Origin: Talaromyces rugulosus | Taxonomy: Eukaryota; Ascomycota; Eurotiomycetes; Eurotiales; Trichocomaceae | NCBI RefSeq assembly: GCF_013368755.1 | Contig: NC_049565.1 | Location: forward strand, 4,278,001 to 4,342,000 | DNA: 64,000 bases | Direction: 5' to 3' | Shown: piece by piece, positions 1 through 64,000 of the stretch | Numbering within the stretch: position 1 is the first letter of the stretch | How the letters are laid out: every line of letters starts with the position of its first letter | Program-made: the position numbers and the translations under genes | The notes under the pieces: model-generated | Databases searched by the model: none | Told to the model about the DNA's origin: nothing | What the model saw: the letters and a program-made list of their open reading frames with translations, nothing else

Positions 1-598
1 ATTTCGTCATCAGTCACAGGACCCTGGTTAAGGGCATAAATTTCCCAGTCCAGGGGTTGGAACAATGATGGTAGTAAGTCATCGACGGCACGTTTGTCAC
101 ACTATGGACAATTCAACGTCAATTTGTTGCTTCCTAAAGCATCCACTATCCAGAAACAATTTCTGCAAAAAAACATACCTCAACTACAAAAGTATTACCT
201 GCAGCGATAGCGCACGCCACAGCAGATACAATCGCATAAAACCGTGTGTGCATAGTCGGTTTCACCACAACCACCCCATACCCTATACGACGCTCTGCGT
301 TGTTTTTTCCTGCTGCAATCTTGTATTCATTGGTAATCGCCCGATCAAAGTTGATTCCCTCGTAGTGCTCTCTGACCGTGGCAATTGCCATGGAAAATTC
401 CACTTCGGCTTCCGTTTTGAAGTTAGTAATATTGCTAGACGAAGCGGCGATAACCTCCAAGATCCCCTCGCGCGAATCTAGGATACTTTGGTGTAGTATT
501 CTGAGTTGACTTTGTATGAAGCGCACGTTGGATGTCCTCCCATCGATGGCGGCGGCGCAGACGCGCTTCAAGTGAGATTTAGAATCCGAGGACTGCAT
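1..598 (-). CDS. aldehyde dehydrogenase, 5' part (runs off left edge)
   Basis: NAD(P)-dependent oxidation of an aldehyde to its acid is the expected role. The ATG is at 598-596; an upstream TTG frame extension carries no family similarity. Exon 1 (598-179) encodes about 140 residues of an ALDH N-terminal region: a helical lead-in followed by the nucleotide-fold motif GYGVVVVKPT and the AIAAGNTFVVE strand typical of fungal ALDHs. An intron (178-102, gtatgt...tag, phase 0) restores the frame, and exon 2 (101-1) reads on as CDKRAVDDLLPSLFQPLDWE and beyond. Without the intron the frame stops at 146. The catalytic Cys and Glu lie outside the window, so activity cannot be judged. Substrate unknown. 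Family assignment fairly secure; the exact subfamily is not. Confidence 0.75.
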
Positions 599-885
599 TT
601 TCGATTGATCACGGGCAACGATCAAAAACACAGAATGTCTTTTGTAGAGCAATGGAAAAAAAGCTCTGGTTTTTATTTTTGGTTTTAACTTAGCTTCGTT
701 GAACCTGGATACTCAACTCCGCATCTCCTGTGGTGTGAGTTCCCCCACCGGAACGAGTCTATATTATTCCCCTTTGTGATCTAAAACTAATACGGATATA
801 AGAGAGCCGGATGTAAAACTTATTCTAGTTTCAATATTCCCAAATTCCCCGTCCCAGCCGCTTCTCGAGAGAAAAAAAAGGAACC

Positions 886-1242
886 ATGATTACCCAAACA
901 GCTACTACGACAGTTCCCTCCTCGCTCGCCGACTATAATATCCAACTGACCGGGAGCAGCGATGCCCTACCGGTAAAAACAACTCGTCGCCGACACTCAG
1001 ACAGCACATATCCTTCCCACTGGCCTACGGAATACAGACGAATCCCTTCACACCGGCCCGTCAACAAAAACTTGGACCCGTCAGAACGTCCGTTTGGGGC
1101 GAGTACCGGGGAAAGGGTGTTTGTGAGCGTCATGCTCAATGGCGTAGGTTTGAACGCTGTAAGCGAAATACCTTTTTCATTGTTAATTGAAGAAATGGAT
1201 GACGATGCTAATATGGCATGGTTGAATTTTAGTTGCTTGTGA
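886..1242 (+). CDS. hypothetical small protein, doubtful
   Basis: An ATG-initiated frame of 118 codons with an A-rich upstream context (gaaccATG). I do not recognise the protein. The middle part (PSHWPTEYRRIPSHRPVNKN, then LDPSERPFGASTGERVF) looks like real protein rather than a shadow frame, with balanced composition and a proline/arginine-rich conserved-looking patch, but there is no signal peptide, membrane segment or catalytic motif I can name. It could be a short conserved fungal protein, or the first exon or remnant of a longer gene whose remainder has decayed. It sits between the divergent aldehyde dehydrogenase and the CocE-type hydrolase. Confidence 0.3.
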   Translation: MITQTATTTVPSSLADYNIQLTGSSDALPVKTTRRRHSDSTYPSHWPTEYRRIPSHRPVNKNLDPSERPFGASTGERVFVSVMLNGVGLNAVSEIPFSLLIEEMDDDANMAWLNFSCL

Positions 1243-1628
1243 CTAGTTATGAGAACACCGTTGGGAGGCTTTTTCCCAAGTTGACGAGATATGCTATCGG
1301 AGGGGAGTGGTAATTTGCCGTATTCTTACTTATATGTATTTTATATGCGTTGTCATTAGAAATAGTTAAGAGCTCTGCTCAGACCAGGAATTTCATAGCC
1401 ACAGCCATGTCATGCTCCGATATAGAACTGAAAGACTAGCTAGAGTTCTTCGGGAGAAGGTGTAGATCCGCCACCGGAACGTCTTCCGGACAGTCAGACT
1501 CACTCCACGGACTCCAGACACAAGTATGGAGTCAAGCTTGTTATCAAATAAAAGCTAAAGACCGGATATTTTCTGAACTTGGTCATAATTCCCAAATTCT
1601 ACCTCGTAATAATACATTGACCGACAAA

Positions 1629-3579
1629 ATGCCCAACCAAATCCGAGATATCAGCGAGACCTTTGTGGACGAGGAGAACCAGTTGATCTTTCATAAGAAT
1701 ATCTCTGTTCCTCTCAAATGGAATGGAGGTGTACTTCGTATCAACGTTTACCGACCGGAAGTAGAGGGGACATATCCCAGTCTTGTTACGTATGGGCCAT
1801 ATGGGAAAGATATCTACTACGGAGAGTAAGCAGCAGTCTATATACAATTATAGTTATAAATGATTCTGACGACGGGCCTAGTTTCCATGAGAAATCTTTC
1901 TCCGAGGTCAACCCCGCGCATAAATCAAAGTACTCGGCATGGGAGACACCGGATCCTGTCTTCTGGACCAAGCGCGGCTATGCCGTTGTGCGTGCCGACG
2001 AACAGGGTCTAGGCCAGTCTCCAGGTCTGCTAGATACCATGTCTGTCAGTACTGCCAACAGCTTCTTTGATCTGATAGAGTGGACGGCCGAGCAGGACTG
2101 GTGCAGCGGCAAGGTTGGCTTACTGGGTGTGAGCTACTATGCGGGTATGTTTACCCCATTCTTTCTATTTGATTCTAATGAAACCCTGCTCAGTTACTTT
2201 TCAGGAAGCCAATGGCGCGTTGCAGCAAAACGGCCCAAGGGCCTCGCAGCCATCGTGCCTCACGAAGGCATGTCCGACTACTACCGCGACCGCTGTCGCC
2301 ACGGCGGCATCCTATCCAACAACTTTATTAATTTCTGGTGGAACCGGCAAGTAATCACCAACCAATACGGCCGACCCAACCGCTCTCAATCGCGCTGGGG
2401 CGAAGACACAATCGAAGGCGACCTGAATGAAAGCGAACTGGCCCAGAATCGTCGAGACCAAAACGCCGACAACGCGGCGAATCCGTTTCTTGACGATGAG
2501 TACCACGCGTCCAAGGTGTTTCGGCTTGAGGATATTGAGGTTCCGTTACTGAGCGTCGCGAATTGGGGTGGAAACACGCTGCATCTGCGTGGCAATGTGG
2601 AAGGGTATACGTGGGCAGGCTCGAAACACAAGTTCCTGCGATTCATTGTCGGGCGACACGATTTGCCGTTTTATTATGATGGGGAGGTTGAAGTGCACCG
2701 CAGCTTTTTGGAGGCGTTTTTGAAAGATAATGATTATGCCGGATGGAAGAGTGGCAAAATGCCGCCGGTCAGTGTCTGTTTAAGGAAAGGGGATGTTGGG
2801 TTCAATAATCCCGACGGCGAGCAGACCTTTCCACGCAGAGATGAGATGGAATGGCCTATTGCGAGGACAGAGTATATCAAGTTCTTCCTGACCCCTGATC
2901 TGGCTCTGGACAAGGCTGCTGTCCAGGCTGAACCAGCCATTCTTTCCTACGATGCGGGCGATGTTTCGGACAAGGAAGTAAAAGTACTGGAATTCAGGAT
3001 GCCGCCTGTTCAAGCAGAACTCGAGGTGACCGGACATGTTCTCGCACATCTAGCTGTGTCTGTGGACAGCTCTGCTTCTCCGTCACCGGAAAATTTAGAC
3101 ATCGATCTATTCCTGAACCTGCGGCATTTCACTGCCGCCGGAAAGGAAATCGTCTACACGGGGTCCGCCGGTGATGCAGTGTCCGTCACCAGGGGCTGGT
3201 TACGAACCAGCATGCGCAAAGTCAACCGTCAGAGCACTTACCACAGAGAATATCTACCCCGACGAGAGTACCGATCAATCGACATACAACCCGTTCAGAG
3301 CGGGGTGGTGTATGAATGTGACGTGGAGCTGTGGCCGACAAACGTCGTTGTTGAAAGGGGGGGTTGGTTGGTGCTACAAGTGTCGTCGGAGGATACGGAG
3401 CCTGGTGTAGGCCTTTTCAAGCACAACTCTCCAATTGACCGGTACGTTCAAGTCTGCTTCTGGTAATATTTCTTCTAATAAAATCTTTTTTTATTAGACC
3501 TGCGGCGAAGTTTTCGGGGACAAACAACATCCACTTTAACGGGTATGAAAATTACCTGCTGCTGCCTGTGATTCCTTAG
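1629..3579 (+). CDS. CocE/NonD-family (Xaa-Pro dipeptidyl-peptidase S15-like) hydrolase, 4 exons
   Basis: Serine hydrolase of the alpha/beta fold that cleaves esters or amides; the family includes bacterial cocaine esterase and X-Pro dipeptidyl peptidases. I read exons 1629-1825, 1882-2144, 2205-3441 and 3498-3579. The joins restore continuity with the second copy at 16364-18088: YYGD|FHEKSF, SYYAG|SQWRVAA and SPIDR|PAAKF. The N-terminal part carries the dimetal-free hydrolase core with the nucleophile motif GVSYYAG (Ser about residue 150). The C-terminal half is the jelly-roll domain typical of CocE (LDIDLFLNL, then the YECDVELWPTN strand) and ends ...YLLLPVIP. Length about 590 residues fits the family. 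The likely start is ATG 1629; an in-frame TTG at 1617 precedes it. Probably cytosolic, as there is no signal peptide. Substrate unknown. Confidence 0.85.
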
Positions 3580-4851
3580 TAGTAACTGCTGAGAATCTAT
3601 ATACGGTTTATCCCAGGCAAAATCTACATGTACGAACTGACCGCTTTACTTTTGCAATGCATAATTTTAAAATAAAATATCAAGCAAGCAACTATAAAAA
3701 TGTAAAGATTTTATAAACCAGCCCTGGAAATATCAGTCACAAGTCTTTTGAATACGCCACCAAACTGACTAAACCAAACCATACATTATAACGCCAAGTC
3801 AATCAAAAATAGAAATAAAATATCTGACCATTGGTATCTGCATATATTATTTATTCAGCAAGCAATTTCCAAGCTGTTGAGCATCAATTGATAAGCTGTA
3901 CGTCTTTACTCCGTACGTACGGAGTTGGTAGCCCGGTGGTTTAAAAGACGATTCCCAATTGGCTATATACCATAGCTTCTCAAACTCGATGCACAGTCTG
4001 CATTCTGGCCACTGCACTGTTCATGACTCCTACTCCTTATTTTGTGATCACGTCCAGGGATTAATTAATATTGCCGCCAGGACCACGTCGAACTAACCAC
4101 TCAAGTGTCGAGTATTGTCCACCACAAGACCATACTAAAACCACTAGCTCAAAAGCTAACAGTCTAGCACCGTTCAAAAATACTACACTAAAATAGTGAA
4201 TGTGATTTGTCGATCCGGAGGAACCCTTTTTGACCCTTTTAGACGACGAACGGGCGTTAAAAAAAACTTTACTTACCCCCCTTTTCCGCATATCGTTTTT
4301 TTCGAGTCCTCGTGTCCAACCGTTGACTAGCGCCTAACAAAAAAATGAATCGCGACATGAAACAAAAGGAATATGGAGAACTGCTTGAAAAAGTTCACAG
4401 TGGCTGAGCCAGCGGATTCAGGCGGCAGGACTACAAAGCGGCAGTGCGCTGAGACAAAACACTGCCGATCTATCAATAGCATCAATCCGCAAGCCCTCTG
4501 GCTGATCTTGAAACGCCGATCATGGGCCAGACCAGCTTACTGTACGTACTACATTTTGAATTAGAGAATGAAGAGAGAAAAAAGAAAAAAGAAAAAACAA
4601 TCGTAACCGTAATGAAGCTAAATGTATATACAAGAAAAAAGCGTGAATTTTGTCTCGAGAAGGTTAGCCAACATAAAAGTCACCAATGATGGCTCATTGG
4701 GCACTGCATATGTCTGGTATCTATGTGTGCTAGCTGCCAAATGGAATATGTAAAATGAAGAAACAAAAAACTCGAACGTGCAAGACCCATCCTAAGCGTC
4801 CGGGAAACTCCTGACGAGCCGAAAACAAAACAAAAACAACAAAAAACGTAT
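3580..4851. other. intergenic region between convergent genes; short palindrome, no gene seen
   Basis: Shared 3' flank of the CocE-type hydrolase and the Asp f 4-like gene, AT-rich at 3640-3860. It holds a perfect 18-bp palindrome at 3908-3925 (ACTCCGTAC followed by its complement). The open frame on the minus strand at 4061-4291 (76 codons) has no family signal, and neither does the plus-strand frame at 4373-4564. No RNA gene recognised. Confidence 0.6.
3908..3925. repeat. perfect 18-bp palindrome (ACTCCGTAC / GTACGGAGT)
   Basis: The 18 bases equal their own reverse complement. Related half-sites (CCGTACG, CTCCGTAC, GTACGGA) occur near 10887, 10906, 4542 and 58954, all in non-coding DNA. 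It may be a short dispersed repeat end or a simple chance palindrome; no function is claimed. Confidence 0.6.
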
Positions 4852-5793
4852 TTAACCGCTGAAGCCGAGAGTGGCAGTCAGGGCAACGGGGCCGGAGGGG
4901 AGGTTGCCGCCAATACCGCCAATGGCAGCCTCGTCGGCAGTGTAGGCGTTGTCAACGGCACCGAGGTTGGTAGTGATGGAAGAGACAACGCCGTTGGCCT
5001 CCATCTTCAGGCCGGGGAAGTCGGTCTGACCGGCGTTCTGGGCCTGGATGGCAGAGACATCGAAACCAGACCAGTTGGCGTTGTTGCTGTCGGCAAAGTC
5101 GAATTCACCCCAGAAGCCAAGGATGCTACCGAGCGAGTTGCGAGGAATGTCCTGGGAGGCGGGGAGAGCAACGAAACCACCCTGAGAGTTGGTGTCGACG
5201 GCGATGTAGGAGGTGCTGCCGGCGGAAACGGTGACGGTCAAGGGGAAAGTAGTGGCGTACCAGCCAGTGAGCTGGTCGTTGGAGTCGCACTTGTTCCAGA
5301 AGACGACCTGGTAGTCCTCAGTCACGGCGCTGCCGTCCAGGGTGATGGTGTAGTCGTAAGTAGAGACATCGTCCTCGGTGATCTGGATAATGTTGGAGCC
5401 GTATGGGATACCTTGGTTACCGCAGAAGGTGTCGCCGGTACCGGTAGGCTGGGTCTGGCCACCGAAGCCGGTAGGGAAAGCAGTGCTGGTGGTGGTAGCG
5501 CTGGTGGTAGTGGTGGTAACGGCAGTGCTGGTGGGGAGAGGAGTGACCGAGGCATCAGCAACCACGTCGTTCTGGACAGCGGGCGCAGCAGTAGCAGCAG
5601 GGGCGGCAGGAGCTTGGGTTGGGCCACCGTAGGTGTTGACCCAGGTAGCGACCTTGCCATCGATCACGGCGGTGACGACGTCGCCGACAGCACGAGCCTG
5701 GTGCTGGTGACGGCGCTCATGGCCGTGGGCGCGAGCGACAGCGCTGCCGGCAGTGAGGGCGGTCAGGAGAAGGAGGGAGTTCTTGAACTGCAT
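4852..5793 (-). CDS. Asp f 4-like secreted protein
   Basis: Intronless frame of 313 codons. Residues 1-20 form a signal peptide (MQFKNSLLLLTALTAGSAVA), followed by a His-rich stretch with a basic processing-like region (HGHERRHQHQARAV), a Pro/Ala/Thr-rich linker (about 55-125) and a compact C-terminal domain with the motifs YGSNIIQ, VVFWNKC, LTGWYAT and WGEFDFADS. These match the Asp f 4 allergen-like family of Eurotiales cell-wall/secreted proteins, whose molecular function is unknown. The T/A-rich linker suggests O-mannosylation. Strong codon bias towards C/G-ending codons suggests high expression. The start is fixed by the signal peptide. It should be secreted or wall-associated. Confidence 0.9.
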   Translation of the reverse strand: MQFKNSLLLLTALTAGSAVARAHGHERRHQHQARAVGDVVTAVIDGKVATWVNTYGGPTQAPAAPAATAAPAVQNDVVADASVTPLPTSTAVTTTTTSATTTSTAFPTGFGGQTQPTGTGDTFCGNQGIPYGSNIIQITEDDVSTYDYTITLDGSAVTEDYQVVFWNKCDSNDQLTGWYATTFPLTVTVSAGSTSYIAVDTNSQGGFVALPASQDIPRNSLGSILGFWGEFDFADSNNANWSGFDVSAIQAQNAGQTDFPGLKMEANGVVSSITTNLGAVDNAYTADEAAIGGIGGNLPSGPVALTATLGFSG

Positions 5794-8214
5794 GGTGTTT
5801 TGTGTGTTTATTTATTTTTTAATTGTCGAGTGACAGGGCGCGAGGGTAGCCGGGGACGCAGGGAAGATATAAAGAGCGTGGGTTGTCAAGGAATGGACTG
5901 AGCAATGGGCTCTGAGAGAGTGTAACGGTGTGCGAGGAAGAGAGAGAGCGAGCGAGAGGTTTGGGAGGAGCGAGATAATAAGGAGCGCGCGGCCCAGGGG
6001 CTAGCCTGACTAAGCCGCGGGCTTAATTTCCCGGCGGCCAGGCACGGCGGCCTGATTGGCCGGACCGCGCATCACGGCGGGGCCTGGATCAGCGGGGCCA
6101 ACACAGTCTCGACTGCGTCCAACTTGTGTTCCTGCCGGGGCCCCACTGTTTCTGGCCCCCCCCGATTGGCCGCCCCTGCGCACCGGCGCCGCCAAGCCGC
6201 CCCAGTCCGTATCGGGACGCAACCCCCCTTGTCACGCTTACGTCTGCTTTTGTTGTCATTATTATCCGTATTATCACCATTCGCCGCATTTGCATCCACT
6301 GGATCGCATCTCAATTGTCGCGGACCTGTTCCACGCCAACCCCGTCGTGGCGCCTACGTGTGCCACCGTGTGTCGCCGCGTTGTCGTCTTTACGTGTCTG
6401 CGTCTTTGCATCGTTCTGCCTATCCCCGACGTGGCAAGCGCTAGCGATGCATGATGCGATCGCATCGGGGTCATTGTTATTACTGCTGCTCAACGTGATT
6501 GTCATTCTTATTATTGTGCCTTTCTAGCGTGTATTATGGCATCGCCATCTCCTATGGGCTTTGTGACCTATTGTTTGACCCGATCATACCATGGGGCCAT
6601 CAACCCGTTCATCTGCGCGACATGCAAGGCCGACCAACGACTGCCTAAATTAGCATACAGGCCCGACACTGTCTAACCACCCCTCCCGTGATCAATGATC
6701 ATTCGGAATTCATTCCAGCGGATATGGAGGCCGTCGCTCGTGTCATTATTATCGCTACGGCGAACGGAACGGACAATCTGTTGCCACTACCATATCACAG
6801 CCATGACCATTGATGACTACGTCCGAAACATCGCATCAGGCCACCATTCACGCGTCCATGTCCATTTGTCTGTCACTTGCGGTGTAATGCCATCGAATAC
6901 TTGACAAAGACACAATAATGGATCTCTTCAGTCCAGACATTCCACGTCCACATTCAGGTCCACATCTCCACCGATGTGGCACTTTGGCAGCCACATGGTT
7001 CCAGTGTGCTTATCGCTCTCAATGCCACATGCGCCTTGTTCGGCCTTGATGTTTTGCAATGCGCCGGCGTGTTTCGTACCTTGCAAGGTTCCCCTTCAAA
7101 GCCCAAGTCGCATTGTCTTCAGTCCGAGACTGCAATGAACAATAAAGACTGAAAGAGTGATAATTATCAAAGCAGTACTCCGTCCGGAATACCGAGTATT
7201 TACGCACTGATCTCGACAGATCCAAGTGGGCTCGGTCGATCCACCCCCAAGACGGCCTGGACGGGCCTCTTGCAAATTTTCTGCTCTGGATTTTTCACGA
7301 TCCGGTCGCCACCCCTCACGATCACCGTTTTAGTGAAAAATTTACTCCGTAGTCGCAGTGGAGCAGAAAAATCTGAACGATTGAACCAAAAACTGCCATA
7401 TCCCAAATCGGCTGGCGCAAACTGATTCCCTTGACTAAAGGGTTTCTCCGTGCGCGCCTTGCCGCTTCAGGCATCCGGCGACACTGCGGCTGAGCCCAAC
7501 TGGCATGGCCTTCTCACCGACTCTCGTTGAAGAATCGGACTCCGACTATACAGAGTACAGAGTACTTCGTATGCATAGGGCAATAATTGTATACGAACTG
7601 ACAATAATGACTAAGCGTAAATGGACTACCTAATCCGGCGATGCGATGCGTCACTCTCGTTTCGCCCCGAGCCGAGTGAATTTATCACGTGACTTTGTAG
7701 ACCCTGAACAAAGCCCTACCCTAGCCCTATCCTAGCCTATCAAGGAAGTGAATCAAGTGATCACTTGGGTTCTCAGCGGCTTTTCTGACGTTCTAGTTCT
7801 AGACCGATGCGAGCCCTATCGCCTCTATTCTATTCCTCCTGATATGACGAGAATAAATTAGAGATACCAGACTGAGAGAGGCGACAAACATGGTTGTAGG
7901 TATGAAGACTATTAGGAATTCCCTGGCGGAAGAGCGTACCCATATTCATTATTTATCATTTGCAATTTATCGGTATTCAAATATCATCACCTCCAATATT
8001 ATTAATTGTTGTCATGCAGTTAACTGACGGACTGACTGACACCGTCGTCATGCACGCTGCCCAAAGCGGCTAGCGTGATCTCCGCGCTAAGACGCCGGAG
8101 CCTCGGCGAACTTCAGTTCAAGATGGAGCGAACCAACTCTGCTTCAACCACCAACTTCTACCTGACTATTAAAACACACACGATCCACGATACTGACGAT
8201 AAAAACCACAATCC
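5794..8214. promoter_or_regulatory. 2.4-kb intergenic region between divergent Asp f 4-like gene and hosA
   Basis: Long shared upstream region. 5900-6480 is GC-rich (multiple GGCC runs) with overlapping open frames on both strands (for example 6010-6222 minus and 6056-6454 plus). These lack family signal and differ in each frame, so I regard them as composition artefacts. 6480-8200 returns to average composition. A CACGTG-like core (tcacgtga at 7687-7694) and inverted TGATCACTTG elements near 7750 are visible. No RNA gene recognised. A long 5' leader of hosA probably lies in the last few hundred bases. Confidence 0.45.
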
Positions 8215-9738
8215 ATGGCGCGATCCGCCATCGTGCAAGAGTACGACACTCAGCCCTCGGCGCGCACCGTCACCTTTAGCGTCGACCAGAAAACCAACAC
8301 GCAGCGGCAGAACAATGGCATCGAACGCCCCCAAGGCTACACCGTGTCGTGGCACGCGAACCCGGCCGTCGAAGCTCACCACTTTGGCCAGTCGCATCCA
8401 ATGAAGCCCTGGCGACTGACACTCACAAAACAACTCGTGCTGGCCTATGGCATGCACCACGCCATGGACCTGTACCTCTCGCGCGCCGCCACCTTTGACG
8501 AAATGGCCGATTTCCACAAGGCCGACTACCTCGACTTTTTGCGCCAAGTTATCCCCGCGGATATGGAGGCTGCCGAGCAGTCCGACCGCATCGCAAGCTA
8601 CAATTTTGGTGATGACTGTCCCATTTTTGATGGATTGTATAGCTACTGCTCGCTGTATGCCGGCGGCACCGTCGACGCGGCTCGCAAGCTGGTCAACAAC
8701 CAGTCGGACATTGCCATCAACTGGTCGGGTGGGCTTCATCACGCGAAAAAATCCGAGGCGAGTGGGTTTTGCTATGTTAATGATATCGTCTTGGGCATTC
8801 TCCAACTGCTGCGCTTCCACCCCCGCGTCATGTATATCGACATTGACGTGCACCACGGCGACGGCGTCGAGCAGGCATTTTGGTCGTCGGACCGCGTCCT
8901 GACCGTTTCGTTCCACAAATACGATAAGGACAACTTTTTCCCAGGTACCGGCGCGCTCGACAGCAACGGCCCTTCGCATCCACTCAACCCAGGCGCCCAC
9001 CACGCAATCAACGTGCCGCTCCACGACGGCATCGAAGACGACGACTACCTCCAGCTATACAAAGACGTCGTCGGCGCGTGCGTGGAAACCTACAAACCGG
9101 GCGCCATCGTGCTGCAATGCGGCGCCGACAGTCTGGGCTGCGATCGCCTCGGCTGCTTCAATCTCAACGTGACGGGCCACGGAGCCTGCGTCTCCTACAC
9201 AAAAACTTTTGGCATCCCGCTCCTCGTCGTCGGCGGTGGCGGCTACACCCCCCGAAATGTGTCCCGCGCCTGGACCCACGAAACTTCGATTCTCATCGAC
9301 GCCGTCGACAAAATCGACCCAGATATTCCAGACACCGTCGCCTTTCGTAACCACTTTGGCCCGGATTACAGCCTTTTCCCGAAGCTCTCGGAAATGCGCA
9401 AAATCGAAAACAAAAACACAAAACCATATCTTGCCAACGTGCTCACAGCGATTCGCGAACAACTACGATATATGCAGGGTGCGCCCAGTGTTCAAATGAG
9501 CTATATTCCACCAGATATTTTGGGTCTGAGGGAAGATATGGAGAAGGAGTTAGAGGAGGAGTATGATTTGATGGACGAAGAGCAGGAGGATCGGGACGGG
9601 GCTGGAGTGTCGACGCGGCCTTCTACCGGTGGTGGCAGTGTTGGGGGTGGTAGTATTGGCGGTGGTGGGAGTAATGGTGGCCATAAAAGGAAGGATTTGG
9701 AGCGTGGTCTGGGTACGAGAGGGGAGTTATCTGCGTGA
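8215..9738 (+). CDS. hosA: histone deacetylase, class I RPD3-type, HosA/Hos2 subfamily
   Basis: Zinc-dependent lysine deacetylase acting on histones in the nucleus; yeast Hos2 works in the Set3 complex. Single exon of 507 residues. The deacetylase domain covers about 42-430. Visible signatures: HPMKPWRL, NFGDDCPIF, INWSGGLHHAKK with the active-site His pair 175/176, YIDIDVHHGDGV with zinc ligands Asp211 and His213, CGADSLG with the third ligand Asp305, and GGGGYTPRNVSR with the transition-state Tyr344. All catalytic residues are present. The sequence follows Hos2 rather than Rpd3, notably around SGFCYVND and YMQGAPSVQMS. After the domain comes an acidic helix (EKELEEEYDLMDEEQ) and a low-complexity Gly/Ser tail (about 464-489) ending in a basic HKRKD. 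The start at 8215 gives a sensible N-terminus; no earlier in-frame ATG is supported. Confidence 0.93.
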   Translation: MARSAIVQEYDTQPSARTVTFSVDQKTNTQRQNNGIERPQGYTVSWHANPAVEAHHFGQSHPMKPWRLTLTKQLVLAYGMHHAMDLYLSRAATFDEMADFHKADYLDFLRQVIPADMEAAEQSDRIASYNFGDDCPIFDGLYSYCSLYAGGTVDAARKLVNNQSDIAINWSGGLHHAKKSEASGFCYVNDIVLGILQLLRFHPRVMYIDIDVHHGDGVEQAFWSSDRVLTVSFHKYDKDNFFPGTGALDSNGPSHPLNPGAHHAINVPLHDGIEDDDYLQLYKDVVGACVETYKPGAIVLQCGADSLGCDRLGCFNLNVTGHGACVSYTKTFGIPLLVVGGGGYTPRNVSRAWTHETSILIDAVDKIDPDIPDTVAFRNHFGPDYSLFPKLSEMRKIENKNTKPYLANVLTAIREQLRYMQGAPSVQMSYIPPDILGLREDMEKELEEEYDLMDEEQEDRDGAGVSTRPSTGGGSVGGGSIGGGGSNGGHKRKDLERGLGTRGELSA

Positions 9739-9849
9739 TCTTTTTTTCACACTCTTTTTTTTCGAATCTATCACGGCGCATTCGAGGAATAATGGTCGGC
9801 GTTTGGCTTGGTTTGGATTGGACCGGTTTTGGTGTTGACTACATGTACA

Positions 9850-10800
9850 TATATACCTCCCACTACTAAGATATTAAGATAGATAAATCTATTTAATAGA
9901 TTGGCTTTAAATTATATATAAATTAGTTATAGTTCTTTTTAGCTATAGTAGTATAGAGAGTATAATAAGGACTTTATTTTCTCTATTAGTTTAATTTTAT
10001 AGTTGTAGCTTTTATATAGAAAAGAATCTTCACTAATTTATGAAAATATCTAATAGATTATAATATTCTTTAGGTATTAGCCTTTAAAGGTTTTAGAAGT
10101 TTATAGAGATTTTTGTCAGAAGAATGGATACCTCACAGCCAATTATACCCCTTATGTCAGCAGCCACTGAGATAATGCTAGCAATACACGCGGTCTATAT
10201 ATAACATATATATACAACACTAATCAAGATTGATTTAGTGCTCCAAGCACGCTTAATAAGCTAGAATAATCTAGAAGTAATATTTCTAGATATAGAATCA
10301 ATAATTCTATATAACAAAGCAGTAATATTAGATATTGAAGCAGCATTTTAATATAGGAAGTTATGCGAGTATGCTTACATATCTACTATTATATATCTAG
10401 CTTATTGTATTTAATTTTTTTGAGAAAATAGCATACTACTATTACTTTTCAATAATCTTTGCAGTCTGTTATTGCGATAGTACTCTATTTTATTCTTAGA
10501 TTACTTTATATAACGTTCTCCTTTGCCTTCTGTTAATGGAATATCCACCCTGATTCTAGGGTGACCGCCGGGACGGGAAAGTGTGAGGAAGTGTTTAGAG
10601 GGCAAGCAAATGGAATTCTGGTGTAGAGCTATAGGTCGCTATAGAATCAAACTGATTGCTGACCTCTGTCAGTTCTCTCTCCCCTGTGCAGATAAGTCTC
10701 TGCCCCGTGGTTCCATGGTTCATTCTATATTTAAATTTTTATAAGAATTAATATAAGGGTTAAAAAGTTATATAAAAAATTTCATTTTATCTTTATCTAG
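9850..10800. repeat. AT-rich, gene-free block (probable RIP-decayed repeat)
   Basis: Shortly after the hosA 3' end the composition changes to very high A+T dominated by TA dinucleotides (tatata, ttaata, ctatag runs) with no open frame of use. An island of normal composition at about 10540-10720 is followed by a second TA-rich patch. In ascomycetes such sharp TA-rich blocks are typical of transposons mutated C->T by RIP; I recognise no residual transposase or reverse transcriptase. It marks the left edge of the accessory region. Confidence 0.5.
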
Positions 10801-11389
10801 TATTATTGTGGCAATAAGAAAAATTGAGTAGGGGTATGTTTTACTAGTGTGACGGATTTTTGTCCACATCTTTCTAACCGTCCGCCGTACGTGACAGAGA
10901 ATCCGTACGTAGTAGCCAGTCGATAAGCTCCAGGGTAGATAGCCAGGAAAGCCTCATCATTAAGGTGTAAGAGAATGGCGACGGTGTTCCCACAACAAAC
11001 CGGGGGTGCGGCGGCAAGCACTTAGTGAGTAGTGACTGTGGATGTCACTAGGTAGTAGATGGGTCTAGCGTCATGTGAACAGATGTGAGAAGTGAGAAGG
11101 GTGAGCTGAAATATTGGATAAAAGACAACTGTGCCACAAGTAAGTGTGTTGGTGCAATGTCTAATCCTGCAGTTGCGGCGGCAATGCTCTCTAGTCTGGC
11201 AAATACTTGGACTGCATCTTGCTTGCACTGGGCGCTGTCTTGTCAACCACTCGGATCAAGATTGATAGCTGGAGCCACACCTATTGACATATGTTTCACG
11301 TTTTCTGTGCTGCTCAAATATACCTTTTTACTGAGAATCACGTTCTCTTTCCCATGAATGTATAATGGAGCTCTATAACAATTCATAAC
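10801..11389. other. intergenic, no gene recognised
   Basis: Normal composition with short frames only (minus 10803-11021, minus 11022-11246, plus 11085-11357), none with a family signal. CCGTACG is repeated at about 10887 and 10906. It may be remnant repeat DNA continuing from the AT-rich block. Confidence 0.4.
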
Positions 11390-12673
11390 TTAACACCCAA
11401 TCTTGCCACGTAAACTTTGGGGGTTTTCATTACCCGCAGTGACTTCTTCAATCCACTTGTCAATTTCGTGTCGGACAATCCCACTATCAAAATACTGTAC
11501 CGCGGTGTCAGAATCTCTCTGAAGATGACTCGCATCAAAGATAACCACCCAACCTGGCTCCAACTTCCTCATTTCACCCATGAACACATCTCGTAGGAGC
11601 GTTGCTTCGTATTCATGCAAATGTTCCCAGTATGCACCATCAGGACGAGGTTTTCCTTTATCGTACATTTCGATGTTTGGCTGCGTCTCCCGTGGCTGCC
11701 CATGTAAAAATGCAGGAAAGTAACAGGCCTTCCATAATGGTAGTGCTGAAATACATTCCCAATCTAGTACACCCGTCAACTCACCTTCTTCGTTCACCAA
11801 GATATTATGCTGTGACAAGTCATCATGAAAGACAATGGTTGGCTCGACTTGGGTATTCGAGGGGAAGATACGTGGAAGAATATTTTCCAACTTTTCGATG
11901 AGTCCCAGAGTCTTCGTAGAAGCTTCCACTTCGTCCTCAGCATCACTATCGAGGTCGTCATCTGTGGGGTACTTCGTCAGTACCTCCTGGCAGTCGTTCC
12001 TGGCAAAAGCAAGTCGAGCCTCCATCCAGTCTCGACTAGACGCAAATGGGCCACGGTCTACATTCTGACGGGCGTGAGATCCCCAGAGGAATCCAAGAGA
12101 GACAATTTGGCCCGTCTTAGGGACCTATTCCAAACTATCATTCGCTGTGGGCTCCCGAGGTGAATATGACTCCTCGTATATGTTGCCGATCCCCTTCAGT
12201 TGACTTCTCCACAGGGAAATGGAAAACTCCGCGAATTTTTTGACCAAGTTTGACTTTACGGCGAGGAATAGAGTTCTCCACGAGTCGGCCAGAGGCCTCC
12301 TTGGCATTTCTGTCATAAGGATCCACTCGAACCCAATCTCACTTTCGCGAGTGGCGTCGTAAGCGATAACTCTGGGTGTAGGAATATTGGTCACGCAGCG
12401 AACCCATTCCACAGTGGCCACCTCGCTCCTAGTTTTATGAACGGGGTCGACAGGAAGAGAGACGCGCATGATGAGTGTTTCGTCATCTAGATAGACTTGA
12501 TAAATCTTGTTGAAGGCACCCTCGGCGAGGAACTTAACCTGCGATATATTTGGCAAACTGAGCGACTGAAGCGTTCTCTCAATGGCGCTAATTTCTGGCT
12601 CATAGGTCCATCGGGGCTCTGGGCCAAAGACCTCATCGGCCCAGATCAAACCGCGATAAGGATCTGGAGACAT
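11390..12673 (-). pseudogene. APH-type phosphotransferase family protein, interrupted by an in-frame TAG
   Basis: Fungal aminoglycoside-phosphotransferase/kinase-like (PF01636) protein, 427 codons from ATG 12673 to 11390 in one uninterrupted frame apart from a TAG at 12127-12125. The N-terminal part carries the nucleotide-binding loop FLAEGAFNKIYQV and the core Lys-equivalent strand LIMRVSLP. Downstream of the stop the same frame goes on with LGFLWGSHARQ and GPFASSRDW, then the catalytic loop VFHDDLSQHNILV and the metal-binding GVLDWE. All kinase-like motifs are therefore present. No splice pair removes only the stop; a GT at about 12135 with the CAG near 12067 would delete the conserved WGSHARQ segment. 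Most likely a recent nonsense mutation; a sequencing error or read-through are alternatives. Substrate of these fungal proteins is unknown. Confidence 0.7.
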
Positions 12674-13101
12674 TGTTGGCGGGGTGGTGACTTCAGCTGT
12701 CCGGGCATATTGAGCGACAGAGGCAGCGATCGGATATTAACTGGTGCGGATTTGTCCCTCACTACCCCCAAAAATTCGCTTATCTGGCTATTAAAGTATG
12801 CCAATGTTCCCAATCCCTTATTGCTCGACGACATATGCATGAGGTGGAATCTTTGTGGCAGCGACCTGCTAGGCACGGAATAACCTTATTCCTTCAGCCA
12901 AGAGCATTTGAACTCGTCGACCTTATAACCGCATGCATCTACCACTTACCAACTTCAACGGAGTCTACGTTCGTTCTTTAAAGTGGTGATAATGGATGGT
13001 AACGCCAATCTTTAAAGCAATTGATGCCACCTTTATTCTACTTAAAAATCCAAGGGTCCACCGTTAATTTGAGCGATAAATTCCAATACATTCTTATTAC
13101 A
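12674..13101. promoter_or_regulatory. divergent upstream region
   Basis: About 430 bases between the oppositely oriented APH-like gene and the copia-protease-like gene. Nothing beyond short frames is visible. An in-frame ATG at 13024 upstream of 13102 is not supported by family length. Confidence 0.35.
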
Positions 13102-13692
13102 ATGGGCGACATCGGGGAACACTGGAAAGACGTGAAGGAACAGCGAAAAAAACGAAAGCAGAAAAAACGGCAAAAGAGACAGAAGAACCAAAGCCCATCG
13201 CAAAGCATCCAACCGCCTCGTCGATGCTGGGATTGGATGGTCGTATCGGGTAGCTGTCACTATGCCAGAAACCGTGCATCCTTTAAGGAATACCGTCATA
13301 TTGGACGAACAGTTTCACACACTGGAATACCCGGAGAAACCTTTGTCACTGGCGTGGGAACCGTAGAACTGAAAGTGCGGTCAAGCTCAGAGGAAGGGTC
13401 ACCAACACGTACTCTCGTGTTAGATGACGTTCTGCACATCCCAAAAGCTATATGTAATGGCTTTTGCTTCGCAAAATACCATACTATTATTGGGGGATCG
13501 ACATCCTTGGGCAGTATGAGTTCAAGAGACAATGAAGGACAACCTCTCTGGTATTCTGAAGATTTCCATGGGCTAAAGCGGCTGGTTTTGGATGGAAATC
13601 CACAGGGAGAATCATATCTCGATGACGGACCAAAGTTACTGAGTATGCATGTTGATACAGAACAACTCGAGAGTATTTTATCTCAAGTTTAG
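13102..13692 (+). CDS. stand-alone Ty1/copia protease-like (TNT1-94 beta-barrel) domain protein, catalytic Asp lost
   Basis: Short protein of 196 residues. After ATG 13102 (MGDIGEHW) comes a very basic linker (KKRKQKKRQKRQK) and then, from about residue 42, a domain with the order of the retrotransposon Pol protease: WDWMVVSGSCHYARNRASF, then EYRHIGRTVS, GVGTVELKV and TLVLDDVLHIPKAICN. In copia elements the first motif is W-x-L-D-S-G-A-S with the catalytic Asp; here the position reads V-V-S-G-S-C, so peptidase activity is not expected. No gag, integrase or reverse transcriptase frame lies next to it and no LTR is visible. Fungi carry many such stand-alone, apparently domesticated copies whose function is unknown. 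The frame extends upstream to ATG 13021, but the MGDIGEHW start fits the family. Confidence 0.65.
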   Translation: MGDIGEHWKDVKEQRKKRKQKKRQKRQKNQSPSQSIQPPRRCWDWMVVSGSCHYARNRASFKEYRHIGRTVSHTGIPGETFVTGVGTVELKVRSSSEEGSPTRTLVLDDVLHIPKAICNGFCFAKYHTIIGGSTSLGSMSSRDNEGQPLWYSEDFHGLKRLVLDGNPQGESYLDDGPKLLSMHVDTEQLESILSQV

Positions 13693-13820
13693 GGTAATGT
13701 AAGGAGTTCGTTTAATACAGTTTGGTAAATTTTTTTTTGGAAAGACATATACAACTCTGCGATCTCATCATACTTAAAGTCATTTCGGAAATTCACATCA
13801 AGTGATACATCACTTGTATC

Positions 13821-14412
13821 ATGGACTGGGCGTTTGCTTCCTCAATTCCTGAATCGATGCTATTGGCCACACCGGGATTGCCACAGTACCGAGATGAGAC
13901 CAATCCGGAGGAGTTGCGTGTGCCCTTCAAAGATGGCTTTATTGCCGCCATACCCGAAGAATTTACCGAAGAGAGGACAACCCATAAATATCGCAAATTG
14001 CTTGAGCGGGATCAAATATTCTGGAGATTGAGTCGACCCCTTAACTTTGACTCTATTGATGACTACAGCCTCTTTTCTACGGTCTGGCACTCCGTACATG
14101 GTCCCGAGAAGGACCTGGGGCAATACTTTCTAGAACAGCGACATTCACCCAACTACACCCGTCTTTATGAAGAACTTCAAAAGGAGGATCAGCCATTTTC
14201 AAAAATCGACAAAGATGAGAAAGATTATTTTCGAAACAGAGATTTCAAAAAAACAATAGCTAAGAAGCTGACGCTCGTGTCTGAATGGGAAGGTACAGTA
14301 CATTTTCAATAATTCGCAGAGGCTTCGGAAAGATAGTAGTATGTTTATTGCTTCCCCCAAATTATGGAAGTGGATCCAACAATTTATTGAGGACTGGGAA
14401 GGCAATTCTTGA
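13821..14412 (+). CDS. hypothetical protein, probably 2 exons
   Basis: The first frame (13821-14312, ATG) gives a hydrophilic, charged protein (MDWAFASSIPESM..., EELRVPFKDGFIAAIPEEF, ...WHSVHGPEKDLGQYFLEQ) that I do not recognise. A possible 43-nt intron at 14277-14319 (gtgtct...cag, weak donor) joins in phase 0 to an exon ending LWKWIQQFIEDWEGNS at 14412. This C-terminus looks more protein-like than the read-through end. It starts 128 bases after the copia-protease-like gene on the same strand, so the two could be one gene, or a domesticated domain with a partner. No signal peptide or membrane segment. Function unknown. Confidence 0.45.
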
Positions 14413-14924
14413 TGAAGTATCAACAAGCTACCATAATTCAAGAGACCAAGAGAATATTCTAGTCCAACTATTGACATTGGAAAGGTCCATCACTAACGAG
14501 TTAATATAATAATACCCCGCATTGCAATTGTGGATTAATATTTCTGTCGGACGGATGGAAAAAGTCGTAGGAACGCTCCGCTACCCGGAAAAGCCATACA
14601 AAAAAAAAACAAGGAGACCAAGTAGGCGACCTAACTGGATATACCCTGTTTGCAATGCTCTGAATGCAATATAGATGGTAGAAATAATGGTTATTGATGA
14701 GAGAAGACGTGAGGACAACAAAAAGCCGAGGCCCAGTCGGATGAAATTAGGGTTTGTATGCGGGGAAAGCTATGCTCAGTCGCCGACTTAACATACTCAT
14801 TAGAGACGAACGAGTCAGGCTACCCCTGCAACGTAGATAAATCAATGGTGATTCCCCCATGGAGGAGAGAGCTCGACGAGCCAGTATACTTAGTACTCCA
14901 GTCTTCATCCCTCCGTACTAAACC
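14413..14924. other. intergenic, upstream of cyclase-like gene
   Basis: Nothing recognised. A short A9 run and an actccatt/agtactcc-type patch near 14892 are the only features. Confidence 0.4.
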
Positions 14925-16284
14925 ATGACGGTAATAATCAAGAATAGCTTTCCCAATGGATTGCCCAGCCTAGCCGAATTGGCAGAATTGAATGCTGGCA
15001 AAAACGTACCGGCCGAGACTGCTTGGATCTGGGGAGAACAGGATGAGGTTCGTTCGTTCTGGTCTCACGATGAAAAAAGCCGACCATTTGCTTAAAAAAC
15101 TGATATCTAGCTCGGTCGCATCAATCTTCTCACACCAGAGGTCACACGCGCTGCACAACAGAGCGAATTGAAAACTGGAAGAGTGGTTTCTTTAAAGTAT
15201 GATTCTCCCATTGAGAATACTTTCGGCTAAATTGTACTTACTATCGTGCAGCTGGTCCCTCGCGTATCCCAAGCAGCCATCGTTCCATCGATCTGCTCTT
15301 AAACACAGAATCCAAGCACATCCAATCAGTCCCTGTATTTTCGACGATTTCTACGATACCAATTCGCAGGCGGGCAGTCAGTGGGATGGGTTCCGCCATT
15401 TCGGACATTTAGGCATAAACAAGCTTTACAACAATCTTTCTCCGGAAGAAGTCACTACTGGTTAGTTGGTCCTCGTTTTTTTTTCTCTTTGTTTTTTTTC
15501 AGTCGGGGAAACCCGTTCCTAATCAAGGTCGACATGTATAGGAACACGATGCGGCATCAACGCAGTCTCCGAGCACGGAATCGCCGGCCGCGGCGTCCTT
15601 CTCGATCACTACTCGTGGGCAAAAGACCAAGGCCGTCCTTATGATCCCATGACTGGCCACGCGATTTCAGCCGAAGAGCTCAAACTAGTTGCCAAGGCCC
15701 AGGGCGTTGAGTTCAAGCAAGGGGACATTCTACTTGTCCGCAGTGGTTACATTTCACGGTACCACGAACTCGAGAAGACAAACCCTGCCAAGCTCGAGGA
15801 TCTTGCCGAGAATCCTTCTTTTGCGGGAGTGGAACAGAGTGAAGAGATGAAAACTTTTCTGCACGATTCGTGAGTCGTTTATATATACACTGCCTGGAGA
15901 TGTTATTTTTTTCTAGTATGCTCATGGCTTCACAGGTATTTTGCCGCCGTTGGAGGAGATGCTCCGGCATTCGAGGTATGGCCGCGTAAGACAAAATGGT
16001 ACCTTCACGAATTCCTTCTTGCCCTATGGGGCTGTATGATTGGTGAGATGATCGATCTGGAGGCAAGTACTGCGGCGAGTCAACACGAGAGATCTAGCTA
16101 ATATAACTTTTTTGCAGGAATTGTCCGTCGAGTGTAAGAAAAACCAACGCTGGACGTTTTTCTTCACGAGCGCTCCATTCAATTCTCCAGGTACGTTTAA
16201 TTTCGCTGCTAAGCTCTGAAAAGCATCTAACATTATTAAATAGGTGGCGTTGCAAGTTTTGCTAATGCACTAGCCATGTTTTGA
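14925..16284 (+). CDS. cyclase-like metal-dependent hydrolase family protein (PF04199), 7 exons
   Basis: Related to kynurenine formamidase-type cyclases and common in fungal catabolic neighbourhoods. Exons: 14925-15047, 15111-15196, 15252-15460, 15542-15869, 15936-16062, 16118-16190, 16244-16284 (about 328 residues). Joins give continuous family sequence: EQDE|LGRINLLTPEV, SLNWSLAYPKQP, TTG|TRCGINAVSEHGIAGRGVLL, VECKKNQRWTFFFTSAPFNSP, and the terminal GGVASFANALAMF. The segment NSQAGSQWDGFRHFGH aligns with the canonical HxGTHxD metal motif, but the His/Thr-His positions are Q/S-Q as in the fungal subgroup, so metal binding may be altered. Intron 5 uses a GC donor (gcaagt at 16063). No signal peptide. 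Its 3' end lies 80 bases from the convergent CocE-like gene. Substrate unknown. Confidence 0.8.
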
Positions 16285-16363
16285 TTTGGGTAGAGGCAGC
16301 TGGAATGCTAGTCGGAGTATATACTGTATATAGGGATATTCCGATTATTAAATAACTAAACAT

Positions 16364-18088
16364 TCAATCCTCAATAAATGGAAGCAATATGTAAGACGGT
16401 GTTTTGCCACCTGTGAAAATGGTTGATTCACCCCCGAATATATCTGTTGGTCGATCGCCAGGGTGGTTGTGGGTGCAAATCGTAGGGTTCCCCATTTCCC
16501 ACGGGTTTCCAGCTTTACTTGGTGGTATCATTCTTTCAAAGTCTTTCCCACTTACCTGGAGTGCTATCTGAGATCCTTTAGGGAGAAGGATATTGGTCGG
16601 CCAGATTTCAACATCTAGGTCATACACCTTGCCGGGCTGCAGTGGCTGGATTTCATCGTGGCTATGGTAGGGGCGATAGGGCAAGGTTTTTGAAGGGTCT
16701 AGTTTTCGGTGAGATGCCCTCAACCATCCTTGTGAGAGAGGTGTCTGTGTGTCTGCCACACCTTGGAAGACGATCTCACGGCCGTTGTGAAAGGCTTGGA
16801 GCGTGAGGAAGAGATCCATGTCAGTCGTTGTTGAGGACCCAAACAGTTTTGCTGCAACTGGTCCGGTAATCTCAATGTCCCTCTCTAGCGGCGGCGACAG
16901 AAATTTCAATGGATGCCCCAGGGCAGCGAAGCTCATCTTGGACCACTTGGACGGGGGTTCCCAAGACATTCCAGCAGCAGCAAACCCACCAACGCAATCA
17001 AGGTACAACTTGGTCCATTTGGTGTTTGACAATGGCCACGATGTTACTTTCCGTTGCTCAAACTCATTACTGAATGGCTTTCGCAGATGAAGGAGGACTG
17101 GTGGCTCCTTGTCCCATCCATTGTCGGTTCCTTTCAAGAAATGATCTAGAAAGCGCTTTTGTAAAGCCATTCCATGATCAAGATAGAACCATTCGTCGTG
17201 GCGACCTGGATGACAATCTAGCCATTTCTGCTTCGATGCAGCTTGTGTAAATGCTTCAAAGTTGCCTCGAGGATGAATCCCAAACCCTCCCCAGTTTGCC
17301 GCGCTCAGAAACGGCACCGTCACTTTACTCCAATCGGCCGACCGCGAGCGATACCATTCATCGTCAAGTGGCCTGGATAGAATGTCTGACACTGGGTCGG
17401 TGCGGTTGCGTTCCAGATTTTCATCTGATAGGGATGTTGGCCCGTTGCTTCTTTCACCAAGCCAAGGATCTTGCCAGCCTCGAGGATTGCCGTGTTGCAC
17501 TGAGATGACTTGCTTAGGATACCACCACTCGAAAAACCCGTTGTTTTGGATCCCTCCATGGCGCATCATGTCACGATAAACATCGCTGGCACCCTCCCAG
17601 GGAATCATCGCAGCCAAGTGAGGTGGTTGAAGGGATGCAACAAGCCATTGAGTAATAGCATAATAGGAAATCCCATTCAAGCCAACCTTTCCAGTACTCC
17701 ATGGCTGAGATGCTGCCCATTCAATCGCGTGATAGTAATCTGTGGCTTCTCTCTTTGAAAAGATATCCAGCATGCCGGGAGAGCGACCGGAGCCCCGAGA
17801 ATCAACCCGGACACACACGTAGCCCCAGGCTACCCAGATTTCGGGATCAACTACCTCCCAAACCATGAATTCCTTGGTGGACCCTTGGAGGACCTCGGGT
17901 TTGGTTGCCATCAAGACATCCCACTGGGCCGCGTATGCGTCGCGATAGGGTACTCCCTTTCCATAGACCCCGAGCGTCATGATTACTGGGCTTGGAGTCT
18001 CGTCCTTTGGACGGAAGACATCTGCTTTGAGGACCAGCCCATCGTCCATTAGTATTGGGACGTCACGCTCGATGATCATTTTGTCCAT
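16364..18088 (-). CDS. CocE/NonD-family hydrolase, second copy, intronless
   Basis: Single-exon frame of 574 residues, paralogous to the four-exon gene at 1629-3579. Nucleophile motif GLNGISYYAITQW with Ser141; conserved PWEGASDVYRDMMRHGGI, the NWGGFGIHPRGN segment and the GRHDEWFYLDHG region that should carry the catalytic His. The C-terminal jelly-roll half has TDMDLFLTLQAF and YDLDVEIWPTNILLP. Both halves are full length, so the enzyme looks intact. Start at ATG 18088 (MDKMIIERDVPIL), without a signal peptide, so intracellular. It is convergent with the cyclase-like gene; together they could hydrolyse amides or esters in one pathway, but that is inference. Confidence 0.88.
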   Translation of the reverse strand: MDKMIIERDVPILMDDGLVLKADVFRPKDETPSPVIMTLGVYGKGVPYRDAYAAQWDVLMATKPEVLQGSTKEFMVWEVVDPEIWVAWGYVCVRVDSRGSGRSPGMLDIFSKREATDYYHAIEWAASQPWSTGKVGLNGISYYAITQWLVASLQPPHLAAMIPWEGASDVYRDMMRHGGIQNNGFFEWWYPKQVISVQHGNPRGWQDPWLGERSNGPTSLSDENLERNRTDPVSDILSRPLDDEWYRSRSADWSKVTVPFLSAANWGGFGIHPRGNFEAFTQAASKQKWLDCHPGRHDEWFYLDHGMALQKRFLDHFLKGTDNGWDKEPPVLLHLRKPFSNEFEQRKVTSWPLSNTKWTKLYLDCVGGFAAAGMSWEPPSKWSKMSFAALGHPLKFLSPPLERDIEITGPVAAKLFGSSTTTDMDLFLTLQAFHNGREIVFQGVADTQTPLSQGWLRASHRKLDPSKTLPYRPYHSHDEIQPLQPGKVYDLDVEIWPTNILLPKGSQIALQVSGKDFERMIPPSKAGNPWEMGNPTICTHNHPGDRPTDIFGGESTIFTGGKTPSYILLPFIED

Positions 18089-19170
18089 GGTGGAAGATGC
18101 CGTGATGTGCGTTCAAGGTTGATGTTTGGAAAATTTATAGAGAAGAAAAAAGACATTGATAGAGAGGATATGGGTCGGCTTTTAATTTTGCAGGAATAAC
18201 TGTGAAAACTTGGTGAAAATGTTCCAGATTTCAATTGTCGGGGTAGCGGTACGCACATTTACCGAGCGCTATATCTTCTTCGTGGGTGTATTATACAGTC
18301 TGTAGTGTTAGAACACGTCCAGGAACTGTTAAAGTGCGAAAGGCCGATCGGCGAAATCGTGGGCTTCCCATTCCGGTTCTCCGATTCGTACTTTTCAGCC
18401 AAGTCTCTCGGACCCTGTAGATCTGTGCCTTATTGGAAGCTGACTTGGACATTTTCAGCGATGTATGTTCCGTATCAGCGACAAATTCTATGGATTACGG
18501 CATCAATTTAGGCCGGACCTCCGTTGAATGTCAGTCAGTGCGCCACTTACTTATCATAAAGTATGAAAATTTAAAGAGTAAATTGATTAGATTAGATTAA
18601 TATTATAAACTATAATCTTTGATAATCTTAATACTACACCTTTTTACTAGTTATTAAAATAATAAACTCCAGACTACAAAAAGTCTTATAATTGAATGAA
18701 TTCTATTTATTATAGATTAAATCTAACTTATCTACTTTAACATCTATATTAAATTTTTTTAGGATGATGGTATGTATCTAATTTTAAAGGCATTTCGAGA
18801 TATCTGATGAATGGTCTCCCTAACATCTTCCTGCGTCAAGATGTGAGGGGCTTTTTGTCGGCTCAAAGAGTGTAGACAGGATGGATCAAAATCAGTTTCA
18901 CCACTTTGCTTTCATAGTCATACCCTATTCCAACACTTCAGGCTTAGCCCAGATCCAAATACTGAAATCGTATTGAAAGTAGTTCTCACATGATATAAGG
19001 GTCTAAAAATGACCCGTAATACTCTAGCAAAGAATACTGGCATTTTGCAGGCATTAGCATCTAAGCCACGCTAGCAATGTTTTAGAACTGGATAAGGTAG
19101 TTTGCTTGGTTACATAATTCTCATAGCAACTTGATGGCTTCGGCATCGTCGCCTGAATATTTCCAAGTAA
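18089..19170. other. intergenic with AT-rich patch
   Basis: Upstream region of the intronless CocE-like gene. 18545-18790 is AT-rich with repeated agattaga/taatatta strings and no frame, resembling the RIP-like block at 9850-10800. The small frame at 18305-18511 has no family signal. Nothing else recognised. Confidence 0.4.
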
Positions 19171-20291
19171 ATGGAGATTGGCCATAGTGACCGGTGTGTC
19201 GGGGTGGTTTTCGCCTTGATTTTAAATATTGAATGGTTAGTTATTTATGGACTTATTTTATCCGGAGTAGCTGTGGACTATGAGAATCTCACAATAGATT
19301 ATTTTAGAATGTCAGTATACAGTCCGAAAGCCCATTCCGTATATTACAATGAGGGCACAGAAACTTTTGTGGAACCTGTGGTGGATCCCGGCCCGAGATC
19401 CAATAATTTGGAGGTTGTCCCCTCTCAACCCCGCCTGGTACCGGACTCTGACAGCAACTTGTGCTCCACCGCATTCTTGTTTCCCACGAGTTAATAAGTT
19501 AGCTATTTTATGTCAAGATCCCGATCATTACATGATAAATTAACTGTTTTATGCAAATAGTCCTAACAAACTGGAAGATCTGAAGATCTGGAAGAAAGAG
19601 AAAAAAAAGAAAAAATTCCCACCCGCTGTCCTCCGCGCTTGCCTGCCACTTCTTTCGCCTCTATAATATCAGTCTATTATGCAAGTGATCAGCAAAAACA
19701 CCCAGCCGGCTTATTAACCCAGAAGACATCAGAATCTGGATACGAAGGAAAGAAGCAGAGTCGGACTCCTTGCCAGATCGATTCGGGGGCTTCCCTTCAG
19801 CTGCTGCCGTTCTGACCGTCTCGGCACCGAATGTGCTCTTGTCATTGGCCGTGCACGCATTTCTCATTAGACTTGGAATCTATCTTGGATTCGTTTGGAC
19901 TGAAAGCCTTGACCAATCTTCAACACTGTCCGGCAGTAGAGCCATTTTTATTACCTATATTGTTAGTGTATTTTTCTGCTACTCATTGTATTATTCGTCC
20001 ACTATTGTGGCTTCAGCTGAGACTGATGAGCGAGAATTTCTTCGGAGGATCGTGGAAGGAGTTCGAGCATCTCATTTTACAGATACTGGTGCGTCTTCAA
20101 GCTCTGTGAACGCTTCCGACAGACAACCTCGCCTTCAGAATTATTCGTCTGATATCCAGCATATCCTCCGCGAATCAGCTCGTCTGAAACGGGATTTAGC
20201 TACTCTTGACGTCAATATTCGCGCAGATTCTGGGAGATCGGGAACCTTGATGATGGAACAAAATGATTTGGTACATGTGCGCGAGACTTAG
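19171..20291 (+). CDS. putative membrane protein, uncertain gene model
   Basis: Two frames probably belong together. The first (ATG 19171 to about 19494) has a hydrophobic helix (FALILNIEWLVIYGLILSG) followed by DYENLTIDYFRMSVYSP. The second, entered after a likely acceptor (atcag at about 19693), reads LINPEDIRIWIRRKE, then two hydrophobic helices (LLSLAVHAFLIRLGIYLGFVW and FITYIVSVFFCYSLYYSS) and a soluble tail rich in Ser and charged residues, ending at 20291. The second part resembles the C-terminus of fungal membrane proteins of unknown function. I could not find an unambiguous donor linking the parts, so the gene may be mis-modelled or degenerate. Role unknown. Confidence 0.4.
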
Positions 20292-20951
20292 ATATAGGTC
20301 CCCACTCACAGCTCTTTTCTTCTTCGACACAATGAGATAATCTAGGTCGGATATAGGCTGAAGTGGATCCAGCCAAGATTTAAGAGGAACCGCTCTAGAA
20401 AGCGGGTAATCGACGACCATATGTATTGACTTCAGATTAGGGCCTAGAAATTAATCTGTAAGAGTAAGAGGTAAAACAAAATTTGAATATTACTGTATCT
20501 GTTTACCACTATCAAAATAATAACTCTCTTGTCACGACAAATGTGTTGAGGCCGTTGGGAAAGAAAGTTGTAGCAAAAGTATTCACCGTCTAAATATAAG
20601 GCACTTATTCAATTATTCAATGTTGTTGCCAATCATTTTAGAGATATTAGAGATTCGGCGAACTCAGCATTTCGTGGTGACACGAAATATTTGTAGTCGG
20701 CGTCTTCATCCCGGGCCAGGCCGATTGCGAACCCCCGGAAAGCCCGGTAATCCGGGCTATTACACATCTCGTAGATCAATAATAACAAAAACCCATGATG
20801 CCGAATTTATTAAGCGAGGGAGTTTGGTCCGGGTCGAGATTGATATGCTCTGGCGTTTACCGAGAAATTAGGTGCGAATTGCCAATCCCGTTCAAATAAG
20901 AGTCGCACTTCTAGCACCGGTGCTGGGAAAACACAACATTCAATAACACAA
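20292..20951. promoter_or_regulatory. intergenic, upstream of 3-hydroxyacyl-CoA dehydrogenase-like gene
   Basis: 660 bases with short frames only. A GGGCC/CCCGG-rich patch at about 20710-20760 stands out from its AT-rich surroundings. No motif that I can assign. Confidence 0.35.
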
Positions 20952-22107
20952 ATGTCGACAACCAAGAAGACCGTCACCCTCTTGGGTGCGGGGACTCAGG
21001 GGGCGCGTTTGGCGTATATGGTAGGTTTACTTCCTAGCAGGTAAACAAGCATGTCTTAATATATTATACTGCAGTGGTCTCGGCAAGGATACCCAGTCAG
21101 CCTCATCGACAAAAGCTCAAAGCAACTGGAGCTTGCCGGTGAAAAGATTGAAGCTCTACAAAAGGAGGGGGGCTTCTTGGGCTCCGCAGAGGGTCAATGG
21201 AGCAATGTCACTCGTGCTCTGAGCGATGAACTTAAATCTGCAATCCTCAAATCATGGCTCGTGGTTGAGGTCAGATAAATTGATTTTCAAGACTGAAATT
21301 ATCTTGCTGACAGATTCTGCCAGTGTGTCCCTGAGTCTTTGTCTCTGAAACGAGCTGTCGTCGAAGAGCTTGACCAACTGGCTGGCCCTGAAACAATAAT
21401 CGCCTCTAATTCAAGCAGCTATACGATTACAGAAATTTTGGGCGGTCTGAAAACCAAGTACCCTGATCGATTCGTTAGTCTACACTCATGTAAGTTGACC
21501 CCTGCATCCTCAACGCCCCAGAAGAATAATCCAACATGCCGTTAGATTGGCCACCGGAGACCTCGGGTAAGATCCCTGGAAAGCGATGAGCTTGATTCAC
21601 GGCGACTAAACTAATACATGAAAACAGCTATTGAGATCATGGGCTCGGGCAACACAAGACCTGACATCATATCTCTACTAAAAACAGAAACCAAGGCTCA
21701 TGGTTTCGAGCCCTTCCACGTCCGGAACTTATCGACTGGCTATATTTACAATAGGTATGCAAATTGTGGCCCGCTGACGTAATTAAACAGATTTACTGAC
21801 AGATGCTCGTCGCAGAATATGGGCCGCAATCAAGCGTGAGACCTTGTTTGCGCTAGAGGAAGGTGTTGCTACACCAGAGGAAATTGATGGGATCTTTAAA
21901 GCCGTTCTCAAAACGCCCAAGGGACCATGTGAACAAATGGACGTTGTTGGCTTGGATGTAGTGCTTGATATCGAAAATCACTACGCAGAGGTTCGACCGG
22001 GTCTGCCTGAGGAACCTCGAACGTATTTACAGAAGATGGTAGCTCAGGGCAAGTTGGGTGTTAAGTCTGGCTCTGGGTTTTTCAAATACGGGGATGTGAA
22101 AGAGTGA
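20952..22107 (+). CDS. 3-hydroxyacyl-CoA dehydrogenase-family NAD-dependent dehydrogenase, 6 exons
   Basis: Oxidises a 3-hydroxy acid or its CoA ester (the family includes beta-oxidation HADs and lambda-crystallin/L-gulonate dehydrogenase). Exons: 20952-21020, 21075-21269, 21324-21489, 21546-21566, 21628-21754, 21816-22107; one internal exon is only 21 nt. Residues 9-35 are the NAD fold: TLLGAGTQGARL and VSLIDKS with the Asp that selects NAD. WLVVECVPE and NSSSYTITEI follow, then LHSYWPPETS in place of the usual HFFNP/HPxNPP loop. The C-terminal 6-phosphogluconate-dehydrogenase-like helical domain ends FFKYGDVKE. About 290 residues, single catalytic unit without hydratase. The YWPPETS loop matches a fungal subgroup of unknown substrate. 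No clear peroxisomal signal. First gene of the proposed catabolic cluster, convergent with the regulator. Confidence 0.85.
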
Positions 22108-22174
22108 TCAAAGTAAATTTACATCATAAAGCTGCTCATACAAGTGTGATACAAGTTATAAAAACGACACAAGT

Positions 22175-24746
22175 TTAAAATGTCCGGGCAGCAGGACCTT
22201 GCCCTTGTAAGAACCCGAGGTGAGCTGGAAACATGCTAGTTGACTGAGCGCCATTTAGCATTAAATCAAAATCAAGGTCGTTTTGACCCGAACCCCATAT
22301 AATGTCCGACATGAGCTGATCAGTTTCGACCAGGCCAAAACCCTCTTGGCCCTGGCTAAAAGAGGCATTTTTGGCTAATAAATATTGGTCGGCGTTGCTG
22401 GTTGGATAGGTCGGAAAATTTCCATTGCTCGGTACTGATTGGGTCGATTGTTGTCCGAAGTGGTGATCCCTGTTTAAGGTGCCTGGTGGCAATTGAGCCG
22501 GACCAGCAACAGAAGATCCATTTTGCCCAGTCAGCCTCTTCATCAGATTGATAAAAAGACGCAGGATCCAGCCGGCTACAGGCCATCCCTTTGCGAGTTC
22601 ACTCATTCCTAAAATACACTGCCGAGCTCGATTTTCCGCCAGCTGTTTTTGTATTTGATCGCCACTTCGAATGGTAACAGCGTGAATCGACAAGGCAGCA
22701 AAAATGGCGGGAACCCTAAGTTAAATCCGTGAGCGTTTGAAAGATGTGATATTGGTCAAATTCCTACAAATGTAGCTGTCCAAAACCTAAGGTCCCTGCG
22801 GCTAATAAATCTTCGACAAGTCTGGTAATGGCGTCCGCTGCAACTCTTGCTTTTTTATTGAGCGATGCTGGCTTTTGTGTTTCAAAACCACGACAATCTG
22901 GGCGGAAAAGTAGAATCTGACAATTGCTAGCGTGTGTTAGCAATATTTTGGCGCTGTCAATGCCCTAAAACACTTACTAATAACTTGTATGCAGCATAGA
23001 AGACCAGAAAGGTGCACCGAGAGTTTCATCAACTGATGTCCGGTGGAACTCCGAAGGAAGATTACTTTCCCACTCGCAAAGATGCTCACTCAGACGCTCA
23101 GTTGAAATGTTTTGCGGGTTGACCTTGCAAGGTGCGAATTCATGGTTGAGAAGCTTCCCCACTGATTGAAATTGTCAGAGTCGATGTGAAGTTATGAATG
23201 AGATAGTGCTGAAATAAAGAAGACTCACGAATCACTGCAAGTTTTGCCATTTCAATGACATATAATCTGTGATATTGATATTCGGTGGGAAGAAGCTCGC
23301 TTTCAGATTCATTATCGACTAGAAAGTCCTCTACATCAAGCGCTTCAACATCACAATCCTCGTCATTGATTCTGCAAGGGCGGCCGAGCGAAGCTGCCGC
23401 GTGACGATCACGAATCTATAGTTTGTTAGCTCGATTCAATTTTTGCAATTCCTGACAAACGTCGCACTCACATAGATAGACCACCATATTCTCTTCCATA
23501 TCGCGCGTTGCCGGAACGACATACCGGCGTTGGCCGTCCTGATACATCAAGCAAGCGTCAATATAAGTTTTGTGAAGTAGGGCTGTCATTTAACATACGA
23601 ACGATGTATTCCGAGCGTTTGAGCAAGGCCAATCGCAGCACCGAGCCAATGCCAGGTATCCTTTTGGTCTTCTGGACCTTCCCACCAAAACCCTAACAGG
23701 AAAAGCACGGCTGCAAGTCTCTCCTTATTTTTCTCACAATCCATGTCGTACAAGGCTTTTGCACGAAGATAAAATGCCCTTCGAGCACTATATCGATCAA
23801 GAAAGCCAGCACGCTTCAAGGAAGCCTCGCTACAGATAATCGAGGCCAGAAAGTAAATAGTCTGCTGCACCAGTAGGGACGATCTGTCATGACGATAGAG
23901 GGCGCAAAAGTCCTGGCGATCAAGGACAGGGAATGCGGGATGAACACAATTGAAGAATATATAGACAAGCTCGTCGCTTACATCCTGAGGCGGTAGTGTG
24001 AATGCACCATGCATGTTGAGATATGCTAGGGTTGCAGGATCGGAGTGCTTCAAGCCCTCCGCGGAATTCTGCGCGTGCTCGGCGACATTATTCGGAATTG
24101 GATAGTGAAGTTTCAGCTGAGAAGATGTAGCAGATAGAGATCGTACAATGAACGCCAAGCTGAAGGAGTCACCCATGTAATAGGATCGCATATGTTGTTC
24201 GGTTGAAAATCCAGGAGATTCTGCATCAGGCCCAGACTCTGCCAGCCGAGCATAAAGCATTTCCGGGCCATCACTAGCGTCATATCCTTCTTGAATATTT
24301 TCAGGTATTAAACTGGCAGTCGTTGGTGGGCTGGGGGCCTGGGCCAGGGACGACGGCTGATCCGGGGAACATGTCTCTTCAGGAGCAGTACGCGGTGTTG
24401 GGACACCTGCGCTTTGGTTGGGTTCAGCTGATGCTGGTGTGCCTGGAGATTTGTTGTTTGATCTCACGCCTACGGGTTTTTTACGGGTGTACCTGACATT
24501 TGATTAATATAAATTCCCAGTAGAGGGATGGTGTCGCGCATGACGGACATACTTTCCTCGTCGACTTTCGATCAACTCGCACTGTGTCCCACGAAGGCGA
24601 CAATGCCAGCACGGCCGCACATCGCCCGCGTCACATTTCACGCGTCGGTGGTGGCACGACTTACACGCGACTTTGGTCCTTTTGGCAGACCCCCTCGCTA
24701 GTTGCGTACGGGTTTGTTCCGGAGAAGACATAAAACCGCTAGGCAT
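22175..24746 (-). CDS. Zn2Cys6 transcription factor with fungal-specific middle domain, 7 exons
   Basis: Likely pathway-specific regulator. Exons (minus): 24746-24553, 24492-23599, 23538-23472, 23415-23229, 23161-22978, 22926 to about 22770, 22715-22175. The zinc cluster at about residues 28-50 reads ACKSCHHRRVKCDAG then CWHCRLRGTQC, six Cys in the AmdR/CTF1-beta-like arrangement, followed by a basic ESRRGKYTRKK. The Fungal_trans domain spans about 150-420 (LVYIFFNCVHPAFPVLDR, GFLDRYSARRAFYLRAKAL, RIWWSIYIRDRHAAASLGRP, CQILLFRPDC). The acidic/Gln-rich C-terminus could activate. The domain looks intact. It is divergent from the Baeyer-Villiger monooxygenase, a common layout for a cluster regulator. 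Alternative start: in-frame Met6. Confidence 0.88.
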
Positions 24747-25315
24747 ACCGAAGCACAGGGCGTGGAGGAGGTCCTGGCTAAAGATAATTTCGTGCTTTCA
24801 GAGAGAAAGAAAAGAAAGGAGCTATTGGAGATCTTTTCGAATTGGCTTTTGCCTTTGGAGGCGTCGTCCTCACGAGCGAGATTGCGGGGTCCCCATACGC
24901 GGGGAAAATCCCTAGCAATAGGAATGGAAACGTGTAAGATGGAGTAACGATTCCCAATTCATATGAGCTACCCACAGGTGCACCGTTAGTGAGCGAATGT
25001 GCAGATGGGCATGGGCTAGTTTGGAAAGGTGAGAGTTGAGCGGCGCAGGAGGAGGATATAACACCTCGGCAATTCGCTCACCCCCGCCTCTTCCGGATCC
25101 GAGATATCAAAGTCTAATTTGAGTCGCCGACTTGCTGATCATCTTCGTCAGTCCCCGCAGAAATCAAGTGGGTATGCAGAATAAGCGGGCTCTGCTCAAA
25201 TGTTGGCGATGTCGGTTAAATATTCATGGTCGTGACTGGAGAAGCTTGGTCGAAAGCGTTTCACCTCTATGCAGACCATCTATCGTGTTACCATCTGACA
25301 AGCTCGCTCTTCACC
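24747..25315. promoter_or_regulatory. divergent promoter between Zn2Cys6 regulator and Baeyer-Villiger monooxygenase
   Basis: 569 bases shared by the two divergent genes. It contains the palindrome CGGATCCG at 25094-25101, an inverted CGG pair of the kind many zinc-cluster dimers bind (spacing 2 here), 215 bases before the monooxygenase ATG. Whether this regulator uses it is inference. No TATA box is obvious. Confidence 0.35.
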
Positions 25316-27406
25316 ATGACTAATTCTGCTGCAACAAATGGCTCCGATCCTATTATCACCCAGGGCACGAAGGGCACCCCGGCTTACACCGTCGACGAAA
25401 AGCCTATAGGGACTGCTCGCCCCATCCGAGTGATCGCGATCGGCGCCGGCGCGTCAGGCTTGAACTTTGCACGCCAAATCGAGCTGCATATGCCCAATGT
25501 GGACTTGACCATCTACGAGAAGAATGCAGATGTTGGCGGCACTTGGTTTGAAAATAGATACCCAGGGTGTGCTTGTGATATTCCGGCTCACAACTATCAA
25601 TTCACTTGGGAGCCTAACCCTAATTGGTCAACTTTGTAAGCTGAGACGTTCTTGAATTGTGAAAGACGCCGTAATAATGTTTTCTTTAGCTACGCTCGTG
25701 CTCCTGAAATACTGGAGTATTTTCGCAATTTAGCCCGAAAATACGAGCTCTACCGATATGTCAAGCTCAGCCACCGTGTAGTCAACGCGGAATGGCACGA
25801 GGACAAGGGTATCTGGGAGCTCCGAATTGAAGACTCCACGACTGGGGCCATCTTCAAAGACTCATGTGATTTTATGATTTCAGCATCCGGTATCTTGAAG
25901 TAAGTGTAGCCCCCAACCTCGCTAGAAGATTTGTGGCAACCACCGTGAGCTTGTCTCCGTGTGCTAACAACGGTCCATAGTAACTGGAGGTGGCCTGATA
26001 TTCCCGGTCTGCACTCTTTCAAGGGCAAGCTTGTCCACAGCGCTGCATGGGACGAGGACCTCGAATGGCGTGGGAAGAAGGTTGCAGTTCTCGGATGTGG
26101 CTCATCCGGAGTTCAAATTGTGCCCACAATGCAACCAGGTAGGTCCTGAATGTGCCTATCGAGTATTTATTTGGTATTTATTTGAATTTAACATTTTTAA
26201 AAAGAGGTCGAACATCTCACAACATTTATCCGCACTCCCACCTGGATCACTGCTGGTTTTGCTCAAAGCAAGGCCGGGCCCGGCGGAGCAAACTTCGCTT
26301 GTGAGTATTGACTTGAACTCTCAAGTTGAGGCGTCGACTGACATACTCTGTAGTCAGCAACGAGCAAAAGAAGAAATTCCAAAACGACCCGGAAGCCTAT
26401 TTGCATTATCGCAAAGATATCGAACAAGAACTCAATACTCGATTCAAATTTGTATGGATGTCTATTGTGATTCACCCACAGCGGTTACTAATACTGGAGA
26501 CCAGATTCTTAAAGATAGCCCCGAGCAGGCCGAGTCCGTTCAATTCTCTATCAATGAGATGAAGAAAAAGCTTGGCGAAGACTCCCCTTTGCTGAAATAC
26601 ATGATTCCTTCGTTTGCCGTTGGCTGTCGTAGACCGACACCGGGCAACGGATATCTCGAATCCCTTACTAAGGACAACGTCCGAGTGGTGACTTCGAGTA
26701 TAGCTGAGATTGTACCCGATGGTGTCAAATTGACCACTGGAGAAGTTATATCCGTCGATATCTTCGTCTGTGCAACTGGGTTTGATATCTCCTTCCGGCC
26801 ACGCTATCCTGTCGTGGGCCTCAACGGCATCACATTAGAGGAACAATGGAAAGTGAAACCTGATGGGTATCTATCTCTGGCGGTGCCCAACTTCCCCAAT
26901 CACTTTAGTATGATGCCTTCAACTCCAATTTTTAGGAGGCAACAAGCTAATACCAATACGCAGTGTTCCTTGGCCCTGGGGCCCCCATTGGGCATGGATC
27001 GGTCCTTCCTATCACTGAGCACGCAACGAAATACATACTTCACATGATTCGCAAATGCCAGACTCAGGATGTTAAATCAGTCACTGTTTCGCAAGAAGCT
27101 GTCGATGACTTCAATGAGCATATCCAGGAATTCATGAAGCGCACTGCTTGGAGTACGCACTGCCGATCTTGGTTCAAGAACGGAACGGTCGATGGTCCTA
27201 TTGTCGCATTGCATCCGGGAAGCAGAATTCACTGGTTCCACATGCTCAATGAGCCTCGTTATGAGGACTTTATTTGGCGGAGGCAGCGCGCTAATCGGTT
27301 TTCGTATCTGGGTAATGGATTCTCCACGAAGGAAAGTGTGGGCAAAGATACTGCCTACTACTTCAATAACCCTGAATCTGGCTTCGAATTTGTCAATAAG
27401 CTCTGA
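25316..27406 (+). CDS. type I Baeyer-Villiger monooxygenase (FAD/NADPH), about 7 exons
   Basis: Inserts oxygen next to a ketone to give an ester or lactone. Translation from ATG 25316: Rossmann motif GAGASGLNFARQ (about 40-50), VGGTWFENRYPGCACD, the type I BVMO fingerprint FKGKLVHSAAWD (FxGxxxHxxxW), the second Rossmann motif LGCGSSGVQ, and VCATGFDISFRP. Introns that I placed restore family continuity: WST|FYARAPEILEYF, SGILN|NWRWPDIPG, MQP|EVEHLTTFIRTP, FKF|ILKDSPEQAES and PNHF|MFLGPGAPIGHG. All cofactor and fingerprint residues are present, and the C-terminus (GFEFVNKL) looks natural. No signal peptide. Substrate cannot be told from sequence; related enzymes act on cyclic ketones and on polyketide intermediates. 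Divergent from the zinc-cluster regulator. Confidence 0.92.
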
Positions 27407-28065
27407 TGATTTTCCCTGTTTTCACTAGGAAATTGGGTTTAAACAAGTTGTACATATATCTACGTTGCAACGTGCTTTCTCTATTTTGTTTTTGTTAAAT
27501 GACTATAGAGAAATAATAAATTAAATCAGGTCCGTCTTGAATAGGAAATTGCCGCGGCATCTCGTGTAAAACATTATGTTCCAGGAAAATCGGGAATCTA
27601 CATGGATAGTCATCACGATCATGGTTCATGATGAATTTACGAGAGTAGACCTAGGATGTTCGGAAAGTATCTTTGACTATCTTACGGTGCATTAATCGAT
27701 AAATATTTTCAAACAGCGCATGATATATAGGAAGCTACTTTACCGTTCAGAGGGACTAAAGAATATAGAGACATACAATGCGGGACGAACGCTTTAGGAA
27801 CCATATCCCAACAATCTCGGAATCATGTAATCAAATGCTTTGCCTTTGGTACACCCAAAAAGCCTCGGTTTCTTGAACTGCAGCCGAGTTAGTGGGGACA
27901 TGGTGACTTGGTTACCTTCCCGAACTAGTAACCAAGACGAAAAAATGCATGGTCGCATGTTCAATAAGGTTAATTTTGTTTTCTTGAAACAAAGAAAGTA
28001 CCTTCTGCTCGAAGAATCTACATTTTATCTTGGAGCCCAGTCTTGGTTCCAATCGGCCAAGCAAG
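27407..28065. other. intergenic between BVMO and esterase
   Basis: 660 bases, AT-rich at 27480-27560 and 27690-27800. It probably carries the monooxygenase terminator and the esterase promoter. No frame with family signal and no motif assigned. Confidence 0.35.
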
Positions 28066-29477
28066 ATGGGCATTGTGAATACTGATTTGTTCCCCAAAAC
28101 CGGGCGATGGCTTGCGAGCCGTAATCAACATGAAGAATATCACGTCGAGTGGGAGCAGGTATTATACCATCTTATTACGATGGGCAATAAAACTAAAATC
28201 GTTTCTCAACAGTTTTATAAAGCAAACAAAAGCATTGTCCCCGTGCTACTTGGATCTGTCGGAGAGCTACGGGCGAATATGTTAAAGGCTAAGCTACGAG
28301 GACAAGGAAAATCAAAACCAGTCGGCAATAGTTTGACTGTCAGAGATCACTCTATTACTTTTTCTCAAGGAGATCGTGAGGTGCAAATTCTGTTGAGGAC
28401 TTATGTTCCTGACACAATTGAAACGAACCTTCCGGGAATGCTTTAGTGAGATACCCGGTCGTCCGGACGGATATTATAAGTATTCACACAGGCTAACCTG
28501 ACTTTCCACTTTCTAGTTTCCACGGCGGCGGTTGGGCACTTGGTGATTTGGACGGCGAAGATAGATTTTGTCGACTCCTCTGTAGCAAAGTTCGGCTGGT
28601 GGTAGTAAGCGTTGACTATAGACTGTAAGTTTATGAGAACCGCTACACTTTTAAAACTTGTGCTGAGAACTTGTTAGTGCACCGGAGAATCCGTACCCAG
28701 CGCAGTTGAATGATGCGTGGGCTGCACTAGACTGGGTATATGCTCCCTCTCCCAATTCGAACTTTCAGAGAACGAGGAACTAATTTGAATGCTGACAGGC
28801 TATAAAAGACCACATATCCTTAAAATTAGATGTGGATAAAATCTTAATTGGAGGCACCAGCGCGGGTGCAAATATAGTGAGAAGATGATTTGGAACCACC
28901 TAGTTGGTGTGGATGAGAGAATGCTGATGTTCCATCAGGCTGCGGTGGTATGTCAGGATTCCAAACAGAGGGGTCTGCAAATTCGGGGCCAGCTACTGCG
29001 CATACCTGTGGTATGTCCAAGTGAGCAACATTGTTCTGAATTGGGTCTTCGAAGCATGGTTGACTTGAAGGATCCTGCGATTCTCACTCCGGAATGTATG
29101 AAGCAATTTCTGCGATGGTATAATCCTGCAGATGCATCCCACGTTACCGTTTCACCTCTGCTAGCTCCAAGATTCGATGAACTCCCACCAACATTCTTCC
29201 AGATATGTGGGAAAGATCCATTAAGGGACGAAGGTCTGGCCTATGCTGATGCTCTTGAAAGTGCTGGGTATGTGGATCCCCCCGATTCATACAGCCTGAT
29301 GTCATGGCGCATTTGTTAATACTATTTGGTTGTATGCCTAGGGTTCCCGTGAAAGTAAAGGTCTATCCCGGACTGCCGCATGCTTTCTGGATATTCCCTG
29401 ACATATCCACCACCCAAATCGCCGAGGATGATCTGCTTGAGGGGGTGAAGTGGTTGGTGAAGCAAATTTCAGCTTAA
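28066..29477 (+). CDS. alpha/beta-hydrolase-3 family esterase/lactone hydrolase, multi-exon
   Basis: Hormone-sensitive-lipase-like (PF07859) esterase. Exon 1 runs 28066-28445 (ATG chosen at MGIVNTDLF); its join (TA|T) gives LYFHGGGWALGDL with the oxyanion motif HGGGW. Further exons read APENPYPAQLNDAWAALDW, then GGTSAGANI with the catalytic Ser. An intron after GANI (about 28877-28939) leads into AAVVCQDSKQRGLQIRGQLL and IPVVCPSEQH. The acid is in CGKDPLRDE and the His in PGLPHAFW; the protein ends KQISA at 29477. The triad is complete. About 340 residues; cytosolic. The family hydrolyses short acyl esters and lactones, which fits the products of the adjacent Baeyer-Villiger monooxygenase (inference). 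Confidence 0.85.
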
Positions 29478-30758
29478 CCTCGCTTGCTATCGTTAACGCT
29501 ACCGCGGAATGCAAAATAATATAGAACAATTGGACGCTAAAACCGCTGTTAACGTTCTCCCGGTTCGCAAAGTGGCGGCTAGCGAGATCAGTTTAGGAAC
29601 ACTTTCAGTGGAAGGTCGATTAATTATCCAGTTGAAAATATACCTTCTAGCTAGTTTCTCGGAATTGAAAGCGAGAAGAACAACGGAGTTGGACGATGTT
29701 CCCTACATAGGCTTTTTTGAATCATGATCCGGGACATTAATTATTTGAAGTGGAATGTAGTTGTGTTGAACTTGTGTGACTATGCTGGAAGCCTCAGTCT
29801 CTTGGTTCTCTTCCCAGGATATTCCTTGCCACCCCCTTCCAAGATATGAATTGATAATAATATTCTGAATCGGCCCTGCCTGCGACTAATCTATAGATAT
29901 GAAGATGGGAACGGGACAGTCCTAAAAGATTTTATCTCAGATAGCCCCAAAGACTGTTTTCTTCTTTTTTCCTTCATTTTGTCACAGATCTCGCTCTCCA
30001 AGTGGTATTCAAGCATTGACCAACAGGTGTTGTGGGGGAAAGGGTGCAAGGAGTCTAGATTCTCTACCACTCAGTTATAGCTATATCCAGCACCGTCTGT
30101 TAACGTTTTCTTGTCCAACTTTCGGAGCAGCCGGATACACAGTTTATGAGTCTATAAAGACATTGCCAAACACGTATTTATCACTTGCATTGATATACGC
30201 AAAGATACCGAAGTTGACATCTAAGGCACTATTTAGACATCTACAAAAAAACGTACTTAGGATTAACCCTCTCCTTCTTCCTAAAAACACACAAGTGTTG
30301 GAAATCTTGTCCATGGTAGCATAGGATCATTTATTTTAGCTTCGAAATTTTAAAACAAAACTAGTTGACTCAGCATTACGTGGAATGACAAACCTGTGTC
30401 AACAAATTCCATATACTTTGTAATATTTTCACAAGTGTCATATGTTTCCCTTCGTTTCTATGATTTTGAATATTACTCGGCGTTTCTCAATAATACTTTA
30501 ACAAATTAAGAGCCTTTAAAAGGCGCGCCATCGATTAAATATTCCTAGTATTCTCCAAATAACAAAAATAAACTCGTGTCCGAGCTATGACACTAGATGT
30601 AACAGTGCGGTAGAAATCGGTAGTTATTTCCCCCTCGACACAACAATTCCCACAATCCTTCATTCAGTATTCGAAGTGTCCCCCGGTTGTATTGCCCCGG
30701 ATCGTATATCTCTTGGCTATTGCGTGATCGTTGCCCGGGCTTGAGATGGACGAAAATT
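29478..30758. other. 1.3-kb intergenic between convergent esterase and transporter
   Basis: No gene recognised. Frames at 29509-29727 and 30016-30324 (plus) have no family signal. AT-rich from 30320 to 30560. Confidence 0.4.
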
Positions 30759-32751
30759 TCAAGCTTTATGTGCGACATCACCTCCGTTTTCAACGTGGTG
30801 GACATTTCCTTGTTTCTCAGACAAAATCTTCCGATCCAGATCTTCTCTCTCCTCTGCTGTCAGCTGAGTAAGCTTAACAGCGACCTCGTCACCAAACAAT
30901 TCGCCAATTTCTTCCAAAGATCGACCCTTTGTTTCGGGGAATAGCCACCAGACAACGAATATATGAATCAATGTCAAGACCAAGAATAAAATGTAGTACT
31001 TCCATGAAATATTGGCCAACGCTGTTGGTGCTGCCTCCAGGTATGCCAGTGAAGATAGGAAGAGAATTGCGAGAGACCAAGCCATTCCACGGCCACGGAT
31101 ATGACTAGGGAAAATCTCACTGCAGTAGACATACGTTGTCGCGTCAATGCAGCAGCCATAGCTTCAAAGCGGTGGTCAGTAAGACAGTTTCATGTAACAG
31201 AAAGTGCTCGCCTAGGATAAACCCCTAAACTTACAAAGTGATATAGAGGAATAGGAAAAAGACCCCTGCCCTCAGACCTCCCTGGTTCGTGGATCCAGTA
31301 TATCTTGCAACCATTACTGCTTCAAGAAGTAGACTAACTAGACAGCCTATGAGACCGGTAACTTTGGCTCACATGTTAGTTTGAACAGTTAAAATTTCCC
31401 GGGAGGTCCTTGTAACTTACGGAAAAGCTTTACTCGACCAACACGGTCCACCAGAATTGCAGAAACAAAGTTACCCGCACAAGCCACTGTCACATAGAGC
31501 GCAGACAGGAGAAGGGAAGTTTGATTGTTGAACCCGAGTGATTGATAAAGGAGAACAGAATAGTCTAGTTGTATTAGCAATAATCACTGGCTCAAAAATA
31601 AACTCGTAACCTACTATAGACGACCAGGATTCCTGTTGATTCAGAAGCAAACATGACGATGAATGCGCAAATCATACGCTTTCTATACGACGGCTTTGTG
31701 AAAAGAGTCCAGATAGTTTCTTGAGAGGAGGCAGAGGCATCGGATATTGCTTGTTGGCGAATTTGATAAAATTCTTCACGAGCAAAAGTGAAATCCGCAT
31801 CCGTTGTATTCTTTGAATCTAAATTATGAAGTTTTGAGACAATTTCCCAGGCTTCTTCTGCTCGATCATGAAGCAGGACTGGAATATTTTAGCGAACTGG
31901 TATGTTGATATGACAACTAAGACAAAAACTCACGCCAGCGGGGTGATTCCGGAATCCACGGACTGAGAATTAAGAGGGCAAGTGGCCATAGGCACTGTTC
32001 TGCCAGTGGAAATCTCCACTGAAAAGACTGGTTCTCTGAGAAGTAGCAGGCAAATCCAGTCCAAGCGGCTAGAGAATACCCTGCAACAAGAACAACGCCT
32101 AGGAAGGAAATCAGTCAGCTCTTGATCTAACAACAAATAGAAAACAGGAACTTACCATGCTGAGATACCAAAAAGCCACGAGCAGCCGGTGGTGCTATCT
32201 CGGCCTGGAAGAGAGGGATCAGAACGATGAGAATACCTTTGTTTCGAGTGTAAGTCTTGATCATTAGAACAAACGGCCATAAAACAAACCAACTGCAAAC
32301 CCTCCAATGAAACGTCCGATGAGAAACATAGCAATATGAACTGCACCCGCCTGTAGAGCACCACCGGTAATTGCGAGAGGTGATGCAATCCACAAGGTGG
32401 GCTTTCTACCAAGTGCGTCACAAGACCATCCCGCAAATATCGCACCAAAGAAACCTCCCGCGCAAAAAAGGCCATTCATAGATCCCTCAATTGCTTGAGT
32501 ATAGCTATAGTTCGGGGTGCCAGCCGTTGGCGAGAGGCCAAAGTACGCAAACCAGCCCGGCTGCCCGACAGTGGTGGAAGTGATACTAAACGTATAGCCA
32601 TAAGTCAAACTCCCCAGTGTGAGAGCAAAGACAAGCTAGTAAATCTTAGTGCCTAGAAGGGAAAAAAGGGGAGTTGAAATGCACAAACCGCAAGATTAAA
32701 GGCGGATATCTTGCGCTCCGCTTGTTTTATGGTCTCTGAGTGGAGTACCAT
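30759..32751 (-). CDS. MFS sugar-porter-type transporter, multi-exon
   Basis: Twelve-helix major-facilitator of the sugar porter type (PF00083). From ATG 32751: a short cytosolic lead (MVLHSETIKQAERKISAFNL), helix 1 LVFALTLGSLTYGYTFSI, then SMNGLFCAGGFFGAIFAGW, the loop motif DALGRKPTLW (D-x-x-G-R-[KR]), GRFIGGFAVG, AEIAPPAARGFLVSQHG, the second-half VDRVGR loop, and the closing signature FPETKGRSLEEIGELFGDE. The tail is acidic/charged and ends DVAHKA at 30759. At least six introns interrupt it. The order of signatures is complete, so I take it as functional, although every splice site was not verified. Plasma-membrane uptake of a sugar or small polar substrate is the family expectation; in this context it may import the catabolised compound. 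Confidence 0.82.
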
Positions 32752-33381
32752 TGTGTTGCCCCCCAAAAAGACACGTTCTCTGGAGTTTCGGTTTTGTTGC
32801 TTTAAGCTCAAACTATACCTATGGGATGGACAAGGCTTTTAAACCAACGTGTACGATTGACATGCTACAACTAAGTTTGCCTAGCTATTTCAAATGGCCT
32901 TATACAGGGAGCTTTCCCCGCATAAACCTAAGGGTCCAAGGCTACGGAACCGTGTTCGGCGTCTTGGATCATGCAGGTCGATGATCATATTACCAAAATT
33001 TGGGACATCGTCCCCTGAGTTAGCTTTTCTAAAAGGTATGCTACGTTATTAAGAGACCTCGGTTTTAGCATTCATTGGTGGTCCGTGCGTGCATAAAACC
33101 TAATAAACTCTAATCGTCGAAGCTCCCTTCAAGTTGCATATGCCCAATCGGGAATACGTATCTCAGAAATAAAAAATCTAGATGAGTTTGTGTCCGTTAA
33201 ATCCTTGTCTACGAAGTACTATCCAACAAAATCATACCACAGAAGTTTAGTGTATACATTTCAAGTAAATCTCTCTTTTATTTTAAATCCAGGTTCAGAT
33301 ACGTGCGAATTTCGACCAAAATAGTTTCCATTTCCAGCCTCTGAGCTCAACTTCTGTAGCTATTTACACAAGCAAGGTGAT
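32752..33381. promoter_or_regulatory. upstream region of transporter / downstream of lactonase-like gene
   Basis: 630 bases between two minus-strand genes. The frame at 32751-32984 (plus) is antisense to the transporter leader and carries no signal. Nothing else recognised. Confidence 0.35.
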
Positions 33382-34381
33382 TTATTCAAAGTAGGCCTTC
33401 TCGGTAATTAATTGGTCTGCAACAACCTTGTCATGTCCAAATATCAGCCGTGCGTTGTATAGTCTTTGCAATCGGCGAACCATGTTCAGACTGCGATACC
33501 ATGCGGTATGATCACGAGCTAGTCCACCTTGAGGGTGCCCTTGTTCGTAATTTTCTGCGACGTGGAACTGATCTGTGGTCCATATAAAAGTTCCGTCTTT
33601 TTCGAGATTGACTTGCATAAGGCAAAGACCAGGTGTGTGGCCTGGGGAATGATGCAATATGATGCCTTGATAGATATCCAGAGTCGATTCAGTAAAGGTC
33701 TGCCAGTTAAGCTTCTCTAGTAACATATAATGGCCAAGGTAAACACCTAGATCTGCACCAGTCGCAACGGCCCAGCAGGCGTGTTTAAACTCTTCTTCAT
33801 GGACAATGATGGGAACGTCGGTACCCAAGAAATGCTCGAGGCCTCCGGCATGATCGAGGTGAAGATGACCCATGATTACAGCTTTGACGTCCTTGATGTC
33901 ATTGCCAGTAGCTTTGATCGCATTTGGTAGCTTGTTGTTGTCTTTGTATTGGATCCGGGGGAACACATCAGTGTAAGGAGCACCCCATGCCTAAATTATT
34001 GTTCAATACTATTCACAAATTATATGTAGAGACCCTCACAGACCCTTACATACCACATCGAGGTCTTCTGCACAGCCAGTTTCGAAAAGGATAAGACCAG
34101 TTCCAGGTAACTCGATCAGCGCAGATAGCAGAACCAGCTTACGACGCTTGTTGACGGGGTTTTTGTCGCTCAATGCACTGGAATTGGCACCTCGTAGAAT
34201 CCTATGGCGCGTTCAATACAATAGTGAAAAAGAAAATGCGTATGCAAATATACACATACCACGATTCGTCTACTTCCAAGGTGCCCAAGTCTAGAATGTG
34301 CATCTTCGTACCTAGTGGACACTTGAACGCCGGGACAGCGGCCGAGGCCAGTAGGGCGGCGGCATTAACAGAAGCAGCCAT
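33382..34381 (-). CDS. metallo-beta-lactamase-fold hydrolase, AHL-lactonase-like, 3 exons
   Basis: Zinc hydrolase of the MBL fold (PF00753), closest in layout to N-acyl-homoserine lactonases such as AttM/AiiB. Exon 1 is 34381-34260, joined (TG|G) to ILRGANSSALSDKN and LIELPGTGLILFETGCAEDLD, then AWGAPYTDVFPRIQYK in the last exon (to 33382). Metal ligands are visible: HLHLDHAGG (HxHxDH), His in HHSPGHTPG, Asp in WTTDQFHV and His in IFGHDK. About 300 residues, no secretion signal; an in-frame ATG at 34459 would add a non-conserved extension. It probably opens a lactone ring. Next to a Baeyer-Villiger monooxygenase this fits hydrolysis of a lactone product; quorum-quenching is an alternative. 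Divergent from the SDR at 34748. Confidence 0.85.
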
Positions 34382-34747
34382 GTTGGAGGAATCGATTATA
34401 TCCTCAAAACAAGTAACTAGTGGTGTTAGCAGCTTTGAATCAAATAATAAGGCAACCAAATGAAAACAGCCCGACTTTCAACCATTGTTTAATATCATAG
34501 GCCATTTATTTAATACATGTACTATCTCTAAGTCGCCGTTTTGAACTATATGAACTATATCCCCGCATTTTGCCCGCCCCACATTTCCCATACCCGAAGT
34601 ATGCGTGGGTAAGCCAATTAAAGTTAATTTGCACAAGTCCCCGAGGCGTTTCAAGCCGGTAAACCCCCGTACTCTGTGATATTTAGTCGTCAGCTGGTCG
34701 CAAACTTCATCACTCTAGAAGAAATAATTGTTGACCTGACCATAACC
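34382..34747. promoter_or_regulatory. divergent promoter between lactonase-like gene and SDR
   Basis: 366 bases shared by two divergent catabolic genes. A GC-rich patch (cccgcattttgcccgccccacatttccc) lies near 34561-34590. No site that I can assign. Confidence 0.35.
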
Positions 34748-35655
34748 ATGGAAGCCGATTATTTGCAGCAGACGTTTTCCCTTGGCGGCAAAACCGCCGT
34801 GGTGACGGGTGCCACCGGGGGTTTGGGGCGGTCCTTGGCCGTAGCCTTGGCCAAAGCTGGTGCCTCAACTATTGTTTCGATCGAGATCCCAAACGATCAA
34901 AACAGTCCTGACCTGGAGGCAACGATCAAGGGGCTCGGGCGCTCATTTCTTAGATTTGAATGCGATTTGGCTAACAACGCCGACCTGCGTTCTTGCTACG
35001 CCAAGATCTGGGAAGCAGGGGTCATTCCAGATATTTTGGTCAACTGCGCTGGTGTCATCAGGCGCAAACCCTGCGAGGATGCCACTGACGATGACTTAGA
35101 TTTGGTGGGATTATCTTGAATGTATCCTGTCAAATTTTTTGATTGACTGACATGTTGGGATTTTTACAGTTGTTTGCAGTAAATGTAAAAGCAATCTATG
35201 TCTCATGTCAGGAGTTTGGCCGAAAACTACTCGAGTTGAACCGCCCCGGAAAAATAATCAACATAGCTTCTGTCACAGCTTTCCAAGCAAACAAGAACAC
35301 CAGCATCTATTCGTCCACCAAGGGCGCAGTAATTCAAATGACCAAAGCATTTAGTAATGAATGGGCGAGCAAGGGTATACAAGTCAACGCTATCAGTCCT
35401 GGGTATGTAACTCTGATCTTTTTATGTCTTTTCCAAATTGACTAAAATGACCCACACAGATTCATGACAACACCAATGACTGTGGAGTACGCCAACGACG
35501 CTGAAGTGAATGCGTATCTTATGGGTAGAGTTCCAGCCGCTCGATGGGGTGTTCCAAGTGACTTGGATCCTGCTTTGCTATTTCTAGCTTCTCCCGTAAA
35601 TACCTTTACCACCGGGGTTTCGATCACTGTCGATGGAGGATTCTGCGGAAAATAA
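34748..35655 (+). CDS. short-chain dehydrogenase/reductase (classical SDR), 3 exons
   Basis: NAD(P)-dependent alcohol/ketone oxidoreductase, resembling KduD/2-deoxy-D-gluconate 3-dehydrogenase-type SDRs. ATG 34748 (MEADYLQQTFSLGGK). Cofactor motif VVTGATGGLGRS (TGxxxGxG), acidic residue after beta-2 (SIEIP, suggesting NAD), NCAGVIRR (NAG motif), catalytic Ser in NIASVTAF, and YSSTKGA (YxxxK). The C-terminus reads GVSITVDGGFCGK, the usual SDR ending. Introns lie at about 35105-35168 and 35403-35460; joins give FAVNVKAIYVS and AISPG|FMTTPMTVEY. Catalytic residues are complete. About 260 residues. It could oxidise a secondary alcohol to the ketone used by the monooxygenase (inference). Confidence 0.85.
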
Positions 35656-36043
35656 AGAAGCTTTCGCTGAATGTGCGGGTGGAAGACTGTTATATAAATT
35701 AGTTTTAGGTTGTTTTAAACATTACACGTTTCCAAAATTACATATACATATGTTGGAGCCTGCGGATAAACCATAGATTGGCTGCCTGGGAGACTAAACG
35801 TCCTTTAGTGCAGCTGTTAATATCTCGTTTTGGCTGGAAATCTTGGGCTGTCCAATTTCCTGTGGGATAACCTGGCTGAGGACTTCAACCTAGTCACGAG
35901 ATTGAATGTTATATTGTCTTCTTTTCATAGCTAGATGCTTTGTATGGGAATTGGAAATAGTGTCTTTTAACTAACTATAGGAAGAACTCGTGCAAGAGAA
36001 GAGGCAGGGGTCTCTGAAAGGTCCGGTAATAGTTTCCGGACCA
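35656..36043. other. intergenic between convergent SDR genes
   Basis: 388 bases of shared 3' flank; nothing recognised. Confidence 0.35.
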
Positions 36044-36892
36044 TCAGCAGGTAATCCCCCCATCAACAGTGAAAGTGGCGCCAGTTGTGAAACTTGCATC
36101 ATCGCTCAAAGCAAATGCAATGGTTTTCGCCATATTTTCGGGAGTGCCCATTTTTCGAAGTGGCACATTCTTGTATGTCTCTGTGACCGGGCGGTCACCG
36201 GTGCCAGCATCGGTTTTAATTTGTTGCAGCATTGGTGTGTCCACGGGTCCTCTGGGGTAATCTGAATAAATATTTTATTTCGACAAAGAAGAAGAAGAAG
36301 AAGAAGAAGAAGAAGGAAATACTAACGGGGCTAAAGCGTTGACTCTTATACCTCGCTCGCCGACCTCTTTAGCAGCACTTTTTGTCAACCCAATCACACC
36401 ATGTTTGCTTGAACTGTATGCGGCAATCCCTGGTCGACCGATGACTCCAGCCATGCTGGCAACATTGATTATCGAACCTCCACTTTGCATGACTCGCAGC
36501 TGAGCTCTCAGGCAGTAGAACAGGCCTGTCAAATTTATATCCAGAATGGTAGACCAATGTTCATTGGTAGTTTCTGTGATATTCGCGAAAACTTTTCCTC
36601 CCGGTTGTCCAACAACGCCAGCGATGTTGGCAGCACCATCGAGTCGCCCAAAGTGCGCAACAGCCTCTTTGATCCAGCCGTCGACTTGATCCGAATTGGT
36701 CACGTCAACCACGGTGGTGATGGCTGTAACTCCCTGCGCTTTTAATTCTCCGAGAAGCCCAGACAAAGAGGCTTCGTCCCTGTCACTTAGTGCAAGCGAG
36801 GCACCACGTTTGGCGCATTCAATAGCAGTAACTCGCCCAATACCTGAGGCAGCACCGGTGATTGCGATGACTTTGTTTTCCAAAGAGGCCAT
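36044..36892 (-). CDS. short-chain dehydrogenase/reductase (classical SDR), 2 exons
   Basis: ATG 36892 (MASLENKVIAITGAASGIGR). The TGxxxGIG cofactor motif is followed by ALSDRDE with the NAD-selecting Asp, NIAGVV, Ser in INVASMAG and YSSSKHG (YxxxK). Exon 1 ends at 36327 after NALAP; exon 2 (36251-36044) starts GPVDTPMLQQIKTD and ends ATFTVDGGITC. The 75-nt intron contains an (AAG)10 microsatellite at 36286-36315 on the plus strand; reading through it gives a spurious poly-Ser end. Complete catalytic set; about 255 residues. It is convergent with the other SDR and has a different sequence, so it may act on another step, for example oxidation of the alcohol released from the opened ring (inference). 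Confidence 0.85.
36286..36315. repeat. (AAG)10 microsatellite inside SDR intron
   Basis: Ten uninterrupted AAG units. On the coding (minus) strand they form a CTT run just after the intron donor, that is a pyrimidine-rich intron interior. Confidence 0.9.
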
Positions 36893-38330
36893 GATGATGC
36901 GGGGTGATGACAACTGGGGTGTATAGATGTGTGGGGTTTGGAGGGGCTGGGATGTCCTTTGCTCGTACATATACCCTGGACGTCGTTTTGTTTATGCGAC
37001 AAGCCGCTTTTGTATCCGGGGTTGTCTCCCCTCTCACGGATGTCGGATGGTGCATTAGGGTTAGTTCGATTAGCAAATGCTATTTCAATCGCCGACTATC
37101 CCACAGCCTCGGCTCTATCCCCGCAACGCGGTAGCTTATCTCAATATGAGCTTAATAATAAAAACAGCTTTAGTTATGTCGTCAAATATAGGTCTTTGCT
37201 TCGGAACAAGTGTAAAAATTCGTCAACGATCTTCATTGCGGATTGTCGGTTATTTTTTTCTGTCTTTTTTTTTTCTCCTCCTCCCTGTTCGCTGTCATAC
37301 AGTTATTCTCTTGCTCAAAAACACCATCTCGGTCCTTCAAACGTCTCCCCCCACGAGAAATATTGCTCTCGTCGGCCTTGGCTCTATTGTATTTATTTGC
37401 GACCCTCCACCTACGATACAGACGCCATTGTCAGCATAGGACCCCAGAGCAAATTTAAAAGATTACTTGAATAGCACATCACCACTATATCTTGGAGATG
37501 AAAACAGAAAATAACACATCATCGAATTCTTGTTGTCGACGGATCGGCTACTGATTCAATGTCGAAGATTCCAGCGAATTAGCTTGCTCGGAAGTAGATA
37601 GATAGTCCAGAAGCAAGGTCTAGAAAATTTGGAGTTCACAACGCATAGCTAGGCCCTAATCGAGAAAGTTGGAAAGCCCAATGCCCATCTATGTAGCTCT
37701 ACCCCTGGAATCCCAATAACCGCGCAAGTCTAAGCAATTGCTGATCCCACGCGACTTATTATCGTGCACCTCACATCATCCTTTTGATCGAGATTTGGGC
37801 TGGTCCCCGAGACACCTTTCAATGTCGATTCAGAATGTGTGGGATGATCTCGGTGTCCCTGATTTCCTAGAAAATGGGCTTTCCAAGCCTAAACAAATCC
37901 AACAACGCGTAAACACATGATTCAGCGTGTCAATAGTCATAAACTAAATGGACTTGAATTAAGGTTTCTTCCGCACGGACCGCCCCACTGCGACCTAGTC
38001 GCCAGCGCCGACTCTAAAATGACCCACAAATTCTGCCAATTCTAGGCGTTTCATTGGAGCTTAGATCAGTCCCATACATTTGACCTCGGGGACTTGAGAT
38101 GGTCATTAAACTTTCAATAATCCGAGTCAGAAGAACAACCAAGATAGGAAATTTGTTGACTCGAACGTGTGCCACAAACGCCCAAATTCCCAACCCTTTT
38201 ACTTCCCGGTCTACGAGTCATCTGGGAGGCAGTCAAAACCGCCTAAAATAGTAATAAAAACGATGTGCCAATACTCTCAATACCTTTTCTCGTACAAATT
38301 GACAGTACACAAATATGCCTATTTTTGTTT
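36893..38330. other. 1.4-kb intergenic, no gene recognised
   Basis: Upstream region of the second SDR and 3' flank of the DUF3237 gene. Frames at 36929-37474 and 37738-37920 have no family signal. A poly-T/CT-rich stretch lies at 37251-37290. Confidence 0.4.
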
Positions 38331-38894
38331 TTAGTTCACAACCCGGTAAATCTGATACTCCACCGCCGAGCGACTCTCCTCAACAACAAAACGGCCCTGA
38401 GCAACAAACACGGATTCCTCCACCCATTTGAAATTCGGGTCACTTGTCTCCACGATTGGTGTAGCAAACCACTCTTGGTCCCCGTAGTCGGTACTCTTTG
38501 CATCGGATGCAAAGCTCAATACTTTATTGACCTTGTCGTTTGCCTTGAGTTTACCATTGTAGTGAACGTAAAGACTATGGCCATTGTCGGTACGGGCTTG
38601 GATGCGGACGTCAAGATGAGAGACGTCGGTCGCGGGATCAGTCTATTATGTATTGCAATCGGTTAGCTAAAAGGCAGAAATTAGGGCTTGAGGAAGAAAG
38701 AAAGGTCCACAAACTAAAATCCAGTCACCACTGCCAGGAAGAACCTGGGCCTTGAGCCCGGATCCTTCAACAAATCCACCATTTATAGGAACGATAATAC
38801 GATGGGGACCAGATTTGATAGCATTCAGGTTGACGGTGTTTCCTGCGTCCATGTAGCCTCTCATAGTGAAGACGTGCTCGAGTTTAGGTGCCAT
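38331..38894 (-). CDS. DUF3237 family protein, 2 exons
   Basis: Small protein of about 160 residues with the DUF3237 (PF11578) pattern: MAPKLEHVFTMRGYMDAG, VPINGGFVEGSGLKAQVLPGSGDW, then across the intron (ACT acceptor at about 38645) TDPATDVSHLDVRIQARTDNG and LYVHYNGK, ending FVVEESRSAVEYQIYRVVN. Family members are small beta-barrel proteins, often beside aromatic- or ketone-catabolism genes, function unproven. No signal peptide. It lies at the right end of the catabolic stretch and before the housekeeping block, so it may belong to either. The start is well supported by conservation. Confidence 0.8.
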
Positions 38895-39312
38895 TTTTGA
38901 TCAATTGAAGCAGTTTGCGTTGCCTTTGCTTGTGTAGGGTGCAGAGAATTTGAAATAAAAAGCTATGGAAGTGGATGTCGGCTTGGTATTGGTATTTAAC
39001 TCTTGAATTTGGAGGGCGAGTTAAAACAAGACTTAGTTTAGGATGGTTGAAAGAGGCCGAGGGGGTAGAGGTATATTCTGGAGAAGGCGAGGTGGGCGGG
39101 GTTTGTGTTACTTGTAGGACTTGTGTAGCCCAATATATCACATTATAATTAGCTCGAGACGTAGTATCCTATAAGTACAAAGTATTGAGAAAACTAATAC
39201 GACTAAAAGTATGGTAGAGTATCATATAATATCATATCATGTCATTCAGCCTAAAAAAGTATTTAAAAAAAGGTGGTATTCTGTATCGAGTTATTATAAT
39301 TTTTTGATTGGT
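38895..39312. promoter_or_regulatory. intergenic upstream of DUF3237 gene
   Basis: About 420 bases; CT/GA-rich near 39040-39090 (leader of DUF3237) and AT-rich 39160-39300 (3' flank of the oxysterol-binding gene). Nothing else seen. Confidence 0.35.
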
Positions 39313-41258
39313 TCATTTCTCTTGCGCATCAACAAAAACATCCAAATCGGCCGTACTGGAATCTACCCTTTCCACCGGCTGTTGCTGTGATGTAGATTCG
39401 GATGGTTGCAAAGGTGTCATGAGGCCCGATGAGCCGTTGCCGTTGAGGAGATCAGCGCCCTTTTGTGAGGAAGATGGGGCTGCTACTGCTGCTGCATTGC
39501 TGTCACTGTCAAAGTCAATGAGGTCGTTGCCAGTGCTGGGTTGGTCACGTTGGCTGTATTGAGCGGGGGGTTGGCTCGAGGGTGTTTGGCCGGGGATGAT
39601 GGGTGCGATAGCGAGAATCTGTTGGTGCGTTTTTTCGATATTGTTGTAGTCGCTGTACATAGTTAGCTAACGCCCAATAGGCAAGAGAGAGCGGGGGTGG
39701 AGTACATTTCAGCATCAATAATCCAGTCAATATCCTCCTCGCCTTCTTCAGAACCCCCAGGCCCGCCGCGAACAGACCGGAAAAGCCGCGGTTTCCATTC
39801 AGCACCCTCCTCAGCCCGTTTGGCTGCCTCTTCTCTTTGGCGGTCCTCGATCTTGGTCTTCTCCGTCGTCGCGACTTCGTGGTCTCGCGCGTACAGGCCA
39901 CGCACGGTGCTGAGCCAGAGTTTCTGCGATTCGCGGTCCGTCTGTTCTTCAAGCGGTCGTACCAGGGGCGGAGTATGCTTTGCGTGCGTAGCGTCGAATA
40001 AAAGCTCTTTCTTTCCAGTCTAGATATCCAGTTAGACCCAAAATCTGATAAAATACCAAAGACAGACTTACAGCATGGCTCTTCAAAAACATTTCGCCGT
40101 TCCAGAAACCGGATATGTCGTAGTAAATCTCGCCAGTCTGCTCGTTCTTGATCGTCCCGCCAATGGCATTGTACGTTCCCGAGAAATAGCCCTTGGTCTT
40201 GAATTCCAGATCGGCCACTAAGTGGTTCTCGGGGCATCTGACAAAGCTGTGGTCGCCGAGCTCGTACTTCATTTTTCCGAACAGGATTCCGCGGGCGTAC
40301 ATATTAGGCTGGGTTAGGATGCTAGGAGATGTCAGATAGATCTCCTTTTTTGGTTGCTGCAAAAAATAACCTACTATCGTTCACCCTTGGTAGGATCCGT
40401 GCCCCGGTTCAGAAAGCGTAAAATCGCCGTGCCTTCCATCAGACTGGCAGCAGAGTTGCCCAGAAATTTGCTCCGCGGTTTGAGCGTTCCGTCTATCCTA
40501 ATGTGGTGTTCGGGGGCCATGAAAAAGTAGCTCGATTTGGGCGGGTGGTGCGAGGTCTGTTCGGAAATGTAGTATCCTCGCGTGCCGTCTTGGTAGTCCC
40601 AGTAGCAGTTGAACGTTTCTCCGAGGATGGGGTTGAGCGGTTTTTTGACTCCTCTTAAATTTTCATAGTTAGTTAAAATGCACCGGGGAAAGACATGAGA
40701 GGAAAAGCCCACGGAGGTTTGATGTGCCAGCCGCTCAGGTAGAATTTGATCACCGAGACGAATCTCTCCAGCGGATCGTCAATGTCGGCCATTGGTAGGA
40801 GAGTTTCTGGATGTGCCATGAAGCTATACGCTATCAGTACTCTCCTTTTTCCGGTCCCCACAGAAAATGACGTACTTTGTGATCCTTTCCAGCATCGATC
40901 GAGGCTCGAGAATAAACGTAGGAAGGGTGACTCGGCTCAAGTCAGCTCCGGGCCGGAGCTGGGATATAATGTGCGACAGGACTTTCCCAATAATAACCGT
41001 CAGCTTCACCAATAGAAAAAAAAATTGTATAGAAGAGTATACTTACCATTGCCCTGGTCCGGCTCCACAACAGTCTCATCTTCCGGACCGGAGTTTTGCT
41101 CATCGCCAGAGGACTTGTTGCCTGCTATAGTTACAAATTAGACAAGACCCAGACATGTAAGCTTGCTGTTTTGATTTTTTTTTTCCCTCTTGCTCGCTCA
41201 TGGGGAAGCGCTTACTCAAGGAAGTGCGGCGGTGCGCGTGGACATGAGGAAGCGGCAT
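39313..41258 (-). CDS. oxysterol-binding protein-related lipid transfer protein, multi-exon
   Basis: Soluble OSBP-related domain (PF01237) protein that moves sterol/phosphoinositide or phosphatidylserine between membranes. ATG at 41258 gives MPLPHVHAHRRTSLS joined to NKSSGDEQNSGPEDE; then SHIISQLRPGADLSRVTLP and FILEPRSMLERIT, HPETLLPMADIDDPLERF, KKPLNPILGETFNCYW, and the family fingerprint EQTSHHPP (usually EQVSHHPP). Later KGYFSGTYNAIGG and FWNGEMFLKSHA. The C-terminal part is charged (EDRQREEAAKRAEEGAEW) with a low-complexity tail. There is no PH or ankyrin domain, so it is a short Osh6/7-like form. About seven introns were placed by frame continuity. Essential housekeeping role expected. 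Confidence 0.88.
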
Positions 41259-42119
41259 GACGGCGGTAGGATACAAGTTCTCTTTCTTTCTTTCGTATTC
41301 AACAAGAGGAGCGCGCACCGAAAAACATCTGTATATAAGCGCAGAAGCCTGTGTGTAGTCTGTTGTATGGTCTGATTCTAAAGCGGTGAAAGCAAAAGCG
41401 AGTGCGGAGAAGCTGGGCTGGGGAGAAGTCGAGAGACAACGCGGAAAGGGATGTAGCCAGGCGAAATAGATGCAGACAGGTCGGAATGTGAGTCTGAGTC
41501 GTGAGTGTTGTCGGGTCTGTAAAACAAAGAGAAGAGGAAAAGGAAATAGGCAGCAGAAAGACAAGAGAGAGTAAAGAGAGAGAAATGCCTGAGTTTCTTT
41601 TTTTTTTTACGACTTAGGCTGGCCGGTGACGTTGGGGGTTGAGCCAGAGAGGGGTCGGCCCAATCAGGGTTGCGGCGGGTCTGTATTATTTAAGTGACTT
41701 TCACCATCATCGGGAAAATAAAAATACGAATACGTAAATTTTTAATATTTCTGCTGCCTGTTTTTTTTTTCCCTTCTCTCGCCTCGTATTTTAATTTATT
41801 ATCACATTTTCTACTTGCTCAGAGAATGGTCCCTCCCCCCCCCCCAATCCATGTGCCTCCTCGTGTGCTGGACGCTTCCCCCACTTTAAACCCCTCGTTT
41901 AGTCGTGTCGATCGTTGACTTCTTGATCGATTCAGAAAACCGAGGCGCTTAACAGGGCATCGATCAGATGTTGTTTTTTTTTTTGTTTTTCCTTCTTCTG
42001 TTTTTGTGTATTATTCAAGTCATGCTAGTCATGAAACCAGGCTAGTTTAATTCGCTCAACTCGGTCTACTCTATTTATATTTATGACGGCAAAAGTATAA
42101 CAATGTCACAGCTGTCAGG
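41259..42119. promoter_or_regulatory. intergenic upstream of oxysterol-binding gene
   Basis: Leader and promoter, with long poly-T/CT runs at 41598-41610, 41761-41775 and 41971-41990. The frame at 41694-41918 is a T-rich artefact. No RNA gene recognised. Confidence 0.4.
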
Positions 42120-43064
42120 TCATGCGCCCTGGGCGATCTTCTCAACAAGAGGAACGTCGCCGTGCGTGATGTCCGCAATGAAATCCCTGTCCGGCTTGTA
42201 CAGCATGACATGGAAATGCTCGAGGGCGTGTATGGACTTGAGCGACTTCCAATTCTTGAACCAGATGATCTGTATTTCTTAGCAGACGGAAAACAATGGA
42301 ACAAAAGGGCAAATACTAACATGGTCCGGCGAAATGCGAGAGCGAAACGTCTTTTCGATGTAATCATCAATCTTTTTCCACATCGAGGGCGTCAACAGGC
42401 CCGTGGCAGGGTCCTCGTCCAAGTCGAATTTGGTCCATATGACGAGATGCACGATTTCCCGGTCGAGGCCGTAGGGCCAGTCGTTGTATAGGACCTTGAA
42501 ATCGTCTGTTCACATGATCAAAAAGAGTTTCATTGCGTATTTCTTTAAGGTGCATACCATCATGTTCGAATGCAGGACCCCGTGGCTTCAAGTCGTCTGC
42601 ATCCCAATGCAGCCGCTCCGTGAGAACAAAGTCCATGACAGAGCCATATTTTTGCTTGATGTAGAACATGTACTCCAAGTACCGCCGCAAATCCGAGGGG
42701 ACTCGCTGGAACTTGCCAATATCGTTTGTCCCTACGCGCCGTATTAGTTCTGTGTTCGTTCAACGTACACATCAAAGTCACCAATCAGTACTTAACTGAC
42801 TAGGTCTTTGACTCCATCCCAATTCAGCCGCCGGTAGTCCGCATCCAACGTGGCCAAGATCTCAATGTTCTTGTCTGGTAGACCCTTGAGAAAGTCCGGA
42901 CATGTCGCGGGCCACTGGTTTCGCGGCACATTGACCAGCCAGTACGGCAAGGGGTGTTGAGCCGTCAGATGGATCTGGCTGGCTTGGCTGGCGTCAGCGC
43001 CAGGCTCGACGACGTCTGTCAGGGCTGCGTCGATGTTGGTAAAGGTCTCTGCAGAGTCGGACAT
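42120..43064 (-). CDS. DUF3605 family protein (N-acetylglucosamine-induced protein 1-like), 4 exons
   Basis: Protein of about 230 residues matching the DUF3605 (PF12239) family, named after the Candida N-acetylglucosamine-induced protein 1. ATG 43064; exon 1 includes HPLPYWLVNVPRNQWPATCP and DFLKGLPDKNIEILATLDADY. After introns: TNDIGKFQRVPSDLRRYLEY, FVLTERLHWDADD, DWPYGLDREIVHLVIWTKF, and ISPDHIIWFKNWKSLKSI, ending EHFHVMLYKPDRDF and a TGA at 42122-42120. The two Trp/His-rich motifs (LTERLHW and HxIIWFKNW) are the family core. Biochemical function unknown. Confidence 0.85.
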
Positions 43065-44360
43065 GGTGTTCAGCCTACGCCAAGCAGATGCAGACTTGTC
43101 TATGTTGTAAAGAACGTTTTACCCTGCAGGGAAGCTGGAGGTCTAAAATTAGAGTAGCCAGTCAAGCTAACGCGGCGGGCCATGTGGAGTGGAGTGCAGC
43201 TTGGCGCGTGGGCAGACGGCGTTCTTGCATCTTCGTTGTTGCTGGACGACAGCTGCCAGCTCATCAATAATGTAGACATGCCAGAGACGGAGAGGAAAGG
43301 ATTCGGCATCGCAGGCAGTCACGGTCTACAGCTCGACGGCGGTCACGTGGTATCATCACGGAATCGAGGATTTATTCAAAGCAGCCATTTTAAATAATAG
43401 TAACATTCAATATTTTACATCACAACCACAGCAGAAATATGTGTCTTCAAGCTGCAGCAAGCTAGCACGCCCGCTGCAGGCGCCACAGTCTCGGCGGTAC
43501 TGCTCGAACAAATGAACAATGACCGGCTGGGTGCTATGACTAGTGCGTGGGGGAGACAAAAGGCCCTGGTTCCTAGTCTGCAGCCTAAAAAAGTGAACAA
43601 TAACCTGAAACGCCGCTAACGAAAAAAAATATTATTAAGATTATTCAACCATCTCAAACAATAGCAGCGCTATGTCGTGTGATTGGCGGGCACCCGGCGG
43701 CTGCGCTCTGCCAATGGAAACATCGGGATATACTTTGCCTGTGACGAGTACTACTTTGCTTGCCTCAAGTGTGTGCTGCATGTTATTTCTATTGATTGGC
43801 TGGTAGATTCTGTCATTATCTGTCCGACTGTTTGACTAATGCCCGCTAACAGACAAGTCACTCGATCAATAATATTTCTCCGATGATTTGCATCGTCTAA
43901 TCTTATCAGCCGAATCTGAGACGCGAAAGGCATCAGAAAAAGCCCGTTGATAGGATGGAAGAAAGGCTAAGCTTTTGCTTCAATGCTTTTGAGTGTCGAG
44001 AGCCAATCAGACAAGTCTTGTGCTTCGTTGTGCGACATGGACTCATGCTGGTTACAAACAATAGGACAAAGATACCGTTTCATGGCTAAGGATAATGAAC
44101 AATAGGCGATCGTTTTTTACTGTCGGGTGGTGCTTATTGACTCAGCACAGCACAATAAACCTTTTTTGTATGTCTGAGTCAATCTATCTGCAACAATGCA
44201 TCTGTCACAGGTATCGGCTGCTGTCTACTTTATCTATTGGTCATCGTGAGGATACTTACTTTCTCCTCTGTCAAATTTCATCCCATCGATGTCAAGATAG
44301 TTGCATCAAGAAAAATTCACATCGACAAGACTATCTCTTAATCGAGTTTCCGCAATACTA
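43065..44360. other. 1.3-kb divergent intergenic region
   Basis: Between the DUF3605 gene and the secreted DUF7492 gene. Short frames only; AT-rich patches at 43380-43430 and 43620-43640. Nothing assigned. Confidence 0.4.
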
Positions 44361-45554
44361 ATGATGCTGGCCATCATGGAGCACGGCTGGACTGTGGCCC
44401 TGCCCCTCACTATTATCCTATTTTCATCGCTAGTCAACGCCCACAGTTGGGTTGAGGAGTTGACAGTGGTATCGCCAAACGGGACTTTTACCGGGGCCAA
44501 GGGCTATCCTCGAGGCAACGTCTTCCGAGTCCCGTCATTCAACGACAAAATGATGCAGTGGCAGCTCCCGGAAAACAACGGCGACGAAATCCTCCACAAC
44601 ATGACCATGTGTCGACCCAGCCAGCAGGATTCCAACAATACTGCAGACAGCCCAAGACTCCAAGCGGCCCCTGGTGACGTGGTTGCTATGCGCTACCAGG
44701 AAAACGGCCATGTCACGCAGCCGTGGATCAAGAGCGGCAAGCCAGCGCATAGCGGCACCGTCTATGTCTACGGCACAGAGAAGCCGCGGGGAGACGACAC
44801 GTTTTTGGCGATTCACAATGTGTGGAATTTGGACGGCACGGGGGGCGATGGCCGCGGGAAGCTGTTGTCGACTCAATACTTTGATGACGGCCAGTGTTAC
44901 CAAGTCGACGATGTTAGCCCTATATCCGTTGACCGACAAAAGGAATTTCCGCGCAAGCCGGAGGCCGGGTCGGTTGAGGGTGCCAATCTTTGGTGTCAGA
45001 CCGATATTGCCGTGCCCAAGGACGTGCCGAGTAAGTCGACCTACACGCTTTATTGGGTCTGGGATTGGCCGACCTTGAAGACGGACAATACCACGTACAT
45101 GCCGGAGGTGTATACGACGTGCATCGATCTCAATATCATCGACCCTCAAGACTCCTCCTCTACCGGGAGCAACCAAGCGAATGCGGCGAATGTGGCATTT
45201 GCGGAAGTCACCAACTACGGCGATGCAGCCATTCGGAGCATATTCGAAAACGTGAAGACTCAGGGGACTCAGACAGTCCCGTCTCAGTCATCGACGGGTG
45301 CTTCGTCGGCTACAGCCGCAGCAGGATCGCCCATTGTCTCGACCACGTCACCAACAGCCGGAGGAGATCAATCGCTGCAGACGCATGGCAATTCCAGCTG
45401 CGGCACACCAACGACAGTCACGGTGGGTGGAACTACCGTGACGACAACAATATCTCTGGCCCCGACAGCTACTACCACAGTCACAGTGACAACAACCTCA
45501 TTCCCAAGTTCCCAGCCGACAATGATGCGTCGTAGGCGGGATCTCGCAGCGTAG
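44361..45554 (+). CDS. secreted DUF7492-type protein with mature N-terminal His
   Basis: Intronless frame, 397 residues from ATG 44361. Residues 1-27 are a signal peptide (hydrophobic VALPLTIILFSSLVNA), and cleavage after VNA would leave His28 as the first mature residue (HSWVEELTVVSPNGT). The compact domain (28 to about 270) has RLQAAPGDVVAMRYQENGHV with His117, GTVYVYGT, GDGRGKLLSTQYFDDGQCYQV, LWCQTDI and YTLYWVWDWP, as in a fungal secreted family listed as DUF7492. It is followed by a Thr/Ser-rich tail (about 290-385) typical of O-glycosylated secreted proteins and a terminal MMRRRRDLAA. The N-terminal His plus a conserved internal His recalls the copper His-brace of lytic polysaccharide monooxygenases, but that is inference. 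The likely site of action is extracellular. Confidence 0.85.
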   Translation: MMLAIMEHGWTVALPLTIILFSSLVNAHSWVEELTVVSPNGTFTGAKGYPRGNVFRVPSFNDKMMQWQLPENNGDEILHNMTMCRPSQQDSNNTADSPRLQAAPGDVVAMRYQENGHVTQPWIKSGKPAHSGTVYVYGTEKPRGDDTFLAIHNVWNLDGTGGDGRGKLLSTQYFDDGQCYQVDDVSPISVDRQKEFPRKPEAGSVEGANLWCQTDIAVPKDVPSKSTYTLYWVWDWPTLKTDNTTYMPEVYTTCIDLNIIDPQDSSSTGSNQANAANVAFAEVTNYGDAAIRSIFENVKTQGTQTVPSQSSTGASSATAAAGSPIVSTTSPTAGGDQSLQTHGNSSCGTPTTVTVGGTTVTTTISLAPTATTTVTVTTTSFPSSQPTMMRRRRDLAA

Positions 45555-47033
45555 ATGTCAGCTGTGCGCGTTCAGCTCAAATCCAGGCGGGTCATAGCCC
45601 ATGGCACCCCCAGAAGGAGTGGGCGGATTCGACTGTTAGGATAACTGGGGGCGTTAGGGGCAGTTGGGGATATGCATTTTTTCGAGGGTTTCTTTTTGCA
45701 TGGGGAAAGGCGTTTGTTGCTGTCTTGTTTTTGCTTCTTTGTGTAAACTGCTTCCCTAGCCACAAATAGATTCATCTGCAGTCAGATGTGAAATCATATA
45801 ACACTTCTTACCGAACCGATCTTGTTGCTTGCGTCCAGTAGCCGAAATGAAGACGACCCACTCGCTGCGACTCTCCAGTGAAACCTGAAACGCGCCAATT
45901 TGAGGTGCATATCACGTGACCTCTGCAGCAAAGCCGGCGGACAGCCTATCGACCAGGACTGGTAAAACTGCTGGGCGTGTTTACGCTGTGTGTGGACTGA
46001 TACACCACTGTATGCACAACTGAGTGTCTATCCCGGTGGCTCCTTCCTGCAGTTGCACGTGTCTGCCTGAGGTCTGCCTGAGAGATCTTGCACGCCACAC
46101 CCTTTGCCCGAAGAGGTTAGCGGCAATCTCAGGGCCGAGGCTTAGTCATCGCCTGCCCGGGCTAACCCTCTTTTGACTCTTTTTGCTGCGACTGTTCCCA
46201 TGTTCGACTTGTCTTCTTGTTTGTGTCGTTCCCTATCGTAACCTGTCTTCCCTTTAGCGAGAGCGCTCATCCTGTTGTCCGGCCTGGTCGCGCTGGTGCA
46301 TCGTTGTGCGGCGACAGAAACAAGCCCCCTCTCCCTCCCTCGCTCTCTGTGCTAAAATTAGCAACACCAACCAGCCCGCTCCGCTCGCCCTGACCGGCCT
46401 CTTTTCGGGCTCCTTCATATTATTTGCGTCCCACCTCCGTTCTGCGACAAAGCACCTAGCGCTCCTCCCCTTAACACGCCATTATACATACGTCTTCCTT
46501 TCTTTCGAGAATTCCCATTTTCGCGCCACCAATCTTTTTCTTCAGCCAGCCGGGTTGTTGACCGACCTCCTACACCGACCGCAGGCCGCCAGTGTGGTTG
46601 TCGTTCGACCTCTGGGGATACCCTTTTCTCTCGTGACTGCCAGCCGACCCAGCGGGCGATTGCGACAAATTGTCATTCATTTTATTATTATTTATTCTTC
46701 AATCATTCCCCTCGTGTCGACAAAAACCGCCCTGTCGCATTCTCCACACAACCGCGCCTTCACCCACGAGGGATCATCGACACCAGTCTTGACACCGTCA
46801 ATTTGCGTCTCACTGGCTGAGCGCACCGCCGATATACTCTTCTAGACGGGGCATCAGGTTATTGCCCGGATATAAGAAACGTTGTGTTCATCGATATGCG
46901 ATTATAGGGTGAAAAGGAAAGGGTCTCGATAGCTCACATCTACTCCTCTCCCCAACGTCTTGTATGCAATCCAGTTCGCGTCGTGATATAACAACGACTA
47001 TAGTGCTAATTTTGCTTCGTATAGCCCATTCCA
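45555..47033. promoter_or_regulatory. 1.5-kb intergenic and long leader of the Nbp2-like gene
   Basis: 46200-46850 is CT-rich, as in leaders of well-expressed fungal genes; the 179-codon frame 46306-46845 starts at a non-ATG codon and lacks family signal. A minus-strand stretch 45569-45655 could encode a C-terminal exon (after a cag acceptor, GGAMGYDPPGFELNAHS then TGA), but I could not assemble a gene. tcacgtga lies at 45912-45919. Confidence 0.4.
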
Positions 47034-48461
47034 ATGGCGACTTCTCCACCAGCAGCACCCGAAATGGGATCCTCTTCCACAAGCACAACGGCGGCTGCTG
47101 ATCCACCAGGAAAACTGTCGCCGATGCGGCGCATTTCCTCGAGTGCTAGGGAGCGCCTGTCGGTGTATTCGACCGTGTCTCAAGCATCTCAGCACCGGTC
47201 GCGCCCTGTGTCCCACGTGAACTCGCTCCTGCATTCTAGCCTGCCGTATGCTCTTGTGCGCGACTTTGCCTATCCACAAACACATCCTTTACATTACGGT
47301 CCCGCTCCAGTCCCTTCGAGGACGTCTACTCCTGTGAGCGAGAGCAGGAGGCTTTCCGACCCCCAATCTGGATCATGGGATATGTCTCGCACTTCGTGGT
47401 CAACAAGCAACTGGCCCTCTGAACCTTATGGCAACCAGCAGCTTCCCGCTGTGTCATTTGGCGATGGAGGCCCGCCGTACAGTGAGGACGAGGATCTCCA
47501 TAGCCCGATTGTGACGTCTCGCCATCGCAAGCACAAGTCAATGCACAATTATGGTGGACGAGGACGAAGCCCTGGGAACAGCGGCCATGATTCCATATTT
47601 GCTCGCGGTGGCGACCGCGGCACCTTGGTGAGTATAGACGGGGATGGCAGCGAAACTTACTATGTCAAGGACGACGAGGCAACCGATGACGGGCCTGGCG
47701 GTGATTTTATCACATATCCAGCCCACCAAGGCCGGTATTCCATGTATGCATCGTATGGGCATTCCAACAATGCAAACGTGACCTCAAACGACCCACAATA
47801 TTTGGAAGGGCAATACATGTATGCCGATGACTATTCAGACGCCGGCCAATCCCGATACTCGCGAGATTATCAATTTTCCATTGGGTCTCCAGATGAAGAG
47901 ATGCACGGCAAAGCGGTTGCCTTGTTTGATTTTACCCGAGAACACGAGAATGAGCTCCCGTTGAAGGAAGGCCAAGTGATCTTGGTTTCGTATCGGCACG
48001 GCCAAGGCTGGTTAGTGGCTGAAGATCCTCGGACAGGGGAAAGCGGGCTCGTCCCTGAAGAATTCGTACGTTTGGTGCGTGATATCGAGGGTGGTCTCAA
48101 CTCGCTGAACGTAGACATCAACACCATCGCCTTTGAGACGAATAATGTGCAAGCAAGCGCTATTCCACCGACTGCAGAGACGGATCCTGAAGAAGACAGA
48201 GGGAGGAAGGAAGAAGATGCCGCTGTTTTGCCGTCTGAAATCCTGCCCGCAACCAATGGCAATGGCAATGACAATCACCCTGATAAACATCATCCTTCTG
48301 TGACTTCGACTTTTTCCACTAGTAGCCGTGACCTGAGCCCGTATCCATCGCACTTGTTAGGCGACGGCCAAGGCAAAGAAGACACCCCGGCTGAAGAGGA
48401 TCAACCTGCCGCAGACAAGGCCATCGTGCCAAACAACGACAGTGGCATGGTGCATACCTGA
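47034..48461 (+). CDS. nbp2: SH3-domain adaptor, Nbp2-like
   Basis: Single-exon 475-residue protein. A long low-complexity Ser/Pro-rich N-terminal half (phosphorylatable RRxS patches) precedes one SH3 domain at about 293-349: GKAVALFDFTREHENELPL, EGQVILVSYRHGQGWLVAE and TGESGLVPEEFVRLV. The motifs ALFDF (ALYDF), the GWLVAE Trp and GLVPEEFV are the SH3 ligand-binding residues. The spacing and the HGQGWLVAE signature match yeast Nbp2, which recruits the phosphatase Ptc1 to cell-wall-integrity and HOG MAP-kinase pathways. The C-terminal tail is acidic and disordered. The start at 47034 is the first ATG after a long CT-rich leader. Confidence 0.82.
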   Translation: MATSPPAAPEMGSSSTSTTAAADPPGKLSPMRRISSSARERLSVYSTVSQASQHRSRPVSHVNSLLHSSLPYALVRDFAYPQTHPLHYGPAPVPSRTSTPVSESRRLSDPQSGSWDMSRTSWSTSNWPSEPYGNQQLPAVSFGDGGPPYSEDEDLHSPIVTSRHRKHKSMHNYGGRGRSPGNSGHDSIFARGGDRGTLVSIDGDGSETYYVKDDEATDDGPGGDFITYPAHQGRYSMYASYGHSNNANVTSNDPQYLEGQYMYADDYSDAGQSRYSRDYQFSIGSPDEEMHGKAVALFDFTREHENELPLKEGQVILVSYRHGQGWLVAEDPRTGESGLVPEEFVRLVRDIEGGLNSLNVDINTIAFETNNVQASAIPPTAETDPEEDRGRKEEDAAVLPSEILPATNGNGNDNHPDKHHPSVTSTFSTSSRDLSPYPSHLLGDGQGKEDTPAEEDQPAADKAIVPNNDSGMVHT

Positions 48462-49907
48462 ACCGTGATTAAGATGTATCCGCGTCAAACTCAAACCAAA
48501 TCGCCACGACGCCATTTAAATAATTATAATTATAATACTGGCCATACCATCTCACAGCCCAAGTCTACAGCTCGAACAGCCACTCCGGGGTTACTCACCG
48601 AGCCAAGAATATCGATTCTGGCCAAGGGCTGGGCCAACATACAAATCACGCATGACAACGACGAACATTGCCCTTTGACAGTAAGGGCACGAATATTTTT
48701 TATTCTTTTTTTTTCTTTTTCTTTTTTATTTTTTTTTTTCCAATCGTCCGTGAGAAAATTGCAAAATGGAAGACGGACAATGTCCGATTTTGGAGAGAGA
48801 GTGAAGAGACAGACAGACATGCAATGTTTAAAGGTTTAAAAAAACATTGGATTTATTAAGGGCGAGCGACATATATAATATGCATTCACTGCTTGATGCA
48901 TTTGAGCCTTGTGATTTTTTGAACTCGCTCCGACGTCCCTTTATGTTTAGATGGAACTTGTATAAGTTTGCATAATGACGGTATGCCAAGTAAGGTTTTG
49001 ACTGCGGGGTTTATGTTATGTTGTAAATATAGTATACTACTACATGAAGATCAACATTTTGTATCATGTAACTCTTACAGAATTAATACGTCTCCAACCG
49101 AGGTCACCACGAGCAACCATGTCGGCGATGTCATTGGCGGAATGCAGGAATACGGGGGGTGCGCAGAACTGACATCATAGACCACATCACCTTGATTTCT
49201 TGTTTTATTTCTTTTTGGTTCTTTGTCTCTAGTTTAATTGCATGCCATCCGGAAACAAGATTATAGCAAATCTGCTGCATAACTAATGAACCATGCCAAT
49301 ATAGAAGGACTCTGCATAGTTATTGCATGGTGCAGTGTTCACGTGATGTCACGGGACACGGAGACTTGCCCGTTCAGGCTAGCTCGCTGGAGCTCTCCAT
49401 GCCGAGAGCTTACATACAAAAATTTTCCCCTGTTGTTTGTTGTTACTATCCTACCAGTGCTGCATCCATTCCCCATCCTAATAATATCGGCTCGTGTATT
49501 TTTACAGTCTCAATTGCTTGCTCCCTTTCTTCACTACTGTATTATTTTATTCGAGACTCTTTGTTTTTTCTCTCCCTTGTTCAGCTGTCAACTTGCATTA
49601 GAAGAGGCCAACTTTCAGCGTTTCATTTTTGACTACGCCTTGATTCTGCGTCAATCCATCTTTTTTCTCCCTTCTACTAGTGTCACTAGTAGTATTCACC
49701 GGTAAGCCCATGTCGCCATCACCAGCCAGCCAGTTAGCCAGGCAGCAGCAGCAGCAGACGCAACCAACTTTCGTCGTGTTGCAGCCCCAGGCAGGAAAAA
49801 AAACAATCCGCAGTCGCAGTAGCGCTAACCCAGAAACAGCCTAGCGTCCAACTACCCCTCTGCCCCTCGCCCGTGACTTGCTGCCCCTCCTGCCCCGAAA
49901 AGCAACA
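48462..49907. promoter_or_regulatory. 1.4-kb intergenic and cyclophilin leader
   Basis: Poly-T run at 48707-48740 (3' flank of the Nbp2-like gene). 49430-49880 is CT-rich with a (CAG)-type stretch at 49742-49756, probably the cyclophilin promoter and leader. No gene recognised. Confidence 0.4.
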
Positions 49908-50922
49908 ATGTTTTCCCGCAGTGTCAAAGCAGTGCTCCCCCCACCTTCTTCTGCTCTTCGCTCCATTGCGTCCTCCTCTTCTCGCCCGACTTTTTACTCT
50001 CGATCCTCCATTCCCAATTGCTTCAACTCTTCGCCTTCTCTTCGCGCTTTCCATCAATCTTCGCCAGCCATGTCTACCGCTTACTTTGTCGTCGAGTACG
50101 GCCCTGCCAACAACAGTGAGTTACCCCTCGTTGCCTGCGTTTCTGCTTTTTCGTCCGCTCTCTCTCCTGCCCTCTCTTGTACCTGTACGCGTGCCGCTGT
50201 GTCAATTGCACTGTGCAATTCCTATGCCTGTCAACCTGTCTATTCATCAAAAGCTTCCGTGCTGAATTCAATCGATTACTGACTTTTCCTCTTTCTAGCC
50301 ACCACCGGTCGCATCGACTTCAAGCTCTACGACGATGTCGTCCCCAGGACCGCCAAGAACTTTGCTGAGCTCTGCAATGGCTTCACGGACAACACTGGTG
50401 CCAACTTGACCTACAAGGGCTCCAGCTTCCACCGTGTCATCCCCAACTTCATGCTCCAGGGTGGTGACTTCACCCGTGGCAACGTGAGACTCCCTCCCTC
50501 GACTACCCCACCTTGGCCCCAGCTAGCTGGCTCTCATTGTCATATTACCTAGCTCCCAGTCACTAACCGTCCATCTTCAACAGGGTACCGGTGGCAAGTC
50601 CATCTACGGTGAGAAGTTTGCCGATGAGAACTTCAAGATCCGCCACGAGAAAGTCGGCCTCCTGTCCATGGCCAACGCCGGCCCTAACACGTAAGCTTCG
50701 CCTTCCCGGTCTACAAAAGGGGTATCACTAATTGAAATAAATAGCAACGGCTCCCAGTTCTTCATCACCACCGTGAAGACTAGCTGGCTCGACGGCAAGC
50801 ACGTTGTCTTCGGCGAGGTCACCAGCGGATACGATGTTGTCCAGAACATCGAGAAGCTCGGTACCAGCTCTGGTTCCGTCCGCGGTACCGCCAAGATCAT
50901 TGACTCTGGTGCATCCGCCTAA
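49908..50922 (+). CDS. cyclophilin-type peptidyl-prolyl cis-trans isomerase with mitochondrial presequence, 4 exons
   Basis: Cyclosporin-binding PPIase. Exons 49908-50115, 50299-50484, 50584-50690, 50745-50922 give about 225 residues. Residues 1-54 are rich in Arg/Ser with no acidic residue ([20 protein letters not shown]...), a mitochondrial targeting signal ending FHQSSPA. A second ATG at 50070 ([11 protein letters not shown]) starts the cyclophilin domain, so translation from it would yield a cytosolic form, as known for the Neurospora cyclophilin gene. Catalytic and CsA-binding residues are present: [32 protein letters not shown] and the Trp in [12 protein letters not shown]. Strong codon bias points to high expression. 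Confidence 0.93.
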
Positions 50923-51481
50923 ATCATCTCCTAAAAATGTCTCATTATCTAGACCCTGAGTCACATCTCGGGGGGGTTTTTTTTTGCCAATGCGCTTGTA
51001 CTTGACTTGAGAGATAATACAATCCATCTTCTCGCCGGAGCTCCTTTAGGAGCTGCCAGCCTCTGGCAATCTGCCTATTTTCATTGTAGAGACTTAGTCT
51101 AGTATAATCGTAACCTTTAACTATATAGTCTACGGGAGAAGAGCCGTCAATCGATGTACATGTAGTATCAACCTCGGTTATCCCGCGCAGTTTGAGATTT
51201 CAATTGGGGCTAGCATGATTTCCCCGCATTGGCATGAATCCGGTTATCACAGATGTCACTGCTACAAGTTTCGATATTGTCAACTGATGTCATTGACAGC
51301 CAGCATTGAACTCAACAAAAAAATATAAGGGTTAGAGATATAGATATCTATATTGATGTCGTTGATCCAAGCCATCAGTGTCATCATGCAATGCATAGTG
51401 TATAGAAGCCGTCTAATTCATTCCCCTCGACCATAGCCAAGTAAACTATACATTAACTAACATACAAGCGAATTCGTTACA
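50923..51481. other. intergenic between convergent cyclophilin and Rrp41 genes
   Basis: 560 bases of shared 3' flank. 50970-50990 carries a G7T8 run. Nothing else recognised. Confidence 0.4.
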
Positions 51482-52404
51482 TCACATATCCTCATCGTCA
51501 TCATCTTTATAACCCCGCGGCACAACCGACGTATTCGAGCCCTTGACCACTCCCTCCAGAATCTCTCTGATTTGTTTACACCCATCAATGCCGACGGCCA
51601 GTAACGTTTCCAAATACGAATTGTGCATGCGGCTTTCCATATTCAGGATAGAGACTTTCATATCATCTGTTTCGCCCTCTTCTTCCTCGCCGTCTTCATC
51701 GAGATTGTTGTTCTCGCCCATGGGAAGCGCGGTTGTGGTTCCGATTGTGATGAATGGTAATTCCTGTTCCTCTGGTAGCGAAAAATCAAGAAGCGGGTCG
51801 AGCGACGAATCGTCGTTGCTGGAGTCCTGCGGTGTTGAAGCACTCCCGCTCATCCCCGCCGTGCATCCGCATAGCATCCCCGGCATCGGAATCCCTGCGT
51901 CCACCAGGGCCAGTGTGCATGCGTTGATGGCGGCGGCTAGTAGTGAGCCATCTGCTGAGAGTACGGAGACTTGCACGCTGATTGTGCTGTGTGGATAGAG
52001 GTAGGTATGTAAATGCGATTGAAAAGCTGAGCGAAGCGCGTTTGATAGTTGTAGTGTTTGTCTAGAGACTTTTTGTTAGTTCTTGTCCTTCCATTTCTTC
52101 TTTTTTTTTTTTTTCCTTCATACTTGTCACTCCCCCCAGCTCTCCTCTTCCGATCCACCCCGGCGAACCCAGCCACATTCACATCAACTTCAACCACTGC
52201 TTCACCTGCGTTTCCCGCGCCGCTGGACTCGTGTGGGCCGTGGACGGTGCACATGATAGCCGTGTTGCCCATGGATAGATACGATGAGCCCGAGCTCGCT
52301 GGGTTTGTGGATATTTGGGCCTGTAGCAGACGTAACTCGTTCCATCGTCGGCCATCGAGACGGAGTTTGGTGAGAGGGTAGGTGGTTGATGTGTCGAGAG
52401 GCAT
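51482..52404 (-). CDS. rrp41: exosome complex subunit Rrp41/Ski6 (RNase PH-like), 2 exons
   Basis: Core ring subunit of the RNA exosome (nucleus and cytoplasm), an RNase PH-fold protein. ATG 52404 (MPLDTSTTYPL); exon 1 (52404-52124) holds RLDGRRWNELR and YLSMGNTAIMCTVHGP; exon 2 (52061-51482) starts QTLQLSNALRSAFQSHLHTY and carries SVQVSVLSADGSLLAAAINACTLAL and VDAGIPMPGMLCGCTAG. After this an acidic, expanded insert (NNDDSSLDPLLDF..., ENNNLDEDGEEEEGE) precedes the last helix region (SRMHNSYLETLLAVGIDGCKQI) and an acidic tail. The insert makes the protein longer than yeast Ski6 (about 246). Phosphate-binding residues are not expected to be catalytic in eukaryotic subunits. Divergent from the SNF2 gene. 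Confidence 0.88.
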
Positions 52405-52774
52405 GGTGAAGAAAAGAAGAGGGAGAAAATTTGCGCCCGTTGATGGGACGGGTGATAGTGTTGGAAAATTCCGTTTAGGTGGTTGCTGTTGATTGAGTAC
52501 AGAATAGGAAAAAAAAAAAAAAATCTAGCAGGATATCGAAATATAGAAAAGGTTGTTAATCTGTTGTTTGTGCATGATTTCTTTCTTTCAGATGTTCCGC
52601 TGCGGTCGTCGCAAAATTTAAAGTTGGAGCTCCTTCCCTCCTGGGCAAGCTAATTGATCGCTAGCCTCCCGACGCGTTAACTTGCTCCCTCTTCCCCGCG
52701 GAACACGAGTCTGGAAGAACATCAGATAACAGCTTTGGATTATACTTTTTTGTTTAAAAACATTTAATAGGTCC
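52405..52774. promoter_or_regulatory. divergent promoter between Rrp41 and the ERCC6L2-like SNF2 gene
   Basis: 370 bases serve both genes. An A14 run lies at 52508-52521. No other motif assigned. Confidence 0.45.
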
Positions 52775-55700
52775 ATGACGCCGGCAGACAGCAGCGGGGA
52801 CGACGACGATGATGATCTAGAAATCATCTCCGTCGTCCCAGTGTCTGAACCCAGCAGCATTGGTATGTTCTCCGCGCGCAACCCAGGAATGAAATGAAAG
52901 ATTACTAACTAGTTATCGTAGGACATAAGAGGTCGCGAAACGAGGACGATGACGACGTCGACAACAGAAATGATAAAAACACGCGCAAAAGACAGCGAAC
53001 GCCAACAGAAGATGACAAAGATCAGTCGATCATGCTCGCATCCGACGATAATGACGATAATGACGAGGATGACGACCTCCTTGCCAACGAGTTCAACGAC
53101 GGGCAGGCCGCGTATCAACAATTCAAGAACAGAAAAAGCATCCAACGGAAACGGACGTCGTTAAAAGCGCGCAAGACCCGCAAGGAAAGAGAATCTACGA
53201 AGGGCAAAGAACCTACTACAACAGCAAGAAGGAAACCGCCAGCGAGCGACGCTGTCGTAGGTCGCACTTTGAGCAAGAAGGATGCTGCTTCACGACAGCC
53301 CCAACGGCCAGCTTATATGAGAGATTACACCGAAGAGCCAGTGTCGTCCGAAGACGAGCTAATGGAGTATACACTGCCGGATTTCCTACAGCGCCGGCGG
53401 TCCCAGTTCGAGTCCAGAATGCAACGACTCAAACAGGGCGGGCTGAAACTACCACCAACCTTTGATGAGGTTGAATTTTCAGATGATGAGAACTTGGAGC
53501 ATCTACAAGAAAAACCAAATTTTCGGGACTTGCGTCCCCCGGCGCCATATAAAGATGTACCGCTTCCGTATTCGCTTGGTCTCATACCGGCCCCGATAGC
53601 CCAGTGGCTACGCGAGTATCAAGTCGAGGGTGCTTCGTTTTTACATGAGATATTTGTCTATCAAAAGGGCGGCATCTTAGGAGATGATATGGGCCTAGGC
53701 AAGACAGTCCAGGTTATTGCCTTTCTAACCGCTGCATATGGAAAGACCGCCGACGAACGGGACTCAAAACGGATGAGAAAGCTGAGAAGAACCGGTGACA
53801 ATGTTTGGTATCCGCGCACACTGATAGTATGTCCTGGCACGCTGATCGAGAACTGGAAATCCGAGCTCAACCGATGGGGCTGGTGGGCTGTTGGAGTCTT
53901 CCACGGCGATCGAAAGGAAGAAGCCCTCCAAGCGGCCAAGGCCGGGAGACTGGAAATATTGATTACTACATATGTTACATACCGCATGAATAAGGACTCG
54001 ATCAACATGGTGGAATGGGACTGTGTGGTTGCCGACGAATGCCATCAAATCAAAGAGCGAAAGTCTGAAACGGCTATAGCAATGAACGAAATCAACGCGC
54101 TGTGTCGAATCGGACTCACGGGTACAGCTATTCAGAACAAATACGAAGAGCTCTGGACGCTCTTGAACTGGACAAACCCAGGAAAACTAGGGCCCGTAAC
54201 AGCATGGAAGAAGGCTGTTGCAGAGCCCTTGAAAATCGGCCAGTCTCACGATGCAACTCTATGCCAACTAAGCAAGGCCAGAAAAACGGCCAAGAAACTG
54301 GTGCAAAATCTTCTTCCAGAATTCTTTCTACGCCGCATGAAGACCCTCATTGCCGATCAACTGCCTAAAAAGAGTGATAGGGTAGTGTTCTGCCCTCTGA
54401 CCGAAACCCAAGCAGATGCGTATGAAAACTTTCTCAATAGCGATGTCGTCCAGTATATAAAAACAGCCTCGGAGATGTGTGACTGTGGCTCTGGAAAAAA
54501 ATCTGGCTGGTGCTGTCACACCCGCCTGCCCTCTGGTCAGAAATGGCAGAGTTATGTATTCCCCGCCATTACCAACCTGCAGAAACTCAGCAACCATCTG
54601 GCCATTTTGATTCCCCAAGGGGTTGACCCGAGGGAAAAACAAGACAAGGACCTAGAAATGCTACAGGTTGCGGTCCCGGACCAATGGCGAGACCTCTACC
54701 GGAGTCGCGACTCGATTATCAATTACGCGAACCCGGAGTTTTGCGGAAAGTGGAAAGTCCTGCGAAAGCTTCTCAAATGGTGGCACGCAAACGGGGATAA
54801 AGTGCTTGTCTTTTCGCACAGTGTACGACTACTCAAGATGCTTCAGATGTTGTTCAATCACACCAGCTACAATGTTAGTTACCTGGACGGCGCCATGTCC
54901 TACGAGGATAGAGCCAAGGCGGTAGATGACTTCAACTCTGATCCACAGCAATTCGTCTTTTTGATATCAACACGAGCTGGAGGTGTGGGCTTGAATATCG
55001 TCTCTGCAAATAAGGTGGTCGTCGTCGACCCCAACTGGAATCCTTCTCATGATCTACAAGCCCAAGACCGGGCTTACCGTATCGGCCAGCAGAGGGACGT
55101 TGAGGTATTTCGACTGATTTCCGCAGGGACGATTGAGGAAATCGTCTATGCGCGTCAGATTTACAAACAGCAACAAGCCAATATCGGCTACAACGCCAGT
55201 TCGGAGCGACGGTATTTTAAAGGAGTTCAGGAGAAGAAGGACCAGAGAGGCGAGATCTTTGGCCTCAGTAACCTCTTCGAGTATCAAAACAACAACGTTG
55301 TCCTGCGAGATATTGTCAACAAGACCAACATCGCCGAAAGCAAAGCGGGTGTACAGGTCGTAAGCGTAGACTTGGAACAAGAGGATGCAATCACCAGCCA
55401 AGACGGCTCACCAGCGCCAGCTCCCCCTTCTTCCAGAAGAGGAGACGAAGATAACGACGGCACCATGAGCCAACTTGCAGCAATGATTCTAGGCGAAACC
55501 CCTTCGACTGGTGCGGGAACGACAACAACAACAACGCAGCCGGTTCAAAAACACGATCCAGTCCAGGCGATTCTTGCAGGAGCCGGGGTCGAATACACTC
55601 ATCTAAACAACGAAGTCATCGGTTCGTCCAAGGTGGAAGAACGCCTCAGCCGTCGTGCCGAGCAAGCCAACGACCTCCAGGCTGATATCCAGGTCTTTCA

Positions 55701-55956
55701 AAATTCCGGCGTTTCTAACAGCCAAGGGAATAACTTCAAGATGCGAAAGGACGACGGCCAGACCATCCAATTCAAATTCAACCCGCCGCAGGATGTACGC
55801 AGGCGTCAGTTCTGCAGCATGGCGCGCAGATTCGGCTTCCCGAATGCAACTGAGTTTGCCTTTGTTGTTGAGAGTATGACGCAGGCTCAACGGCGGGCTT
55901 GCCTGGAACGGTGGTATAAGGAAAGAAGGGATATTCTTTCGAATCAGGACGAGTGA
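52775..55956 (+). CDS. SNF2-family ATPase, ERCC6L2-like (DNA repair), 2 exons
   Basis: ATP-driven DNA translocase of the ERCC6/Rad26-like branch. Exon 1 is 52775-52862, exon 2 52922-55956; 1040 residues. The N-terminal 110 residues are acidic then basic (nuclear localisation). Helicase motifs: I DMGLGKT (about 285-291), Ia PGTLIENW, II DECH (401-404), III GLTGTAIQN, IV KVLVFSHSVRLL, V STRAGGVGLNIV, VI QAQDRAYRIGQQRDV. Between III and IV lies a Cys-rich patch MCDCGSGKKSGWCCH. The C-terminal segment (VEYTHLNNEVIGSSKVEERLSRRA, later RFGFPNATEFAFVVESM) resembles the HEBO-type region of ERCC6L2. All ATPase motifs are intact. Human ERCC6L2 acts in double-strand-break repair; the role here is inferred from that family. 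Confidence 0.9.
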
Positions 55957-56608
55957 AAAGAGCTGTTGAGCTGGGTTTTGCTTTATGGTGCTTGTTTATC
56001 TGTCTGTTTTTGAGATACCCCTATGTTATTACAGTATATAAATTTTCCAAATGGACGCTTTTGCTCATTCTAAGTATCTGAACCTCAAAACATAAATAAC
56101 CCGAACTTTCAGGATCAATTGACGTCTTGTTGACGATTTCCAGGAGAATGGCGGCGATAGATTCTTCGTCGTGCTTCAAATGTTGTATTCAAACGGTTCC
56201 GCCCACTTGGGTAGTCCCACAGGCCATTTTCACTAGTCATGTATACTAGAAGCCTAAATAATGATTTACGGTTATAACAGCATATATAATTTCTTTTTAG
56301 CATCTTGTAATAATCGTAACATCTTCAACTCGTGGTCTAGCCAACTGCATCTTCCAAAGCTAGCGCTTAGGCTACAGGTCTCTATAATTAAGATCAAGAC
56401 GGCACTTTTTTGGTAGGCCAGCTTCCTTTGGCTAATTTATATAGGAAATGCTCAATGATGCCCGCCCGAGTTGTAAATGCCAGGCTGTTGCATCACATTT
56501 TATATTATTAATTATTTATTTTTAATTAACCAATTAATTAATATTATATTAGTTCCCATACTCCTTGTCAAGGTACCAGCATATCCTAGAATCAAACGGA
56601 AAACCACC
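55957..56608. other. intergenic, AT-rich
   Basis: 650 bases between the convergent SNF2 and quinone-reductase-like genes. 56500-56550 is almost pure A/T (taattatttatttttaatta). No gene recognised. Confidence 0.4.
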
Positions 56609-58051
56609 TTATTCCAGACATGCGACCAACTTGGTACCAGAAACCTTCCCTTGACGTAGCAAGTCAAGGCCAACTCTCAGATTTTCCAATCCGCCCTCAA
56701 TCTTTTGAAGGGGAGGCGGCTTGAGCTGTTCAGAAATATCCGGCAGTGACCTATAGAATCTGCGCAGAGCCTCGTTATCGGAAGGCTTCTTAGCAAATTT
56801 AGGCCCAAAGGGAGGAAGCCACTGAAACTCCTGGTTGAAAGCTGTATAACCGAGCAAAAAATCGACTTCCACGCCGTCCATTTTGGTCCGCCGGCGACGG
56901 ACGCCCATGGTCATTCCCACTCGCATTCGCATGTCCATTCACACTCCCTCTCACACTCACATTCGCATTCGCACTCGCACTCGCACTCGAACGGCCACAG
57001 GCACTCTCACTCCTTGGTTAGCAATGGGCTGGGGATAAAACCAGACGGCTCCGAGGAGAACCCGGTCCAAGCAAGCAAAGCTTCAGACGCATACTCAATT
57101 CCGTTCCAAGCTTCGGAGCAGATTCCACTGAGGTATGTTGGGGCGTTGAGCTGTTGTAAAATATAACGCTAACAATTAACAGCTATGAACTCGTAACCGG
57201 CGTTCTCACGGCGCTGCCATGGTCGTCCCTGGATCCAGGAGCGTGACCACCCGCCCTTGGTTTTTGCGAACAACCTTTGCACAAAACTCAATTGAGCCGC
57301 CCTCCGAAAAGCAATCCATAGCGATTTTAATGTTAGGGTAGGATCGGATAATATCCACGACGGCGGTAGATGATCGATAGTCAAATACATCATCGGCGCC
57401 ATATTCTTTTACAAAATCATGGGAACGTGGAGATGCTGTCGTGACAACCTTCAAACCCGCATACTTTGCAAGCTGGATAGCGTAGATGCCAGCAGATGTG
57501 GCACCGGAGTATATGAGGATCGGCGAGTCGAATCGTCCTTTGGCCAGGCCCGTGTCGTCAATCCAAGGGACGCCGAGACGAACGTTCAAAGCCAGCATGG
57601 CGGTGACAGCAGAGACTCCAAACGTGGTCGCTTCCTCATCGCTCACAGACGATGGGACTTTCCAGGCCAGGTCGCCTGGAATTTTGAGATACTCCGCGAA
57701 AGAGCCTCGATCGGGGTATAGTCCACCATGAGTCCACCCAGCTATCCTGTCGCCGACTGCCCAATTGCCAGGTGCCTTTGACCCGATCCTTACGACAGTG
57801 CCGGTATAATCACATCCAATAATAGCTCCTCGGGGGGAGAGAATGTCAACATGTTTGAAATCTGTTGGATTGAAAGCGACGCATCGTACCCGGACGAGGA
57901 TCTCGTTGTCCTTTATCTCGGGGACAGGGACGGTTGTGACTTTCACTCCATCTCCAGAGGAACTACTACAAGCGTAATTTAAGATTCGAGTGATCATCGA
58001 GCGGTTGCCGACCAGGGCCTTCATGGTCCTTGGGATTTCGTCATCCATCAT
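56609..58051 (-). pseudogene. MDR-superfamily quinone oxidoreductase-like gene, interrupted near 3' end
   Basis: The N-terminal frame 58051-57206 encodes about 280 residues of a zinc-free medium-chain dehydrogenase/enoyl reductase: MKALVGN, VPEIKDNEILVRVRCVAFNPTD, IIGCDYTGTVVRIG, SFAEYLKIP, FGVSAVTAM, LIYSGATSAGIYAIQLAKYAGLKVV, and NQGRVVTLLDPGTTMAAP before a stop. The matching C-terminus is found further on (56938-56609: GVEVDFLLGYTAFNQEFQWLPPFGPKF ... LLRQGKVSGTKLV). About 270 bases separate them, including (CACTCG)-type hexamer repeats at 56957-56990. A good donor (GTGAGA) follows AAP, but I found no acceptor in the right phase before the C-terminal part. It is therefore either an unusual long intron or a gene broken by repeat expansion. 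Start ATG 58051; Met10 (58024) is an alternative. Confidence 0.6.
56957..56990. repeat. hexamer minisatellite (CACTCG / CATTCG units)
   Basis: About five imperfect tandem units of cattcg/cactcg, flanked by related cactcccac/cactctcac variants, inside the interrupted quinone-oxidoreductase-like gene. In no frame does the repeat give an open link between the two halves. Confidence 0.7.
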
Positions 58052-58713
58052 GCTAGCTTGAGATGAAAAATGGAGATAGGAATAATATATAAGATGGCCG
58101 TTAAAAGAAAGAAAGAAAGAAAAGACACCACGTGAATGTTCGTGGCGAGGTTTGAATAGTTGATTCTGTGGCGATTTAGTCTCTTATCACCCTGGAGCTG
58201 AAATGATCGCCTTGATCCTGACATACCTCGGTAGACAGCGGGTTGACATTTGCCCGACTGAGGATTGCGAACTCAATCTAAATGATGCTAAGAGCAAAGC
58301 GAGAAGGCTGGGGCACGGAGCAGCAACGCTCATAACCTTCCAAAGACATCAGAAGGTCATTTGATAAGAAGGAATAATATGAGAAAAAATATCTCCTATT
58401 TAATCAAGACGGCGGCCAAATAAACTACCCGAGCCCGTCCCTCTCCTCATGCGTGAAACATTGAATGCTTCATTCTTCCTACACCCGGCTTCTTAATTCT
58501 CCTTTATTCAATGATCCATGAGAATCACCAAACTAGTACCGCATTTAAGGAGCCATATATGATACTTATTACTAGTCATAGTGAAACTTAACTAGATCTT
58601 TCGCGAGAGCGATACTGTGCACAATTTCGGCAAGAAATAGGCAAGCATTTTCATCACTTAAATCAAAGATTTCATAGTAATCTACCATTCCCAATCATTG
58701 ATTTGACGAGAAA
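58052..58713. promoter_or_regulatory. upstream region of the quinone-oxidoreductase-like gene
   Basis: A (GAAA)n patch at 58108-58122 lies in the leader. No gene recognised in the following 600 bases. Confidence 0.35.
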
Positions 58714-58880
58714 AATCCATACCTAAAGCCTCGAGATGGTATCGAGCTCTTCTATAATGACTGGGCCACTCCCAACAGTCAAATTATAAATTTCTTACAT
58801 AGTTGGCTATTGAGCAGTAATTACTAGGAAAATCAAACAATCTTTCTACCTGATTATGGTTATTGTGTTACATATATATT
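58714..58880 (+). pseudogene. decayed 5' fragment of a chloroperoxidase-type hydrolase gene
   Basis: Reading the plus strand from 58714 gives NPYLKPRDGIELFYNDW, then TPNSQIINFLHSWLLSSNY, a TAG, and ENQTIFLPDYGYCVTY. This aligns residue by residue with the start of the intact minus-strand enzyme at 59931 ([52 protein letters not shown]). The initiator ATG has become AAT and a Trp codon is now TAG. Changes are mostly towards A/T. The rest of the gene is not recognisable, and the sequence turns TA-rich. It lies 221 bases from, and inverted to, the intact copy. Confidence 0.75.
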
Positions 58881-59100
58881 TTTATATGTGACCATCAAAA
58901 ATATATAATATTAATTTGGATTTACATGTAAAACGGTAATTATGCCAACCGTGCTCCGTACGGGTCTGCACCTCTACATTTTTCACACCATATTTGTGGT
59001 TTTTGAATCTATTTGAGCGAAAAACTTCAAATTCATCTCATTATTCCACTGTACTTTTGTACTTAAGACGGGGTTGGAGATATACCCCAACAAACCAAAG
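58881..59100. other. AT-rich spacer
   Basis: TA-rich tail of the decayed copy and 3' flank of the intact hydrolase gene; CTCCGTACGG lies at 58953-58962. Confidence 0.4.
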
Positions 59101-59931
59101 CTATGCCTTGATAAATTCGAGAAGATCTTTGTTGACCTCGTCAATATTTATGTTGTGGATCGCGTGAGATCCGCCCTTATAGATCTTCAGCTTGCCCTGA
59201 GGCAAAAGTTTTGCCGACTTGAGTCCAGATGCCTCAATTGGAACGACCTGATCATCGTCACCGTGAAGAACTAGTACTGGAATATTGATCTTTTTGAGGT
59301 CTTCTGTGAAATCAGTTTCTGAGAAGTCCTTGATCGAGTCATAAGCCGACTTGAAACTGGTGTTCATTCCCTGCTGCCACCAGCTCCGAATCTGCCCTTC
59401 ACTTTTCTTCGCCCCGGGTCGGTTGAATCCAAAAAATGGCCCGCTGGGAACATCCAGGAAAAACTGCGCACGATCCTGGTGCATAGCCTGCCGGAAAGAA
59501 TCGAAAACCGACTTGTCCGTTCCCTCAGTATTGGCGCTGGTCTTCAGCATGAGAGGAGGTACAGCTCCGACAAGAACGGCTTTCTTGAAGCGACTAGTGC
59601 CGTGCTTTCCAAGGTAATGGGTGACCTCTCCTCCTCCGTGGGAGTGTCCGACCATCACTGCATCCTTGACATTGAGAAAGGCAAATAGCTCTTCGAGGTC
59701 GTCGACGAAAGTGTCCATGTTGTTTCCATCCCAGGTCTGGGTAGATCGCCCATGGCCACGGCGATCGTGTGCGATGACGCGGTAACCTTGGTCAGCTAGA
59801 TAAACCATTTGGTTTTCCCAGTTGTCGCTGCTCAAGGGCCAGCCATGGGAGAAGGTGACGATGGTGCCATTGGGGTTGCCCCAGTCCTTGTAGAAAATCT
59901 CAGCTCCGTCTCGTAGCTTTAGAAATGGCAT
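59101..59931 (-). CDS. alpha/beta-fold hydrolase, non-heme chloroperoxidase/arylesterase type
   Basis: Intronless, 276 residues. Order of motifs: [13 protein letters not shown] (oxyanion HGWP), [11 protein letters not shown], nucleophile elbow [10 protein letters not shown] (Ser97), [13 protein letters not shown] with the acid in the Asp cluster 225-227, and YKGGSHAI with the catalytic His256. This is the typical layout of cofactor-free perhydrolases/arylesterases, best known from bacteria (Pseudomonas, Streptomyces). The triad is complete. No signal peptide. No intron, compact size and bacterial-type motifs would fit an origin by horizontal transfer into fungi, but this cannot be shown here. 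A decayed inverted copy sits just downstream at 58714-58880. ATG 59931 is fixed by the conserved MPFxxxRDG start. Confidence 0.92.
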
Positions 59932-60774
59932 GATTGCTATATTTTGTGCAATTCCGTCCTAACTATCTACATAATCCGTCACCCGTGTAGGGGGTTCCAA
60001 ATACCTATATAGAGAGAGTAGATTCCCTCGTGTGTAGGCCAGTTAATTCTATAGGTAATAGTGACATCACGAAATGTTACACGTACAGGTGGCAGTGATA
60101 TTTTGCCACTTGTAACGACTGAAAGTTAATTCAAATGTTGTCTCGGGTGATTAATTCGCCCGCACAGTGGTATACAGCGAGTGTGGGGAAGAAGATGAAA
60201 GCGTCTTATTCCAGACCCGTACAGTATAGGTTCACCCACTGCGATGCTCTTGTTTAAAAATTACAATATCCCCTCTCCATTGGAAACATTAAAAAGTGTT
60301 GGCTTAACTAACATTGAGTGATTCCGGAGTAATTTATTCGGAATATACTAACAGAACAGAGCATATGGTATTTACTTGGCCCCACCAGGCCCCTCTCCGT
60401 TGATTATTTTAATAGTGATAACCATATAATGAAATGTATACGAGTCAAAATAAGCACGATCTGACACGAATTGTGCATATTAGAATACTAATGAGTCGAC
60501 AGAACCTATCATCCTACAGTCAAATTCACGCTAACATATGGCATGCTTTTTCCCATATCGTCCCTGCAATAAGTGTTTGTCGCCCTTGAGATTGGGACTT
60601 CTTTTTGACTTCGACGATAATGATACGAATAAAAGATAAAAACGTACAAGGTGCAATTCATACCAAGAGCAATGAAGCTAAGATAAGTCGAACCCAAAAA
60701 TGATGCAAGAAAACCATGCCGGAAGGTGTGACGCAAGAATGTTTTCAATAATAGGATGGTGTTGTTCAATCGTG
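59932..60774. promoter_or_regulatory. intergenic, no gene recognised
   Basis: 840 bases upstream of the hydrolase. A minus-strand frame at 60509-60769 has a hydrophobic stretch but no family signal and no ATG context of note. Confidence 0.35.
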
Positions 60775-61648
60775 TCAGTGAGCTAGGCTTTGTGCAGATT
60801 TCCAGGATCGATAATGGTCCGCCAATGTTTCCTCCAGAGGCCGGTAAACGATCTTCAACTGCTCCAAGCTAGGACGATTGTCGATGTCGAAAGGGATGCT
60901 TAGGTTCAGTTTCAGCCATTTTTGACTTAGTCCAAGCAATGGTCCGGATAGGCGCACCAAGGCATTGGGGACTGTATTTTTCGGAATCCGGGAAGATTGG
61001 GTGATGGATCGCAGGATGCGAGCAAGTTCCACAAAACCACGTGTTTTGCCATCAGCCAAGATATAGCGACCGTGAGAATCCGGAAGTTGAGCAGCCTGAA
61101 TATGGGCAGTTGCCACCTCTCGAACGTCGACAATTGCGAACCACATATCTGGCACCCCTAAGAATAGCTGACCGCCTACTAGTTGTGTTGAAATACTCGG
61201 AGGATAGTGTATTATTCTTCATTTTCAGTACATCAGCATTGTCGCCAAAGACGGCCGCGACGGACGATGTTAAGATGACAATTTTGACAGTTTCGTTTTT
61301 CTGAACTGCCTCAAGCACATGCTGTGTTCCTTTGAGAGCCGGCTCAACGACCTCTTTTTGGCCATCGCGAATTTTGTTCTCGATGAAAAAGGGCGATGCT
61401 ATATGATAAACCACCGAGCAGCCTTTCATTGGAGTATCAAACGAGCTAGCCGCGAGCAAATCCGCTTCGAACAAAGTCAGCTTGCCGGGCCATCGCTTTT
61501 GCATGTCGAGGAGGTTCTTGATCTTCTTTTTATTTTTTATACTGCGAACTGTGGCGTGGACTTGTTCGCCCTTTTCGAGTAGCTGTTGAACGACATGGCT
61601 AGCAATAAAACCGCTCGCTCCCGTCACAAGAGATATATTTCCTGTCAT
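60775..61648 (-). pseudogene. extended SDR (dihydroflavonol/aldehyde-reductase-like) with internal deletion
   Basis: The N-terminal part from ATG 61648 is normal: SLVTGASGFIASHVVQQLL (NADP fold), VRSIKNKKK, FEADLLAASSFD, VVYHIASPF, VVEPALKGTQHVLEAV and IVILTSSVAAVFG. It then runs to SSEYFNT at about 61190 and falls out of frame. In another frame the gene resumes as QLVGGQLFLGVPDMWFAIVDVREVATAHI and continues to the normal end (LEETLADHYRSW, stop at 60775). Family members have about 45-60 residues between these points, including the catalytic YxxxK and the NPGxxxGP loop; here they are missing. The join leaves no intron-sized sequence. So a deletion of perhaps 150-200 nt plus frame change has inactivated it. 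Confidence 0.75.
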
Positions 61649-62855
61649 GGTCGGATATGGATAAGATTTTGTACCTAGTTAAAATGCATGCTTCTGTAAT
61701 AATGAATTCTCCCAATTGCTATATCTTCCCTTTTATACCCGCACTCCTATTTCTGGTGGGCCCTGAAGGTTATCATATTTTTCCATATGCAACGAGGAGA
61801 ACCAGGCGGGCCCCTTCAATTAATGCCGAATTATAGCAGAAGTCTTTGGATTCTGTGTCAAGGGAAAACACAATTTTCTCTCGAGATCATAGGATAATCA
61901 CATGCATGGTTGTCGTGGAGATGGATACCGGCAAGTTAATTCGCCCGCTTTGGGTCCTCCGCATGAAAAGCTTAATAGAGGTCTTTAAAATTATTTGTGG
62001 AGAGATGTGGGTTCAGCCGAATTCGGCAGATAAAACTATCCAACTTTTTCTAACATAGTTGCTACATATCCATTTCTGTGGCTATGCTCGAGGTAGTTGT
62101 TCTGGTTTCTGGTTTCTGGTTTCAAATTGCCACTGGTAGACTTAATTGATTATAAGGCGGAAATTCACCGAAAGGAATAATTTGCCCTGCTTGAAATGAC
62201 ACTCTAGCGTGGTGTATTATCTGCCTACGTGACTGGACATATTTTTGATGTTATAGTTAGAACCTCTCCACGGCCCACGAGTCTCTCCGCAATGGCTATC
62301 CATTATAAACTAAGTAATATCTTGAGGCAGCCGCTGCAGGCCTGTCACCAAATCTGGTTTCGCTTGGTATTTACGCAAGTATTGGTTGGATTTCTGTATA
62401 TAATTTATAATGGCTGCCGTAGATAAGCACTGCTAGTAAGCCGGGAATCGGAAGTCGGGAGTCGGTGCAATTATTGTTCCAAACCTAGAAAAAAAGATTG
62501 CCAAAAAATATTGTTGCATTCGGCAAGGCTCCAAGTCCAATAGATTGGATTACGGCTGGTCTTTTCGCCCAAATCCGTGCGTGGCGGACTTTTTCCATAC
62601 CCAAATCGTATTTTACTGTTACTGTATAAACAAGAAAAACGGATATAATTTTAAAATAACTTTTTATTGTTTTTGTTATTTTTACGGCCTTCATATCAAT
62701 CCAATGCGGGACAATCGCCCGCTAGCGTACCAAGTTCGACATCAAACCATTCCGGTAGGGATTACATCAGCCAAGGATTTATCTATATCCTCTCTACGTT
62801 CCCGTCTACTGTCATGAGTTGCAAGCTGCTTTTCATACCAGGCTTCTGACCAAAA
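61649..62855. other. 1.2-kb divergent intergenic region
   Basis: Between the broken SDR and the MDR reductase. A tandem ttctggtttctggtttctgg lies at 62100-62120, and AT-rich sequence at 62620-62690. No gene recognised. Confidence 0.4.
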
Positions 62856-64000
62856 ATGCTATCCGTTTGTATATCTTCCCACGCCAAACCATCGGAGTAC
62901 CAGCTCCTTGAACTTCCGCGTCCCGAAATCACAGATCCAACAGATGTTATTATCAAGGTCCATGCTGCAAGTGTCAATCCCGTCGATTTGAAAAAGGCGG
63001 AAGGGGCATTCAAGGTCGCTCTTAAAGACTCGTAAGCGCAAATTTCTTCACAGTAAAAACTCGCTAAACAAAGACGCCGCAGTTTTCCGTACAAGCTCGG
63101 TTACGACGCCGCTGGAACGGTCGCAGAGATCGGGGCTGGTGTAACCAGATTTAGAATTGGTGATGCTGTTTATGTTAGATTACCAGAGTCTCATCGAGGT
63201 GCTTGATATGCGATTTCACTGATGTGTCATATTTTCTGCTGACTAGTAATTTTTTAGGCTCATGGAGTGAATATGCTGTATGCCCTGAGCGCTACATCGC
63301 CCTGAAGCCATCCTCGCTGTCATTTGAGAATGCAGCCTCAATACCGCTGGCCGCTAGCACCGCATTTCAAGCCCTGAGAAAATATGATGGTGACCTTTCA
63401 GGGAAAACTGTTTTCGTGCCCGCCGGTTGTATGTTACTTTTCACTCTAGATTCGGCGTGTTTGATTGCTAAAAATGCTGATAGTAAGTGGAACTGGCCTT
63501 TTTGCTTGTCAATTGGCCAAAAATGTTTTCCGCGCAGGGAAAGTGATCACTACTGTTTCAACAGCCAAGGTCCCCAAAATACCAGAACTTCTAGGGGAGG
63601 GAACTGTCGACCAAGGTACGTACTGATAATAATCTAATATTCAATTTCTCGCAAATATAGCTTCTAATATCCAAAAGTCATCGACTACAAGAAAGTCGAC
63701 CCAAAATCAGTCATTGAGCATGGCTCAGTTGATTTTTTATTTGACACGAACGGACTCGCTATGGAGTATCTCTGTCTGATGCGATCCGGGAGTGGTTGTA
63801 TTATATCTATATCGACGGCACCATCGGGAACTCAGCTACAAAATTCAGCAGTAATGAGGCTCCCCCATCACCCTACTGTTCCATTGGTCCCGCGAATTCT
63901 CTTAAATACGATGGATTATATTCGCAAGCTCCGTGCAAAGCGCTATGGTGTCAGTTACTCATACATGTTCCTAGAACCGAATGGCGAAGACCTGGACAAG
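62856..64000 (+). CDS. zinc-free MDR reductase (quinone oxidoreductase-like), 3' end beyond the window
   Basis: NAD(P)H-dependent reductase of the zeta-crystallin/RTN4IP1 type. ATG 62856 (MLSVCISSHAKPSEY); exon 1 has LELPRPEITDPTDVIIKV and HAASVNPVDLKKAEG; then after introns FPYKLGYDAAGTVAEIGAG, SWSEYAVCPERYIALKP, IPLAASTAFQALRK and LSGKTVFVPAG, then VSGTGLFACQLAKNVFRAGKVITT (Rossmann GxGxxA-type) and VIDYKKVDPKSVI, still open at 64000. At least four introns (about 63032, 63199, 63430 and 63615). The zinc-ligand Cys/His pattern of alcohol dehydrogenases is absent. It is a different sequence from the gene at 56609-58051. Its start is well supported; substrate unknown. Confidence 0.82.

What the first reader, a model, noticed from the sequence alone, without database searches (positions are those of the whole stretch)
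20952..38894. Candidate catabolic gene cluster built around a Baeyer-Villiger monooxygenase
Nine adjacent genes give a coherent route: MFS transporter, two SDRs, type I BVMO, alpha/beta-hydrolase-3 esterase, MBL-fold lactonase-like enzyme, 3-hydroxyacyl-CoA dehydrogenase-like enzyme, DUF3237 protein and a Zn2Cys6 regulator divergent from the BVMO. There is no PKS, NRPS or terpene synthase, so degradation of a cyclic/branched ketone or lactone is more likely than biosynthesis. The motifs are seen directly; the pathway and its substrate are inference. The cyclase-like and CocE-like genes at 14.9-18.1 kb might belong to it.
Basis: partly seen in the sequence, partly recalled or inferred. Interest (0 to 1): 0.75.

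Follow-up and report, generated by a model that had tools for sequence, protein, structure and literature searches.

The report
Fungal cyclic-ketone breakdown gene cluster
A mould chromosome carries a compact set of enzyme genes that look built to turn a ring-shaped ketone into a lactone and then open it, and most of them share an unusual promoter signature that suggests one switch controls them; what the fungus uses it on is still unknown.

Summary
In detail: all nine genes are present at the stated coordinates as complete spliced models without internal stops, with the expected families and catalytic motifs. The genome is very probably Talaromyces rugulosus W13939 (matching contig lengths). 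Two results support a functional cluster. (1) An unbiased 8-mer test over nine promoters finds TCCCCGCA in five (0 of 500 shuffle sets and 0 of 500 real-segment sets as extreme); it stands beside a palindrome AGTCGSCGACT (0-2 mismatches) in the cyclase, regulator/BVMO, MBL/SDR1 and SDR2 promoters. (2) A second locus on C3 has six of the same families, and BVMO/FMO loci are paired with ABH3 hydrolases genome-wide (12 of 35 outside the window, 2.1 expected). Conservation elsewhere is thin: 3 of 46 organism names found in two hit lists share a contig. The cyclase at 14.9 kb probably belongs to the cluster; DUF3237 lacks the promoter signature. BVMO followed by lactone hydrolysis is a well-supported chemical logic; substrate, reaction order and regulation are inference.

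The parts
14759..14788 (-). Compound promoter element of the cyclase gene: AGTCGGCGACT-N11-TCCCCGCA read on the minus strand
14925..16284 (+). PF04199 cyclase-type hydrolase, 328 aa, 7 exons (one GC-AG intron)
   Evidence: model; Pfam E 2.3e-11; only solved relative 5ibz, an uncharacterised protein
16364..18088 (-). CocE/NonD hydrolase, 574 aa, no intron; membership uncertain
   Evidence: TIGR00976 256 bits, cut-off 66.3; promoter has only TCGGCGA
20695..20705 (+). Palindrome variant AGTCGGCGTCT in the 3HCDH promoter, without TCCCCGCA
20952..22107 (+). 3-hydroxyacyl-CoA-dehydrogenase-family enzyme (3HCDH_N + 3HCDH), 289 aa
   Evidence: best solved relative diketoreductase 4dyd
22175..24746 (-). 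Zn2Cys6 regulator, 741 aa, with Fungal_trans domain
25122..25159 (+). Compound element AGTCGCCGACT-N19-TCCCCGCA in the divergent regulator/BVMO promoter
25316..27406 (+). Type I Baeyer-Villiger monooxygenase, 575 aa
   Evidence: best solved relatives are cyclohexanone monooxygenases
28066..29477 (+). Abhydrolase_3 (HSL-type) esterase/lactone hydrolase, 344 aa
   Evidence: best solved relative vibralactone cyclase 6kd0
30759..32751 (-). Sugar-porter-family MFS transporter, 530 aa
   Evidence: TIGR00879 above cut-off
32915..32965 (.). MFS promoter: TCCCCGCA at 32915 and TCGGCGTCTT at 32956, arranged differently from the other elements
33382..34381 (-). MBL-fold lactonase-like hydrolase, 292 aa
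   Evidence: best named solved relatives are N-acyl-homoserine lactonases
34531..34567 (+). Compound element AGTCGCCGTTT-N18-TCCCCGCA in the divergent MBL/SDR1 promoter
34748..35655 (+). SDR1, KduD/gluconate-5-dehydrogenase-like, 261 aa
36044..36892 (-). SDR2, best solved relative cyclohexanol dehydrogenase 4ure, 257 aa
37087..37125 (+). Compound element AATCGCCGACT-N20-TCCCCGCA in the SDR2 promoter
38331..38894 (-). DUF3237 protein, 163 aa; membership not supported by the promoter signature

Best explanation
A co-regulated degradative gene cluster of about 22 kb (14.9-36.9 kb). A sugar-porter-type MFS protein moves a cyclic, probably hydroxylated substrate. SDR2 (cyclohexanol-dehydrogenase-like) oxidises a ring secondary alcohol to a ketone. 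The BVMO inserts oxygen and makes a lactone or ester. ABH3 and/or the MBL-fold enzyme hydrolyse it, and the cyclase-family hydrolase acts on a further ring, amide or lactone bond. The 3HCDH-family enzyme and SDR1 oxidise or reduce the resulting hydroxy acid. The divergently transcribed Zn2Cys6 protein is the likely switch and reads the palindrome AGTCGSCGACT. SHOWN: gene models, families, catalytic motifs, shared promoter words, paralogous loci, BVMO-ABH3 pairing. WEAKLY SHOWN: co-location in other fungi. INFERRED: reaction order, substrate, direction (food or detoxification), and that this regulator binds this site.
For: Complete models and families. Unbiased 8-mer test over nine promoters: TCCCCGCA in 5 of 9, 0 of 500 shuffle sets and 0 of 500 sets of real genome segments as extreme; with it masked, AGTCGGCG in 4 of 9, reached by 1 of 500 and 13 of 500 of the same sets. 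The two words stand 18-20 bp apart in three promoters and 11 bp in a fourth. GTCGSCG-N13-24-TCCCCGCA has 7 places in 35.76 Mb, 3 of them in this cluster. A second locus, C3 306-318 kb, has BVMO, regulator, ABH3, 3HCDH, SDR and cyclase. 13 of 36 BVMO/FMO loci have an ABH3 within 12 kb, 1.32 expected; window excluded, 12 of 35 against 2.13 for anchors displaced by 30-80 kb, p about 0.00025. Venustampulla echinocandica has 3HCDH BP5553_07418 and BVMO BP5553_07420, and an MBL on the same contig; Cadophora DSE1049 has BVMO and 3HCDH on one 171.8-kb contig; A. puulaauensis has MBL (89%) and 3HCDH (76%) on one 3.3-Mb contig, each the sister of the window protein in a tree of selected hits (0.985 and 0.98).
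Against: No expression data. The compound pattern was read off these promoters, so its presence here is partly by construction; the reversed-pattern control gives 2 places. 45 CGG/CCG arrangements usual for this regulator class gave nothing significant (best p 0.05 uncorrected, seven promoters). The 3HCDH and ABH3 promoters lack the full compound element and DUF3237 has neither word. The C3 paralogous cluster has no AGTCGSCG and no MBL or MFS hit. Conservation is thin: of organism names present in two hit lists, 1 of 12 (BVMO-MBL), 2 of 22 (BVMO-3HCDH) and 2 of 18 (MBL-3HCDH) share a contig, 3 of 46 names in all; Cadophora's own listed MBL is on another contig. These lists mix paralogues and strains. 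The T. islandicus BVMO (87% over 81% of the query) has no listed MBL or 3HCDH partner. Most enzymes score below NCBIfam equivalog cut-offs in the rows shown, so no substrate can be read from names.
Confidence: 0.66

Rival explanations
1. Two neighbouring modules: a left ketone module (cyclase, 3HCDH, regulator, BVMO, ABH3) and a right lactone/sugar-acid module (MFS, MBL, SDR1, SDR2) that merely adjoin.
For: The C3 paralogous cluster has the left set without an MBL or MFS hit. On C4 an MFS (44-73% per aligned piece) and an MBL (about 80%) stand together without a BVMO, ABH3, 3HCDH or SDR hit in the fetched flanks. In Cadophora DSE1049 the BVMO and 3HCDH share a contig but the listed MBL is on another one.
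Against: The compound element occurs in both halves (cyclase, regulator/BVMO; MBL/SDR1, SDR2). 3HCDH and MBL share a contig in A. puulaauensis and Venustampulla, at unknown distance.
Confidence: 0.2
2. A tailoring or self-protection part of a biosynthetic pathway whose backbone enzyme lies elsewhere; the BVMO modifies a natural product.
For: Several BVMO hits carry names such as stcW, MoxY or tazF, and one name given to the T. islandicus orthologue begins 'Sterigmatocystin biosynthes'.
Against: No backbone enzyme among the ORFs scanned; four different hydrolase families (ABH3, MBL, cyclase, CocE) and a sugar-porter transporter in one stretch; many other BVMO hits are named cyclohexanone or steroid monooxygenase or are unnamed. 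Such names were not tested.
Confidence: 0.12
3. Chance grouping of common accessory families.
For: SDR, MFS, ABH3 and Zn2Cys6 genes are abundant (107 SDR1-like matches; 51 ABH3 loci).
Against: Promoter words; the C3 paralogous cluster; only 2 of 36 BVMO/FMO loci, this one and C3, have ABH3, cyclase and 3HCDH within 15 kb.
Confidence: 0.05
4. A vitamin-B6-like pyridine degradation route (4-pyridoxolactonase, the 3HCDH-family FHMPC dehydrogenase, an SDR and a hydrolase).
For: The MBL matches 4-pyridoxolactonase and the 3HCDH protein matches FHMPC dehydrogenase among others.
Against: Scores far below cut-offs (74.5 of 325; 125.9 of 500), with better matches to other families; a BVMO has no place in that pathway as I recall it.
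Confidence: 0.02

Closest known systems
Bacterial cyclohexanol/cyclohexanone catabolic operon (chn; recalled, from no call)
   Same: SDR alcohol dehydrogenase, BVMO and alpha/beta-hydrolase in sequence; here SDR2, BVMO and ABH3 have cyclohexanol dehydrogenase, cyclohexanone monooxygenase and vibralactone cyclase as best solved relatives
   Different: No aldehyde dehydrogenase or Zn-alcohol dehydrogenase among the 11 modelled proteins; adds MBL, 3HCDH, cyclase, sugar porter and a Zn2Cys6 regulator
3-Hydroxyanthranilate catabolic cluster of aspergilli (PMC7842363, passages seen)
   Same: A fungal catabolic cluster with a syntenic BVMO, an SDR and a transporter
   Different: Its dioxygenase, decarboxylase and semialdehyde dehydrogenase were not found here; 'cyclase' and 'lactonase' do not occur in its text
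Fusarium FDB1/FDB2 benzoxazolinone detoxification clusters (PMC4726666, passages seen)
   Same: MBL hydrolase, another hydrolase, transporters and a Zn2Cys6 regulator in an inducible cluster; paralogous genes in two clusters of one genome
   Different: Amidases, dienelactone hydrolase and salicylate hydroxylase instead of BVMO, ABH3, SDRs and 3HCDH
Second T. rugulosus locus C3 306-318 kb (this work)
   Same: BVMO, regulator, ABH3, 3HCDH, SDR1-like SDR and cyclase
   Different: 25-56% identity per aligned piece, no MBL or MFS hit, no AGTCGSCG

Membership tests
Type I BVMO | Two GxGxx[G/A] motifs plus [A/G]GxWxxxx[F/Y]P[G/M]xxxD and FxGxxxHxxxW[P/D] (PMC4498894, passages) | tested here: met
   GAGASG, GCGSSG, GGTWFENRYPGCACD, FKGKLVHSAAWD
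chn-type cyclohexanone operon | SDR, BVMO and alpha/beta-hydrolase families together | tested here: met
   family level only
chn-type cyclohexanone operon | Dedicated hydroxy- and oxohexanoate dehydrogenases (recalled) | tested here: not met
   none among the 11 modelled proteins; a Zn-alcohol-dehydrogenase-like ORF lies at 57.2-58.2 kb, outside the cluster
N-acyl-homoserine lactonase AhlS (NF047976) | Score above curated cut-off 475 | tested here: not met
   122.9 bits; metal motif HLHLDHAG present
KduD (TIGR01832) | Score above curated cut-off 338.85 | tested here: not met
   223.9 bits
3-Hydroxyanthranilate catabolic cluster | 3HAO, ACMSD and AMSDH genes | tested here: not met
   not among 10 models and 20 further ORFs scanned with Pfam
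FDB cluster | Amidase, dienelactone hydrolase and salicylate hydroxylase beside the MBL | tested here: not met
   not among 10 models and 20 further ORFs scanned
Secondary-metabolite biosynthetic cluster | PKS, NRPS or terpene synthase | tested here: not met
   none in 10 models and 20 further ORFs; outside the window not tested
Co-regulated fungal catabolic cluster | Shared promoter signature | tested here: met
   full element in 4 of 9 promoters
Co-regulated fungal catabolic cluster | Conserved co-location in other species | tested here: inconclusive
   3 of 46 organism names in two or more hit lists share a contig
Co-regulated fungal catabolic cluster | Co-induction by substrate and dependence on the local regulator | not testable with these tools
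   needs expression data

The most novel reading that the evidence does not exclude
The cluster degrades a polyhydroxylated ring (an inositol- or quinate-like cyclitol): a dehydrogenase makes the ring ketone, the BVMO expands it, the lactonases open it to a sugar acid, and the KduD-like SDR1 and the 3HCDH enzyme carry that on. A sugar-porter transporter is in the cluster, and a further copy of the compound element, 41 kb left of the window (C5:4236837), lies between an FMO gene and a gene whose best NCBIfam match is inositol 2-dehydrogenase (below cut-off). This would be an oxygen-insertion route for cyclitol breakdown.
Probability: 0.05. Interest if true: 0.8.

Novelty: new variant of a known kind. 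Interest (0 to 1): 0.5.

Why it matters
Physiological substrates of BVMOs are said to be widely unknown (abstract of PMC4498894), and this fungus has about 36 BVMO/FMO loci. The cluster offers a set of partner enzymes, a candidate regulator and a short candidate binding site, so regulon and substrate become directly testable. The genome-wide pairing of BVMO/FMO genes with ABH3 hydrolases suggests that ketone-to-ester-to-acid cleavage is a recurrent tactic in this genome.

Tried and rejected
Classical CGG-Nx-CCG, CCG-Nx-CGG and CGG-Nx-CGG sites, spacings 0-14, seven promoters: best p 0.05 uncorrected over 45 patterns. A simple automatic gene finder missed or mis-spliced several genes and was replaced by hand models. 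The palindrome AGTCGSCGACT alone is not rare (19 places genome-wide, as many as its reversed control), so only its combination and local crowding carry weight. Of the 4 places of the compound pattern outside the cluster, those on C1 and C4 lie in coding-like frames (a 668-aa frame; the first exon of a predicted gene), the one on C2 lies in 185- and 187-aa open frames just upstream of a predicted gene, and the one on C5 lies between two divergent gene models but inside a 239-aa open frame. One or two such places are within chance. CocE and DUF3237 families show no significant nearness to BVMO/FMO loci. T. reesei L-fucose system (PMC12370193, passages): its l-fucose dehydrogenase is an SDR, but I saw no further likeness. 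Fusarium lactam/lactone transcriptome (PMC10512309, passages): induced clusters include cyclase and SDR genes, but the term Baeyer-Villiger does not occur. Literature searches, judged by their listings, showed no description of this gene set; that speaks only for those searches of an open-licence library. No structure prediction was run. Co-location in other fungi could be judged only from contig lengths and locus tags of protein hits.

A second look lowered the novel case from 0.06 to 0.05.
Full report
WHAT IS THERE. The window lies at C5:4278001-4342000 of a 35.76-Mb genome in six contigs. Two protein hits named TRUGW13939 (Talaromyces rugulosus) sit on contigs of 5361510 and 5343016 bases, the lengths of C4 and C5, so the organism is very probably T. 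rugulosus W13939. Hand-built spliced models give complete proteins without internal stops for all nine genes of the finding and for a cyclase (14925-16284) and a CocE-type hydrolase (16364-18088) to its left. Pfam gives the expected family for the ten proteins scanned, NCBIfam gives CocE_NonD for the CocE protein. Catalytic motifs are kept. The BVMO satisfies all four published hallmarks (definitions seen in passages of PMC4498894).

WHAT THE ENZYMES RESEMBLE. Best solved relatives are cyclohexanone monooxygenases for the BVMO, diketoreductase and 3-hydroxybutyryl-CoA dehydrogenases for the 3HCDH protein, 2-deoxy-D-gluconate 3-dehydrogenase and gluconate 5-dehydrogenase for SDR1, an entry called beta-lactamase (6cgy) followed by N-acyl-homoserine lactonases for the MBL, vibralactone cyclase and HSL-type esterases for ABH3, one uncharacterised protein for the cyclase, an uncharacterised protein and two UPF0311 proteins for DUF3237, and cyclohexanol dehydrogenase for SDR2. 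Among the NCBIfam rows shown (25 of 228 and 25 of 229 for the two SDRs), only the transporter (sugar porter) and the CocE protein pass a cut-off. Substrates therefore cannot be read from names.

PROMOTERS. I first noticed a repeated word by eye and therefore ran an unbiased test: all 8-mers over nine promoters of the region, against shuffles and against random real segments of the same genome. TCCCCGCA stands in five of nine; 0 of 500 shuffle sets and 0 of 500 real-segment sets give as extreme a word. With it masked, AGTCGGCG (four of nine) is best, reached by 1 of 500 and 13 of 500 of the same sets (a first run with 60 shuffle sets is). The real segments are mostly coding and some fetched loci overlap, so that control is imperfect. 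AGTCGSCG occurs 11 times in the window against 2.64 expected; 7 of the 11 matches are in the nine promoters against 0.39 expected from 147.6 kb of other sequence of this genome. An exact palindrome counts twice, so these 7 matches are 5 sites. The two words lie together: palindrome, 18-20 bp, TCCCCGCA in the regulator/BVMO, MBL/SDR1 and SDR2 promoters, and with 11 bp in the cyclase promoter. The MFS promoter has TCCCCGCA and a variant TCGGCGTCTT shared with the 3HCDH promoter, differently arranged. Genome-wide, GTCGSCG-N13-24-TCCCCGCA has 7 places, 3 of them here (the SDR2 copy differs by one base and is not counted by this pattern); the reversed-pattern control gives 2. Of the other 4, two lie in coding-like frames, one is doubtful, and one (C5:4236837) lies between an FMO gene and a GFO/IDH/MocA gene whose best NCBIfam match is inositol 2-dehydrogenase, below cut-off, though also inside a 239-aa open frame. 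That place could be chance. GCGGGG also fits the carbon-catabolite repressor consensus SYGGRG (recalled), so the second word may be a repressor site. DUF3237 has neither word; ABH3 has neither in full; CocE has only TCGGCGA.

PARALOGOUS LOCI. At C3 306-318 kb the same genome has a BVMO, a Zn2Cys6 regulator, an ABH3, a 3HCDH protein, an SDR1-like SDR and a cyclase. It has no MBL or MFS hit and no AGTCGSCG. At C3 4.815-4.824 Mb BVMO, cyclase, ABH3 and SDR hits lie together. At C4 1.077-1.081 Mb an MFS and an MBL like the window's stand side by side. Over 36 BVMO/FMO loci (FMO-type genes included), 13 have an ABH3 within 12 kb against 1.32 for random placement; with the window excluded 12 of 35 against 2.13 for anchors displaced by 30-80 kb. 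For cyclase at 12 kb it is 3 of 36 against 0.34, for 3HCDH 2 of 36 against 0.21, the window being one of each; at 8 kb the cyclase count (1 of 36) is not significant, and CocE and DUF3237 are not significant at either distance. Non-BVMO anchors away from BVMO genes show 1 of 10 (cyclase), 0 of 6 (3HCDH) and 2 of 11 (CocE) with an ABH3. These genome searches score only the best candidates, so counts are lower bounds.

OTHER FUNGI. Three searches of a very large protein set list 120 hits each for BVMO, MBL and 3HCDH. Matching contig lengths shows Venustampulla echinocandica with all three on one contig, the 3HCDH and BVMO tags being BP5553_07418 and BP5553_07420, which leaves room for one gene between them as in the window; Cadophora sp. 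DSE1049 with BVMO and 3HCDH on a 171.8-kb contig; and Aspergillus puulaauensis with MBL and 3HCDH on a 3.3-Mb contig, at unknown distance. Against this, of organism names that appear in two lists only 1 of 12 (BVMO-MBL), 2 of 22 (BVMO-3HCDH) and 2 of 18 (MBL-3HCDH) share a contig, 3 of 46 names in all; three names occur in all three lists, of which Xylogone shares no contig and Cadophora's MBL is on another contig. The lists mix paralogues, strains and cluster representatives, so this does not show absence of linkage, but conservation is not broadly shown. In trees of selected hits the window MBL and 3HCDH are each sister to the A. puulaauensis protein (0.985 and 0.98), and the BVMO groups with T. 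islandicus and then A. filifer. The MBL is 89% identical to A. puulaauensis but 80% to its own paralogue and 78% to T. proteolyticus, so patchy inheritance or transfer between genera is possible; I did not test it further. T. islandicus has the BVMO orthologue but no MBL or 3HCDH in the listed hits.

HOW IT PROBABLY WORKS. Sugar-porter transporter; SDR2 makes a ring ketone; BVMO makes a lactone or ester; ABH3 and/or MBL open it; 3HCDH and SDR1 process the hydroxy acid; the cyclase-family hydrolase cuts another bond; the divergent Zn2Cys6 protein switches the set on. Only the parts list, motifs, promoter words and grouping are shown. Order, substrate, and nutritional or detoxifying use are inference. 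I put 0.66 on a single co-regulated degradative cluster, 0.2 on two adjoining modules, 0.12 on a detached biosynthetic part.

KNOWN OR NEW. It works like bacterial cyclohexanone operons (recalled) and recalls two fungal clusters seen in passages, the 3-hydroxyanthranilate cluster with a syntenic BVMO (PMC7842363) and the FDB clusters (PMC4726666), but it meets the defining gene set of none. The searches listed under Tried and rejected showed no description of this set. I rate it a new variant of a known kind with moderate interest: no surprise in enzyme chemistry, but a well-bounded, testable regulon for an enzyme class whose natural roles are mostly unknown.

Noticed in passing
L046 1029-10000 and L047 1-2114 (G000:C3 306.5-317.6 kb): A second BVMO cluster in the same genome with six of the same families (BVMO, regulator, ABH3, 3HCDH, SDR, cyclase).
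   Followed up: partly
G000:C3 4814617-4823561: A third group: BVMO, cyclase, ABH3 and SDR hits within 9 kb.
   Followed up: no
G000, 36 BVMO/FMO loci: BVMO/FMO genes are paired with Abhydrolase_3 genes far above chance (12 of 35 outside the window within 12 kb, 2.1 expected).
   Followed up: yes
L055 3837-3873 (G000:C5:4236837-4236873): Copy of the compound element between an FMO gene and an inositol-2-dehydrogenase-like gene, about 41 kb left of the window; may be chance.
   Followed up: partly
L010 and L048 (G000:C4 1.073-1.082 Mb): Paralogous MFS and MBL genes side by side; a predicted piece at L048 2793-3484 looks by eye like an aldehyde dehydrogenase end (no family search run on it).
   Followed up: partly
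window 1718-3466: A second CocE/NonD-type (Peptidase_S15) hydrolase gene near the left end.
   Followed up: no
window 10000-10499 and 18500-18999: AT-rich patches (27.6% and 31.6% GC) on either side of the cyclase/CocE pair, perhaps mutated repeats.
   Followed up: no
window 13003-13692: ORF with a Pol_BBD match, probably a retroelement remnant, just left of the cyclase.
   Followed up: no
window 33382-34381 and P0121: The MBL is closer to Aspergillus puulaauensis (89%) than to its own paralogue (80%) or T. proteolyticus (78%), hinting at patchy or horizontal inheritance.
   Followed up: partly
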